Made by a program: the position numbers and the translations under genes
Shown here: positions 1 through 64,000 of the stretch, in pieces
How positions within the stretch are numbered: position 1 is the stretch's first letter
Layout: the number at the start of each line of letters is the position of its first letter
Notes under the pieces: model-generated
Told to the model about the DNA's origin: nothing
Seen by the model: only the letters and a program-made list of their open reading frames with translations
Database searches by the model: none
Assembly: GCA_025617745.1 (NCBI GenBank)
Contig: CM046869.1
Location: 5,790,244-5,854,243 of the forward strand
From: Heliocidaris erythrogramma
Lineage: Eukaryota > Echinodermata > Echinoidea > Camarodonta > Echinometridae
Length of the DNA: 64,000 nt
Reading direction: 5' to 3'

Positions 1-1003
1 AACCAATGAAATTGTCCACCTGTTCACACTTCTAATAAATGTCTATCATCACAAATATTCAAGTCACTTTAATTACTTAATCTCTTGATGCCTTTTTTAC
101 CTTAGCAATAATGGTGTGAGGAGGCAGTGGACGTACTGTATATCAATTGATTTTAAAGGCCAAATTATACATGTTAAATAGCAGCCTTCATTATTCTACT
201 CAATAGATATTCATGTGGACCAAACGGACAATAGATTTAATGGTGAATTAGAACTTTAATGAAAATAAGACTAATTGGTCAAAAGACGATATAATTATTA
301 GCCTCAAATGATTTGCAGCCCAACAGACTGATAGGTTACTAGACGAGATAGTTGGACAGTTGAGAGCCAACGGACATAGAATCAAAATTACTTAACCAAA
401 TTCAATGATCCTGATATCATTCTCTTCGGTAGAAGATGCTTTACCCGATGATGTAAAAAAATTATATACTTTGAAGGCAAAGTACTGAAGTACTGAAAAT
501 CCACCGTTCCGCTTTTTTGGGGACACCCGGGTATAGGTTTTAATATAGTGATTTACATAGCTCTTCCCCTCTCAGACAGCGGTGACGCCCATTGATAAAG
601 ATGTTATTTATGTGTGTTTTAGTTTCAATTGTAATAACGATCACATGTAACAGTAATATTGGTGAAAATAATGAACAATCTAAAGTTTCTCAAAGAAAAT
701 CATCAAATAAAGCATGAAAGCAGATGGAGCACAAAACGATTTGAATCAAGATTTTAAAAAATAATGTAAAATGCAGCGAAGTAGTACGCATGCTTAAAAT
801 ATCAACAGAATTATGTCACTTAACTTGTATGCAATTCAAATCCCACACATCGTGGCCTAATCAGCTAGATGAGCATGGTATATTATATTCCAAAAAGAAG
901 TAAACGGTGAATCTCGTAAAGATTAGTCTTTCATTTTAAGAAGTCTTGTAATATTTAATGATCAATGAGTTTAACATTATTGTGTTCTTTTTTTCATTTA
1001 TAG
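1..1003. other. Intron or 5' flank of the ZP gene
   Basis: AT-rich sequence. No exon with matching phase or EGF/ZP/CUB motif was found here; it is probably intron, because the exon at 1004 enters in phase 1 after a splice acceptor. Confidence 0.5.
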
Positions 1004-1111
1004 ATATCAACGAATGTGCGTCTAATCCCTGTGGACATGGTGGTTACTGTAGAAATCTAAGGAACTGGTATTATTGCTCTTGCTATGCTGGTTATACAGG
1101 AAGATACTGCG
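1004..1111 (+). CDS. EGF-like domain exon of the ZP gene
   Basis: This 108-bp exon is flanked by TTTATAG and GTAAGT and is a symmetrical phase 1-1 module. It encodes one EGF repeat starting DINEC, with spacing C-x4-C-x5-C-x8-C-x-C-x8-C. The DIN start is the calcium-binding EGF signature. It is preceded by intron sequence, so further exons lie outside the window. Confidence 0.9.
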
Positions 1112-4100
1112 GTAAGTTAGTGCATTCAGTTCTATTAAGACAATCCTTGCAATCAGCGGCATCGCTAGACGGGAGGGGGTGTCACCCCCCACCCACCCCA
1201 CCCAATATTGCTTTCGGCAAATGCGCCACCTCTGTAGGCAAAAAAAAGGAACAAAAAAAAAGAAAAGCGAAAGGAAAGGAAAACTAAAACAGACAGAAAA
1301 GAAGGAAAGAAAAAGAAGGAAAAACTGGCCAAACACTGGAAAGTTAATATTCTGGCAAAAGGCGTCACCCCCCCCCCCCCCCCCCTGTAGAGCCCACAAA
1401 TGTAAAAACTCATTGCTTGCATAATGTACCCATGTAAGATAAGTTATTATGAGATGTATGTGCGCGTGCGCGTGTGAAACTAGTGATTTACTAGTGGTTT
1501 CCCTTTTATAATCAGTTTACAGAGATGGGGGTCGAGGAGCTGATCATAAACTTCAATGGCAAGAAAAATTCAGATAATCCATCGATCTTTAAATAGAACA
1601 GCAACTAATATGATTCCAGTGAGGGCAATTAATGTTGTATCCCCCGAAAGTAGCCAGTCCATATCATTATTATTAACAGAATCAGACGTCTAGAGCGAAC
1701 TCGAAAATATTTTTAAATAAAATTTATTGCCCGCTATTTAACACGCAAAATCCCATTGACTTTCGAAAACGCGCGATAAACAATTTATCGGCCCGCAATT
1801 ATGTTAGCTTGGCAAAACCGGAATAATAAAATGTAAAAATTGCATTGCTCAGATGTCTGACATGGTTAATAATAATACTTTTTTTATTCACGCGATTTTA
1901 ATGATGAAATATTTAATGGTAGAGAAATGCCTGAAACCTGCACGTTGTCGTTTCAATCTATAGTGATAATCAAATATAACACACATGTAGTGGGCCTACA
2001 CTATACGACGCACGCTGTTTTGATTAAAAATAAAGGGTTTATTGCCACTTGGTCTACAGCCAGTTGGTCTACCAATTGATCTAACATCATTCGGTCTAAT
2101 ATTAGTTGGTCCAATAACGAAGTGGCCTAATCATTATTTCGTCCAATTACCATTTGGTCTAATTGTCATTTCGTATAATTACCATAATGAACATAAAGAG
2201 TACTATAAGGAAAGACGGAAGATAGCGAAAGAAATGTAGGGATAAAAAAACAATATAACAAAGGCAGGATGCATTAAAACAATAGTTGAAAATTCACCTT
2301 TTTCTCCTCTTCCCCCCCCCAAAAAAAAAACAAACAAACAAACAAACAAACAAAAACAAAACCATACAATTACTGCCAAAAAAGTTCGAAAATTTCGGCC
2401 AGTGCGCCGAACCGAGGCCTGACTGTTTAGTCAAAGCCACCTAGAGTAGTATTGTGGAGGGAAAACAAGAAATTAGCCCAGTTGGTCATTAGACGAAACG
2501 ATGATTAGACCAAATGGTAATTAGACCAAATGAAAATTATACCAAAATGATTATTAGACTAAATGAGTGTTGACTAAATGATTATAGAACAACTGAGGTT
2601 AGACTAACTGACAAAATGGACCAAATGATGTGTTGACCACATGGGTATTAGACCAACTGGGTTTAGACCATTTGTTGATTAGACGAAATGGCAGTTGGAC
2701 CAAATGGTTGTTAGATCAAATGGTTTTAGACCAAATGGCCATTAGACGAATTGACTATAGACCAAATGGTAATTAGACGAAGTGAAAATTAGACCAAATG
2801 GTAAATGCACGAAATGATGATTAGACCAATTGGTTATTAGACCAACTGATATTAGAAGCAATGATGTTAGAACAATTGGCTATTAGACCAAGTGGCAATA
2901 AACCTATATAACTCTGACAGGCTAATTTGTCTGTAGTATTAGACCAATGGATATTAGACTAAGTGAACATTATACCAAACTGTTATTAGACGAACTGAGA
3001 ATTGGACCAAACGATGGCAAAAAATGGTAATTAGACGAAGTGATGATAAGACGATGTGGGTGTTAGACCAACTGGGTTGAGACAAAATGGCTATTAGACA
3101 AAATGATGATTAGACCATTTGGTTATTAGACCAATTTTTTTAGCCGAAATAGATTGGACCAAGTGAACATTAGACGAACTGATTATTAGACCAAGTGATG
3201 TTTAGACTAAATGGGTTTAGACCAAATGGGTATTAAACCAAATAGGTTTTAGACGAATTGGCTATAGACGAAGTGATTAAACTGATTATTAGACCAAATG
3301 GCTATTACACGAAATGGAGATGGACGAATAGACTGAATGATATTGGACCATTTGGTTTTTAGACCAATTGGCATTAGATCAAGTGGCAATTTACCATAAT
3401 AACTTACACCCTAAAAAATTGTCGGCAATTTGGGTGTCACACCCCCCCCCCCCCCCCCGCCCCCTTTCAAAATGTTCTATCAGCGCCCCTGATTACAATA
3501 CTCCTGGGACTTTGGGATTTAAACGATTAAACGATTTTTTTAATGCCAAAAGAATAATTGTTTAGCAAATAATGTGTTGAGGATATCACACAAGTTAGCC
3601 TCTGAAGTTCCCTTCAGTCTAAAATTCTACTATTCCAAAATGGAAAATCTCGCTTCGCCGCTATGCTCCCTCGACAAAAAAGCTAGGAAATAAATATATA
3701 GAAAATAAACTTTAACATACTGGTAAAAAACATCCCCTATTAGATAGTAGATATGACATAGTCAGATTTTACTGTGGGTTTACGAGATACGGAAGGCAAC
3801 TTTGTAATAGGACCTATACCACGAAATGCAGGGTTGACAACTCGAAGAAGAAGGGGACGCCTCTACTTGCAAACAAAAAAAGTCGTCCCCACTCCCAAAA
3901 TCTAAAAAAAATCGCAAAGAAGTGATGATTCCATACCCCCATTAAGAGAACAGTTAGGGGGCGTGCCCCCCCCCCCCCCCGCCTCCTTGAAAGAAAAGTA
4001 TACGTTGTGACCCCCCTCTTTTAGAACTGATAACCTTTTTTTTTCTTTCCTTTTCTTTTCTTTTCTTTTCCTTAGAGAATTATGGAGAGAAACTGGACCC

Positions 4101-7100
4101 CATAACCCCCCCCCCCCCCGAGCGACTTTTTGAGACCTGGCGAGAAAAATTGAGTATCTGTATAATGAGACCCATCTATTTATTTGATCTCTTTATCATT
4201 TCTTTCAATACATACTCATTAGAGAGTGCAACTACTGAAAGTACGACTGCCTTGACGACCACAGAAACAACACACTACCACAACATATCGATGGATGTTG
4301 TATGCAACTCTACCACAATGACAGTGCTAATTGGCTGGCATGTCCTGGGGGTGACTAGTCGTGATGCTAGCCAGATTTACTTTCAACCTGATGTCAGTTG
4401 TAGAGGGACGTATTACAGCACTAATGCCATCTCCCTGGTTACATCTTATAATCAATGTGGAACGACCATAAGGGTAAAAAAAATAGTAACTTCTGCATAC
4501 AATTTCAGACAAATATTAAGCTAAAATTTAATTAATTTATTATTTCTTTACTAATAAATGAAGTTATCATCACGGCATGTTCATATGAAGAGAGAAATGG
4601 GAAGAGAGATGGAGAGATGAGGAAAATAATAGTAATAATAATTAGATCTTACATAACGCATTTCCATAACGGAACGATATATCAATGCGGATTATATAAA
4701 TTGTATTAGGAGTACCAATTTAAATTGAGATAATTAATATTACTGAATCAGGTTATTTCAATTACGGTATGTGTGTAATACACTTGACTAATCATCAAGT
4801 TATTTAGAAACTTGTCTAATGTTATTTAGGAAACGGACACAGAAATCATCTTCTCGAACATCTTGACGAACAAGAGCATGCAATCCTCTTCTGCCGTGAT
4901 CTCCAGAGACTCTGTTCTTGTGGTACCCGTCCACTGCAACCTCACCAAGGAGCATCTGTTGGAGGCTTCGGAATATGTTCCCAAAATTGGTGTCATAAAC
5001 TTCGAGGAAGAAGGCTTCGGGAGCTTCTCAATGAGTCTTGATCGATACCGTGATAGGACCTTCTCGTCGTCATCACTCGCAAGGGGATTAGAGGTGGAGA
5101 TCGACCTCGATATGTGGTTTGCGGTAAACCTGACATCGGTACCCGAGCTCGGTGTCGTACTGACATCGTGCTGGGCTACTCCGACACCGAACCCTGAAGA
5201 CGATGTTTATTTCTTCCTCCTAAGACAGAAGTAAGGTTTCAATCTTCATTGTAAACATACTCAAGTGATAAAAAACATTGTAAATATTTGAATTATGTAT
5301 ACAGAAGGGTATCCACAAATTTTTTTCCATTAATACTGTGGTGACCATATGGGAATATCCTAGGGGACTATCGTAGAGGACTATCCTATTCATAAAATGG
5401 AAAGGGGCTCACTGTTCATAAAGTCATGAGGACCATTATTCATAAGGACCCTATTCATAATGTGAGATGAGGGTCGCTATTCCTATTTCACATTGAGGTT
5501 CATTACTCATAAGGACCACTATATACGAGAAGAGGGTCCCTCTTCTCATATTATGAATAGCGACCCTCTTTCCGTATTATGAATAGCGACCCTCTTCTCC
5601 TAATATGAATAGCCGTCCTTAAGAATAATGAGCCTCTTCTCCATTATGAATAGCAGTCCTTATGACTAGCGAGCAGACCCCATCTGGGCAGCCCCCACGG
5701 TGACGTGAACAGTGTATCGGTATTAGCCGTTTTTCTCTGGGCCTGAAATAATGGATGGGGACATACGTCATGTTAGTTCTACCCGATGTTGGATACGCCA
5801 CAAGAATTATATTAACCTAAAGTACTTGAAAATGGGAAACTGTCCAGCTAAACGATTTTATCCAAGAGAATAAATCTTAATTTATTTGTCTTAATATTCA
5901 AATTGTGTTTACTAAAAGCACAAAGACAAGAATATCGTAATAATAAACATCGAATTCAAGCTGCTGAAAACTGCTTATCCAATAATAGCGAGCCAATGGA
6001 GTAAAATGGAGTCAAAAGGGGCCTGAGCTTTCGATCCTAGCAGAATCTTCGTCAGAGGCAAAAAGACCTCTGACGAAGATTCTGCTAGGATCGAAAGCTC
6101 ATGCCCCTTTTGACTCCATAATAATAAGCATATTTCATTATGAGGGGGGAAAATCGGTGATAATTATGTTTGCTAATTTCAGTTGGGTCGTAGCCCAAAG
6201 CAGGTTTTAAAGCAAATTTCCTTTAGTAGAAAGCTACTTGTTGGTGTAGTAGCAGGCTGCACCTGAACAAGGAAGATCTCTAGAGGTCCTTGAGTGTAGA
6301 ATGGTACACAGTCATCTTCTTGAGGATAAATTGTAGATGGCTGGGGACATACATCACATGGTTACGTGGTGGAGAGTGTAGTGAGAATGTGCCACTGCGC
6401 TTCCTAGAATAAATTTTGTTTGGTGTTGTCCTTTTTGGCGACAAGTGCATGAGCAAGTAGTCACTTCTTTCGATTATTGAAAAGGATAGTCCAGAGAGAA
6501 AGAAGACATGCTTTAAAACGTGCGATTTAATCTTAAGTTAGTCATTGATAAAATTGTAGAAACCATTGCTTTATAGGTGTGCCATGGATAACACCGTTGC
6601 TTTCTTTCGACATCTTGGTCTCAAGAAGGATGGATTTTCAGTTAAAGCTTTCTACTTCATCGGTAACTTCACCCAGGTAATTTACTACTAAACAGGAGGC
6701 CCGGATAGGAAGTGTCCAGCTATAGCCAAGAAAGGGGTAACGGTTCGTCCTATTTAAAAAATTGCCGACAATCCAGGTTCGAACAAAGTCGCCTACACCT
6801 AAGTCTGCCTTGAAAATTCAGAATCAGTCAACTTAATTGGGGGAAGCTTACACTGATTTCATATTTCTTGACATGCGATTCAGCAGACCCCCCCCCCCCC
6901 CTCCCGTATTGGCGCAGAAAAAAATGATTTTCGTTCAACTCTATTGTTAGTAAAAAGGGGTTGAACACTCAAAACAAATAAAGTTACAGAATCAGTGGTG
7001 TTTATTCGTATTATATGAAAGCTCCTTATGAAGCTGGGCAATTTCAAGCAAAACAGGACATGAACCCCAAAATTTCAAATTTGTCTGATCATATCAAATT

Positions 7101-10100
7101 TGGTGTCAAATTAATTGTAAATATCCAAATATCAAAATTTTCACATTCATGGATACTGAACATTTGCCTAAATGATTAACATAATGTTGAAATTAATAAT
7201 TAATACCAATTATGATTAATTGTAAAAGAATTGAGTAAAAGTCATAGGCCTGTTAATATGATCTGTTTGCCAAAATACACTTGATACACACAAAGTGTGA
7301 ATAAAGTAGTAACAAAGGAGGCATTTGTTTCTGTTCTGCATAATTTCTTATACATCAGTAACACGGAAAATTAAACTCCAAAAAAGTCATGCCGTATAAC
7401 GCCCAAAACACTTAATGACATCAAGTTTTTATAAACATGTTTAACCCTGAACTTATACATTACTTCAGCTTAAGATATCAATTATCAATTAAAGTGGAGA
7501 TGATGAGCTAACTTTCCAATATGAAAATTTAATAATTCGGATATTTTTTGTTTTGTGTACAAACAAATAGGAAGTGGTGTTTTATTAATCCATTTCTTAA
7601 TTAGATGTCCTTTTTCCTGTATAGTTTTGATTGTACTTTATTTTAGACATAAATATTGAACTAGTTTATAGTATCAAATAGAACTAATCATTATGATGAA
7701 ATGCATGAATATTTAAAAACAATCGAATACATAAGAATTCCATAAGTCAATGAAATACATGTAATATAAAATAGAATGTAATGACTAAATCAATCCGCAT
7801 GTCTTTTTAAGCTTCCTAGAAGCAATTTAGAAAACTCAATATTTTTCGAAAATCTAATCATTAACAAACATGAATTTTTAAATGAAATTCGCATCAATTA
7901 TAATAAATTAATAAACACTAATAGAGCTATTTTTAACACAGATATCTTAGTTCATCAAAAATTATCAAATCGTTTGCTCAATCTGTGTTTCAAACTATGT
8001 TTTAATTTTTTTACAAGATAACCATTGAGTATTGTTGACATCATATGCTTGTATCGTCTTGAGTGGTACTATACCAGAAAGTGCGCATTAGAAAAACTTA
8101 TTAGTATCATTATTATGATATCATATGAATTTTATACACTATTTCCCATTGACTTACAGAAGTCATTCCGCAGCGGTCATTCCCTAACGCTGTTTCATTT
8201 TATATTTTTCATCATATTTCAAATATTTTCAAACAGAGTTCCAGGAACATGCTGACATATCAAAGCTAACATACTTCACATGTCACAGCATTCTTGCAAA
8301 CCGGATGCATATTCAAAGTTAACAGAGTTTGAGCAATGTTTTTTTTTTCTGGTTGAAAAGTCATGTGCTTTTTGTGTTATTCCGTAATGAAGTAATAAAT
8401 TTGATGAATGGTTGACATGAAACTCAATAGTGGTGAAAATACATCGTATTAGTTTATGTGTTATACTATCAATTTGAAAATATTCACTGCGATGCTCGTA
8501 ATATTCTTCTTTCAATTTTTTTTTTTGTAAATGTCATTCCGTATCGCTTGGAATTGCCCAGCTTCTAATTAATTGAACTGCTCCTAGGAGTCTAGCAAAC
8601 GTGGTTACAAGCTGTAGTTAGGCTGTACATGCTACAGAGAAACAATTTTCACTCGCAGCTTATTATAATGATGAAATAATAGCACCACCAGCATATTCGA
8701 TAAAGTAAATAGGTTTGGTATCCTTTGAGAGAATATACAAAACTATCGAACTGTGATGATAATGGCTAACTTGAAAGCTTCAGGAATGCATTATTCGTAA
8801 TTTCCTCTGCACAAGTAGGCCACTGAGAAAGTACATCGTAGAAACATACTGATACAGCTTTCCATATTCAATAACATAAAATGGCATCATATTTCTTTTC
8901 CTAATTTTTAATTACCCTATGGTTTCTCCTTTGTTCAGGTCTACTTTCACTGCGAGGCCGTAGTGGGGGCGGCCAACGTGACCATGGCAAGCCGTGCTGA
9001 GGGCTGTACCTCCGGGAGAGGACGACGTAATGTCCCTTACGATCACATGTCTCGACCTCACACTCTCTCCAGCGCAGCCATCGAACTCAAAAAACCAAGT
9101 AAAACAACACAGAATGATGAAGAAGGTAAAATGAAAAATAATGAATTCAAATTATTTTTTTCTTGCGGTCATTATATTGAAAATAGGCTAGAAGAAAGGA
9201 GAGAACAAAAGTTGAGAAGCAGACCCCTTGAAAGCCTAGAAGAACCGTCATATTAAAGCGTCGGGGCAAATTAGGCTGATGCCCTCCCCCCCCCCCCCCC
9301 CCCCCCGCCCTCCCCTCATCACGACACACCACATGGGCACCCATAGCAAGAAAAAGCAGTGAAATTTACACGTAATGTTTTGCAATACAGCAATGAATAT
9401 TATAACTTTCTACGCTTTAAGATTTAATTTAAAAATCACAATTTTCTCACTCTGTCGCTATACTCCTTTGAATATCCATTATTAAATATCAAAGTACTCT
9501 CTATGTTTCTTAGCATAATAGAAACCCTGCCTACCACAGGCACTAGAAGCAAAAGGAGAGATAAGAAGAATATTGGGAAATAGTAGCCCCCCCCCCCCCC
9601 TCCTAATCCCTAAAGATGTGGGGAGGGGGAGGTTAATGTAAAACTACTGTCTACAATAGGAGCACGAAGCGGGGGAAGGTGCTTCCCTCTGTGAGGAGTT
9701 GAACAATGAAATTTTCCATCCCTTCTCGCAAGACAAGAAAGAAAGATTTATCACTGTAATGACGCATTTAAGCTGTCTCGTGCTCTAGTGTTCAAAAGTA
9801 CATTAGAAAGTAATATTTCTACACTACATTACGAAGGAAGAATTTTCTACCTCTGTCATTTCTCTCACTCCATTATGATAAGATCGTAAAAGCTCTATCT
9901 ATAAAGGCTATTCTATAAGCTTATTCTTAGTTCAATCAGAAAATCGGTGTATAAAAGTACTCTTGAAAATTTCATCGCTACAAAAGAATATTTATCGCTC
10001 GGTCACCACGCTAACTCGCTTAAATTAGGAAGTAAAGTTGAAATTATTTGATACTCTAGAAACTGTCTTATGCAAAAGATAAATTTTGAATACATAGTGC

Positions 10101-10820
10101 TATTTTGAAAGCGTGGAAATTTATTTGTTTATATGTTTAAACATGCTTGGAAATCTAAGTTCCAATAATAGCTGTCCAAAATTTCTTTAGGAAGTGGACA
10201 CCCCCTCCATAAACATACATTCGCAGTGCACGGTCTCTTAATTCCCTCTCACCCTACTCTGCTACTTGCAGAAAGAAACCCTGTCTCAGGCTTAATGAGA
10301 GATAATGTAAAACAACAGATAGTAACTATGTTTCGCAGAAGAATTAAATCTGTTTTTGTCGAGAAAAAAATTCAAACCTCAAAACTTCGGAAACATCAGT
10401 AAATATGTATGAACAAGACTGCCCCCCTCCTCCCCCCGCCAAAGCTGAAACCAGACCTGAAAGGATAGTAATATATAGCTGTTGTATGGGGGAAGGAAAC
10501 ACGTATGTAAAATGCAAAAGGCGTACATAGTAAAAAGGGGGAAATTTACAAAGATTTTTTTTTAAAGTAACTATAAATAATGTTAATTGAATATCAAGTG
10601 TTTCCCCCCTAAAAACTAATAAACTATTGGCAAGGGAACCCGATATAATAAATAAATATGTTTAATATCCCTTGATTTCTTTTTAGATTCAATGATCATC
10701 CGACCAGCCGTTTTGCTGAGCATCGGTATCGCGGGTACCGTCATCGTCATCATTGCCATTATGATTGTCATCGGATTGGTAAGGCGACGTTCCCGCAAAC
10801 GAAACGGCAGAAGCGTCTAG
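1004..10820 (+). CDS. EGF-like + zona pellucida (ZP) domain transmembrane protein, 3' part (six exons; 5' end outside window)
   Basis: Reconstructed exons: 1004-1111, 4223-4473, 4830-5230, 6577-6676, 8939-9125 and 10687-10820. Every junction is AG..GT and all phases join. Order of domains: a calcium-binding type EGF module (starts DINEC, six cysteines), a Ser/Thr-rich linker, a full ZP module (N half with CGTTIR, C half with SCWATP and the KAFYFIG/VYFHCEAVV stretch), a basic GRGRR site after the ZP module fitting furin-type cleavage, then a hydrophobic membrane segment (VLLSIGIAGTVIVIIAIMIV), a short basic tail and a stop. ZP modules polymerise into extracellular matrices or act in receptors; secretion, cleavage and membrane anchoring are inferred from family knowledge. 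Upstream exons (signal peptide, more EGF or CUB modules) must lie before position 1. No specific orthologue can be named. Confidence 0.88.
2036..3393. mobile_element. Foldback (TU-like) element array built from short TTAGACCAAATGG subrepeats
   Basis: On the left (2036-2180) the sequence reads as repeated TTGGTCTA / TTTCGTCTAAT blocks. On the right (2480-3393) the inverse, ATTAGACCAAATGG / ATTAGACGAA, is repeated with degeneracy about every 15-20 bases. The outermost bases GGTTTATTGCCA (2036-2047) recur inverted at 2893-2904, so 2036-2904 forms one foldback unit. More subrepeats follow to about 3393, ending AAGTGGCAATTTACC. This modular architecture resembles the TU foldback transposons known from sea urchins. 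No transposase is present. Confidence 0.7.
4223..4473 (+). CDS. ZP-N exon of the EGF-ZP gene
   Basis: This exon enters in phase 1 after CATTAG and leaves in phase 0 at AGG|GTAAAA. It encodes a Thr/Ser-rich linker (likely O-glycosylated) followed by the first half of a ZP-N module: the conserved first cysteine in DVVCNST, then SCRG, then YNQCGTTIR. The CGT triplet is the most conserved landmark of ZP-N. An NIS sequon and an NST sequon are present. Confidence 0.85.
4830..5230 (+). CDS. ZP module central exon
   Basis: This exon is preceded by TTATTTAG and followed by GTAAGG, entering in phase 0 and leaving in phase 2. It contains the end of ZP-N (FSNIL, a VISRDS stretch, VPVHCNLT) and the start of ZP-C (MSLDRYRDRTF, then LTSCWATPTPNPEDD). 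The CWATP motif is diagnostic for ZP proteins. Confidence 0.9.
5374..5695. mobile_element. Foldback element with TATTCATAAGGACC subrepeats
   Basis: The left part carries repeats of TATTCATAAGGACC and the right part the inverse (GGTCCCTCTTCTCATATTATGAATAG type), ending CTTATGACTAGCGAGCAGACCCC. The same terminal motif and subrepeat occur in the smaller element at 12636-12790, so the two belong to one family. It lies inside an intron of the ZP gene. Confidence 0.6.
6006..6119. repeat. Near-perfect hairpin, arms about 53 bp
   Basis: Arm 6006-6058 starts ATGGAGTCAAAAGGGGC and its reverse complement occupies 6067-6119, with an 8-base loop. The right arm contains CTCTGACGAAG...GGATCGAAAGC, which resembles the conserved bases of a hammerhead ribozyme as found at ends of Penelope-like elements. 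It sits in the ZP gene intron between 5230 and 6577. Confidence 0.75.
6577..6676 (+). CDS. ZP-C exon with KCAMDNT..KAFYFIG motif
   Basis: This short exon lies between TTATAG and GTAATT. It starts by completing the lysine codon left open at 5230 and encodes KCAMDNTVAFF...SVKAFYFIGNFTQ. It matches the usual ZP-C pattern of a cysteine-led CPxDxT segment followed by a KAFxF strand. The joined phase supports it although it was too short to stand out as a reading frame by itself. Confidence 0.85.
8939..9125 (+). CDS. ZP-C last strand, cleavage site and juxtamembrane exon
   Basis: The exon starts after TTGTTCAG with VYFHCEAVV, the conserved last ZP-C strand, has a further cysteine in EGCTSG, then GRGRRN, a basic site that fits a consensus proprotein convertase cleavage site. 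The remainder is a hydrophilic juxtamembrane stretch ending in QNDEE before the GTAAAA donor. The cleavage role is inferred from ZP family biology. Confidence 0.85.
10687..10820 (+). CDS. Transmembrane/C-terminal exon of the ZP gene
   Basis: The exon begins after TTTTTAG in the phase left by the previous exon. It encodes DSMIIRPAV, a roughly 22-residue hydrophobic membrane helix rich in Ile/Val, and a basic cytoplasmic tail (VRRRSRKRNGR) before TAG at 10818-10820. The positive-inside tail supports a type I membrane protein. No clear polyadenylation signal was recognised just downstream. Confidence 0.85.
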
Positions 10821-11170
10821 GATGCCATGAGAAGATCTACTAGTCAACCATGATACAGAAAAGAAAATGTTCTGAATTCATCCATTTAATGTTATTAAGG
10901 AATGCACACTCAAAATTGTGTAGGCCTACAACCCTCAAATTGTGAAAACGTTGTACGTTGTACTTCGAGAAGTCAAAATTTCGACTAAGTTCATGCCTTT
11001 TGGATATACCTTTTTGGGGGTTCAGTGCTAATTATATATAATAGACTACGGGGGGGGGGGGGGCAATGTCCATCTGCTCAACTTTGAAATCTTCATTCAG
11101 AATGGAATCAAAATATTGAACTGGGCTGCCCATTCAGCCCAATATACCACACATCATACATGTACATTAG

Positions 11171-11307
11171 GACACCTTTCATAAAACATGTTATCAATAA
11201 CAACTGCCACATTTCTATGTCAGTTTCGCCCACAGCTAATCAAAAGCAATGATTTCAGTAGCTTATAACAGTTATCGTAACTTGTTATGAAACGTGGCCC
11301 AGGACAC
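11171..11307. mobile_element. Small palindromic MITE
   Basis: The ends ACCTTTCATAAAACATG and CTTGTTATGAAACGTGG are inverted and imperfect. The interior CAGTAGCTTATAACAGTTATCG closely matches the interior of the MITE at 59051-59192, so the two are relatives. No coding capacity. Confidence 0.55.
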
Positions 11308-12635
11308 GAGGTGTCTTGGTAAAAATATATAGTTGACAGATGTATTCATATTTTTCCAGTTTTATTGATGTACATGTGTTTTCAGTAAACAAGATTGCTG
11401 TGTTGTTTCAATTGTGTTGTGGGTTTTTTTTTTCCAATGGAGATAAATCGAGAATTGCAGGAGTCATTATTTACATTATTAAGCCTTTGTCTTTATCACC
11501 ACTGGTACCAATAGAGATACATAGAAACATTGTTTAGATCAGGTATGTTTTTATCTAACTCATAATGGATCAACATAGATGTGTACAAACCCTAGAGCGT
11601 CTTTAAAATTAAAGAAATCCTCAGCCATTTATGATTCCTCTCCTTTGTTTAAGGAGGAGAAATAACCTTGGTCAGAGCATGCTAAGTATTGCAAAGCATT
11701 AAATGGAGATTGCTAGAGATCACCAAGACATAGATTCCTGGTGAACTTAAAGTCTGTGGCACGATGAGAACAAGACTAGTAGTATGTTCCCAGGGAAACA
11801 TTATGTCGGGAGAAATTAGCCCCACTCCACTCGTTGATAGCCCTGGATTACCCCCTTCATACCCCGTGAAAATACAGTACATACTCTACTTGGTCGTATT
11901 CATGAAAAGGAAAAGTTGTTCTGAACTGCATATTTAAAACACACTAACAGTCTGAATGCACAAAATATAACAATTTACGAAATTTCATATATCCTTTGCT
12001 ATTGATATAAGGCAGTTTATCATGAGTGATATACAAATTAAAGTAATTCAGTAACACGATACAGTGTCATAATTCCATATCACAATTCATACACCTTATA
12101 TAATCTTTTTATTTTTTCATAGTTAACAGTTATTTTCATTTCGGAAATCCATGAAATGGGACAAAGCTGTTTTTATACTCTCACATTGCACCCGTATTAT
12201 GGTGTGGTACCGTGCGAGTCATTTGAAATGCCTGCTGTTTTATAGGGAAAATCTGAGACATGAGATACTTTGGTTTCGGAGTTGAGTTTATAAACATTTT
12301 AAATGTAATTTTGTAAGATTAACTAACCAACAATTCCAATGCAAATTAAGAAAAAAAACATTCAAGAAATTACTTGAAAGCTGAATTTTGTTTATTAAGA
12401 ACAAGGTTGCAAAACAAATAGTTTTATAACTATCGAATTAATGATCCTAAAACTAATGTATAATTTATAATGATAATAATAAAAAACTAATAAAAAGATT
12501 AGAATTTTGTTTTGTGTGTCGATTTTTGGTGGAGTGACTCTCCTATAGACTGTGTCAAATATTCCATGTTTATACAGCTCCGTCTCCAAACAACAGGCAG
12601 TTTTAAAAAGGTGTGTACTTTTATGATTCACACTG

Positions 12636-12790
12636 AGGGGTAACCTCGCTAGTCATAAGGATCGCTATTCATAAGGACCACTTATTTATAACTATTCATA
12701 AGGACCTTTATTCATAACGCGTGTTAAATGAATAGCGGTTTTTTATGAATAGCGGTTCTTATGACTAGCAGGCGAACCCGAACACTGAGA
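12636..12790. mobile_element. Short foldback element, same family as 5374-5695
   Basis: It begins GGGTAACCTCGCTAGTCATAAG and ends CTTATGACTAGCAGGCGAACCC, with repeated TATTCATAAGGACC between. The inverted ends and subrepeat match those of the element in the ZP intron. Confidence 0.65.
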
Positions 12791-13439
12791 TATGTCTGGC
12801 TGTAATACATTAACAAATAATGTACAAAATGTATATAACATTGTCAAAGAGCGTAAGCTGAATAAAGGTTCAATTCACCGAGTGCCGGAATTATCAGTTT
12901 TATTAGTTGTTTCCTCATGTGTAGTTTATATTATGGGGGTTTTTTTGTTGGTAAAATGGATGTGCAAGGCTGAAACCACCATTGTAAATTCCAAAAAAAT
13001 ATATCAGTGGACACTTGGAACACAAATGATCAAGGCTAGAGGTGAATATTGAGTCTAAATACTTTAATTAAACAATAGCCCGTTGTGAATCATCTGATAA
13101 TCAGTTTTGAAATGTAGGCCTACATGAAAGTGGTTTCAACTAGATTTTTACAATTTTTGATTAACATAATGTTCTTAGTGTACTGTCGATCGAAGAAGTT
13201 TGCTTTGCTCGTTTGGATGTATAAAGCGAATCACGAGCTTCACTAATCACAGTTAATCAAACCTGTGACAGTCTATAGGTTATTTTCCAAGAGTTCAAAA
13301 TGCCTAAACGTAGGGACAAAAATAAATAAGATTGTGTGCAAACATAAGCCCATACATACCCGTTATTGGAAACATTTCTAGAATGATAAATATTTCAAAT
13401 CAACCAGCATGAGGAAATAGATATTAGCGAAAGTGAAAC

Positions 13440-14120
13440 ACGCAATTAATTTGGTATTTTAATCATTTATGTAGAAATTCGCTGTGCGAATTTTAAATAT
13501 ATTTTGGTGTGATTGTGGCAGAATATTCGTTAGAAAGAGGGAATAGCATTTCTTCAAGTTTTCAAGTGAATATGTTTTATCGATGCTTAAAAATATATTG
13601 CCGTGAATCATTTATTTGGGTTTCTATGCTCGTTTGAAATCAATGTTAGCGCTTTTCCACTTTACATAATGACAATTTAGATACGAATTTTAAGGTTTAC
13701 ATAATTCGTTTATTAGATTATAAAGGGGGTGTTTGCTGTGAATCAATTAAGCGGGCAACTACTTTTTACATATATATTCGTGTGAGTGTACCAGAATAGG
13801 TATATGATATGTATAAATTTGTTTCAGTTTCGAGGTGAACCTAATTTGTAGATTCGCATTAAATTATTTTGCTGTGAGTCAATGAGTTTGTTGTGCACTT
13901 TTCATGCATCTTAGTGCCATTCAGCGAAATTCATTTTTAAGGTTTATAGTAAATCTGTCTTGCAGATACTCGAGACTGTGGGTTGTAAATATTTAAGAGT
14001 TTATTTTCTGTTCATTAGAATAGTAGTGTCATTTTACCAGAAAATATATTTGATATCATTTTTTTTTCAGTATTGAAATGAATGTGCGCTGTAGTTAATA
14101 TTTTGCTGTGAAAAAAATTT
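13440..14120. repeat. Degenerate tandem repeat, period about 134 bp
   Basis: The motif TTGCYGTGAATCA recurs at about 13598, 13732 and 13866, spaced 134 bases, with a weaker copy near 14101. Surrounding AT-rich sequence shows partial resemblance between units. The copies are old and strongly diverged, so the boundaries are approximate. Confidence 0.35.
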
Positions 14121-15203
14121 AATCAGAGAGCCATTTCATTCACCAAACTACCTGTCCAAAACGATTGAAAACTTGAGTTTGATTGGAAATTTTCTTCTTG
14201 TAACTTCAACTTTACTTTTGACCATATCATTTAATGTGGTATGATTAGAAAATTTTAAATGATTAATCTGAAAATAGGGACGAGTTCTAAATGAAATCTT
14301 TCAAATTGCAATGCTGTTGTCAAAATTGTATCTCCTGCACGACACTGTTAACCCTATTGTTTTTTTGTTTTTTTTTGTGTGTTTTTTTTTTTTGGGGGGG
14401 GGGGGACTTTGTACTTAAACCTAAACCCCCCCCCCCCCCGATGAAAATATGCCCTTATTCCCATGTGTATTATTCAAAATATATACTGTTGTTTTATGAC
14501 ACTTATAGTGGGGCATTTCCGTGTTATTACAATGTCATTATTGTTGCAGATGATGGCATTTGCAAACTGTAACGATTCTTTTAAAAATGACAAAAATTCT
14601 GATATGTTTAGGGGATGGGCGGTTTAGCTATTAGGCCTAGGCCTATATGGAGAAAGTAAAATTTCGCAAATTACAGTGCTTTTCTTAAGGATACATCACC
14701 CGATTACAGAGAATTTGATTTCGAGTTATTTGGAAGATGGGTATTTCTCAAATGATTGTCTTTTTGCTAATTATGCTTACAGGTTTCGAGCCATGACAGA
14801 TACATTACGAATTCAACCAGATCTTTCACATATACTAACCATCCTCAGAAAATCAATGAAAATTACATTACCAAAAAAAAAACGGCATTTATGCATTTGA
14901 TCTTATTTTATATGGTGACAGCAATACATGGAAGAGGATATGGCATAGAAGGAGGCCTATATTCACCAGTGGAGTGAAATAGGCTAGATAAGTAAATAGA
15001 TGGATAAAAATGTGGCTGTGCCTCTTATACCCCCCCCCCCCTCAAAAAAGGGAAATATTTATGTTGTTTAAATGACAGACAAGAGTCGAAGTACATTGCA
15101 GTATATGTCTTAATGTGCACGAATGCTATGGGATGCATACTCTTTACAACATCTGAAAACTACAAGTCCTTATCAAAAACTAACTGAACTTTAGTGTTTT
15201 CAC

Positions 15204-15802
15204 TTAAAGGGGAAGTTCACCCCAACAAAATGTTGATTTGAATAAATAAAGAAAAAAAACAAGCAAAACACTAAAAATTTTATCAAAATCAGATGTAAAA
15301 TAAGAAGGTTATGACATTTTAAAGTTTCGCTTATTTTCACAAAACAGTTATATGCACATCCTGGTCAGTATGCAAATGTATGCAAGTATGCAAATATTTC
15401 TTTTGTATTTTATTACGTGAAATATAGAATATTTTAATTTCTGCAGATTTCACAATTATAGGAAACTCTCATTGAATTGTGTATAGGTTGCAACAATGGC
15501 AATTACACATGTTCAGCGAGGAATCAAACCTTGTTTCACATTATAACAAGGAAAAATTAAAATATTTCGTATTTCATGTAATAAAATACCAAAGAAATAG
15601 TGAGTGGGTGACGTCACTGGTTCCCTCATTTGCATACTGACCAGGATGTGCATATAACTGTTTTGCGAAAGTAAGCGAAACTTTAAAATACCATAACTTG
15701 CTTATTTTACATCCTATTTTGATGAAATTTTCAGTGTTATGCTTGTTGGATTTTTCTCTATTTATTCAAATCAACTTTTGTTAGGGTGGACTTGCCCTTT
15801 AA
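15204..15802. mobile_element. Long-TIR MITE with TTAA ends (about 600 bp)
   Basis: Left end TTAAAGGGGAAGTTCACCC and right end GGGTGGACTTGCCCTTTAA are inverted, and the similarity continues inward for about 175 bases, including GTTATATGCACATCCTGG on both arms. TTAA at both edges fits piggyBac-type target use, but no transposase is present. This is a common intergenic class in sea urchin DNA as far as I recall. Confidence 0.75.
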
Positions 15803-16536
15803 GTCTTTGTGAAATTCACACGAAGTTTAAAAGATATAACCACGGCATTACTTACAAATTTTTATCGAAAATGGCAGAGTACTTTGTATGATATTGCCAA
15901 TTAAGATCTCGCTGCATTTAGTCCCCCCCCCCCCCCCCCGTTTCAATATATACATGTACATATCGGTTCGGAGACAATGTAATAAGTTGTACATCAAACA
16001 AAGATTAAGGTACTGAGAAAAAAGCAACAACTAATGAAGAAACGAAAATCATTAACCTAAACATTCAAAAGAAGGGGCATGCTGTAGAAAGCTATGCTAG
16101 TGTGGTGCATGCCTTATACTTAGTTACATAACAGAATACGATCAAACAAATTATAACAATTTTGATAAATAATCGTGATAGTTACAAGTCTTTTGTCATG
16201 ATTGTGTATGAGACGGAATAAAGACAGACGTTGACGTTATGTTACTACAGATAATGGTTACTAAAGGAAATAAACTTCAAATATTATACAGGTAAATATT
16301 TTAAACATTTAGTTTGATCTACTGAAGCTGAATAAAATACTCTATATGAGCTCTCAAAAAGGCCTGAGTGATGTTTTGTCATATCTGCATTTTCCTAGGG
16401 TATATCTTTAACTATTAATTATAGATTACATCGAGAGTTGAAACGGGGCGATGGCTAGGGTATATCTTGAATCCTGAAAAAAAACAAAAGAGAAGATAAG
16501 TGGTGAACTGCAGAGAGAAGAAGGGGAAATTTCGAG

Positions 16537-16595
16537 TGCATGTGTGTGCGCGTGTGTGTGCGGGGGTGCGCGCGCGCGCGCGCGTGTGCGTGTTT
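16537..16595. repeat. Alternating GT/GC dinucleotide tract
   Basis: A run of GTGTGTGCGCGTGTGTGTG followed by GCGCGCGCGCGCGCGTGTGCG. Alternating purine-pyrimidine sequence of this type can adopt Z-DNA in vitro. It is followed by a poly-G run and (GGTT)n. Confidence 0.8.
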
Positions 16596-16681
16596 ACTTA
16601 GGATGTAAGCTTTGTAGGGGGGGGGGGGTGTTTTGTCGGTTGGTTGGTTGGTTGGGGGTGGAGAAACGTTCACCTTTTGGG

Positions 16682-16978
16682 TTAAAGGGATACTCAATCG
16701 CAGATTGTGGACGTTTTTATGCCGCGAGAGGGCACCGTGTTCGTTACCTGATCATGCCGTTGCCCCGTGGGGTGCAATCTTCGGACAGACTAGTCGCTGT
16801 GCAACATCACGCTCCGCCTGAGCTCGAGCTCTCGTGCGAGATTCGGTCGGCTTCGTGCAGCCCGAAATAATCCCAGTAGTCCAACGGACGCGTTCGACGC
16901 ACAAACTTTGTGTACGAGTGAATGGGGCTTACGCAATCCTGACTTTCCCCACAGCCGCCTGGTTGCGTATCCCTTTAA
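16682..16978. mobile_element. TTAA-flanked MITE (about 297 bp)
   Basis: The ends TTAAAGGGATACTC and GCGTATCCCTTTAA are inverted and both carry TTAA. The interior is GC-richer than its surroundings and shows no transposase. The open frames across it are not convincing genes. Confidence 0.65.
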
Positions 16979-17710
16979 TACCCTCTTATTTCGCTCTTTA
17001 CGTCGATTATGCCAGTTGCTTTGTCATCATAATTCGTGCCGCGGTAAGTAGTGTACAATAGGCCCCTTCAGATAATGATGGCTGTGCCGGCGTGCAGAAG
17101 ACGAATGTTCAGTATACACTTTTTTTTGTTTATCTGGACTAGCTGTTACGCCAGTTTTCCGAAAATTCAACTTTCGACAGAAAACTCATGTAATTAAAAT
17201 AATTATAGTGAGTCGGTCTTCGTGGTGAACACCCGGCCCCTACTCATCTTCAACTTTGGTACGATTCCTTTTCCGATTTCGTATTTTCATTTTTCTTTCC
17301 ACGTTCCCATTTCTTTTTCTAGGAGGAGGGGGAGGGGATTGATTGGGGCGGACCGCATCACTATAATTAGTGGCATTGCCGTTTGCTATAATACGAGCAT
17401 GTTATCGTAACATGTTTCCTTTAACAAGGAATCACAGGGGGTGGGTGTCAGTCTGGACGGGCAAACACACTCCCTTCCCCGAATTAATCTCGTTTTATTT
17501 GATGTGATCTTTCTTTTCCTATTCTCTCCTCATTTTCTCCGCCAAACAAGACAGAAGGAAACCCGGGCGAAGCATGCACCAAATCCGCATAGATCTATAG
17601 TCCGGCAAATTGATGAAATAATTGTGCACTTTTGCATAAAAACATGAAATCTGTAGGTAGAGTTTTGCCGAGCAATTCTGGATATGGCGCCACCTAAAAT
17701 TTAGGCCCTG

Positions 17711-17790
17711 TAGAAATTACATTAAATTACATCAAATGCACAACTTTAAAATGCCCGGAAACACAGCAGTCAGAAAACGATTGGCATTAT
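17711..17790 (+). pseudogene. Displaced fragment of the POMT1 first-exon start region
   Basis: About 80 bases match 28225-28310 around the POMT1 start codon: TAGAAATTACAT, ATTACATCAAAT, CACAACTTTAAAATGCCCGG and GTCAGAAAACGA are shared in the same order, with two small deletions relative to the gene copy. After ATG (17751) only about ten codons correspond, then the frame runs into unrelated sequence and a stop at about 17806. It is therefore a partial duplicate of 5' UTR plus start codon, not a functional gene. Confidence 0.7.
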
Positions 17791-18889
17791 TATTTGGAAG
17801 CTTATAACTTGATATAAAAGTATTTTAGTGTCAATAATACTGCAAATTTCTATAAACAGAAGAGTTATTTATGAACAATATGCATTAATATCCCGATGAA
17901 GCATAGAATACTCTTCTTTTGCACATAAATCCAAAACATTGTAATAAATTGATTTGTGTGAATTCAGAAAAATAAAAGAAACGACCAAAGAACAAGAATG
18001 TTTGAGAAAATTAATGAGATCATTAATATATGATAATTTCAAATTGGCAGTTGGGTCAGTCGATAGTGAGGTATTCCCGGTCAACTCTCACGTTTTTTGT
18101 AATTGTACACGAACTAACATGTCATTAATTTTCCTTTTTCTCATAAACTTAAAATTTATTCTGTCCACACGGTCGTTAACTACGACGGAGGATCCCCGCT
18201 GCTGGTGGTTTCGGCCTTAACTGCAAGCTCGCTTGTGGTTCTAGAACTACAAGTAAATTTAAACTTTAGAAACAAGTCCGTTCATACGGTCTGAAACTAT
18301 AAGATAACTACAAGATAACTTTTTGAATTATTAAACTGCAAGCGAAAATTAGCACCCTTCAAGTTAACCTGACTACTGGCGGTCAACTCTCCACTAACGC
18401 ACTCTCACCTGTGCATTTGTATAATATTGCAGGCGCAAATCAAGCGAACAAAAATATGCGTTTTTAATGCGCCGCTAAAATGCCTTATTAGGTAATAATA
18501 TATTATATTACAATTATATTATACTTTAACGTAGAATAAAGGCCCTTCTGGCTCCAAACAGACGATATTTTAAGGACGTCAGGCGGAACTCGACTGGGCG
18601 TCGGGCGGAACTCGAGCGTCGTCCGGGTGTCGGGCGGACACCGACAGAACTAGTGATCATCGACCGAAACTCGGACGGCGTCCGCCCTTAATATGTCGAG
18701 CGGGCTTCGCCGGACTCCCGTTTGTTACTGACGGGCGCCGGGCGACTTCTGATAACTAGTGTTCAAAGGGTTCCGTCTGAGCCCCGTCCAATATGTGACA
18801 GGGTAGCGAAAAATACGCTCGACTTCCGGGCCTTTCGGGACTTTGTGGCGATCTACAAATTCGAACGGAGATCGTTGGATATGTGATCT

Positions 18890-19375
18890 GAAGCAGGCAT
18901 AAGCGAAATGATTCGGCCAATTTAAAATTCCCAAATGTATAGTGATTACTACCAGCTTTCCAAAATTCATAACTTTCTTATTGCTTGTCCGATTTCATCA
19001 AACTTTCACCAGTCTGCTTTTCCTTTGTGAACAACTTGCCATTAAGGTTGGATTCCCTTTAAGCGCCTTTTCCCTCGGGGCAGTACTCAAAATATATTTT
19101 AGGATGTTGTCATAGGTTCTCCAAAGAGAAAGAGATCCTACCTAGGTTAGTAATACTTGTTTTTTAAATTGTCATTTTGTGTGTTGGAGAGTTGTCTGCC
19201 GCTACATCACAGTGAATATACCGTTTCGGCCAATTTGAAATTCCCATTTCTCAGGGATTTACATATTTCATATTGCTTGTCCGATTTCGCCCAATTGTTT
19301 TTTTTTTCTGCTTCTCTGATTTATCTGCTTTCTTTCAGAACAACTTGCCATTAAGGTTGGATGTCCCCTTAAAGA
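18890..19375. mobile_element. Two truncated right ends of the AAGGTTGGATTNCCCTTTAA MITE family
   Basis: 18890-19062 and 19066-19375 each contain the interior CGGCCAATTT(A/G)AAATTCCC, TTGCTTGTCCGATTTC and the terminus TTGCCATTAAGGTTGGATTCC/TCC. These also form the right halves of the full copies at 51351 and 59547. Both copies lack a left end. Confidence 0.7.
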
Positions 19376-19637
19376 ATGAGAGCCCGAATACACAATTCTT
19401 CAGCATTATAAACTATTTTGCATTTTGATGCTTTATGCCAAAATGCAAAATTATCAGATTTTCACACTAATGAAGTATTTTTTTTTCAATTTGATGGCAA
19501 TCTTGGGAATGCAATCCCCCACTGTTTAAATTATTCAGCATTTAGATATATCTTTACCTTGATTTCATCGTGTCTCAACCAAATACACCATTGTAGTAAG
19601 CTCACTTTATGTCTAATTTATGGGAAAAGGTTCTACG

Positions 19638-19852
19638 TACACTGTAAAAAATAACTGTAGATTAACAGGTGTTTTTTACTTGTAAAATTACAAGTTTTGG
19701 CCGTTTTTCTGTTAATACGGTATTTTCCTGCCATTTCACAAGAAAAATACCGTATCAACAGAAAAACGGCCAAAACTTGTAATTTTACAAGTCAAAAAAA
19801 CCTGTTAATCTACAAAAAACCTGTTAATCTACAGTTATTTTTTACAGTGTAT
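19638..19852. mobile_element. Palindromic MITE with TACACTGTAAAAAATAACTG ends
   Basis: The left arm from TACACTGTAAAAAATAAC is repeated inverted at the right, ending GTTATTTTTTACAGTGTA. The arms contain CCAAAACTTGTAATTTTAC and its complement. A 22-base piece (AACCTGTTAATCTAC plus spacer) is tandemly doubled in the right arm. No coding capacity. Confidence 0.8.
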
Positions 19853-20335
19853 ACATTGCGTATAAAAAAGTTACACTTTTGAAAAATCTGTCAAAATTAT
19901 ATTTCAAAATATTGGGAAGACTTTTTCATGTCAATAGATGCCCAATAGTCTCATCTATCAAGTGCTACTAACAAAACAAATTTTCGTTCACGCTTGGGCG
20001 AACACTGACTGTTTTTGTCCAGAGTGTGTAAAATGGCTTGCGCCAAATTGAAAGATGAGGGAAAATTAAACCAGCAATCAGAATAAGTACTCCCGTTCAA
20101 ACAAATTGTTCTCTTGCATAAATTTATGATCATGTTATGATAGCCTAGGAATTTCGTGGCAATTTTCTATCATAATATTTATGATTTCATTGCTTTATAA
20201 ATGCATAAGTGAGAATTAATAATGTGTAATTACTTTAAGATCTTTTTGAATACAGTAATAACAATACACAGACACATCAAAACCACATGCCAGTCATTCA
20301 GCCAAGAAGAAAAGTACCAATTAATCTTCAGATTA

Positions 20336-20502
20336 TTCAATCAATCAATCAAAAAATCAATTAATTAATCAATCAACAATCAATCCACAAATACTGTACA
20401 TCAACCGACAGATCACTCAGTCAGTCAGTCAATCAATCAATTAATCAATCAATCAATAAATGCATCAGTCAATCATTCAACCATTCAGCCAGTCAATCAA
20501 GT
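20336..20502. repeat. (TCAA)n-type simple repeat
   Basis: Degenerate run of CAATCAATCAATCAA and CAGTCAGTCAGTCAA tetranucleotides just left of the MITE that holds the gypsy element. Confidence 0.85.
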
Positions 20503-20630
20503 TGCATGGAGTACTCCTGGCGGACCCGGGGAGCGTTTCATCCAGCGTTTTGTCAGTGATTTTTACAACTGTTATAAGCTACTGAAATCCTTGCATCTGA
20601 TTGGCTGAGAGCAAATTTGTCGGTAAAAAT

Positions 20631-20728
20631 TAGATAAGAACGTGGTCTCTTTGTGCATGCTCAGATCATATGACAATGATCACGGTCTGCAATGAAATAA
20701 AAAGATGAACATGTATTAAGTATCTTCT
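20631..20728 (-). repeat. 3' LTR of the gypsy element
   Basis: A 98-bp direct repeat of 25648-25745. On the plus strand it begins TAGATAAGAACGTGGTC and ends ATTAAGTATCTTCT. It is bounded outside by AAAAAT and inside by the purine-rich tract. Confidence 0.9.
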
Positions 20729-20741
20729 ATCTCCCCCCAAG
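20729..20741 (-). other. Polypurine tract of the gypsy element
   Basis: On the minus strand TTGGGGGGAGAT abuts the 3' LTR (plus strand ATCTCCCCCCAA). A purine run in this position primes plus-strand DNA synthesis in LTR retroelements. Confidence 0.75.
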
Positions 20742-20929
20742 TCGTTGATATCTGTCCTCTCAAGAAATCACGACTGAAACTTTCTAACAAAATCATGCGT
20801 GAACATTAAATGTGATCTGAACTAACAACAAGAACACGAAAATGTAAAACAAGAAACGTTCAAAGCGTCCATATCGCGTGTCCAGATAAAGTGTCCATAT
20901 TGTAAAATGTCCTAGTTCAAGTGTTTATA

Positions 20930-23570
20930 TCACATATGGTAATCAGTGTGCCAAGCAGGCTTGCCGGTACGGCGGGTGGACCTTCTGGGTGCCACAGCAG
21001 GGACGGCATCTGGCGTGGTGGCAAGTTCAGGAGCAGTGGATTGGGGAAGAGATGATGCAGGCGTCGCAGTTGCAGGAGTCTCGACGGATGAGGGCACATC
21101 CATTGGTGGGGGTGGTGTGGGTCGTCGAGTGTCGGCTGCCAAGGAAGGTGGCTTCGTCGACGGTGCTGGTTGCACGGGCGCCGTGTCGGGTGAGATGTAT
21201 GGCTGGTGGACACACTGACGCTGAGGTCGGTGATGCAGGCGCATGTCGTCAGCGATCGTCAACCGAGGTGTCGGTGGATGGACGGGGGTGTACTTCCTCA
21301 GGAATTTCCTATTGCGTAGGGTAACCCGGCCGGAGCCATCGACTCTTACAACATACTGGTCAAACTGGCGGACCTCGACTATGATGCCAGTGCTGTCCCA
21401 CTTTAGGGGGTGAGGCCCTGTCTGATTCTGTATGCGGACACTGTCGCCAACGGTAAGGGGCGGCAGGCGTTTAGCATGTTCCGACCAGCGTTCAGCACCT
21501 CTCATGTGGCGGTTACGGAGTGCCGCTTCACGTGCCACCAGAGTCTCTCGCCATGTGCCATGTGGCTTGTATTTGCCCAGTGCTATGGGAATGAAGTCTC
21601 GAATTGGTCGTCCAAACACACACATTGCAGGAGAGAGTTTGGTATCCCGATCTGGCGTGTTCCTATACTGAAGCATAGCCCGTTGAAATGCATCAGTGTC
21701 GAGGGCCCCTGTAGGGCTGGTGTTGTCCATGATAAGACGTTTAACTGTTTTGACACCAACTTCGGCACGACAGTTGCTGTGGGGAAAGGCGACAGAGGAA
21801 AGTCTGTGGTGTATGCCCCAATTCTTGAGAAAGTGTCGCGTCACTACGGCTGTAAATTCAGGACCGCCATCTGAAGCCAACTCATCAGGGATGCCAAAGG
21901 TGACAAAGATGCGTCGGAGACAACTGACGAGGCCATCAGCACCATTGGCAGACTTCTCTACGATAGGCCAATTGGAGTACCTGTCGACCACAACAAGGTA
22001 GTTGCAGCCTTTGTAGTGGAAGTAGTCCGTGCAAACACACTGAAAAGGATAGGCGGGAGATGTCAAGGGCATAGGTGGTGCACTTGGGTTGGAGGGTGCT
22101 ATCCGATTACAATGGTGGCATCTTGCACGCAGGGCTGTGATGGCAGGAGTGATACCAGGCCAAAAGATGGACGCTTCAGCTCTCGCAGTCATGGACGTGA
22201 CCCCTTGATGGGCCGCATGTAAATGAGCCAGCACCTCATCCCTGAGAGAGGGTGGAATGATGATGCGGTCCCTGTACAGCACCACTCCATCAACGGTGTG
22301 GAGGTCATTGCGGAACTGGAAGTATTCACGTAGTGGCCCTGGTAGTTCGTGGCGAAACTCAGGCAATCCAGACTCCACAAGTTCAACGAGACACTGCATG
22401 TTCTCATCACTCGCTGTGGCGGTGCGGACTCTGTCCCATGTGACTGATTTCAGGCAGAGTCCATCCAAAGAAGACGTGGCAGAGGATAGGACACATTGCT
22501 CAAAGGTGCCGACATGTGATGCTGTTGTGCGCAAGCCAGCCATGAGGGTTGGGGAGTGTGTCAGTGCGTTAGGCATGGAGTCAATGGTCGCAAGATCATC
22601 TGGGAGGACGAGCTTTTCTGGTTCACCAGTCGGGTGACGCGAAATGCAATCAGTAGCCCGATGTCTGATGCCTGGAACATGTACCATCCGGAACCTATAT
22701 CGCAGTGATTTCTCCTTCAAGTTCCTCAGGCGGGGGTTGGGGATGTCTTCTAGGGATCGGTCAGCGAAGATCTTCAAGAGGGGCTTGTGGTCAACAGCGA
22801 TTATGAGGTCCTTGCATCCCAGTACGAAGTATCTGGCCTTGTCTAATGCATCAACGACTGCAAGGGCCTCCCCCTCCACAGGGGCATAGCGTGATTCTGC
22901 AGGGTGTGTGAATCTGCTACCAACGAACGTGATCTTCCATCCTGTGTTACAACAGAACGGTTCGGTGTGGGTGCAAGCACAGTGTTTCTGAAGGAGCCAG
23001 AAGCCAATGCCATTCTTGGACCAATCTGTCGCCAGGCACGTGGGCTTGCTTGAGTCAAAGATTTGGACGCCCTCTTCGATCTCATCGGCTATAACTGCTT
23101 TGGATTCGTCAAATGCACTCTGGAGGGTCTCATCCCATGTGAAAGGTGTGCTGGGTTTCAGGAGCTGACGAAATGGGAGCATCTTGTCAGCCATGCTGAA
23201 GGCGTATGACACCTGGTTGACAAGCCCAAACCAGGAGCGTACATCTGTGATGGTCTTGGGTGTCGGGAAGTCCAGAATTGCCTGCAGGTATTTCTGGCAT
23301 GGGCGAACACTGTCAGAAGTTATCTCAAAGCCAGCAAATTCCACAACATCAGCACCGAATACGAATTTGTCAGGGTTGAGGGTGACCCCATGCCGGCCAC
23401 AAGTATCAAGCCAGTTGACGGCCTGGAAGAAGCTGTCTTCCAGTGTGTCCGCCCAAAGGAGGACGTCATCCACGCATTTTGTCTTGTTTGGGATGTCTGA
23501 CACGATCTCGTCATAACGCCTTGTGTACCCGTCACCTGAGGCAATGTATCCTTGTGGGGCCGTTTTGTAG
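20930..23570 (-). pseudogene. gypsy pol: end of RT, RNase H and integrase
   Basis: The frame contains the catalytic [11 protein letters not shown] box of RT, the RT connection, RNase H with [16 protein letters not shown] and AVDHKPLL, the integrase zinc-binding domain (HLHAAHQG...RCHHC), the catalytic core with CTDYF and ASDGGPEF plus a conserved downstream glutamate ([13 protein letters not shown]), and a C-terminal SH3-like domain. No chromodomain follows; the tail is proline/threonine-rich. Its upstream edge is the frame break near 23570, so this part is not translated from the gag start without a shift. Confidence 0.92.
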
Positions 23571-25375
23571 CGGTATATCTACCCCAAGGTGTAATGAATG
23601 TGGTCAAATGACGGTCCTCTTTGCAGATGGGCACACTGTGATAACCATTCCATGCATCAAAGACCGTCTTCTTCTGTCCATGGGGGACTGACCGAGCTTG
23701 GTGGAAGGGCGATGGCGTATGATGTGTTTCCCGTGTGGCGTGGGCATTCAGGGCTTGGAAGTCAACAGTTCGCCGTGGGTTGCCGGTTTTCTTTGCACAA
23801 ACGACCATCCTGTGGCACCAGGTAACGGGCTCACCAATCGGGACTGGTTCTATTACCCCTAGCTGTACATCATGATCTAATCCGGCTTTTACGGCATCCC
23901 GCCAGTGGAGAGGAACAGGTACTGGCGTGTGATGCACAACTGGTTCAGCGTCAGGGTCCACCATCAGCTTGATAGGAGGGCTGTCCATGAGGGGCATGGG
24001 CTGGTGCTCACATGTGTTGAATGTGCTTGATTTGTAATAGTCCAAGAGGTATTGCTGCAGCCTTGAACGATTCGCTTCAGTTGCAGAAAATGGCAAGTCC
24101 TTGGGAGGTGGTGGAGGATGCTGACGCTGTGGACAGTCACAAGCCTTCTCAGAGGTCTCCTGCAGGGCAGCTGCTGTGTCCGGTTGGCGTGTTGCACCCA
24201 ACATAGGGAAGCTGTCTGGGATGATCCCAAGGTCAATACAGGCCTCCTTGCTAAGGAAGAATTTTTCAGATCTGTCGGTAACGTAGGTCATCTGCCTGGT
24301 CTCAACAACTCGACCCTGTGCATCTTTGCCTGAGATGCGAAGTAATTTGGCCCCAAGAATTCTAATTCCTCCTTTGGTGGCAGTGTGCATTCTCATGGTG
24401 ACCGGGATGAGGTCCGTTTGATGCAAACCGAGGTGGCGAATGACCTTTATTCCCACAAGGCAGCTTTGGCACCCAGTGTCTGCCATGGCAGGGACAGAGC
24501 GAGTTACTGTGGTGTAAGGTAGGCTGTAACCGAGTGCCTTGTAGTCATCAGGCACGAGTTGAGAAGCTGACCTTTTCTTCAGCCATGTTTTGGACAGGTT
24601 GTCGTATACATGATGGTCAATTGGGATGGGTAGGCCACCATGAAGTCGTTCCACATCGTGGATGGTGCATAAGGCATCAAAAATGGCACCTTCATCGTCG
24701 TCTTTAGCACTGGGTCTGGAGTGTTTGGGCTTGTCTTTTCCGCGGCATACGGCTTCCATGTGGTGATATTTATCGCAGTGTCCACACTTTTGGCCATATG
24801 CTGGGCACTGGGCTTTGCGGATTCTGGCTGGGGCAGTTTTACCATGGCCCTTCTTGCCGCAGTACGTGCACAGGTCCTGTTTCTCTTTCAGGTTTGTCTG
24901 CTTGGCTTTCCTGTACATGCTGCTCTTGGCATCCACAGACTGTGAATCGAGGAGTGAGGATGCTGAACGTTTGCCAGCCTCTTTGGCTTCAATGAACTGG
25001 AAGACCTCCTCAAGGGTCATGTTCTGGTTCTTGTAACCAAGGAGATCGAGTTGGATTTCAGGGTCAGCGATACCTCGAGTGAGCACATCTCGCATCATGG
25101 CGTCGGTGTAGTTGACATCAGCGTTGCAGCCAGGACATTTCATGAGGAATTTGCATATGTCTGCCTGACCACGTAGGCGAGCCCCAAAGCTGCGTACCGT
25201 TTCGTCCCGATCCTGACGCATATTGTGTAGTGTGACCCTGGCAACCATTGTATTCTCCTCACGCACTGCAAGTTTTTTGATGGCTGCTAGTACCTCATCT
25301 TCAGATTTGTTTGTGAGGCTACCACCAGCCGACCGTGTGAGGTCCTTTCGTAAGGGCTCATGCCCGATACCTTTG
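23570..25375 (-). pseudogene. gypsy gag C-terminus, protease and start of reverse transcriptase
   Basis: The frame contains gag helices, two cysteine-histidine knuckles (CTYCGKKGHGK and CGHCDKYHHMEAVC), a retropepsin active site (MADTGCQSCLVG; the canonical DTG is visible), and the start of RT with VPLHWRDAVKAGL, RRTVDFQALN and DAWNGYHSVP. RT homology in this frame stops near 23570 after the FITPWGRY stretch, where reading passes to the next frame. The open frame continues to 23320 without homology. Confidence 0.88.
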
Positions 25376-25628
25376 TGGCTTCGACGTAGTCTGACCATCT
25401 CGACTTGAAGTAGGCCCATTCCTCACTGGACCCAGCAGCAGTAATTGTAGGACGTTTGACCTTTTCAACCTTGGCAACTTGTCCAGAGGTGTGTATTGCG
25501 CTGTGGGTGGTGATGAGTGCAGCTACAATAGCAGCATCATGATCAGGAGTGGCGTAGTGACAACCAGGGATGGGGCAGGATACGACAGGCATTGTCAGTC
25601 TTTCAATGTGGCTCAGGCGTTGATCCAA
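25372..25628 (-). pseudogene. gypsy gag, N-terminal part
   Basis: The minus-strand frame starts close to the 5' LTR and contains a C-x4-C-type segment (VSCPIPGCHYAT) and the gag-like EEWAYFKSRWSDYVEAT stretch. Near 25370 the gag reading moves to another frame, where the KDLTRSAGGSL stretch continues. I see this as a frameshift lesion, though a sequencing error is possible. The open frame continues to 25287 without homology. Confidence 0.75.
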
Positions 25629-25632
25629 TATC

Positions 25633-25647
25633 GTTGCACCGTGATCA
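25633..25647 (-). other. Candidate self-priming site beside the 5' LTR
   Basis: Immediately after the 5' LTR the minus strand reads TGATCACGGTGCAA. Ten bases (ATGATCACGG, counting two from the LTR edge) are complementary to CCGTGATCAT inside the LTR, and the next five (TGCAA) to TTGCA after a 2-base bulge. I did not recognise complementarity to a tRNA 3' end (no TGG start). The arrangement matches the self-primer known from Tf1-type elements; the function here is inferred. Confidence 0.5.
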
Positions 25648-25745
25648 TAGATAAGAACGTGGTCTATTTGTGCATGCTCAGATCATATGACAATGATCAC
25701 GGTCTGCAATGAAATAAAAAGATGAACATGTATTAAGTATCTTCT
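25648..25745 (-). repeat. 5' LTR of the gypsy element
   Basis: It differs from the other LTR only at one base (GTCTATTTG here, GTCTCTTTG there). At 98 bp it is very short for this group. Read on the minus strand it starts AGAAGATACTTAATACATG and contains TTGCAGACCGTGATCAT (within 25693-25709), complementary to the sequence right after the LTR. Confidence 0.9.
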
Positions 25746-25929
25746 AAAAATCACTGACAAAACACTTGATGAAACACTCCCCAGGTCTAGTCATTCAGGT
25801 CCTTAAATTATGGCCCTCTAATGCAGCATGTTCAACCGGAGTGCCATGAGACTATTTAATAAAACATCACCTTCTTGGAAACTATAATCAGAAATAACAA
25901 GATGCCCCAATTTAACGCTTGGGGTGTTT

Positions 25930-27040
25930 TGGAAATATTTGGGAGATAGTAAAGTGCGTTTTCCGTCGCTCGCTTCGCTCATTCACAAAACTCTGAAACG
26001 AGATAGTTGGGCACGTCATCACTGCCTTATTGCCATGGCGCCCAGAAATTAGAGTTACCTTACTTTTTATATTGAAATGAGGTGAACAACAAATTAAAGT
26101 GCATTTTTCTTCCCTCGCTTCGCTCGCTTGCAAATCTTAGAAATGAGATAGTTTCAGGCAGCGAGGTCCATGAATATTTCCATCTAGGATGTTATTACAA
26201 TAATTATTCAGGCACGTCGCTGCCCTATCGCCATGGCACCCGAATACTTCTTAGGTCCACGGTATTGAAATGCGCCCCGGGGGGCCACTCAGATATATGG
26301 GTGTACACATGCGCGTCCAAGAAAACGCGTAAAAAGGGGTCTTTTTTCAGGTGGAACGCGTAACGCGCGTTGCACGTTAAGGGGTCCAAAAACGCTGATT
26401 TTCAACAAAAAGGGGTGCTTTTGACTAATCTGACCGAACGCGTTTAGGGGGTATATTTTTCACTTTGGCACCAATATGTAAATGGGACATTTTCTGATAT
26501 TTTCAGGGATTTTCACGGGGATTTACAGCCAGATTTCAGTTCAGGGGGTGGCGCGCGGCAGTGCATGCAGATGGATGCAAAAAAGAGAGGAGAATCGGGA
26601 GCGGAGAGTTCTACCGACGCAGCCATATAGTGCACTGAAATGGTTCCCCCTCTGAAATGTGTTGTTGCTTATAGCGCGCGCTGTTTAGGGGGTAATATTT
26701 AAGTCAAACCTGTATAGGGGGGTTGGATGATGAAAAACCGCGCAAAAAATCCTCGTTTAGGGGTTTTTTTTCATCCAAATATAAAACCTGTTTAGGGGGT
26801 ATTTTGAAAACCCATGGACACGCATGTGTATACACCCATATATCTGAGTGCCCCCCCCCCCCGGGAAATGCGCGTTCAGCAATTAAAGTAAAGTGCATTT
26901 TTCCTCGCTCGCTTCGCTCGCTCGCAAACCTTATAAACGAGATGTTTCATGCAGCGAGGTCCATATATTCAATGTTATGACAATTTTCGGCACGTCACTG
27001 CCCTATCACCATGGCGCCCAGATATTAGGGTTACCTTTCT
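25930..27040. repeat. Tandem repeats of a TCGCTCGCTTCGCTCGC segment (about 150-180 bp), split by a MITE
   Basis: Three diverged copies (about 25945-26060, 26104-26255, 26880-27035) share CTCGCTTCGCTC, AACGAGATAGTTTC, GGCACGTCACTGCCCTAT and CCATGGCGCCCAGA. The foldback element 26276-26865 is inserted between the second and third. Confidence 0.6.
26276..26865. mobile_element. CCCGGGGGG-ended foldback MITE with 8-bp target duplication
   Basis: Ends CCCGGGGGGCCACTCAGATA and TATCTGAGTGCCCCC...CCGGG are inverted, with the similarity running inward through ATATGGGTGTA(C/T)ACATGCG. Exactly AAATGCGC is found on both sides (26268-26275 and 26866-26873), an 8-bp target duplication, a length used by hAT-type elements. 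The interior has several GTTTAGGGGGTA pieces and no transposase. Confidence 0.85.
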
Positions 27041-27539
27041 GTAAAATAACAGCAAAGTGCCCCCCCCCCCCCCCCCCGTTCGCTTCACTTCCTAAAAAAC
27101 TTTATTGATATGATTGATTCCTGCATATGGCAGCTAGATGACCGGAGATATAGCTTTACATTTCACCTATTGGTGACAAATGAAATTTTGTCATTAAAAG
27201 TACATTTTTGTTTTTCTCTCGCTCGATTTGATCGCCGGCAGTATTTGGAATCCTACACAGTGCTGGTATATGTTCGGGCTTCACATTTGACCCACCCCCT
27301 GTCAAATAATTCTGACTACGCTCATGAGCATATACCGTAGGGGCACACCCCCTGACCCAACACCCCTACTTGGTCGCTTCGCTCCCTCAGAAAGGTCCAC
27401 TTTTTCCAATGTTGAACCCCCCCCCCCCCCCCCCCCCCCCGCAAAAATCCTAGTAACGGGCCTGTCTCTTGGCTGCTCCTGGATTTGTTTTCGGCTTGTA
27501 TTCAACTCAGCTGTTGTGGCGGCTGTTGTTGGCTTTAGT

Positions 27540-28110
27540 TTAGTTTAGTTTATTAACTCAATCACCCTCCTGGGGTATGCAAGTACAAACAAACAATAAA
27601 GATTACACTTTTGGTGTAAGTAGGCAAGAGATACAAATAAAGAAAAAATATATATGCCTAACAAAGTAAGATAAGAATAACAATATATATGAAGTGATAA
27701 AACATGAAATGGTAAAATATATACATGAGATGGAGCTGAACATACTACCTTGCTAAACAGATCAAATTTTACATCAGGCACTGTGCCTGCTTATAAAAGG
27801 TTGGTTAATTCTCATGGCATTTATAGTCAGTAGGAAACAATAAACATCTACGGTATCTACATGTGTAAAAAAAAAAACACCACCGCATACCTAGCTTATA
27901 TACTACTATCAAAATAATCAATAATTTTCTTACAAAACTTCACCAGCCCAAAACCACTGGTCTTGTGGAATGGTTAAACAACAAATCCATCTTATATACA
28001 TTTGGTCTTAATAGGGTAATTATCAAAAACTGGGCACTGGAAAAGATAATGAAATTCGTCCCCGAATTGGCTCAGAGAGCAATACTCACACAGTACAGCG
28101 ACACCCCCTA
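27540..28110 (-). pseudogene. 3' end of a CR1/L2-type LINE, degraded
   Basis: On the minus strand a frame encodes FGDEFHYLFQCPVFDNYP, then a shifted frame RPNVYKMDLLFN and LVKFCKKIIDYF. This series is the usual C-terminus of the reverse transcriptase polyprotein in CR1/Jockey-like LINEs. The element ends in a (CTAAA)n tail (plus strand TTTAGTTTAGTTTAGTTTATT at about 27534-27554). Frameshifts and the missing 5' part make it a dead fragment. Confidence 0.6.
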
Positions 28111-28275
28111 GGTACTAGCTATACATTGTAGGTCGAAAGTCGAATATACGAGGTGAGCTGAGGGAAACAGGAGAGACCGAGTAATTTTAAATTGATTAAA
28201 TTGATCATTAATGCAGATTACCTATAGAAATTACATTTAAATTACATCAAATATAGGATACTGCACAACTTTAAA

Positions 28276-28562
28276 ATGCCCGGAAACACCGACACTGCAG
28301 TCAGAAAACGAGTGAAACAAGAGGAAAACCGTGAGGAGCTAGGAGGAGCGGGAAATGAGCGTCCCGAAGAAGAATCACGCCCGGTAGTTACGGCTGGAAG
28401 TCTCGGTACAGATGGGAGGAAGTGCGCGACTTTTGCAGCAGTACAACTACAAGCACCATCAGCATTCACTGTTACAGTGAACATCAATGTCTTGATTGCA
28501 TTTCTTACATTTGTGTCATTTGTTACACGGTTTTGGAGGCTAGAAGAACCAAGAGGCGTTGT
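28276..28562 (+). CDS. POMT1: POMT1 exon 1 (start codon, first membrane helix)
   Basis: ATG at 28276; residues 1-95 and two bases of V96. It encodes a Glu/Arg-rich N-terminal tail of about 62 residues, then a hydrophobic helix ([20 protein letters not shown]) aligned with the first POMT helix, and LEEPRGVV leading into the catalytic loop. The donor is GTAAGT. The tail is longer than in human POMT1; no other in-frame ATG lies nearer the helix. Confidence 0.88.
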
Positions 28563-31500
28563 GTAAGTATTCAGCAGAACTCGTCATATGATGGGGAGCC
28601 CCATGTCTGCGCATCTAAGGTTTTGATCTGAAAATGAACAAGAATTTCTTCAATATTCCTCTAAAGGCAGCTTAATTTTATATTATTCCTGATATTCTAA
28701 AGAGTAAGTCTGCAAAAAATCTCATCAAAATTAGAGCAAGAACAATGCCATTTTCACAAGAAACGGTGGTCGTGTCATTTCAACATTGAAAAAAACAATG
28801 GTGCCCATGTCTGCGCACTCATTCATTTTACACGCAGTTCGGGAGTTTTGACGTGAAAGACAACATTTTAAGGCTTGCGAATCAAATGCATGAAATAAGA
28901 CCCTTTTTCATTATTTTGACTCGTTTTTTGCATGAATACCTATCGCTATGATAAAGATGAAAAGTTTGTGTTCGTTGCGTGTTTTGTTTTATTAGAATCG
29001 CGCAGTTACGCGTGTGTGCAGACATGGGCACTCTAGCCATACATGTCATAGTCTCATAAATAATGGCGATCCTGGGTTTTAGCGGTCTAAACTTATTTTA
29101 GGTTGCTAACTTCAGCTCGTCTATGCCCTAACCCTAACCCTAACCCTAGTTAGCAACCTACAATAATTTAGACCGCTAAAACCTAGGATTGCCCACTCAT
29201 AGCTACATTCCTATACTTCGTGTGTATAATTGTAGGCAGTCATACACCTCATCTTTTTAAAACACCACTGCACAAAAGTCACCAATATTCACTCAAAATC
29301 GGCTTTTAATTTTCAAAAACCGACCCCAAAATATCCAAGAAATACAATAAATTCAACTCACCAATGTTGGAAAAGATATTTACAAAAATGAAATCCGCAA
29401 TTTACTGTTGATTCTCGCGAAACGAGCTATCGGAGTCATTGTGTACATTTCCTGGTCGCCGCGGGCGCTGACATCTCCCCAAAAGAGTTTTGTCCTCAAA
29501 AATTCGGTCCCTATGGCGTAGACGGAAAAGTTCAGATTTTCTGTGTGCGCGATCGTAAAGATTGATGTGCCCTTGCGATCCCGAGTTTCTTCGTGGACAA
29601 AAATTATATTGGCCGATTTTAGTTTAAGACATCGGCAGTTTGTAAACAACACGCGATCGCGAAACAAATCGGCGGGGATTTCTCCGGTTTTGGACAAGAT
29701 TTTGACTTTGGATTTTGCTGTAAATATCAAAAGTTCTTCCTAACGGCCATTTGAGGTAGGAGTGAGATTTTTAAGGGCTGAATTTGAAAGCAAGTATTTA
29801 AAATATTTATCTTATTTTCCCCCCCATACCTTTAGTACATGCGACAGAAAATACCAACTATTTTACAGTAATGTACCCGGGAGTGGGATTGCCCTCATAA
29901 TGATGCAGTTACGTCTAATTCCGTAGAGCAACTGTAGAGCAACTGTCGACTTGACTCGGACCTTATTTCCTTTCCTCTCCCGCCTGTAGCCTGATTTTCT
30001 TTTCTTTTATTTGTGTCGCTTCCTGAATGTCCTTTTCTTTATATGTATCTCATCCCCTCCCCTCTTTCTGTACATAATCCCTTCTCCCCATCCTTTTAAT
30101 GCTTTAGTTATTTCATGTCTATAAAATATACAAACACTGTTATCTGGTTATATGACAAACAGTTGTTATTTGTTGTTATTGTTAAGCTCGTTAGGTATAT
30201 TTTCTTCTATTAAACATTTGTTTGTTCATCTTCTTTATGGTTTGCTTTGAGGGACCTGACTTTTACAAGCTAAGCTTTACCCAAGATCTCCTCGTCTTTC
30301 CTTATCTTGATGTATATTTATAGGCAGTAGCTATTCTTACGACTCGTCGTAAGATTCTTACGACATGCGCATACGCTCCATATTCGTACTCTGCGCACAC
30401 TTCACTGGCCGGCTGTTGGCACGCACCCACCCCCCATGCATACAACCCCCCACAGACATGACAGAAAACATGGCAATGGAGGAATCGACGGAGGATCGTG
30501 AGGACGTTAACCCTAACCCTAACCCTATCGTAAGAATAGGCGGAAAATTATTCTTACGACGGCGCAGAGTACGAAAATGGAGCGTGTGCGCGTGTCGTAA
30601 GAATAGCCGGAAAATTATTCTTACGACTCGTAAGAATAGCCACTGCGATATTTATAATGGATCATTGTTCATACTCAGTATGACATTTCAAATTTGCAAA
30701 ACTGTGTAACATGTTTGTTGAAAAAAAACTTGAACCGTATGCGCTCATCATTCATAGACATAGTCATGATAATGATAGTCATACTCATACTCATACTCAT
30801 ACTATAGGCTAGTTAGTCTAGTTCTGGGGAAGGTGAATTGGTGGGGAGAGTGAATCAGTGGACTTCGCACCGTTCTACGCTGGGTGCACACACACACACC
30901 GGGTTTGTAGCTTCATGGTTTTACGGACAAGAACTAGACTAACTCATAGTACATGTACATGTATGATGGGGAGCCCTATGTCTGCGCACCTAAAGTTTTG
31001 ACCTGAAATTCACAGAAATTCACAGAAATTCCTTTAATATTCCTCTAAAGTTTAATTTTATATTGTTCCTGAATAGTAAGTTTGCAAAAATTCTCATCAA
31101 AATTAGAGCAAGAACAATGCCATTTACACATGAAACGGCAGCCGTGTCATTTTAACATTGAAAAAATAATGGTGCCCATGTCTGCGCACTCATTCATTTT
31201 ACACGCAGTTCAGGAGTTTTGACGTGAAAGACAACATTTTAAGGCTTGTGAATCAAATGCATGAAATAAGACCCTTTTTAAATATTTTGACTTGTTTTTT
31301 TGCATGAATACCTATCGCTTTGATAAAGATGAATAGTTTGTGTTCGTTGCATGTTTTGTTTTATTAGAAACGCGCAGTTACGCGTGTGCGCAGACATGGG
31401 CACTGCGCAGCTCCTTGGGCTTGGCTTATCAATCTGGTAGTGGTACTGGCCTACGGAGCTGTACATGGGATCTCTATATTGGGTGTGGAGGCAGATATCC

Positions 31501-34500
31501 CCCAAAAACAAACTAGATCTAAATTTCACCATTTCTCACATACTGTTAGCCATGCAAACCACCCTCGGAGTTTGCTAAAGGGGTTACCTTCCAGGATCAA
31601 CTAAGATTGTAAAACTGAATGAATAAAAAAGAAAATAGGCCCTGGCCTTGCCTACGGCACTGTTGCGGCAGTCAAAAGCAAAATTGCTCTAAGCAAGATA
31701 TAATTTTCTTAAATTTGCTAGATAACCTGATTCAGGGACTCTTCAACTCTTACCAGGCCACAAATTTGGGGTTTCAGAGTTGAAAGAGAAATTTTAAATA
31801 ATTATTTTCCTCTCATGTTTGAATGATTTAGACTGGAAAAAGGCCGGCTGATACACACAAAAGCTATTGAAACCTATTCAACCGTGAAAACTATTATGGA
31901 GTACAAGCTTATCTGAAGATAGTTTGTATGGCTAGAGTGCCCAAGTCTATGCAGTGCCCAAGTCTACGCAGTGCCCATGTCTGCGCATACGCGTAACTGC
32001 GCGATTCTGATAAAAAAAAACACGTAACGAACACAAACTTTTCATCCTAATTATAACAATCGGTATTCATGCAAAAAACGAGTCAAAATGATGTAAAAAG
32101 GTCTTATTTCAGATATTTTATTCTCAAGCCTCAAAATGTTGTCTTTCACATCAAAACTGCGGAACCGTGTGTAACGTGAATGAGTGCACAGTCATGGGCA
32201 CCATTGTGTTTTTTAACACTAAAATGACACGGCCACCGTTCCTTGTGAAATTGGCATTGTTCTTGCTTTAATTTTGATGAGATTTTTTGTAAACTTACTC
32301 TTTAGAATATCAGGAATAATATAAAACTAAGAATTTAGAGGAATATTGGAGAAATTCTTGTTCATTTTCAGGTCAAATCTTAGGTGCACAGACATAGGGC
32401 TTCCCATCATAAGTGGGGTCTACTTTTAACATAAATACCGTACTACATGGTTTAACCACTCATAGGCCCTTGCCTATGTGGGACTGTGTCAAACATTCAC
32501 TGTTACAGTAGTCAAAAATAGACAACAAAATTGCTCTAAGCAAGATTTAAGTTTCTTAAATTTGCTAGATTACTAACCCCAGGGACTCTTCAACACTTAC
32601 ATGTACTCTGCTACAAATGTGAGGTTTCAGAGTTGAAAGTGAAATTTTAAATAATTATTTTCCTCTCATGTATGAATGATCTAGAAATGGATCAGAGCCT
32701 GCTAACGCACACAAAAGTTACTGAAGCCTATTCACCCATAAAAATTATTGTGGAGTACAAGCTTATCTTCAGATATGTATAAGTGTAGTTTAACGTTTAA
32801 CGTTAGAACTGAAATGAAAAGGCATTGTTATCATGGAACCTTGTCTAAATCTAAGTCCTCAGCAGAACTCAGAGTTTTATTAATTTAACTTAAAATTTAG
32901 AACCAAGTGGCATTACAGTGTAAGTATTATGCAGAACATGCAGCACTCAGACTATCAAAATAATTTATTAATTTAAAAGTTTATACCATTGAGACTTGAC
33001 CACTCATGGAACCATCACTGTGTCTTGCTATATGGGGCTGTGTCAATTTCAGCTTGGGTCTCGACATATAAGGTGAATACAACAATATACAATGTAATAG
33101 GCAAAGTTTTGAGAAAATACTTCTTCTACATTCTAGGATGACAGAATATCTGGTTTCATGCCAGATTCTTCAAAAGGATCTTTATCATCTTTTAGGCTGG
33201 CCATCTTGATCTTGTTCCTTTCCAGTTGAGGTCTACTCCCAGTACGCGCTAGAGATCACACACTTGCTATGGGAGGTAATTTTTTGTTGTAGGAAGGTAC
33301 GGGTGGGGGGGGGTGCAAGGTTATCTACAATAACCTCGAATAAGTGTGAGTGAGACTAGACAGAACCTCACAGAAGTGATTCCAACTGCTGTTCGCTTAG
33401 GCCAAGTTTTAAAAAAATAAACATGTATAGCGTCCAGCCTTTTTGAAATAAGAGGAGGAGCCCCTATTTTCTTTTTTTCTTTTTTAATATTTAAAGGGGA
33501 AACATGATTTTTGTAACTATCTTTTTGAGTAAATCATTACAAAAATCATTTTTCCCCTTTCAATATTAAAGAAAAAAAGAAAAAAGCAGACGGATTCAAA
33601 GAGAAAGAGGGCAGGGATGCTAAACATAAATTCATTTTTACTTCGCCTCATGTCTGGAACTCCCTCCCTGTCCATGTTGTAGGAAACGTTGCAGATAATG
33701 AAGTTTGAGCATTTAAATGCAGAATACATGGATACTTCCTTGATGTGACATGAGGGCCCCGACGAAAACCAGCTCATGCTGATCGGGCTACCCTTTTTAA
33801 AGATGTGAAATAAATAAATAAATAAATAAATGATTTACAAATCTGTAAATTCTGGTGAGGCTGTTGTTCCTGTTATGCAGCGTAGGGGTCTACATGTATG
33901 CAACAACAAAAAATAGATCAAACATTAACGCTAATGTTAGCTATGACCTAACATGATGAACGTTAGACTAACATAACTACCTCCGGGGAGCTCCACCAGC
34001 GGAGTTAGATCTCGACTCACTCACACATAGACTTATGCAAGGTTATAGAGAGGGCAGACTGTCTGGACAGTCAAGGAACTAGATCCGTATGTGGGGCTGT
34101 ATCAGTTTCATTGGCATTTGACCTCCTCTGAAGTTGTAGAAGTAACTAGACTCTATGCCAAAATAATGAGCAAAATTCAAGGAAATACCTGCCTTTTACT
34201 GTAGGATGATAAAATATCTAAACTCTATATAATTCCTTCATTTGAATCACTATCACCTCGATCAAGTGCAATTTTCAAGCTGTTATTTGCCAGTGATCTT
34301 GCTTCTTTGAAATTCTCACATGAGATTGAGAACAAACCCTTGCCTAAATTGTAGGCACTATACAATATTATTTATGAATAACTTTGTATATTAAATGTGA
34401 GTTGGCAGTGCCAGAAATACAGAGGTATGATGGTGTGCAACATTGCAAGGTTATCTATACTACCACCTCACACATGTCGGTGTGTGAATGGACTGGGTCC

Positions 34501-37500
34501 ATATTCAAAAGCTATTTTCAGCACAAGATACATGTATCTGTTTAATAGTGCCTGAAGTAGACTGTGTATATAAAAGATGGTCATGATTGTTTTTCCAGGT
34601 TTGATGAGACTCATTTTGGTCTATTCACAAGCTTCTATCTCCAAGGTGTCTTCTTCTTTGATGTGCATCCACCCCTAGGCAAGCTACTACTAGCTACAGT
34701 TGGTTACTTGGCTGGCTTCCAAGGGGATTTCTCCTTTGAAAAGATAGGTCAAGGTGGGCAGCATGACGGACATGAGCGCTATACAAGAAGCCACCATTAT
34801 TTATTATTATTATATAATGTGTAGTGTTTATCTCACTATCGCCACTGTAATCAGGGTCTACAGGCAATAAAAGATCAACTCTGATTTGCATCCCTCATTT
34901 TGATCATGAAGTGGGGGGGGGGGGGGGGGGTCAGTCAGTGATTTCTTCATTGATTAGATTTTTATTTTATTTTCCTTCCATGGTTGATGAAAGAAGATAT
35001 CTCCTCATTGATACATTAAAGACCATACATGTATATATCTTGTTGCAGAGGAATTTCCATTTTCAGAATTTGCTTCCTGGAAATACTTTGGGAGGGGATT
35101 TATAAAAGAAATAGAGCTAGAACATTACAAGAGTTATATTCCTCCAAACAAACTCTGTAGCATGCCCCCATTGTAATACACTGCCCCAACATAATTTAAT
35201 TTGTTCTCCATTCATAGAATACCCTTGTGACATGCCGATATGGTACTTGCGCTTCCTACCAGCTCTATGTGGATCTCTCCTTACCCCTCTTAGCTTCTAC
35301 ATCTTGGAAGGTATGGGTTTCAGTCAATGGACAGCTGCTATTGGAGCCTTCCTGGTTGTGTGTGGTAAGTCTTTGTCATTTTTAAGACACATGAACAATT
35401 TTCTATAGGAAATATCATAGTCCACTGATTTCTCCTATACTTAGCAAATACATTAATCCTCAATTGGGGTGTGTTATTGATATGTTGTGATTGAAGAACT
35501 TCAGAACAAGTGCCTCTCGGAGGGAAATTCCTCCCCCCCCCCCCCCAAAGAAAAAAAAAAAAAAAAAAAGAGAAATAAGTAAATACAATTTTAAAAAATA
35601 AATAAATATTTTAAAAATGCAAAAACAATGAAAATTGATTATGATAAAATAGAGAAAAGGGACATTGGGTGATGATCTGTATGTCACTTGACCTTAACAG
35701 TATTGTTAACAGAAATGTTTGACACAAATATTTCTACTGAGCTAAGACAGTGAGCATACCTGGGAAAATCCACCTCTAGAGACAGGTATAAACACTTTTG
35801 TGTGTTTATACAGAAGCACCTACCGGGAAATAACTTGTTACACAAAGTAACAGTATTTAGAAATCCTGTAGAACTGGTGATAGTTTCTACTGCGCTGTAA
35901 GAAGCATGACTGTGTTAGTTTATTAGGTAATCCTTGTAGGGTCCTATATGTTGTGAGTCATTTTAATCACCCAGATTTTGATATCATCTCTAATATTTGT
36001 TGACAAAGGAAAGCTTTTCTTCTCTAAATTCAAACTAGGTCTTGAGTTGTGAAGTTAGATATTGAATAATAATTGCAGCCAGATGAACATAGGGACTATG
36101 ATTGAGAGCTTGTGTCACAAGATATCATTGGTGATGCACAGTAATACTGTGCTGATAAATTGTATCAACACTCTGAAGTAAAATGAGTGACCATCATCCT
36201 TTAATCACAGATAACTCTTTATTGACTCAGTCTCGTTTCATCTTGTTGGATACCATACTGCTTTGTTTCATCCTGCTGGCTTTTCTTGCTCTACTCAGGT
36301 TCAGACAACTCAAGGATAGGTAAGCAGTCATTGTTTATGGTAATAACATTTGTGATGAAACATGGATTTTTAAAATACTGTGCATTTGTTTTGTAAAATG
36401 GGTGAATTAGATTATGAAGGCGAACAGAAACAAAAATGGAAAGGCTGATGAAACATGAACTTTTAAAATAAGCTGTATTTGTTTTGTAAAATGGGTGAAT
36501 TAGAATATGAAGGTGAATAGAAAAAAAATGGAAAGGGTTATGGATGTGATGGATTATGCTTTGATTCAGTGAATGGAAGAATTGACTTAAGTGTGGATTA
36601 TTCCTGGGGTAAAACTAGTAACTACTGATATTTTCAATTTTTCATTTTCGGATTTTCATCCATATTCACGTTGTTTTTTCCTGTATTCACTAATCAGCAT
36701 ATTAAAGATGACCAAGATTGAATTCTCTTAATGATAAAGAAAAATAAGATTAGAGTACAGGGATAAAGTACCCTAACCCTAACCCTAACCCTATTGTAAA
36801 GAATACAGAAAGAAAGACATCAAAGTTTGAAGAAATGGCTTCTTTCATAATTTGTTTCTTATATGATTATTCTTATAGGCCTTTTAGTATCCAGTGGTGG
36901 GCATGGCTAACATGCTTAGGAATCTTCCTTACGTGCTCTATCAGGTACTTCACTTATAAGTATCATGTTTGTGAGTGCATTAGTGGATCTGCACTGCACT
37001 CGGGTTACACCTCAGTCACACCGCAAAACCGATTCCACACTGACTCCAAACTGACTGATTCCACACTGACTCCGAACTGACCGATTCCACACTGACTCCA
37101 AACCGACCGATTCCACACCGACTCCAAACCGACTGATTCCACACTGACTCCGAACTGACCGATTCCACACTGTCTCTGAACAGACCAATTCCACACTGAC
37201 TCTGAATGGATAGATTCCACACTGACTGCAAACCCGACTGATTCCACACTGACTCCAAGCAGACCGATTCTGCACTGACTCTGAACGGACCGATTCCACA
37301 CCTACTCCGAACAGACCGATTCTTAGCCATTCGATGTAACCAATTCCACATTGACTCCAAACCGACCGATTCCACATTGACTCCTAACCGACCGATTCCA
37401 CACTGACTCCAAACCGACCGATTCCACATTGGCTCCAAACCGACCGATTCCACACTGACTCTGAACGGACCGATTCCACACTGACTCCAAACCGACCGAT

Positions 37501-40500
37501 TCCACACTGACTCCTAACCGACCGATTCCACACTGACTCCAAACGGATCGATTCCACACTGACTCTGAACGGACCGATTCCACACTGACTCCAAACCGAC
37601 CAATTCCACACTGACTCCAAACCGAGCGATTCCACACCGACTCAAAACTGACCGATTCCACACTGACTCCGAACTGACCGATTCCACACTGACTCCAAAC
37701 CGACCAATTCCACACTGACTCCAAACCGAGCGATTCCACACTGACTCCGAACCTACCAATTCTTAGGCATTCAGTGTAATCTAAATTTTTGTTTGGTCTG
37801 TTGTTGGTCTGATGTCTCGTTGATGTGACTGGGGTATAAAGTCACAATCACATACATGTAATGAATGAGATTTTTTTAGTTTATTGTCTGTCTCATTGTG
37901 ACTAAACAAAGTGCATTGCATTTCACTAATGCATGAGCTATTATATAATTTTTAAAAATATCAGATTCAACATGAAAATTTTTGGATATTGACCACTTAT
38001 AACACTGCAGTGAGTATACATGTGCTAGATTATATCCATTTATGACTGTAGACAATACCTAAAAAGGTCATGTTAATCACTTCTGGTGAAATTGCATTTC
38101 AGGAGAAACTAAGGGCTTATATAAGTGGTTGACTATGGGATTTAGGGAACAGCAAATATGGGTGGCACAAAGAAAATCATGTTTACTGGCTACTTATGAT
38201 AGTGAGAAGCTGCAAAATGTTTGTTACTGAGCAAATTTCTTTCAAAGTCATGGGGCAGGTACATGTATTACTTGAGCCCAATAATTATAATTCTGTGTTT
38301 TTGTGTGGGATTTCTATAACCATGTATTTTCAGTGAAGTAGTACTTTGTTGAGTCCTGTTATCAGATGTTATCACTGGTTATATTACATGTACATGTATT
38401 TAATGAATTCACTTTTATTTTTCCTTAATGTTTATTTTTCAGTGTGAAATATTCTGGTTTGTTTACATCGTTTGTCATCCTGGGAGTTATCATGGCTGAT
38501 TATTGGATACTAGTTGGTAACCAAAGCATCTCTAATGTAAGCATTAATCCATTGAATACTGACCGAAGCGTCTCTAATGTAAGCATTAATCCGTTGAATA
38601 CTGCCCGAAGCGTCTCTAATGTAAGCATTAATCCACTGAATACTGACTGAAGCATCTCTAATGTAAGCATTAATCCATTGAATACTGACCGAAGCATCTC
38701 TAATGTAAGCATTAATCCATTGAATACTGACCGAAGCATCTCTGATGTGAGCATTAATCCATTGAATACTGACCGAAGCGTCTCTAATGTGAGCATTAAT
38801 CCATTGAATACTGACCGAAGCGTCTCTAATGCAAGCATTAATCCACTGAATACTGACCGAAGCATCTCTAATGTAAGCATTAATCTATTGAATACTGACC
38901 GAAGCGTCTCTAATGTAAGCATTAATCCACTGAATACTGACCGAAGCATCTCTAATGTAAGCATTTTTCCACTGAATACTGACCGAAGCATCTCTAATGT
39001 AAGCATTAATCCATTGAATACTGACTGAAGCATCTCTAATGTAAGCATTAATCCATTGAATACTGACCGAAGCGTCTCTAATGTAAGCATTAATCCACTG
39101 AATACTGACCGAAGCATCTCTAATGTAAGCATTTTTCCACTGAATACTGACCGAAGCATCTCTAATGTAAGCATTAATCCATTGAATACTGACTGAAGCA
39201 TCTCTAATGTAAGCATTAATCCATTGAATACTGACCAAAGCGTCTCTAATGTAAGCATTAATCCACTGAATACTGACTGAAGCATCTCTAATGTAAGCAT
39301 TAATCCATTGAATACTGACCGAAGCGTCTCTAATGTGAGCATTAATCCATTGAATACTGACTGAAGCGTCTCTAATGTAAGCATTAATCCACTGAATACT
39401 GACTGAAGCATCTCTGATGTAAGCATTTATCCATTGAATATTGACCGAAGCATCTCTAATGTAAGCATTAATCCATTGAATATTGACCGAAGCATCTCTA
39501 ATGTAAGCATTAATCCATTGAATACTGACCGAAGCGTCTGTAATGTAAGCATTAATCCACTGAATACTGACCGAAGCATCTCTAATGTAAGCATTTTTCC
39601 ACTGAATACTGACCGAAGCATCTCTAATGTAAGCATTAATCCATTGAATACTGACCGAAGCGTCTCTAATGTAAGCATTAATCCATTGAATATTGACCGA
39701 AGCATCTCTAATGTAAGCATTTTTCCACTGAATACTGACCGAAGCGTCTCTAATGTAAGCATTAATCCATTGAATACTGACCGAAGCATCTCTAATGTAA
39801 GCATTAATCCATTGAATACTGACTGAAGCATCTCTAATGTAAGCATTAATCCATTGAATACTGACCAAAGCGTCTCTAATGTAAGCATTAATCCACTGAA
39901 TACTGACTGAAGCATCTCTAATGTAAGCATTAATCCATTGAATACTGACCGAAGCGTCTCTAATGTGAGCATTAATCCATTGAATACTGACCGAAGCGTC
40001 TCTAATGTAAGCATTAATCCACTGAATACTGACTGAAGCATCTCTGATGTAAGCATTTATCCATTGAATATTGACCGAAGCATCTCTAATGTAAGCATTA
40101 ATCCATTGAATATTGACCGAAGCATCTCTAATGTAAGCATTAATCCATTGAATACTGACCGAAGCGTCTCTAATGTAAGCATTAATCCAATGAATACTGA
40201 CCGAAGCATCTCTAATGTAAGCATTTTTCCACTGAATACTGACCGAAGCATCTCTAATGTAAGCATTAATCCATTGAATACTGACCGAAGCGTCTCTAAT
40301 GTAAGCATTAATCCATTGAATATTGACCGAAGCATCTCTAATATAAGCATTTTTCCACTGAATACTGACCGAAGCGTCTCTAATGTAAGCATTAATCCAT
40401 TGAATACTGACCGAAGCATCTCTGATTTAAACATTAATCCATTGAATACTGACCGAAGCGTCTCTAATGTAAACATTAATCCATTGAATACTGACCGAAG

Positions 40501-43500
40501 CATCTCTGATTTAAACATTAATTCACTGAATACTAAGCCTAGTAAGGTAATTCTGGATCAAACCCATTGTGAAAATGAAAATGAAACCATCTTCAACATG
40601 TGAATGAAGTGGCTATATTAAGCACAAACATACCTGTTACATTAGACTAGAACCTTCTCTTAGTACAAGGCCTATTTAGTTGCAACAGGAAAATGTTTGT
40701 CATGAATAGGAGATCCACTGCCTGAAGTTTTTCTAGGTTAGCATTTTTTGCAGATATTGCAAGGAACTTTAATGACATATTGCAAGAGAAAACACTTAGA
40801 ATAAAAAAGAGACCTGTGTCCATATAGAAAAGTATCTAAACTCACATTTGTTTGAATGTTTTTTGTTTTCGTTCAGACTCTCCTATTCAAAGAGACGTTA
40901 GCAAGAGCATTACTCCTTATTGTTGTGCCTGTGGTGCTATACCTATCCTTCTTCTATGTTCACCTGTCTGTTCTATATCGGAGTGGTCCTCATGATGGAA
41001 GGATGACCAGTGCATTCCAAGCATCCTTAGAAGGAGGACTAGCAAAGGTCACACAGGGTCAACCACTTGACGTGGCCTACGGTTCCCAGGTTAGAATAGA
41101 ACTTAGTCTAAGTCCAACATTCTGTATCTAGTGTGATGAAATATGTCTGGAAATTAAGTGGCAATCATGCAAATATTATTAGCTGATGCAGTTATAATCA
41201 CTGTCTTCATTTCATCTTGTTTTAAAAGGCACAATTAAAAAAAAATATTTTAATACAAATACTCATAGTTTGGAGATATTGCACACCTCAAAAGATTCTA
41301 GGAAATTCAATATAAGTGCAACTTCTATCAGTTATCTTCAACAATTTGTAATTGAATGAAGTAGAACCAATTATATATCTGGTAGTCACATTATTAAAAA
41401 ATTTAAAAAGTTTTGTATACCTGTCGCATATTAGCCTCTTAGTAGGGAAATATAGGAGAGATTATTACACCACCAAGCTACATCCACTTATTGCAAGATC
41501 GAGGGTTGAATCAGCCTGGTGGGTACCAGTATGCATTGTGTATTTGGACAAGGCATTATATGTATTATCCATGGTTGTCTCTCGACCCAGGTGTAAATTG
41601 GGTGCCTGTGGAGATTTATTCTTATAAATTTGTAACCTGGTATTCTGAAAATTATGTTTTTTGTTAGGTTAGCTAGGGAGAGGCATCATTACAACTCTAA
41701 ATCATGACAAGTCATTGGTTGATGTCTGTACATAGTTGGCATGTTAATAGTTCTGCATATTGGTTGATGTCTGTACATAGTTGGCATGTTAATAGAGTAC
41801 CGAAGTGATGACATCACAAAAAGCTATTTTTTCATTTTGACATTTTTTATACCATATCTCAAAGGAACATGGTGAAAAACATCCAGATCCCAAATTTTAT
41901 GGCAATTGGCTCATTAGGCCCTGAGATATGGCCGCATGAATACCTCCTTAGCCCCATTGAAGTCAGTGTTAAATTGACCTGGTTCTAAACTGTTAAGAAC
42001 CAGGCCAATTTACACTGACTTCAATGGGGCTAATGAGATATTCATATAGCCATACCTTGGGCCACCATGAACTGATTCATGTCAAATTTGATGTGTGACC
42101 TAAATATGGTCATAAAAATACTGAAATACAAAAATCAAAATTTGATGACGTCACACTTCGGTACTCTATAGTTCTGCACAAGCAATTAATGTTCAATCCT
42201 TCTTCTGTACAGTTTAAGTTTAAGAAGACAAATAATGTACATAATTTCTCATACTATTTGGAAGCATGACATGTAGAATCACATGTGATATCAGCTGTAC
42301 AAAGGCAGCATATTATCATTTTTAAATAGTCCCCTTTATAAATCAATAGATCACTCTGCGACATACACACAATTCTGTTTGCTGGCTCCACTCTCACCCA
42401 CACCACTACCCATTGAGATACTCAGAAACTAGGGGGAGCAGCCTACAACAGCAGGTCACATGCTATACCTTCAAGGTAGGAAGATGAGTTTTTAACAAGG
42501 GAACACTCTGCTGAAGATATCAAGATGACAATTACCACACTGCGTATCAAAGAAAAGTATACCCAACTTTGGTAGCTTGTAATCAAACAGTTATTACCTG
42601 TATGAGCTTGAAATTTATTTCATAGGCAAGAGCAACTTATATTCTCTGTAATGTTACCTTATTCATAACTTTGCTGCCACAAAAGTACAGTCAACCTCGC
42701 TTAAGTCGAATAGTCGCTCAAGTCAATGAAAATAAAAAGTCCCAATTTATCCTCATAGACTTACGCGTGTTAATCCTTTGTACAAGTAGATTTTTGTAGG
42801 CCGATAACTCGCCTATATCGATCGAATTCACAGAACAATACCATTAAAATGCATTAAATTTACACCACGCAAGTCGAACAAGACGGCGATGTGAAATCAA
42901 TCATTGTTGAAACTGCCACACGCCGATTTTGTTTACAAATTTCCCCGCGATCTCTGCGTCCTCTCTCGCAATCTCACGTGAAGAACGAAATGTTATGTAA
43001 AACTTTCAAAATGATTTTAGACTAAAGTTACACATTCATAATGGCTTGACCCACATTCGTGGCATCAGCCCAAACTTGGAACATGGAGATTTTGACAACA
43101 CTTTTTAAAAACCTGCTCAGTCGTCCATGGCAGAAATGTGATAAATGAGGTACCACTGGACAGACACTTACTCTTCACCATGAAATAAATTTCAAACTCA
43201 CATATCTTATAACATTCTAATTAGAAGCTATCAAAGTTGGGTATACTTTTTTCTTTTGATACGCACTGTATATATGTGACCCTCCACCACAAAACGACCA
43301 ATGAGTCGGAAATTTGGGTTTTTAAAATTTCAACACAGTTTGAAAGCTTAGATTCTAAGCTTTAAAATAATATATAACTTGCCTTGTATGGACTAAGCAA
43401 ACCTTTGTAAATTACAATGAGAAAGTCAATGTGTCAGACAGGCTAATGACCAAAACAATAGAGAAAACAGGCTCTAAAGAAGAGTGACCATTGAAGAGCG

Positions 43501-46500
43501 CCTAATCTGTGTCCTATTGTTTGGCACACAAAAGGTTGAGTCAAAACTATGTAGCATCCACTGTGAAGTACTAATTGGATTGGGTTGAAATATCTTCAGA
43601 ATAGATATACAGTGAAACCTGTCTATAAAGACCACTCAAGGGAGACAAGAAAAGCGGTCTTTATGAGCAGGTGGTCTTTATGGACAGGTTCCTTTAATAC
43701 ACATTTCAATGAGAAACATTGTTTCAAGGGAAACGAAAATTGTGGTCTTTATAGACAGGTGGTCTTTCTATACAGGTGGTCGCTAAAGCAGGTTTGACTT
43801 TACATGTATTTCTTTGTTCCTTTAGATTTTGAATATCAGACAATACATACTTTATATACTACATCAGAAAAGCAATGTGAAGTTTCAATGTCCAGGAATA
43901 CCAGGTTATTTTGAATGAGAGTAAACATATATATTTCAACAAGGTATTTTAACCTGAAATTTTGTCAGATGGTAGATAAGTTAAAATCCCCAAACCACCT
44001 TTTTCAGCTGTTTACAGCTATATGCATGTTTGCTTATAGTATTGCATGACATTGTCAATTGACATGGATTAGTTTCAATAACTATTTGAGAGAGGTGTCA
44101 TTAAATTGTTTTTAACTATGTTTTTCCTCAACGAGGAACTGCCCTGTAACCAGCAGCTAGAGCTAAATCTACTCTTAAAATGCTAATCTGAAAATGGATA
44201 GTCACATTTTGTGTAAAGAGGTCATTGAACTTTTTGTAAATATTTTTCAGTGTAAAGATTGTTTTTGTTTTTTCACAATATGTCCTGTGTGATTATTTAG
44301 ATCCTCCTTGTGATTGCTAATTGATACTTCTGTATTTATCCGAAGAGCTCTCATGTTTTTTTTTTTATTTTACTAATTTTATTTATTTCCTAGGATGTGA
44401 ATAATTGGTGGATAGTTAAAGACCCAGAGAAAGAAGAACTTGCCGTTGAGAGTCCTCCAAGACCTGTCAAAGATGGTGACATTGTCCAGCTCATACATGG
44501 GACGACTGGTCGTAGACTAAACAGGTATCGGTCATTAAAACCTTTCTGTGTGATTAACATCTCGTGAGAATGTAAATCTTGTACTAAGTGTCTATAGTAA
44601 TTTTTTTTCTGTATTGAAAAACAGAATCTGGTGCATTTTTTGCAAATATCATTCTCACTCATGTTAAATGCCCAATTACATGATACGACAAATAAATTCA
44701 AAATAGGTATACTTAACTCTCAGAGTTCATTATTATCACAGTACAGTACATGTAGTTATAGAATTAAATAAATTGAATGTCTCCATTTTCTGGTGGTCAT
44801 GGCATTGAATGTATAGGTACTGCCTGGCTGGGAGATTGTGACCCGTAAATGATGAACCTATGGGGGCCTTGCCCCTAACCTAAACTATGGGTGAACAACA
44901 CACCCAGTCAGGTACTTTTCTGTTTCCTTTTCTTTTCTTTTCTTTTCTCTTCTCTCTGTCTCTTTCTCTCTCTCTCTCTAGCTTATATTTTGTTCAATTA
45001 CTTGACCACCAGAGATATATATTGATTGATTCATGAGCATTATGTTTTAACTTTAAGCCTCTAATGCCTCAAAGGAAAGAAATTCTTTAATTTTAAGCCA
45101 GAAAGGTTTAGGAAATCAATGTCCTAAATTAAAGATTTTTCATCAAATCAATTCAAATTTTCCAAGATGATTTTGTAAATACAAATTAATTATCTGCAAA
45201 AGATTGATTATGTATGTGTAGTCATGTGCATCCTAAAAATAACTAGATATTTAACTGATCCAAGGGCATTTACCAATTTCTGAAACATCCCAGTTTCTTA
45301 GATTAACTGTTGTATATAAAGCACCAAATAAACAAATCCATTTCATTTTTTTTTCAGTCATGATGTAGCTGCTCCCATGTCACCTCAGTTCATGGAGGTT
45401 TCATGTTATATTGATTACAACATTTCATTTCCATCTCAAGACCTTTGGAAAGTGGTAAGTCATCAATTATACACATTATTTAAAAAAACTCTTTGGATTA
45501 GCCACTTTCTCCTGGAGGTACGTTTAATTTCACTCACAAGACTTACATGTACAAAAAGTGTGTCATCTATGGTATACATGAGATAGATTCATTACAATAT
45601 ACCATATCAATTACCATACACCATATCAATCCCACCTCCCTGATGTTGAATTTAATTTGTTGTTTTTGTTATTTTTATGTTCAGGAAATAGTGAACAAGG
45701 ATATCAAGGGTGATGTATGGAAAGCCATCCATTCACACATCAGACTAATACATGTGAATACATCACAAGCAATGAAGGTAAGATATGACACTGGATGGAT
45801 GGAATTCAGGTGTATACACAGAAACATTGGACAAGATACACCAAAATATTGAAATCATCTCTGACGTGACCAATTCTTTTTTCAATCAGGCAGGCCCTTG
45901 GCGCCCCCCCCCCCCCCCCTTTAACCCTTTAGCAACTAAACCACCCAGGACCGCCCTTCTTATTACTCACAGAACCGCCCGGGACCGCCTGTGGACTTTG
46001 ACCTGTGTAACACTACTAACACTACAGCAAATGTATTTTAGGTGATATTGGACGCTGTAACTTTGTGTGTGCTATTTTTACACATAAGCCATTTAGAATC
46101 CGCACTGAAGCGATGCTTTACTGTTGGAAGATTTTTTGTACAGCAGAGAGTCTATGCCGCAAGATGGTTTACTGAGACTGAGTTCAGTGAGTAAATGACT
46201 ACAATGCACGTAATCCTTGGTGACTAAAAGGTTAATTTTTCTGTTTTGTGATTTTTACCCACACACTCTGCTACCTCGCCGCTGGTGCCGCCCCCCCCCC
46301 CCCCCCCCCACCCCCATTTTAAATTCCTGGATCCGCCACTGTCAGTTATTGTTATTTATTATTTAATTAAGTATTTGGCATCACTTGGGCCTTGGAGAGG
46401 AAAACGAACCAAATTACTGTAACCCATGGGTCTCTCCTGGTATAATTGATTGAGATGTGCAGGTTACCACTATACTGGAGTTTCCCACTACTCCTACAGA

Positions 46501-49500
46501 GAGTGCAGTGGGTCCTTAAGATGTTTATAGGTGGTGACTCTCTTACACAAGGGACCTCCATTTAACATCCTATCAAAAGGATAAAATGTCTTCCATTGTA
46601 ACTAGCATGCATTTATGAAACAAGGGGAGGGGTATGTTGGCACAAAACAAAGGCTTCAGTCATCTTCCTGGATAGGATTCAAACCTACAAGCTTTGGTTC
46701 GGCAGGCAGATGTTTTACTGACTCAGCCAAGGTGCCTCATAACCTTTGCTGAATTAGGACGTCCAAAATGATCTCTTTTTAAGCCTCCATCCACCGAAGG
46801 TGGTGCAGGAGGCATTATGTTTTAGGGTTGTCCGTCCGTCTGTCCGTCCGTCCATCCCGCTTTCTTGTTCTAGCGATAACTAAAGAACCACATGAGGTAT
46901 GAACTTCAAACTTAGTGCTGGTATGTATGACCATAGGACGACGATCTGATTAGGTTTTGGGTACGTAGGTCAAAGGTCCAGGTCACGAGGCCAATTTATG
47001 AAATTGCAGGTGTCGGCCTCGTTCTAGCGATAACTCAAGAACCATATGAGGTATGAACTTTAATCGTGGTGCTAGTATGTATCACCTTAGGAAGAGGATC
47101 TGATTAGATTTTGGGATACATAGGTCAAAGGTCATAGAGGTCAATTCTGAAATTGCAGGTTATAGCCGTAACATGATATCTCAAGAACCATTTGCTCCAT
47201 TAACTTCAAACTTGTATGCATCACCGTAGTGAGACCAACTGATTATACCCCCGCCAAACGAAGTTTGAAAGGGGGTATATAGGAATCAGTCAACGGTTGG
47301 GCGGTCGGTCGGTCGGTCGGTCTGTTGCAAATCTTGCGGATCGAACTACTTTCTCAGTTTTCGACCAAAGCTCATGAAATTTGGTACACACATTGGTCTT
47401 GGTGGGAAGATGTGCAAGACATATTTTTCGGATGAGTCGGAATCTGCGTTGCCATGGTAACGGCATATTTATGGCAGAAAATCAAGGAAACACCTTGCGG
47501 ATTGAACTACTTCCTCAGTTTTTGACCGAAAGTCATGAAATTTGGTACACACATTGGTCTTGGTGGGAAGATGTACAACATATTTTTTTGATGTGTCGGA
47601 AGCTGCGTTGCCATGGAAACGGCATATCTATGGCAGTAAATCAGGGAAAAATCTTGCGGATCGAACTACTTCCTCAGTTTTCGACCAAAAGTCAAGAAAT
47701 TTGGTACACACATTGGTCTTGGTGGGAAGATGTGCAAGACATATTTTTTGGATGTGTCGGAAGCTGCGTTGCCATGGTAACGGCATATTTATGGCAGTAA
47801 ATCAGGGAAAAATCTTGCGGATCGAACTACTTCCTCAGTTTTTGACCGAAAGTCATGAAATTTGGTACACACATTGGTCTTGGTGGGAAGATGTACAACA
47901 TATTTTTTTGATGTGTCGGAAGCTGCGTTGCCATGGAAACGGCATATCTATGGCAGTAAATCAGGGATAAAATGCGGATCAAACTACTTCCTCAGTTGTC
48001 AACCAAAAGTCAAGAAAGGCTGGGTATTAATCATCATCTTCAGTGATATTTCTTGTTAGATTTTGTTCATGTAGGTCAAAGGTGACAGGTCATAGTAGTC
48101 ATTATACAGGTGTATGTGAAATTAATTACTATACATGTATATCAACTATTTTGTATTCATGACTAGAGGAGATAAAGTGATCAGACTTTGGGGTTATAAG
48201 GTCAAATGTCAAAGAGGCCAATTAACATGTAATTAGCGGCTTTTTATTCTGGTTCAATCAAAATTTAAAACAAATAACGTGAATGTGCAATATATTTCTG
48301 ACCTGGCAACGGCGAAGGCATAAAATTTGACTGCGCGCAGTCGAGAATCATCTAGTTTCTTGTAGATGTAATATTTGAAGCTAATATTTTTGATACAGTA
48401 TGCCAACATGTAACCCCAAACAAACAAAGCAATTCATGGTGTGTGACTGGTTCCTTTCAACAACAAGTCTATCTACAATTTCAGTGTCATCAAAATTAAT
48501 AATCTTACAGGCAACTTGTCAGCCTATATTTCCACGTTTTCCAGTGTGAGGTCACTATGGATCACATAATTTGTATAGTTATATTATCATTATTATTATG
48601 TTTATTATTTCTATAGGTGACTGGTCAGCAACTTCCTGATTGGGGTTTCTACCAGTATGAGGTTGCTACAGATCGTGTCATGGTTCAGGATTCCAACATC
48701 TGGAATGTGGAGGAAAATAAATATTCTGTTGGTAATTAAAATGACCTCCTCAGTAGTACATGTACTCAAAGATAACATTTAACAAATTCATAGTGACAAA
48801 GCTTTTCGACCTGCACTCATCGGGTCACAACGCAGGAATGAGAGAATACAAGAAAATACAAAAGTCAAGGAAGGGTGTGTATAGCGACCCGGGTATGATC
48901 CGGGCACGCTAGAATAATCGAAGCGCTTGTACAAACTCCTTTTGTCGGCACAATAGCGGATCTCTCGACTGAATGAACAACGCTTCTAAGAAGCGAAGAT
49001 GTTGAAAGCTGCGTGCTCGGGCAACAATAGTGAACTGAGCCGGGTTATACGCCTTGGAACAAGCCGGACTATTTAGCAAGTGCTGACCAATAGCAGAGTC
49101 GCTGTGACTGCGGCATTGAACATTAGCGACGCTAGCAGCGGTTTTGCAGTTACGCTTCGGCTGTGCTCGGCCACCAGCTGATGCCCGTCGTACCACGATG
49201 GGTACGTGCTGTCCAATGCGGTCCGCTAGACGCTGAGATGTACGGCCAACATAGACGGCTTCACACCGACAATGATACTGATAAACGACATTGCTCATTT
49301 GGGGGGAAGGCAGTAAATCCTTGCGAACTGCGGGTAGCATTCCACCAGTAGAGAACACGACACGCGTAGCCACGGCAAAGTAACAGCGCGACACTGTATG
49401 CTTAACATCGCGCGCACACCCATCAGACACTTCACCTCGCCAAGGCAATCCGAGGCAGACCAGGCATTTATTGGGCCCACACACAGGGCGAGTCCGCGAA

Positions 49501-52500
49501 TCAATGGTACGCTGCACAACGCGATCAATGACAAGCTCCGGATAGCCACCGTCTCGCAGGACTTGCTTGATGCGAAGAAGCTCAGGGTTGAGCTTACACG
49601 GAGAACAAATTTGCAAGGCGCGACACACCAAGCTATCAATCAAACCAGTCCCATACGATGTAGCACTGTACGAATCCCATCGCGTGTACTGGCCCGTAAA
49701 CGTAGGTTTACAATATACGGACGTGAGAAGTTTGCCGTCACTCTTCTCAACCAGTACATCCAAAAATGGAAGCGCGTTAGACTGCTCCATCTCACATGAA
49801 ACCGAAGCGCCGGATGAAGCGAGTTGAGTTGTGTAAGAAAGTCCTTGCACGCAGCGCTTGAATCAAACATAGCAAAGGTATCATCAACGTAACGAAAGTA
49901 GGTGAGCGGGGTAAGGCTAGGATCAGTGATGTTTTCATGAAGGCGGGCTTCATGAAAGCCAACAAAGATATTAGCAAGCACGGGGCCCAACGGGAAACCC
50001 ATAGCAACACCATCGATCTGCGAATACATGATATCATTAAAGCTAAACTCGACAGCACTTGTAGCATGTTTCATTAGTTCAACAAACACGGATTCAGAGA
50101 TAGGAGGTTCATCCAAATCACCATGGTAGAGGGCGGAGACACAGATATCAATGGTCTCCTTTAGTGGCACGTTGGTGAACAAACTACAGACATCAAATGA
50201 ACATAAAGAGACAGATTCACTAATGTACTCAGTGTAAATACATTGTTTCTTCCTTAGCAGGGATGGTTATCATGTAATATCTTTACCAATAGATTTGTAG
50301 AGGTGATATTTGTAATGAATTAGGGTTAAGCCAGAGATGATTGCAGAATATATATTTAATACACACATTTTCCATATACTTCAGTTTGATTTATATCAGG
50401 CTCTTATTCTACAGATTAACCCTAACTGCACTGAGGGGGGGGGGGTGATTTTGGTGATTGCATCGCGACCGCTGGCAATTTCGGATTCTCGCTTCATGAC
50501 TTTTTTCCCTGAAGTCTTGCGCACGTTTTGATACCACATTTGTCCATATCAGATATACCTAGTGGGTGTTATATGATAATTAGTATGTGCATGTCATTAA
50601 AATTGCTAATCGCTCCATATATTTGTGTACAATTACATGCTGTCAATACACAATGGCTTGCATTTTAATTAGCCAATTATTCAAAAAATGTGCATAATTG
50701 ATTAAAATTAATCACACCATCAGATTCAGCATGTGAAGATCTATCGACATGCAAATTTTCAAGTTCATTGGACATTGCGTTTCCGAGATCAATCGGGGGG
50801 GGGGGGGGGGGGTGGGCTCCCAGGTCCCCCCCCCCCCCCCAAGTATTTTCATGGAGCAAAATAGCCTAGTTCAGTAAGGGTTAAATGAAAATGAAACCTT
50901 TCCAGTAAATTAATGATAAAATCCACTGTTAATCTTGATGTTTGCAGACAAAGAAGAAGAGTTCTGGGATGAGACAAAGGAGCTGAGTTTCTTCAGTAAA
51001 TTCTGGGAATTACAGGTAAGATTCTTCTTTCATTCTCAACCCTTTGTGTCATTCTGTGTCACAAGGTTTTCCAGTTCATATTTAGATTCCATGTGCATGT
51101 ACATGTACATGTTTCTGTTTTGAGATTCTTAGGAAGGCTTTGCCTCCCAAGGCATTATAGGTGTTCAGAACTTTTTTAAATTTTGACTTAACATTTAATG
51201 TGCTGATACTCTTTTTTGAACTATGATTTTAGATTTCGTCCCTTCACATGAGACTATGACACACCACTAAATGTGGCGTTCTTTGCGCTCAGGCATGAAG
51301 TGATGGATTAGATAAATGCTTGACATGCATGCAACACACAAGCACATACATTAAAGGGCAATCCAACCTGACTAATAAGATGACTTGTGTGAAAGCAGAA
51401 AACTGGGTGGTGAAAGTTTGAAAGAAATCAGACAAGGAATAAGAAAGTTATGGATGTTTGAAAAATGAGATCACTAAATCTATGCGAATCTCAAATTGGC
51501 AATTTGGTGATTCGACTGTGACATACTTGCGGACAACTCTCCTGTTTGTTTTGCACTAAAATATCATTTGATTTGCAGTTTTCTCCGAAGTGAATTTACC
51601 CTTGGGGCAGTACACTAAATACAGTATAATGGAGGTAGAATATTGTTATAGTTCCTCATGAAAGAAAAACATCCTACTTAGTAATGGACTTTGAAAAAAA
51701 CTTAATTTTCAGTCATTTGTGTGTAGGAGCAAATGGGGGAGTTGTCCGCAAATACATCACAGTGACATTACGTATTCGGCCAATTTGAATTTCCATATGT
51801 ATAGTGACTACAATTCTTAACTTCCTTATTGCTTGTTTGATTTTGTTCAAATTTTCACCAGTCTGCTTCTCTGATTTTTCCTCTTTCTTTCAGAGCAACT
51901 TGCTATTAAAGGAGAATTAACACTAGAATATAAAATTAATGTACTTATGTTCAAAGGTGTAATATATTCTTAATCATTGACCTGTATCACTTGTTAAATA
52001 AAATATCAGAAAAAGGTTTAAATCAAGACATTCTAGCTCACGGTATCATCTGCTAACACTTTACATGGGGGCTGCCATTTTCTTGATGACATGGAGTTGT
52101 ACATGAACCATTGGAAACCGTTCCGGTCAGGAAGATATTTTTAATCCTCGAGCTAAATTGCTTCTCTTCATTATAAAAAATCCCCATATATGATGGAAAA
52201 TACATAACAGGTGTATATATATATATATATATATATATTCTAAAATTGGAAATTTATAGATTTCTTTTTAAATTCTCTGGTTTTTTCTAACTGGAAATCA
52301 TTTTCTTGGTCTTGCCTGGCAGAGCAGAACATAATTTATACAACGCGCATTCTGACGTTTGAAGTCCATTATCTAAAAGCAGGTGAATGCATATAGTTTG
52401 TCACTATTGACGCTCGGGGGAAAGTCATCTGGCATAAATTTGAATTAATTCGCTCCGTCGCGTACGTCATAGTATCAAGAATATAGATTTGTATTTAGTA

Positions 52501-55500
52501 AAATCATAATTTTCAAAGAAATATAAAACACATTTTCTTTTTAGAATATATGTATGTATAGAGTACCGAAGTGATGACGTCACAAAAAGCTATTTTTTTC
52601 ATTTTGACATTTTGTATACCATATCTCAAAGGAACATGGTGAAAAACATCCAGAGCCCAAATTTTATGGCAATTGGCTCATTGGGCCCCGAGATATGGCC
52701 GCATGAATACCTCCTTAGCCCCATTGAAGTCAGTGTTAAATTGGCCTGGTTCTAAACTGTTAAGAACCAGGCCAATTTACACTGACTTCAATGGGGCTAA
52801 TTAGATATTCATATAGCCATACCTTGGGCCACCATGAACTGATTCATGTCAAATTTGATGTGTGAATGTTTTCCATCATGCTCTACCTAAATATGGTCAT
52901 AAAAATACTGAAATACAAAAATCAAAATTTGATGACTTCACACTTCGGTACTCTATATATTAAATCTCAAATGGGATTTTGTATCAGGAAGAAAGACAAT
53001 TTTGCATTCGGATTAAAAAAGTCTTTATGTACACATCAAGAAAATGGCAGTCCCCAGGTATTGCTAGCAGACGATAAATCTTGCTGAGAAAATCTTGATT
53101 TATACCCATCTCGTATATTTTTAATGCAAAACTACGTAGGACAACAAGAAGGAATAGATTACATCTTTGAATATAAGCACATTTATATTGTGAGGTTAAT
53201 TCCCCTTTAAGGTTGGATTTCCCTTTATACAAACTACAACAATCACTACTGGGAAAAGAAATAACAGCACCATTTTTCACCTAAATCTATTCCGTTGAGT
53301 TATATGCTGTATTGGTCATAGTAATTAAAGTTATTTCTCATCAGTGACCTTTTGAAGCTAAAAGAGTTAATTTATATGTCAGGGGTTATCTCTCTAACCA
53401 GACAAATTTGTTTTCTCCTTAAAATACATTGTTTTCTTTTAGGAATCTCAGTTTAGCTGTTTTGAGATGTACACATGTATCAACATGTAAACAATCTTTT
53501 TCTTGAATTTTGGAACAAAAGTCTTTGGTTTATTCTATTTATTCTAAATCCCTTCAACTTTTACCAAGGCTGTGCATTACCTTAGATATAATTTGTTTCC
53601 TAAAAGTGAAGGATTATGTATAAATATAGTTTGTTCATTTTTTTTAAATCATCGGGTTCAAACTTTAAATTATGTGAAGAATCAAGGATTTTGGAATTCA
53701 TATGATATATTTATATAATGCTAATGATTATTAATTCATGTCATGTTATTGATTCAGTGTAAGATGCTTGAAGCCAATAAGTATGTTACAGAAGATCACA
53801 AGTACCAGTCTAATCCCTTAGAATGGCCTCTTATGGAACGTGGAATTGCATACTGGATGAATCCTACCACTAATGTAAGTGTGCCTTGTGTGTTTGGTTT
53901 AATGTTTCGTGCATGCACAGCCGAATATTTGATTCAAAGAAAAAAACATGCAAGGTTTCTTTTAGATCCTTTGTCATGAACAATGCTTGTCATGACTTTG
54001 GAATAAAAAGTTTTTATTGTAAATTACTAAGTTTGAAAAATAAATCAACAAATTTATCATGCTCAGTGATCACATGCAGTTGAATATGCCCAATAACAAT
54101 ATTCAATAGACCACTTCGGTAATATATGCAAATTTTATGCATACCTTTCCAATAAAGGTTGTTCTCGACAACCTGAAAGCATGCCGGGCATAGCTACAAA
54201 TAATGTATGCAAACTGGATTCCAAGCATTGAGGCTTATTTATAAAATGCAGGTTCATGGAATAGCTCGTCACTAGGTGCTCAGAGAATATATGTGCATAA
54301 ATTTGTATACATTACAGAAGCGGTCTGTTGAGGCAAAACTTGACCAAATAAGAAAATGGGAATTTGTAGCACCTTAAGAATTCACCAGTCAAATTCCATT
54401 AATAAAAGAGGAAGAATAAACACAGACATGGGAAATATGTATTCTTGCCAAAGTGACATGGTTGTAGACAAGAGTTAGTCACCTCCACCAATTTTGTATA
54501 GTTTTTATTAGCCTCTGTGTGTGAGTTTATAGGAAGCATTTGGTTCATTCTTGCACTACAGCCAGTTTGTTCCTCCGCATATTTGATTTAGATTTGTTAC
54601 TATTCATACAACTTTGTTCTACCTAAATACATGTAATTACATGTAATACATACTTTGATGATCATTTTGTTTTTCAGGCCCAGATTCATCTCCTTGGTAA
54701 TGCAATCATCTGGTGGACAGCTAACCTGGGCATCCTTGTTTATCTGGTTGTCATGGTAATCTACATTATACGACATCAGAGAGCTTGCAATGATCTCACA
54801 AATGGTAGGAGGTTTTATTTTGTGCTTCAAGTCCTTAATTATTGTATTAACATTTAGTCTTATATGCTGCTATGCAAATGCCACATGTGTTGACAGAGAG
54901 ATGCTAAATCGCCCAAGAAACCTAGAAAACGTATCATAGAGGTTGATTTACCTTCCATCAATGACCTATACCTGAAAAATGTACTACATGTATATACAGG
55001 TAATGCCAGATCATGTGCACCCTTTATAAAAAACTAAATCGATTGGGACAATATCTTTGTAAATCACGCTCCCAACATGCACGTTTCTAATGGTCTTTAG
55101 TCCCAGACTCCATTCACCTGTAACAGTTCAGGTCTTAAGTTAGACGAGTCTCAATGCCTTGAATGCACCATGGAAATGTAGGACAGTGTATGATGTGATC
55201 TCATGTGTTGTTGTTTTTTTCTCTCTCTCTCTTTTTTTCTACCCTCCTCCTTCATCCTCTTGATTCAAATCTGATCACACTTACCTGCCAGGTGAAATAT
55301 ACTCAGAGGAATTAATTGGGATACAGCATGTACATAAAACTCATGTTGATTAATTATTGAAACCGATTAATATGGAATCGATTGTTCAAATATGACGGTT
55401 CAGCTTTATTATGTAAATGTAATCAATTACAATATTCTGTTATATATTAAATGAATTAACTAGTCGATTTAACCCGTTGACTACTGAATTCTTTAACTCT

Positions 55501-58116
55501 CATAGGCTTAATACAGAAACCACCCGGTGCCCGTAGTCTATGGGTTAAGATTGATATTCTAAAGACTAATTCTGATAACTATATAAGCCAAATAGATTAT
55601 GGATATACAAATCAAATTACATGTAATGTTTTTATCCATAACATTGTTCCTTTGTATATGTATGTTTCTACTTTGTTACCATCCATTTGTGAATGACTAT
55701 ATCATATGATTATGTTTGACCAGTGGAATAATAATTTTCTTTATAGACAGTAAATGCTATATTCATGTACACTGACCTATATTTACATTTTTAATACCTT
55801 ATTAATGTGTGCTACAGATAATCTTTAGTTCTGATAGCAAAGAGGAAATTGGAAAGAAAGCCAGGTCATTACCTCATAATGTAGATCCAAAGCCTCTTTT
55901 ACTGAATGTTAAAGCAAGCATGTTTCTAAGTTTCCAAAGTATTCACAGCATTAGGTCCTGTTCTGTTTAGTTACATGATTCCGTGTTCCAAAGACAGTCT
56001 CTCTGTCCACTGAGCCATATTACCTCATACCTTGTATTTTCTAACTTGATATTTCTTGTTCAGATGAATGGATTCATCTTCTCCTTACTGGCGCCCTCTT
56101 TATGTCATGGTTTGTGAACTATCTTCCTTATTTCATGATGGATCGTACCTTGTTCTTACATCACTACCTACCAGCTTGTCTTTCAAAGATCCTCCTATTA
56201 GCTGCTACCATAGAGATCATTTACTTCCATATCCTCCAGTAAGTCCTCATCTTTCTTCCAAACATTCAAGCTTCTAAAAGTGGACTGAATTAAACCATGC
56301 TTAACTTTCAAACTGTAGTGTAATTTTGTAGCAAAATAAATAAATGAATAGATTAAGTCATGAAATGAAATGAGGAATTCCATTCATGATGACGTGATGT
56401 CATGTAGATATAGAATGATGATAATTTATATAGGATGAACAGGTTGACACTTGGTGCTCTGTCTATGAAGGCTTCATGCTTTAAAGGGCGAGTCAATTAG
56501 AATTACATTTCATGATAATATCAAAGTATTGTGTCAATATTGCTAGAAATCGCATATACTTTTTATTAAAAAGATCTGTGTACTTCTCTAAGCTTCGTTG
56601 AAATTGCCTAAATCGCACGTTTATCAGCTAGTCTGTCACGCCCCTCGAAAAATAGGGCCCAGTCACGTGCCTTGTCAGGTGACCTGTGACGTACCATCGG
56701 GAACGTCTAGCTAGCGGACGACGCTTGTCTGTGTATATCCAGTGCAGGGAATTTTGGATAGGCATGATAGGAGTGCATATCTCAAGAAAATGCCGCGGAG
56801 ATGTGTTGTTGCTGGGTGCAGCAAAGGCACCAGCGATGGTGTCAGTCTGCACACCTTTCCTAAAGGTGATGCAACTCGAAAAATTTGGATTTCAAGGATC
56901 AAGCTGACGCGAGCTAGCTCAGTGGGATGGCCCTTCCGCTCACAGTACTGCTTGCAGTGACCACTTCAGGGAGGAGGACTTCGATAGTCAGGCCCTCAGG
57001 CCAGGGGCTGTATGACCAGCTAGGATTTGCGCCCAAGAATAAAATGCTGCGGCCGACAGCTATCCCTGTCATCAGACTGGGAACTGAGGGCTGTGGAACT
57101 GGAAGCCAAACACAGGGAGCTAAAAAAACAAGAGTCGGTCTGCAGTTCTGAAGCTGGAGTGACTGGAGAAAAAGAGGGTAGGTCTACCGTACCGTACCGT
57201 AGAGCCCGGGGGGGGGGGCACTCAACCTGTTTTTGGATGTGGGTGTGCCGCTGCCAATCTCAAAACAGGGGGCTAAGGAGCTAAATGGTTAATTGAGGAA
57301 GCTCATTTTTGAGGGTCTAAGGAGAGAACGGGCTCATGGGCAGAGCTAATTTTAGCTGCTCGCGATCTCACTACTCTGGTACACATACGGTGCATGAACT
57401 GAGTCAGCGGTCGCAGCGCTGTTTTTAACGCTGTACATGCCGCGCCACTGCACTGGCTCGATGTCGCATGCAGATTGATCTCGCTGAGCCGCCGCTAGCA
57501 CTAGTAATACCGCGTTCAGTTAGGGGGCACTAGGTCGCCCAGCTCCCCGCTGCGCTGGCCTGGGAGGCGAGGGAGCGACCGTTCCCGGACAATGGGCTGT
57601 GCGCATTGTTTTCTCATATTCTAGGGAGCGAGTCGGAAGCCAATCGAGGTGCGGTTAGTGAAAATCTGAAAATCGCATATCATGGGAGCGACCCGAGAAG
57701 GTTGAAAATGGGGGACGTCACAGCGGCACATACATGTGTGACATATATATGTGAGTATATATATATATATATATTTAGCACAAGAACATATCACCAGTCA
57801 TGCGTAATGTCATTCATAACTTATGAACAGCTTTATGAAACACTCCATTGTGCTTATAATCATTTATATATCAGCAAAATGAGAAACATATTTGTTATTA
57901 ATAAAATTCTATAATATTTTTGTTACCATTAGGAATACCATTCAGCGTAGTCTTTTTACCAGCCTTCTGGTTGTTTGGTTGACATGTGTCTTCATGGTCT
58001 TCAGAAGCTTTTTACCACTGTGCTATGGAAATAAAGATTTCACTGAGGAGGAGGTGGAATCTCTAAGATGGCTGGAGAGCTGGGGATTTCTGGTGCAGGG
58101 AAAAATGATTGCATAA
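28276..58116 (+). CDS. POMT1: Protein O-mannosyltransferase 1, 17 coding exons
   Basis: POMT1 with POMT2 transfers mannose from dolichyl-phosphate-mannose to Ser/Thr of alpha-dystroglycan and other proteins in the ER membrane (family knowledge). Exons: 28276-28562, 34599-34753, 35218-35364, 36211-36319, 36879-36944, 38443-38536, 40877-41089, 42350-42475, 44394-44524, 45358-45454, 45685-45777, 48617-48731, 50948-51015, 53758-53874, 54678-54804, 56064-56238, 57933-58116. They total 2304 nt (767 residues), close to the human protein length. Landmarks: the catalytic Asp-Glu (D98-E99 in VFDETHFG), HPPLGK 119-124, the RSGPHDG loop, MIR repeats about residues 350-545, and C-terminal membrane helices. 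It is closer to POMT1 than POMT2 ([27 protein letters not shown]). Upstream 5' UTR exons and promoter are not identified. Confidence 0.96.
28590..29030 (+). mobile_element. CATGTCTGCGCA repeat element, copy A
   Basis: Starts ATGGGGAGCCCCATGTCTGC and ends GTGTGTGCAGACATGGGCAC. It begins about 28 bases after the POMT1 exon 1 donor. The same sequence occurs at 30964-31403 in the same orientation and at 31970-32410 reversed. The motif ATGTCTGCGCA also occurs internally at about 28807. No coding capacity. Confidence 0.7.
29070..29190. repeat. Hairpin with telomere-like (CCCTAA) loop
   Basis: The arm CTGGGTTTTAGCGGTCTAAA..TTTAGGTTGCTAAC (29072-29110) is repeated inverted as GTTAGCAACCTA...TTTAGACCGCTAAAACCTAGG (29149-29188). 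The loop contains CCCTAACCCTAACCCTAACC plus CT at 29126-29147. Confidence 0.8.
30326..30644. mobile_element. Foldback element with TCTTACGA motifs and telomere-like interior
   Basis: The ends AGTAGCTATTCTTACGACTCG-like and CGACTCGTAAGAATAGCCACT-like are inverted. ATTCTTACGA and its inverse recur five or more times, CATACGCTCCAT..CGTACTCTGCGC is matched by GCGCAGAGTACG..ATGGAGCGTGTGCG, and TAACCCTAACCCTAACCCT sits at 30508-30526. Confidence 0.7.
30964..31403 (+). mobile_element. CATGTCTGCGCA repeat element, copy B
   Basis: Collinear with 28590-29030: GATGGGGAGCCCTATGTCTG at the start, AAGACAACATTTTAAGGCTT inside and TGTGCGCAGACATGGGCAC at the end. Confidence 0.7.
31650..32790. repeat. Tandem duplication (about 0.3-kb arms) in POMT1 intron 1
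   Basis: 31650-31930 and 32468-32790 share AAAATTGCTCTAAGCAAGAT, CTTAAATTTGCTAGAT, CAGGGACTCTTCAAC, GAAATTTTAAATAATTATTT and GTACAAGCTTATCTTC-type pieces, with copy C of the repeat element between them. Weaker relatives appear near 33000 and 34080. Confidence 0.6.
31970..32410 (-). mobile_element. CATGTCTGCGCA repeat element, copy C (inverted)
   Basis: The reverse complement matches copies A and B. It starts AGTGCCCATGTCTGCGCAT and ends AGACATAGGGCTTCCCATC. It lies between two related host segments (31650-31930 and 32468-32790). Confidence 0.7.
34599..34753 (+). CDS. POMT1: POMT1 exon 2 (catalytic loop)
   Basis: Flanked by TTTTTCCAG and GTGGGC. It encodes FDETHFG with the conserved Asp-Glu, then [13 protein letters not shown], the PMT family signature of the first luminal loop, and [10 protein letters not shown]. 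The HPPLGK form is the ancestral PMT motif; human POMT1 deviates at this place. Confidence 0.93.
35218..35364 (+). CDS. POMT1: POMT1 exon 3
   Basis: Preceded by ATTCATAG and followed by GTAAGT. It encodes [20 protein letters not shown] and the second/third membrane segment up to GAFLVVC. Confidence 0.93.
36211..36319 (+). CDS. POMT1: POMT1 exon 4
   Basis: Flanked by AATCACAG and GTAAGC. It encodes [18 protein letters not shown], matching the highly conserved LTQSR..LL(D/E) segment of PMT enzymes, then a membrane helix and RFRQLKDR. Confidence 0.93.
36771..36792. repeat. Interstitial telomere-like repeat (CCCTAA)3.5
   Basis: CCCTAACCCTAACCCTAACC followed by CT in POMT1 intron 4, about 90 bases before exon 5. 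It is the third such run in about 8 kb. Confidence 0.9.
36879..36944 (+). CDS. POMT1: POMT1 exon 5 (66 bp)
   Basis: Short exon after TTCTTATAG, ending at GTACTT. It encodes [21 protein letters not shown], matching the PFS..WW.WL.L.G motif. The intron that follows contains the 22-bp minisatellite. Confidence 0.92.
37015..37762. repeat. 22-bp minisatellite in POMT1 intron 5
   Basis: About 33 copies of a 22-bp unit (CCGATTCCACACTGACTCCA plus AA) starting some 70 bases after the exon 5 donor. Variants change CCAAACC to CTGAACGG or CCGAACTG. Two places carry CAATTC/GATTCTTAGSCATTC interruptions (about 37318 and 37760). Because 22 is not a multiple of 3, all minus-strand frames read as long open frames; these are artefacts. 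Confidence 0.95.
38443..38536 (+). CDS. POMT1: POMT1 exon 6, whose 3' end is the template of the 42-bp minisatellite
   Basis: Starts after ATTTTTCAG and encodes [15 protein letters not shown], then [13 protein letters not shown], matching VK(Y/F).G.F and the GDQTLSN end of human POMT1. The coding part ends AGCATCTCTAAT just before GTAAGC at 38537. The same bases recur every 42 nt downstream, so the proper donor is the first of a long series. Confidence 0.88.
38537..40544 (+). repeat. 42-bp minisatellite made of the POMT1 exon 6 / intron 6 splice junction
   Basis: 47 full units plus a partial 48th, all exactly 42 bp (position 40511 is 1974 = 47 x 42 after 38537). Each unit starts GTAAGCATTAATCC and ends GAAGC(A/G)TCTCTAAT. 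The same bases CAAAGCATCTCTAAT\|GTAAGC form the real exon 6 donor. By my reading GT is kept at the donor position in 44 of 47 full units (exceptions: unit 8 GC, unit 44 AT, unit 46 TT). The unit is a multiple of three, so the exon frame continues open through the first two units and meets TGA in the third (38648-38650). Common variants are ACTGAC(C/T)GAAGC and CATTTTTCCACTG. Confidence 0.97.
40877..41089 (+). CDS. POMT1: POMT1 exon 7
   Basis: Begins after TTCGTTCAG and ends before GTTAGA. It encodes [19 protein letters not shown], then [20 protein letters not shown], then [11 protein letters not shown] and VAYGSQ. These are nearly collinear with human POMT1. Entry and exit are in phase 0. Confidence 0.95.
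41459..41630 (+). mobile_element. Possible SINE fragment
   Basis: It contains AGATCGAGGGTTGAATCAGC, resembling a polymerase III B box (GGTTCRANNCC), and a downstream CTCGACCCAGGTGTAAATTG module of SINE style. No convincing A box or tail was found, so this is tentative. Confidence 0.3.
41795..42166. mobile_element. GAGTACCGAAGTG palindromic MITE, copy 1
   Basis: Starts GAGTACCGAAGTGATGACAT and ends TGACGTCACACTTCGGTACTC. A central hairpin CCCCATTGAAGTCAGTGT...ACTGACTTCAATGGGG holds AGAACCAGG arms. Copy 2 is at 52561-52953. Both are flanked by TA-rich bases, and the site lies in the second copy of a 45-bp direct duplication (41718-41794). It is in POMT1 intron 7. Confidence 0.85.
42350..42475 (+). 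CDS. POMT1: POMT1 exon 8 (start of MIR region)
   Basis: Found by homology because it has no start codon of its own. Between CAATAG and GTAGGA the frame reads [16 protein letters not shown], then [16 protein letters not shown], then VTCYTFK. It fits the GSQ(V/I)TLR and CWLHSH..YP...SS.QQQVTCY pattern of POMT1. Exactly 42 codons, phase 0-0. Confidence 0.93.
43608..43802. mobile_element. MITE with CAGTGAAACCTGTCTATAAA ends
   Basis: The left end CAGTGAAACCTGTCTATAAA is answered by an inverted GGTCGCTAAAGCAGGTTTGAC at the right. The inner TGGTCTTTAT(G/A)GACAGGT motif is repeated several times in both orientations. It is in POMT1 intron 8. Confidence 0.75.
44394..44524 (+). CDS. POMT1: POMT1 exon 9 (MIR)
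   Basis: Between TTTCCTAG and GTATCG. It encodes [27 protein letters not shown] and TTGRRLN, a typical MIR repeat also found in inositol-trisphosphate receptors. Confidence 0.95.
45358..45454 (+). CDS. POMT1: POMT1 exon 10 (MIR)
   Basis: Between TTTTTCAG and GTAAGT. It encodes [20 protein letters not shown], then [13 protein letters not shown], the [19 protein letters not shown] block specific to POMT1. Confidence 0.95.
45685..45777 (+). CDS. POMT1: POMT1 exon 11 (MIR)
   Basis: Between TGTTCAG and GTAAGA. It encodes [20 protein letters not shown], then [11 protein letters not shown]. 31 codons, phase 0-0. Confidence 0.94.
46330..46742 (-). mobile_element. tRNA-derived SINE-like element
   Basis: On the minus strand GAGGCACCTTGGCTGAGTCA begins a tRNA-like head: A box TGGCTGAGTCAG (46718-46729) and B box GGTTTGAATCC (46675-46685), spaced about 33 bases as in tRNA promoters. 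An unrelated body runs to about 46330. It is in POMT1 intron 11 in antisense orientation. Confidence 0.55.
47333..47995. repeat. 160-bp tandem repeat, about four copies
   Basis: TTTGGTACACACATTGGTCT recurs at spacing 160 (about 47380, 47540, 47700, 47860). Units alternate in pairs (AGATGTGCAAGAC and AGATGTACAACA). Upstream lie (GGTC)n and GTCCGTCC runs and the CCCCCGCCAAACGAAGTTTG module (about 47257), a repeat type often seen in deuterostome genomes. The long open frames here are repeat artefacts. It is in POMT1 intron 11. Confidence 0.85.
48617..48731 (+). CDS. POMT1: POMT1 exon 12
   Basis: Between TTCTATAG and GTAATT. It encodes [16 protein letters not shown], then [13 protein letters not shown], matching the LPDWG..Q.E and WNVEEH.Y motifs. 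Confidence 0.93.
48793..48828 (-). ncRNA. Hammerhead-ribozyme-like terminus of the Penelope-like element
   Basis: On the minus strand GTGACCCGATGAGTGCAGG and TCGAAAAGCTTTGTCAC form a pattern with closing stem GTGAC/GTCAC, a CNGATGAG box and a CGAAA box, and a short AAGCTT third stem. The canonical CTGATGAG box has one substitution (CCGATGAG), and stem II is weak. Penelope-like elements are known to carry hammerhead motifs; activity here is not shown. Confidence 0.4.
48909..49850 (-). pseudogene. Penelope-like RT thumb plus GIY-YIG endonuclease
   Basis: It begins with the RT end ([38 protein letters not shown]), then a linker with cysteines ([14 protein letters not shown]), and a GIY-YIG domain ([26 protein letters not shown], then a histidine/serine-rich part and [11 protein letters not shown] near the end). 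It is frameshifted relative to the upstream RT fragment. Confidence 0.88.
49640..50215 (-). pseudogene. Penelope-like RT fragment
   Basis: The frame reads through [38 protein letters not shown] and [15 protein letters not shown] homology leaves this frame near 49830. The N-terminal half of the RT is missing. The protein homology is strong enough to name the class but not the subfamily. Confidence 0.85.
50948..51015 (+). CDS. POMT1: POMT1 exon 13
   Basis: Between GTTTGCAG and GTAAGA. It encodes [20 protein letters not shown], then ELQ, corresponding to the LSFMARFSELQ region of human POMT1. Confidence 0.88.
51910..53206. mobile_element. TTAA-inserted non-autonomous element nested in the MITE
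   Basis: Ends AGGAGAATTAAC and GTTAATTCCCCT are inverted and directly flanked by TTAA on both sides (51906-51909, 53207-53210), the target signature of piggyBac-type transposition. About 1.3 kb, no transposase frame, and itself host to the 52561-52953 MITE. Confidence 0.8.
52561..52953. mobile_element. GAGTACCGAAGTG palindromic MITE, copy 2
   Basis: Near-identical to 41795-42166 with an additional 20-base piece (GAATGTTTTCCATCATGCTC at about 52864). Ends GAGTACCGAAGTGATGACGT and CACTTCGGTACTC, flanked by TATA on both sides. Confidence 0.88.
53758..53874 (+). CDS. POMT1: POMT1 exon 14
   Basis: Between TGATTCAG and GTAAGT. It encodes [20 protein letters not shown], then [19 protein letters not shown], matching HKY.S.PLEW......IAYW..P.T. 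Confidence 0.94.
54678..54804 (+). CDS. POMT1: POMT1 exon 15 (membrane helix)
   Basis: Between TTTTTCAG and GTAGGA. It encodes [13 protein letters not shown] and a membrane helix ([18 protein letters not shown]), then DLTN. Confidence 0.94.
56064..56238 (+). CDS. POMT1: POMT1 exon 16 (membrane helices)
   Basis: Between TTGTTCAG and GTAAGT. It encodes [20 protein letters not shown], then the F(F/M)[13 protein letters not shown] family motif, and a helix ending IYFHILQ. Confidence 0.95.
56790..57178 (+). pseudogene. THAP-domain fragment in POMT1 intron 16
   Basis: From ATG at 56790 the frame reads [20 protein letters not shown], then [14 protein letters not shown], the start of a THAP zinc-binding domain (M-P-x-x-C-x4-C plus FPK). 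The rest of the domain ([18 protein letters not shown], then [19 protein letters not shown]) is in other frames, so the copy is broken. An acidic/glutamine-rich piece follows to AGAGG|GTAGGT, possibly an old splice donor. It starts inside a repeat whose left end is TTAAAGGGCGAGTC (56483). Origin from a THAP transposase or a captured exon is inference. Confidence 0.6.
57203..57260. mobile_element. Solitary end of the CCCGGGGGG foldback family
   Basis: GCCCGGGGGGGGGGCACTCA repeats the terminus of the element at 26276-26865 (CCCGGGGGG..CACTCA). The partner end was not found. Confidence 0.5.
57933..58116 (+). CDS. POMT1: POMT1 last coding exon with stop
   Basis: Starts after ACCATTAG and completes the open glutamine codon. 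It encodes [20 protein letters not shown], then [20 protein letters not shown], then [16 protein letters not shown] and TAA at 58114-58116. It matches human POMT1 through LRW..SWDIL. The last residues belong to a sequence that is repeated in the 3' flank. Confidence 0.94.
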
Positions 58117-58700
58117 GATAAGAGAGATAGGGGCGGGGTGTGATTAAATTTCATTGTAGGTGGAGAAATTAAGAGCTTCTGTTGTAGGGACAGATGACTG
58201 CATAAAATTAAGGTTGGGAGAGAGGTGGAGTCCTTGAGATTTCTTGTGCAGGGAAAATTAATTGCATAAGATAAGAGAGAAGGAGTGAGTTTCATTGTAG
58301 ACCTGTGGAGAAATTAGAGCTTGTGGTGGAGGGAGATGATTATTGCATAAAATGAGAGGTAAGACAGATGGAGGAGTCCCTTTGTTGGATAGAGAGCTAG
58401 GAACTTATTGCACAAGGGAAAACAATTGCATATAATGCCCCTTTTACATGGACATACCTACAATGTACGTATCAAGTAAACTGATACTTTTGGCCTTTCT
58501 TTGTGTTCATTCTTCCATTGTACAGTATGGGACTTGATAGAACTCTGTGTTGGACTTGTGCATGAGTTTAGGATCTATAGGAGAGTGATGCAGAGCTTGC
58601 GATATCTAGTGCAAGGTATGGGACTTGATCTTGTGCATGAGTTTAGGATCTATAGGAGAGTGATGCAGAGCTCTAGTGCAAGGTGAACGTATTGCATGAA
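58070..58700 (+). repeat. Tandem duplications covering the POMT1 stop codon and 3' flank
   Basis: GGATTTCTGGTGCAGGGAAA plus AATGATTGCATAAGATAAGAG at the end of the CDS is echoed at about 58228 (GATTTCTTGTGCAGGGAAAA, TTGCATAAGATAAGAGAGA), 58393 and 58672, and GGTGGAGAAATTA...GAGCTT at 58159 and 58305. A 67-bp direct duplication GTGCATGAGTTTAGGATCTA occurs at 58558 and 58635. Confidence 0.75.
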
Positions 58701-59050
58701 ATGAGAGATGGTTGATTGGATGTAAAAATGTATTTATTGTTGACTTGAGGGTATTTGTCAGACAGTGTATACTAACTTTGGGTTGTAGTTGTCTTGGAAT
58801 GGAATTTCGTCTCTTTTACTAACATTGGTGATTTTGTATCTTTAGTATTAAACGATTTTCTTTCAATGTGTCTCATAAAGGTGTGTTGTGTTCACCACTA
58901 ATACAGTTTATTTTAGAGATATTGTCAATCAAACGTACTGTAATGCATTTAATTGGAAGTAACAAATTTGCTGTTTATGCTGCTGTTTATCATGTTATTC
59001 AAAGAAAGACTTGTTTCCTTTCATAACTGCAGGGTAAGTAAAATTGATTC

Positions 59051-59192
59051 CAGGGAGCGTTTCATCAAGCGTTTGTCAGTGATTTTTACTGACAAATTTT
59101 CTCTCAGCCAATCAGATGCATTAGGATTTTAGTAGCTTATAACAGTTGTCGGTAAAAATCACTGACAAAACGCTTGATGAAACGCTCCCCTG
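59051..59192. mobile_element. Intact CAGGGAGCGTTTCATC MITE
   Basis: Ends CAGGGAGCGTTTCATCAAGC and GCTTGATGAAACGCTCCCCTG are inverted; inside, TCAGTGATTTTTAC and its complement. CAGGG ends suggest a hAT-type origin. It is the uninterrupted relative of the MITE split by the gypsy element at 20631-25745. Confidence 0.85.
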
Positions 59193-59244
59193 GTTAGATT
59201 TACCCTTTTCTGTGATTGATTGTATACCTGTAGAACTTTTCACA

Positions 59245-59362
59245 GTACATGTATGTACATGTATGTAAATGTATGTATGTAAATGTACATGTATGTTAAT
59301 GTATGTAAATGTATTTAAATGTACATGTATGTAAATGTATTTAAATGTACATGTATGTACAT
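59245..59362. repeat. ATGTACATGTATGTAAATGT simple repeat
   Basis: Degenerate run of TACATGTA/TGTATGTAAATG units; the minus-strand frame across it is an artefact. Confidence 0.85.
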
Positions 59363-59546
59363 GTTTGTGTGTATAAATGTTTATGATGGTCATCATAGTT
59401 TCTGATGTATACATACTTTCAGTACTAGGCCATTATTTGCCATTTTATCAACTCATTACATGTATTCAGAAAATATTGCTTCCTCTTTTTATACATACAT
59501 GGAGATTATTTATTTGTATTATGAGAATCTTGAAGATTACGAGTTA

Positions 59547-60141
59547 TTAAAGAACAATCCAACCTTAGTAATAAGATGATTCGTGTGAAAGCAGAAATAT
59601 AAGAAAAACAGGATGGTGAAAGTTTGAAAGAAATCGGACAAGGAATAAGAAAGTTATGAATGTTTAAAAAATGAGATCACTACATCTATGCGAATCTCAA
59701 ATTGGCAATTTGGTGAGTCGATTGTGATATTTTTGTGGACAACTCTCCCGTTTGTCGTATACACAAAAATGATTAATTTGCGGTTTTCTTTGAGGCGCTT
59801 TACCATTGGGGCAGTACAGTGTAGTCAAAATATATTGGAGATAGCATATTGTTATAGGCCCTCATGAAAGAAAAAGTTCCTACTGAGTAATACATTTTGA
59901 AAAAAGTGACATTTTAGTCATTCTGTGTGTTGGAGCGAATGGGGGAGTTGCCACAGCTACATGTACATTGTACACATCACAGTGACATTACCTATTCGGT
60001 CAATTTGAAATTCCCATATGTATAGTGATTACAACTTTCTTATTGCTTTTCTGATTTCGTTCAAACTTTCACCAATCTGCTTCTCTGATTTTTCCTCCTT
60101 CTTTCAAAGTAACTTGCTATTAAGGTTGCATTTGCCTTTAA
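59547..60141. mobile_element. TTAA-ended MITE, full copy of the 51351 family
   Basis: The left end TTAAAGAACAATCCAACCTT and right end TAAGGTTGCATTTGCCTTTAA are inverted. The interior shares AAGTTTGAAAGAAATCGGAC, GGGAGTTG(T)CC and ATTTTTCCTCTTTCTTTC with 51351-51909 and 18890-19375. Confidence 0.8.
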
Positions 60142-63100
60142 TGATAATCATGTAACAATTAGAGTATTAATGTTGACATTTTCTGAGGTTTTTAATTACA
60201 TTTGTAGTCTCATGCATCATTTTAACTGAGCTATTCTGTCTAAACAAGGCTGAAATAGTCGGCTTACTTTATTTAATTCATTTTCCTTGTAGTATTTATG
60301 AGATCGATACTCAGTGGATTATTTTCAAGCTTAAATACATGTATTTTATATTTTTAATTCATTTACAAGTATTAAGCATTGTTTTGAACTCTGTATATGT
60401 TGCACATTTTCTAAAGCAAATAAATATATATTTGAATGCAGTTTCATATACATGTGTACAAAGCTACTATGATTATGTTTGGTTGATGGTGTATAATAAT
60501 CAATAATCCTAACACTTTAGAAATCCATTCTAATATAAAATGGTTTGCAAGTAAACAGTGTCGGATATTTTGCTCCCTCCTTTCACTCTTGCAATTTTTT
60601 TTAGACATGGAAAATTGATTTACGAGCAAGAGACAGCCCCAGGTGAAATTTTGTTTCTTCGCATGGTCTGGCAAGATGTCGGTCTCGTAAGGTATTGTAA
60701 TCACTATGAAATGGAAAAAAAACGGAATGAAAACTAGGTCGAGTGGGCCGATCTGAATAAGCTTCCAACCTGTAGGAACTTTATCTTCATTATTATACCA
60801 GTAGCCATGTCTTAAACATAGACTCTGAAAGGATACAGATTGGGCTGTGGAAATTGCTAGTTTCCATCTTTAGTATTAATGGCCAGTAATTGCATGGGTA
60901 GCACTGGGGGGGAGCACCAGTTTTACTTGGAAATTTCAAAATGCGAATTAACAAGGTCACTGATAAGGGGGAGGGTGAGGGAAAGGGTCCTTTTGACTTA
61001 CGCACCTGTGTGTGTGTCTCTATCACTATCACTATCCCCTCCTTTCTCCCCTCCCCCCCTCCCTATCTCTCGTTATATATCTATCCCTATGCCTCTCTAT
61101 TTCTATCACCATCTCCCTTCTCTCTCTCCCTCGTTATCTCTTTCTCTCTATATAAAGGTGAATGTTAAATAGTTCCTTTTCGTAATGCTTTCAAATACAA
61201 GGAACATTTCTTGGTCAAATTGGTAAGTACGTCTTACAAGTTGTACTTTCAAAGTCAGACTAAAGATTACATAGATCAGGTACTGTGCCATGCAAAATTC
61301 AGTTGACCTCCACTACTCCAAGATTCAACACAGAACCATATGCGCCACGCCAAGATACGACTAGATACAATAGGCCATTTTCGTAATGCATTCTAATTTA
61401 ATGCTTGCCTCTTTGTCAAACTCCTAGTAACGAACTGTTACAACCACCTGTTACAAGTCATTGTATTTTAATAGTCAGAATGCAGATTGCATACATATTA
61501 AGTGTTGCTAGGTTGGGCAATCGAAATGTTTGTCCAACCCTAACAATGCCTAATACATGCAATTCACATTCTTAATATTGAAAAAGAATGGGTTTTTATA
61601 GGTGAATGTAAGAGTTTGTCACTAGGCAAATGTGTATAAATTTGAATATATTATGAAAATTGACAATGGGATAGCTGAAGTTACGTTAAAGTAGAACGTT
61701 AATGATTTTAAATATTGGCTTAATACTTATTATTGCATAGATGGCATAAATTAAACAAGGTTATCCAAATTCAACGCTTGGAAACATTTGAAGTAATGAT
61801 TATTATCAATTATAAAACAGTAAAATACAGCCCCCGATATAGCAGCTGAAGAGCTCCTCGAACGCTGCTGAGATATGTGACGACACACCCTGGACCAGTC
61901 CTGTCTAAGCAGATGTCCCATAACATCTTACACATTTTTCAGAGCCTATTTTGTCATCTCCTCTTCACTTATTTCTCTTCCTTCACTAGCGTCAGTCTTA
62001 ATGTTAGTCTGTTGCCTCACTCTTAACTTCGTGTATGGTATTATTTTGATGAAAAATGCAGCGTTAAAAAAATAAAGGAATCAGTCACTTGTAAACAAAA
62101 TAAGACGCCATTGTATTTTCAGCTGCTTGCACCGGGGCATGTTCGGCGTTTCAAGAGGGAACGAATACCATCCTGCTATTATTCGGAGGGCTTTTCAATT
62201 TGAAAGTGGGGTTTATTTCATTGATCATTGACCCTTCTCCTATGTATTTACAATCAAAAGGTTTTAGCTATCAGAATCAGTTTCACTTTCCCTTTATAAT
62301 GGTGTGAAATAAGGTCATGTTTAAATACACCAAACTCTTTATAATTTGATAAATAATTGCATTGCAATTACGTTCATTCATTATAGGACGTCGTCTGCTT
62401 AAGCAGGATCGATCCCGAGTGTGACGACATCAAAACATCGCTATATTTCTGGCGAATCCTCGGATATTCCAGATGCTGAGAAGAGCTTTTTATTTGTGTT
62501 GTTTTTATAACCACTAGATACGCAGTTGACATAAAACTTATACGATTGCCATCTGTAAGCTTCCCAGTTTCTAGTGATACATTAATTGCCATATTTGTGA
62601 TTTTCTTTGAATATCTACTTTAAGAGTGTTTGGTCCAGGGCAGAGTTCAAAGGAATTTGGTTGGTGTAGGATAGATTGGCCAGAGAGCATGATGTGTGCA
62701 CCCAAACACCCGCCCCCCCCCCCCCCCCCCCCCCCCCCCCAACCCCTTATAGTATCATTGGCATGGTGCAACATGTTCTCCTCACTGTCTTTACGCCTAA
62801 GCTAATCTGTGTATTAGCATTATGTTTGGTACTCCTAAGCTACTCTGTGACATAGAGGGAACATGTAAAGTCTTTATGTTAGCAATTATGTTTGGTAATT
62901 GAGTTGTAATTACAAACCTTTGTCAAGACATTAAAAAAATTACAATTGATTTGACAACATTCATACAATAAATGGACACCATTATCACTGTGTTCAGTGC
63001 ATTCTACTTTTATTCCAAAGATCTTGGTTTTAAAAATATTTACAAGGTTTAGAAACATACATAAACAAGGTACCTATGTGACCAAAAGACATGAAATTTA

Positions 63101-64000
63101 CTCTTACTGTAAGGGTAACTAGGTTTAACTAAATTGATTGCACAGTGAATAATACACTGCTTTTCATATTTTTTTAAATTACACATCTGTGTAAAAAGAT
63201 GATACTTTTATATCACTATTTGTGCAAATATAGGAAATTAATTTTAAAGGTGAATTATACCATACTGACTAAAAGGTGATAAACTACATCACATAGAACA
63301 GTCTCAATTCTGGATATTTCATGCAGCATTCATAGCAGTAAAATGAATGTTGTGCCATTGTAATAAAACAGTTATTTGTTGGCGATTGGTTCAGAGTTCT
63401 GGAAAAGAAAATGCAGTTCAAAAGAAATTGACTTATGTTTATTTGTATATCATGTAGTAGATGGACTATGTTTTTAACCAGCCAGAAAGAAATAAACTAA
63501 CAAAAAACTTCTAGAAATCTGATCAATCATCTCATCTATTTTCATACTTAATGAAATACATTTCATTAAGTCTATTAAAAGCCTGAAACATCTCGATCAA
63601 AATCCATCTACATGTATTTCTAAATATACCTCTAAAATAAATACCCATATTAATCCAGCTTCACCACAGTGACAATATCAATTAAAATTCCCAATAATAT
63701 GCAATAAACTACACATGTAATCTATTATACAAAAACAAACAGAGATATATATACCTATACACACACCATTCATAAGATCCATTCATACCATACAGTGCAA
63801 TGATGAAATGGGTTGGCACTTAGATGTGGAAGATGTGAATATCAAACTAAGAACATTTACAGTGAATTCTATTATACTATCAGAAATCACTACATTCTAT
63901 AATCAAACAAAGAACATTTACAGTGAATTCTATTATACTATCAGAAATCGCTACATTCCATAATCAAACAAAAGCACAGCCTGATGAAACATACATTATT
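60142..64000. other. Downstream region without a recognised gene
   Basis: AT-rich sequence with a CT-rich tract (about 61005-61150), a 30-base poly-C (about 62711-62740), a 61-bp direct duplication (63841-63901 and 63902-63962) and scattered small repeats. No frame has recognisable domains. The AT-rich end from about 63000 could be 3' UTR of a convergent gene beyond the window, but I cannot support that. Confidence 0.4.
63841..63962. repeat. 61-bp tandem duplication
   Basis: ATCAAACTAAGAACATTTAC...ACATTCTATA is followed directly by an almost identical copy (ATCAAACAAAGAACATTTAC), and a third copy starts at 63963. Confidence 0.9.

Follow-up and report, generated by a model that had tools for sequence, protein, structure and literature searches.

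Tandem repeats placed at exon-intron boundaries are known from human genes in segmental duplications, with 27 intron modifications reported after manual inspection (PMC2812944). Further examples come from the polyubiquitin gene UBC, in which dual-specific AGGT splice sites, detected by RT-PCR, lie at 228-nt intervals inside the coding repeats and are reported to be used stochastically (PMC10809524), and from trout irak3, where 15-17 nt of the exon edge are repeated four times in the neighbouring intron (PMC6763605). The array analysed here, which extends from the end of exon 6 into intron 6 of a sea urchin POMT1 gene, resembles each of them in part. Like the human boundary repeats it overlaps an exon edge, where such repeats can change splicing; like UBC it offers one splice site per in-frame unit, so that the choice of site would shift the protein by whole units; and like irak3 it repeats an exon-edge piece in the adjoining intron. 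There are also differences. The human cases changed intron structure and their transcripts were seen, whereas the urchin gene keeps its original junction and its copies are intronic and known from DNA alone. AGGT in UBC acts as both donor and acceptor, whereas the urchin array repeats only putative donors; AGGT does not occur once in 38520-40534, and dual-specific splice sites were rejected for the array on this basis. The trout repeat derives from the start of exon 5, i.e., the acceptor side, in four copies, whereas the urchin repeat takes the exon end with its donor in 47 copies. Among openly licensed PMC papers, judged by their titles and the starts of their abstracts, no report of a comparable donor-bearing intronic array was found, which is a weak negative. 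The urchin array belongs to the known class of exon-intron-boundary tandem repeats, as a large member in which only donors are repeated: its start at 38520 lies 17 bases inside exon 6.

The gene occupies positions 28276..58117 on the plus strand of the window, the whole stretch of 64,000 nucleotides of Heliocidaris erythrogramma DNA that was analysed. We built the model by reading open reading frames and GT/AG borders, which gave 17 coding exons and a product of 767 aa. Pfam assigned PMT, MIR, and PMT_4TMC domains to this product, and its best relatives are the POMT1 proteins of Strongylocentrotus purpuratus (82%), Lytechinus pictus (79%), and Diadema antillarum (68%), which together identify the gene as POMT1. 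Exon 6 (38443..38536, 94 bp) encodes transmembrane domain 6 (TMD6) and the turn behind it and ends in GNQSISN; its AG acceptor ends at 38442 and it is followed by donor 1 (38537..38542), in which AAT precedes GTAAGC. The acceptor partner is exon 7 (40877..41089), placed by the gene model and by the alignment of relatives. Joined at donor 1, exons 6 and 7 yield the conserved protein and align without a gap at the junction to all 23 relatives compared, three of them urchins, which were chosen from the best 120 of 2022 matches and many of which are gene predictions. The gene, the exon, the donor GTAAGC at 38537, and the reading frame had all been named in the original prediction, and the gene model, the domains, and the relatives agree with it in each of these points.

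Tandem Repeats Finder (TRF) reported a single array at 38520-40534 with a period of 42, 48.0 copies, 92% matches, and 0% indels, and its score of 3407 is the highest among all 46 TRF rows of the window. The identity at lag 42 is 0.927 within the array and does not exceed 0.31 in segments of the same length sampled each 500 bases in the window on either side of 36-42 kb. Head-to-tail units of this size fall within the range of about 10-100 bp that defines minisatellites (VNTRs). When cut in the phase of the donor, the array consists of 47 full 42-bp units (38537..40510), each opening with the donor or a copy of it, and a partial, diverged 48th unit (40511..40534) that begins with TT. GT stands at the start of 44 of the 47 full units, the exceptions being unit 8 (GC), unit 44 (AT), and unit 46 (TT). 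An indel-free array of 47 copies plus a partial one behind exon 6, with GT kept in 44 units, had been predicted and is recovered here by TRF, the donor-phase cut, and the unit count. On both strands of the window, no copy of the unit with at least 27 of 42 matches to the consensus was found outside 38400-40560. An in-frame TGA occurs in nine of the 47 units. The first, at 38648-38650 within unit 3, would be taken in by every donor from the fourth onward, again as had been proposed.

The units differ from their consensus at 84 of 1974 sites (4.3%) and comprise 22 distinct sequences. Units 16-30 (39167..39796) and units 31-45 (39797..40426) are the two copies of a 15-unit block, with only 5 differences in 630 positions (0.8%) versus an average of 6.8% between units. 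This internal doubling suggests that copy number may differ between individuals. A doubled 630-bp block with five differing sites is also the kind of place where assemblies err, and the copy number, either through the doubling or in total length, might be an assembly artefact. We regard this as extremely unlikely: the block copies do differ, the array contains its 22 distinct units, and divergence is higher in units 44-47 (2.75 differences per unit) than in units 1-43 (1.70). An error in copy number would moreover shorten the array, not abolish it.

We compared the donors by the calculated energy of their duplex with U1. Donor 1 gave -4.3 kcal/mol, the weakest U1 duplex of the gene model's 16 donors. 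Its copies are hardly different, as 43 of the 44 sites with GT, among them donor 1, scored -4.3 or -4.4, the remaining one being unit 47 (GTAAAC) at -1.6, and 37 of the 48 sites from donor 1 to donor 48 read exactly AAT followed by GTAAGC. Approximately 24% of the 3572 plus-strand GTs, those of the array among them, score -4 or better, and the array donors are thus plain sites. Since donor 1 is weak and its rivals are equal to it, pairing alone cannot favour donor 1. Exon definition, acting across the 94-nt exon between the acceptor AG ending at 38442 and the donor at 38537, would select the first donor. Splicing at the second or third donor would produce exons of 136 or 178 nt and add 14 or 28 residues, and the fourth would give an exon of 220 nt that includes the TGA; the internal exons of the gene measure 66-213 nt. 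A useful isoform would need a period divisible by three and stop-free units at the start, and the array has both, its first two units being open. We infer that mainly donor 1 is used, perhaps with some leak to donors 2 and 3.

The same junction accommodates additional residues in primates. The original prediction had named human POMT1 isoforms with a 22-residue insertion at this point, and we placed such a segment into the vertebrate protein P0093 and used it as a protein query. Three of 47 candidates matched at E<=1: a Papio protein (P0121, 90%), human isoform l (P0122, 97% over 79%), and a weaker match from Smutsia (P0123, 64%). In the alignment, P0121, which represents a cluster of 190 members, and P0122 carry VGADVQCC... 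exactly at the exon 6/7 junction, and P0093 and P0109, the other two vertebrates aligned, are without the segment; this supports the isoforms named in the original prediction. The primate residues enter at the same column as the putative urchin addition and likewise start with Val, as would be expected, judging from the proteins, if the GT of a first donor were read through. In contrast, the primate segment is unrelated in sequence to the urchin unit and its peptide contains no repeat, and we do not claim homology. Since the junction accepts extra residues in primates, a leak in the urchin would be tolerable in principle; the primate insertion does not show that such a leak happens.

Leaky donor choice, in which donors 2 and 3 would sometimes be used to give minor, unselected in-frame isoforms (+14 or +28 residues) and donors from the fourth onward would lead to a premature stop, is unlikely in our judgement, even with several observations in its favour. 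Most donors are near-identical to donor 1, the 136- and 178-nt exons fall within the range of the gene's own exons, the fourth donor being the first to give a 220-nt exon with TGA, an alternative POMT1 product at this very junction exists in primates, and the tandem sites of UBC are reported to be subject to stochastic use (PMC10809524). Against it stands that, when proteins of POMT1 size were searched for the unit peptide, none of 19 candidates matched at E<=10; this search was word-based, and the collection may lack the host species.

The position of any added residues can be deduced from structures of related proteins. The tryptophan of exon 6 (in VIMADYW) aligns to residue 263 of chain 9i5k_A (ctPmt4), as counted along the alignment, and the paper on the ctPmt4 structure places W263 and L266 at the cytosolic end of TMD6 and assigns them to the major dimer interface (PMC12705809). 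In the AlphaFold model of S. purpuratus POMT1 (P0001), the exon 6/7 junction falls behind residue 281, and a short turn separates the two helices 255-274 and 281-313, with pLDDT values of about 87-91; the model as a whole has a mean pLDDT of 64, being good in the helices near the junction and poor in the MIR region. The loop at the junction, i.e., the turn between TMD6 and TMD7, is on the cytosolic side. The luminal placement of this loop in the original prediction therefore did not hold against the ctPmt4 alignment, the published description of that structure (PMC12705809), and the S. purpuratus model.

An insertion there would adjoin known dimer-interface residues in the cytosolic turn, which is one of the arguments for a regulated reservoir or decoy of donors that selection would maintain as a means of adjusting POMT1 isoforms or levels. 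Such a role could also draw on the 44 of 47 intact donors, the preserved frame, and the two open units at the start of the array. Evenly spread mean divergence predicts that 43.1 of 47 units retain GT, in line with the 44 observed, and among the 42 pairs of adjacent bases in the unit, 26 are better kept than the donor GT. Five of the nine donor columns are variable, compared to 11 of the other 33, and the number of variable columns in the donor window is not surpassed in any window of nine columns. When all 47 units are counted, the donor columns are slightly less variable (0.0331 versus 0.0451 differences per site), a contrary sign, and the donor window falls in the lower third by total differences, 14 of the 42 nine-column windows having as few or fewer. 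This difference disappears when each of the 22 distinct units is counted once (0.0505 versus 0.0496); as related copies are not independent, these donor-column figures are descriptive and do not amount to exact tests. A reservoir would call for donor bases that are better conserved than the remainder of the unit; these were not found, and TGA in nine of 47 units also argues against a reservoir. The donors show no clear trace of selection, and we consider a regulated reservoir very unlikely. That the first two units are free of stops could be taken to indicate selection, but we rejected this as evidence, because nine stops placed at random would leave both units open with a chance of about 0.65 by our own arithmetic. 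Of the two explanations offered in the original prediction, a reservoir or decoy and a neutral expansion, GT retention at expectation, the donor columns, and the nine stops fit the neutral one better and leave a reservoir that tunes isoforms unsupported. It is tempting to speculate on a length-variable donor array in which donors 2 and 3 would lengthen the cytosolic TMD6-TMD7 turn by steps of 14 residues, next to the dimer-interface residues of a fungal PMT, and later donors would send the transcript to decay, giving a tunable switch of isoform and dosage that grew from a minisatellite in parallel to the primate 22-residue isoform. This idea, which comprises the regulated reservoir and that part of leaky choice in which the added residues matter, appears improbable to us. 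The copies look like neutral repeat growth, not a control device.

The unit itself points to its source. The end of exon 6 shares its last 13 bases with the unit consensus, and 16 of the last 17 bases (38520..38536) and 17 of the last 19 match, so that the unit carries the last ~17-19 bases of the exon and ~23-25 bases of the intron start. The exon-end peptides of other urchins are GDRGVSN, GNRNVSH, and GDRSVSN, whereas the live exon reads GNQSISN. Exactly DRSISN (17) or DRSVSN (14) is encoded by 31 of the 47 units, and residue by residue D is found in 46 of 47 units and two of three urchins (N in the live exon), R in 36 of 47 units and all three urchins (Q in the live exon), and V in 19 of 47 units and all three urchins (I in the live exon). 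Two of the three exon changes relative to the urchin-like state are accounted for by CG to CA, exon 6 having CA at both CpG sites. Both sites vary in the array as well (CG 36, TG 9, and CA 2 at the first; CG 19 and CA 28 at the second) and hold 30 of its 84 differences, and changes from CGA to TGA at the first site account for all nine stops. Since the units keep urchin-like residues and the live exon differs, the copying of the exon end into the unit probably preceded the changes in the exon, as judged from the three urchin proteins; the array seems to preserve an older exon sequence as a fossil. A caveat on this argument is that ACTGACCGA, including the D and R bases, is also present in a 26-bp array 1 kb upstream, in intron 5 (37028-37762). 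The consensus unit shares a 9-mer with that array, as do 2.3% of 5000 random 42-mers from the window.

Altogether, we think it probable that a minisatellite arose across the boundary between exon 6 and intron 6 and multiplied by slippage or unequal exchange, that donor 1 is preferred, and that the copies are unselected. An early tandem duplication would have taken ~17-19 bases of the exon end and ~23-25 bases of the intron start as the 42-bp unit, which slippage or unequal exchange, presumably the mode of growth, would then have multiplied into the intron, the doubling of the 15-unit block being the latest large step that can be seen. As every new copy starts with a donor, growth towards the intron would always leave the first donor in place, and the whole array would leave with the intron once donor 1 is chosen. 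The duplicated donors would be intact through the youth of the copies and not through selection. The array thereby illustrates that a splice junction can give rise to a growing repeat and yet stay intact. It also represents a natural experiment, in that a single intron of a conserved gene contains 44 GT donors, of which 43 have equal calculated U1 pairing, and would provide a clean test of the role of position in donor choice among dozens of near-identical sites with U1 pairing held constant.

The absence of indels from the 42-bp array was also considered as a mark of coding constraint. As the 26-bp array in intron 5 likewise has 0% indels in TRF, although its period is not a multiple of three, lack of indels is not a sign of such constraint and was rejected as evidence for it. 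On the minus strand, open reading frames of up to 513 aa span the 42-bp array, which we read as a by-product of a stop-free unit.

A second minisatellite was detected in POMT1 by TRF, located in intron 5 at 37028-37762 and composed of a 26-bp unit present in 28.3 copies with 0% indels. This array does not overlap any exon, and it has the 9-mer ACTGACCGA in common with the 42-bp unit that is repeated across the boundary of exon 6 and intron 6. Two further tandem repeats were reported by TRF in the window: a 161-bp repeat of 4.3 copies in POMT1 intron 11 (47329-48017), which scored better as a 320-bp unit of 2.2 copies, and a degenerate 16/32-bp repeat, ATTAGACCAAATGGTT, at 2472-3269, with 24.7 copies of the 32-bp unit.

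In the alignment, Homo sapiens POMT1 isoform l (P0122) carries unrelated residues after the 22-residue insertion before the common sequence resumes; this stretch is another putative product of alternative splicing at the junction where the insertion lies.

Upstream of POMT1, two long minus-strand ORFs overlap in different frames (20930-25422). RNase H and integrase domains were identified by Pfam in the ORF at 20930-23578 and no Pfam match was obtained for that at 23320-25422; we infer that the pair represents an LTR-type retroelement. Reverse-transcriptase-like ORFs also lie on the minus strand of POMT1 intron 12 (48909-50266), where the ORF at 49640-50266 matched Pfam RVT_1 at 27.8 bits, under the RVT_1 cut-off of 29.6, and the ORF at 48909-49862 had no Pfam match. 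The presence of a GIY-YIG-like stretch points to a Penelope-like element.
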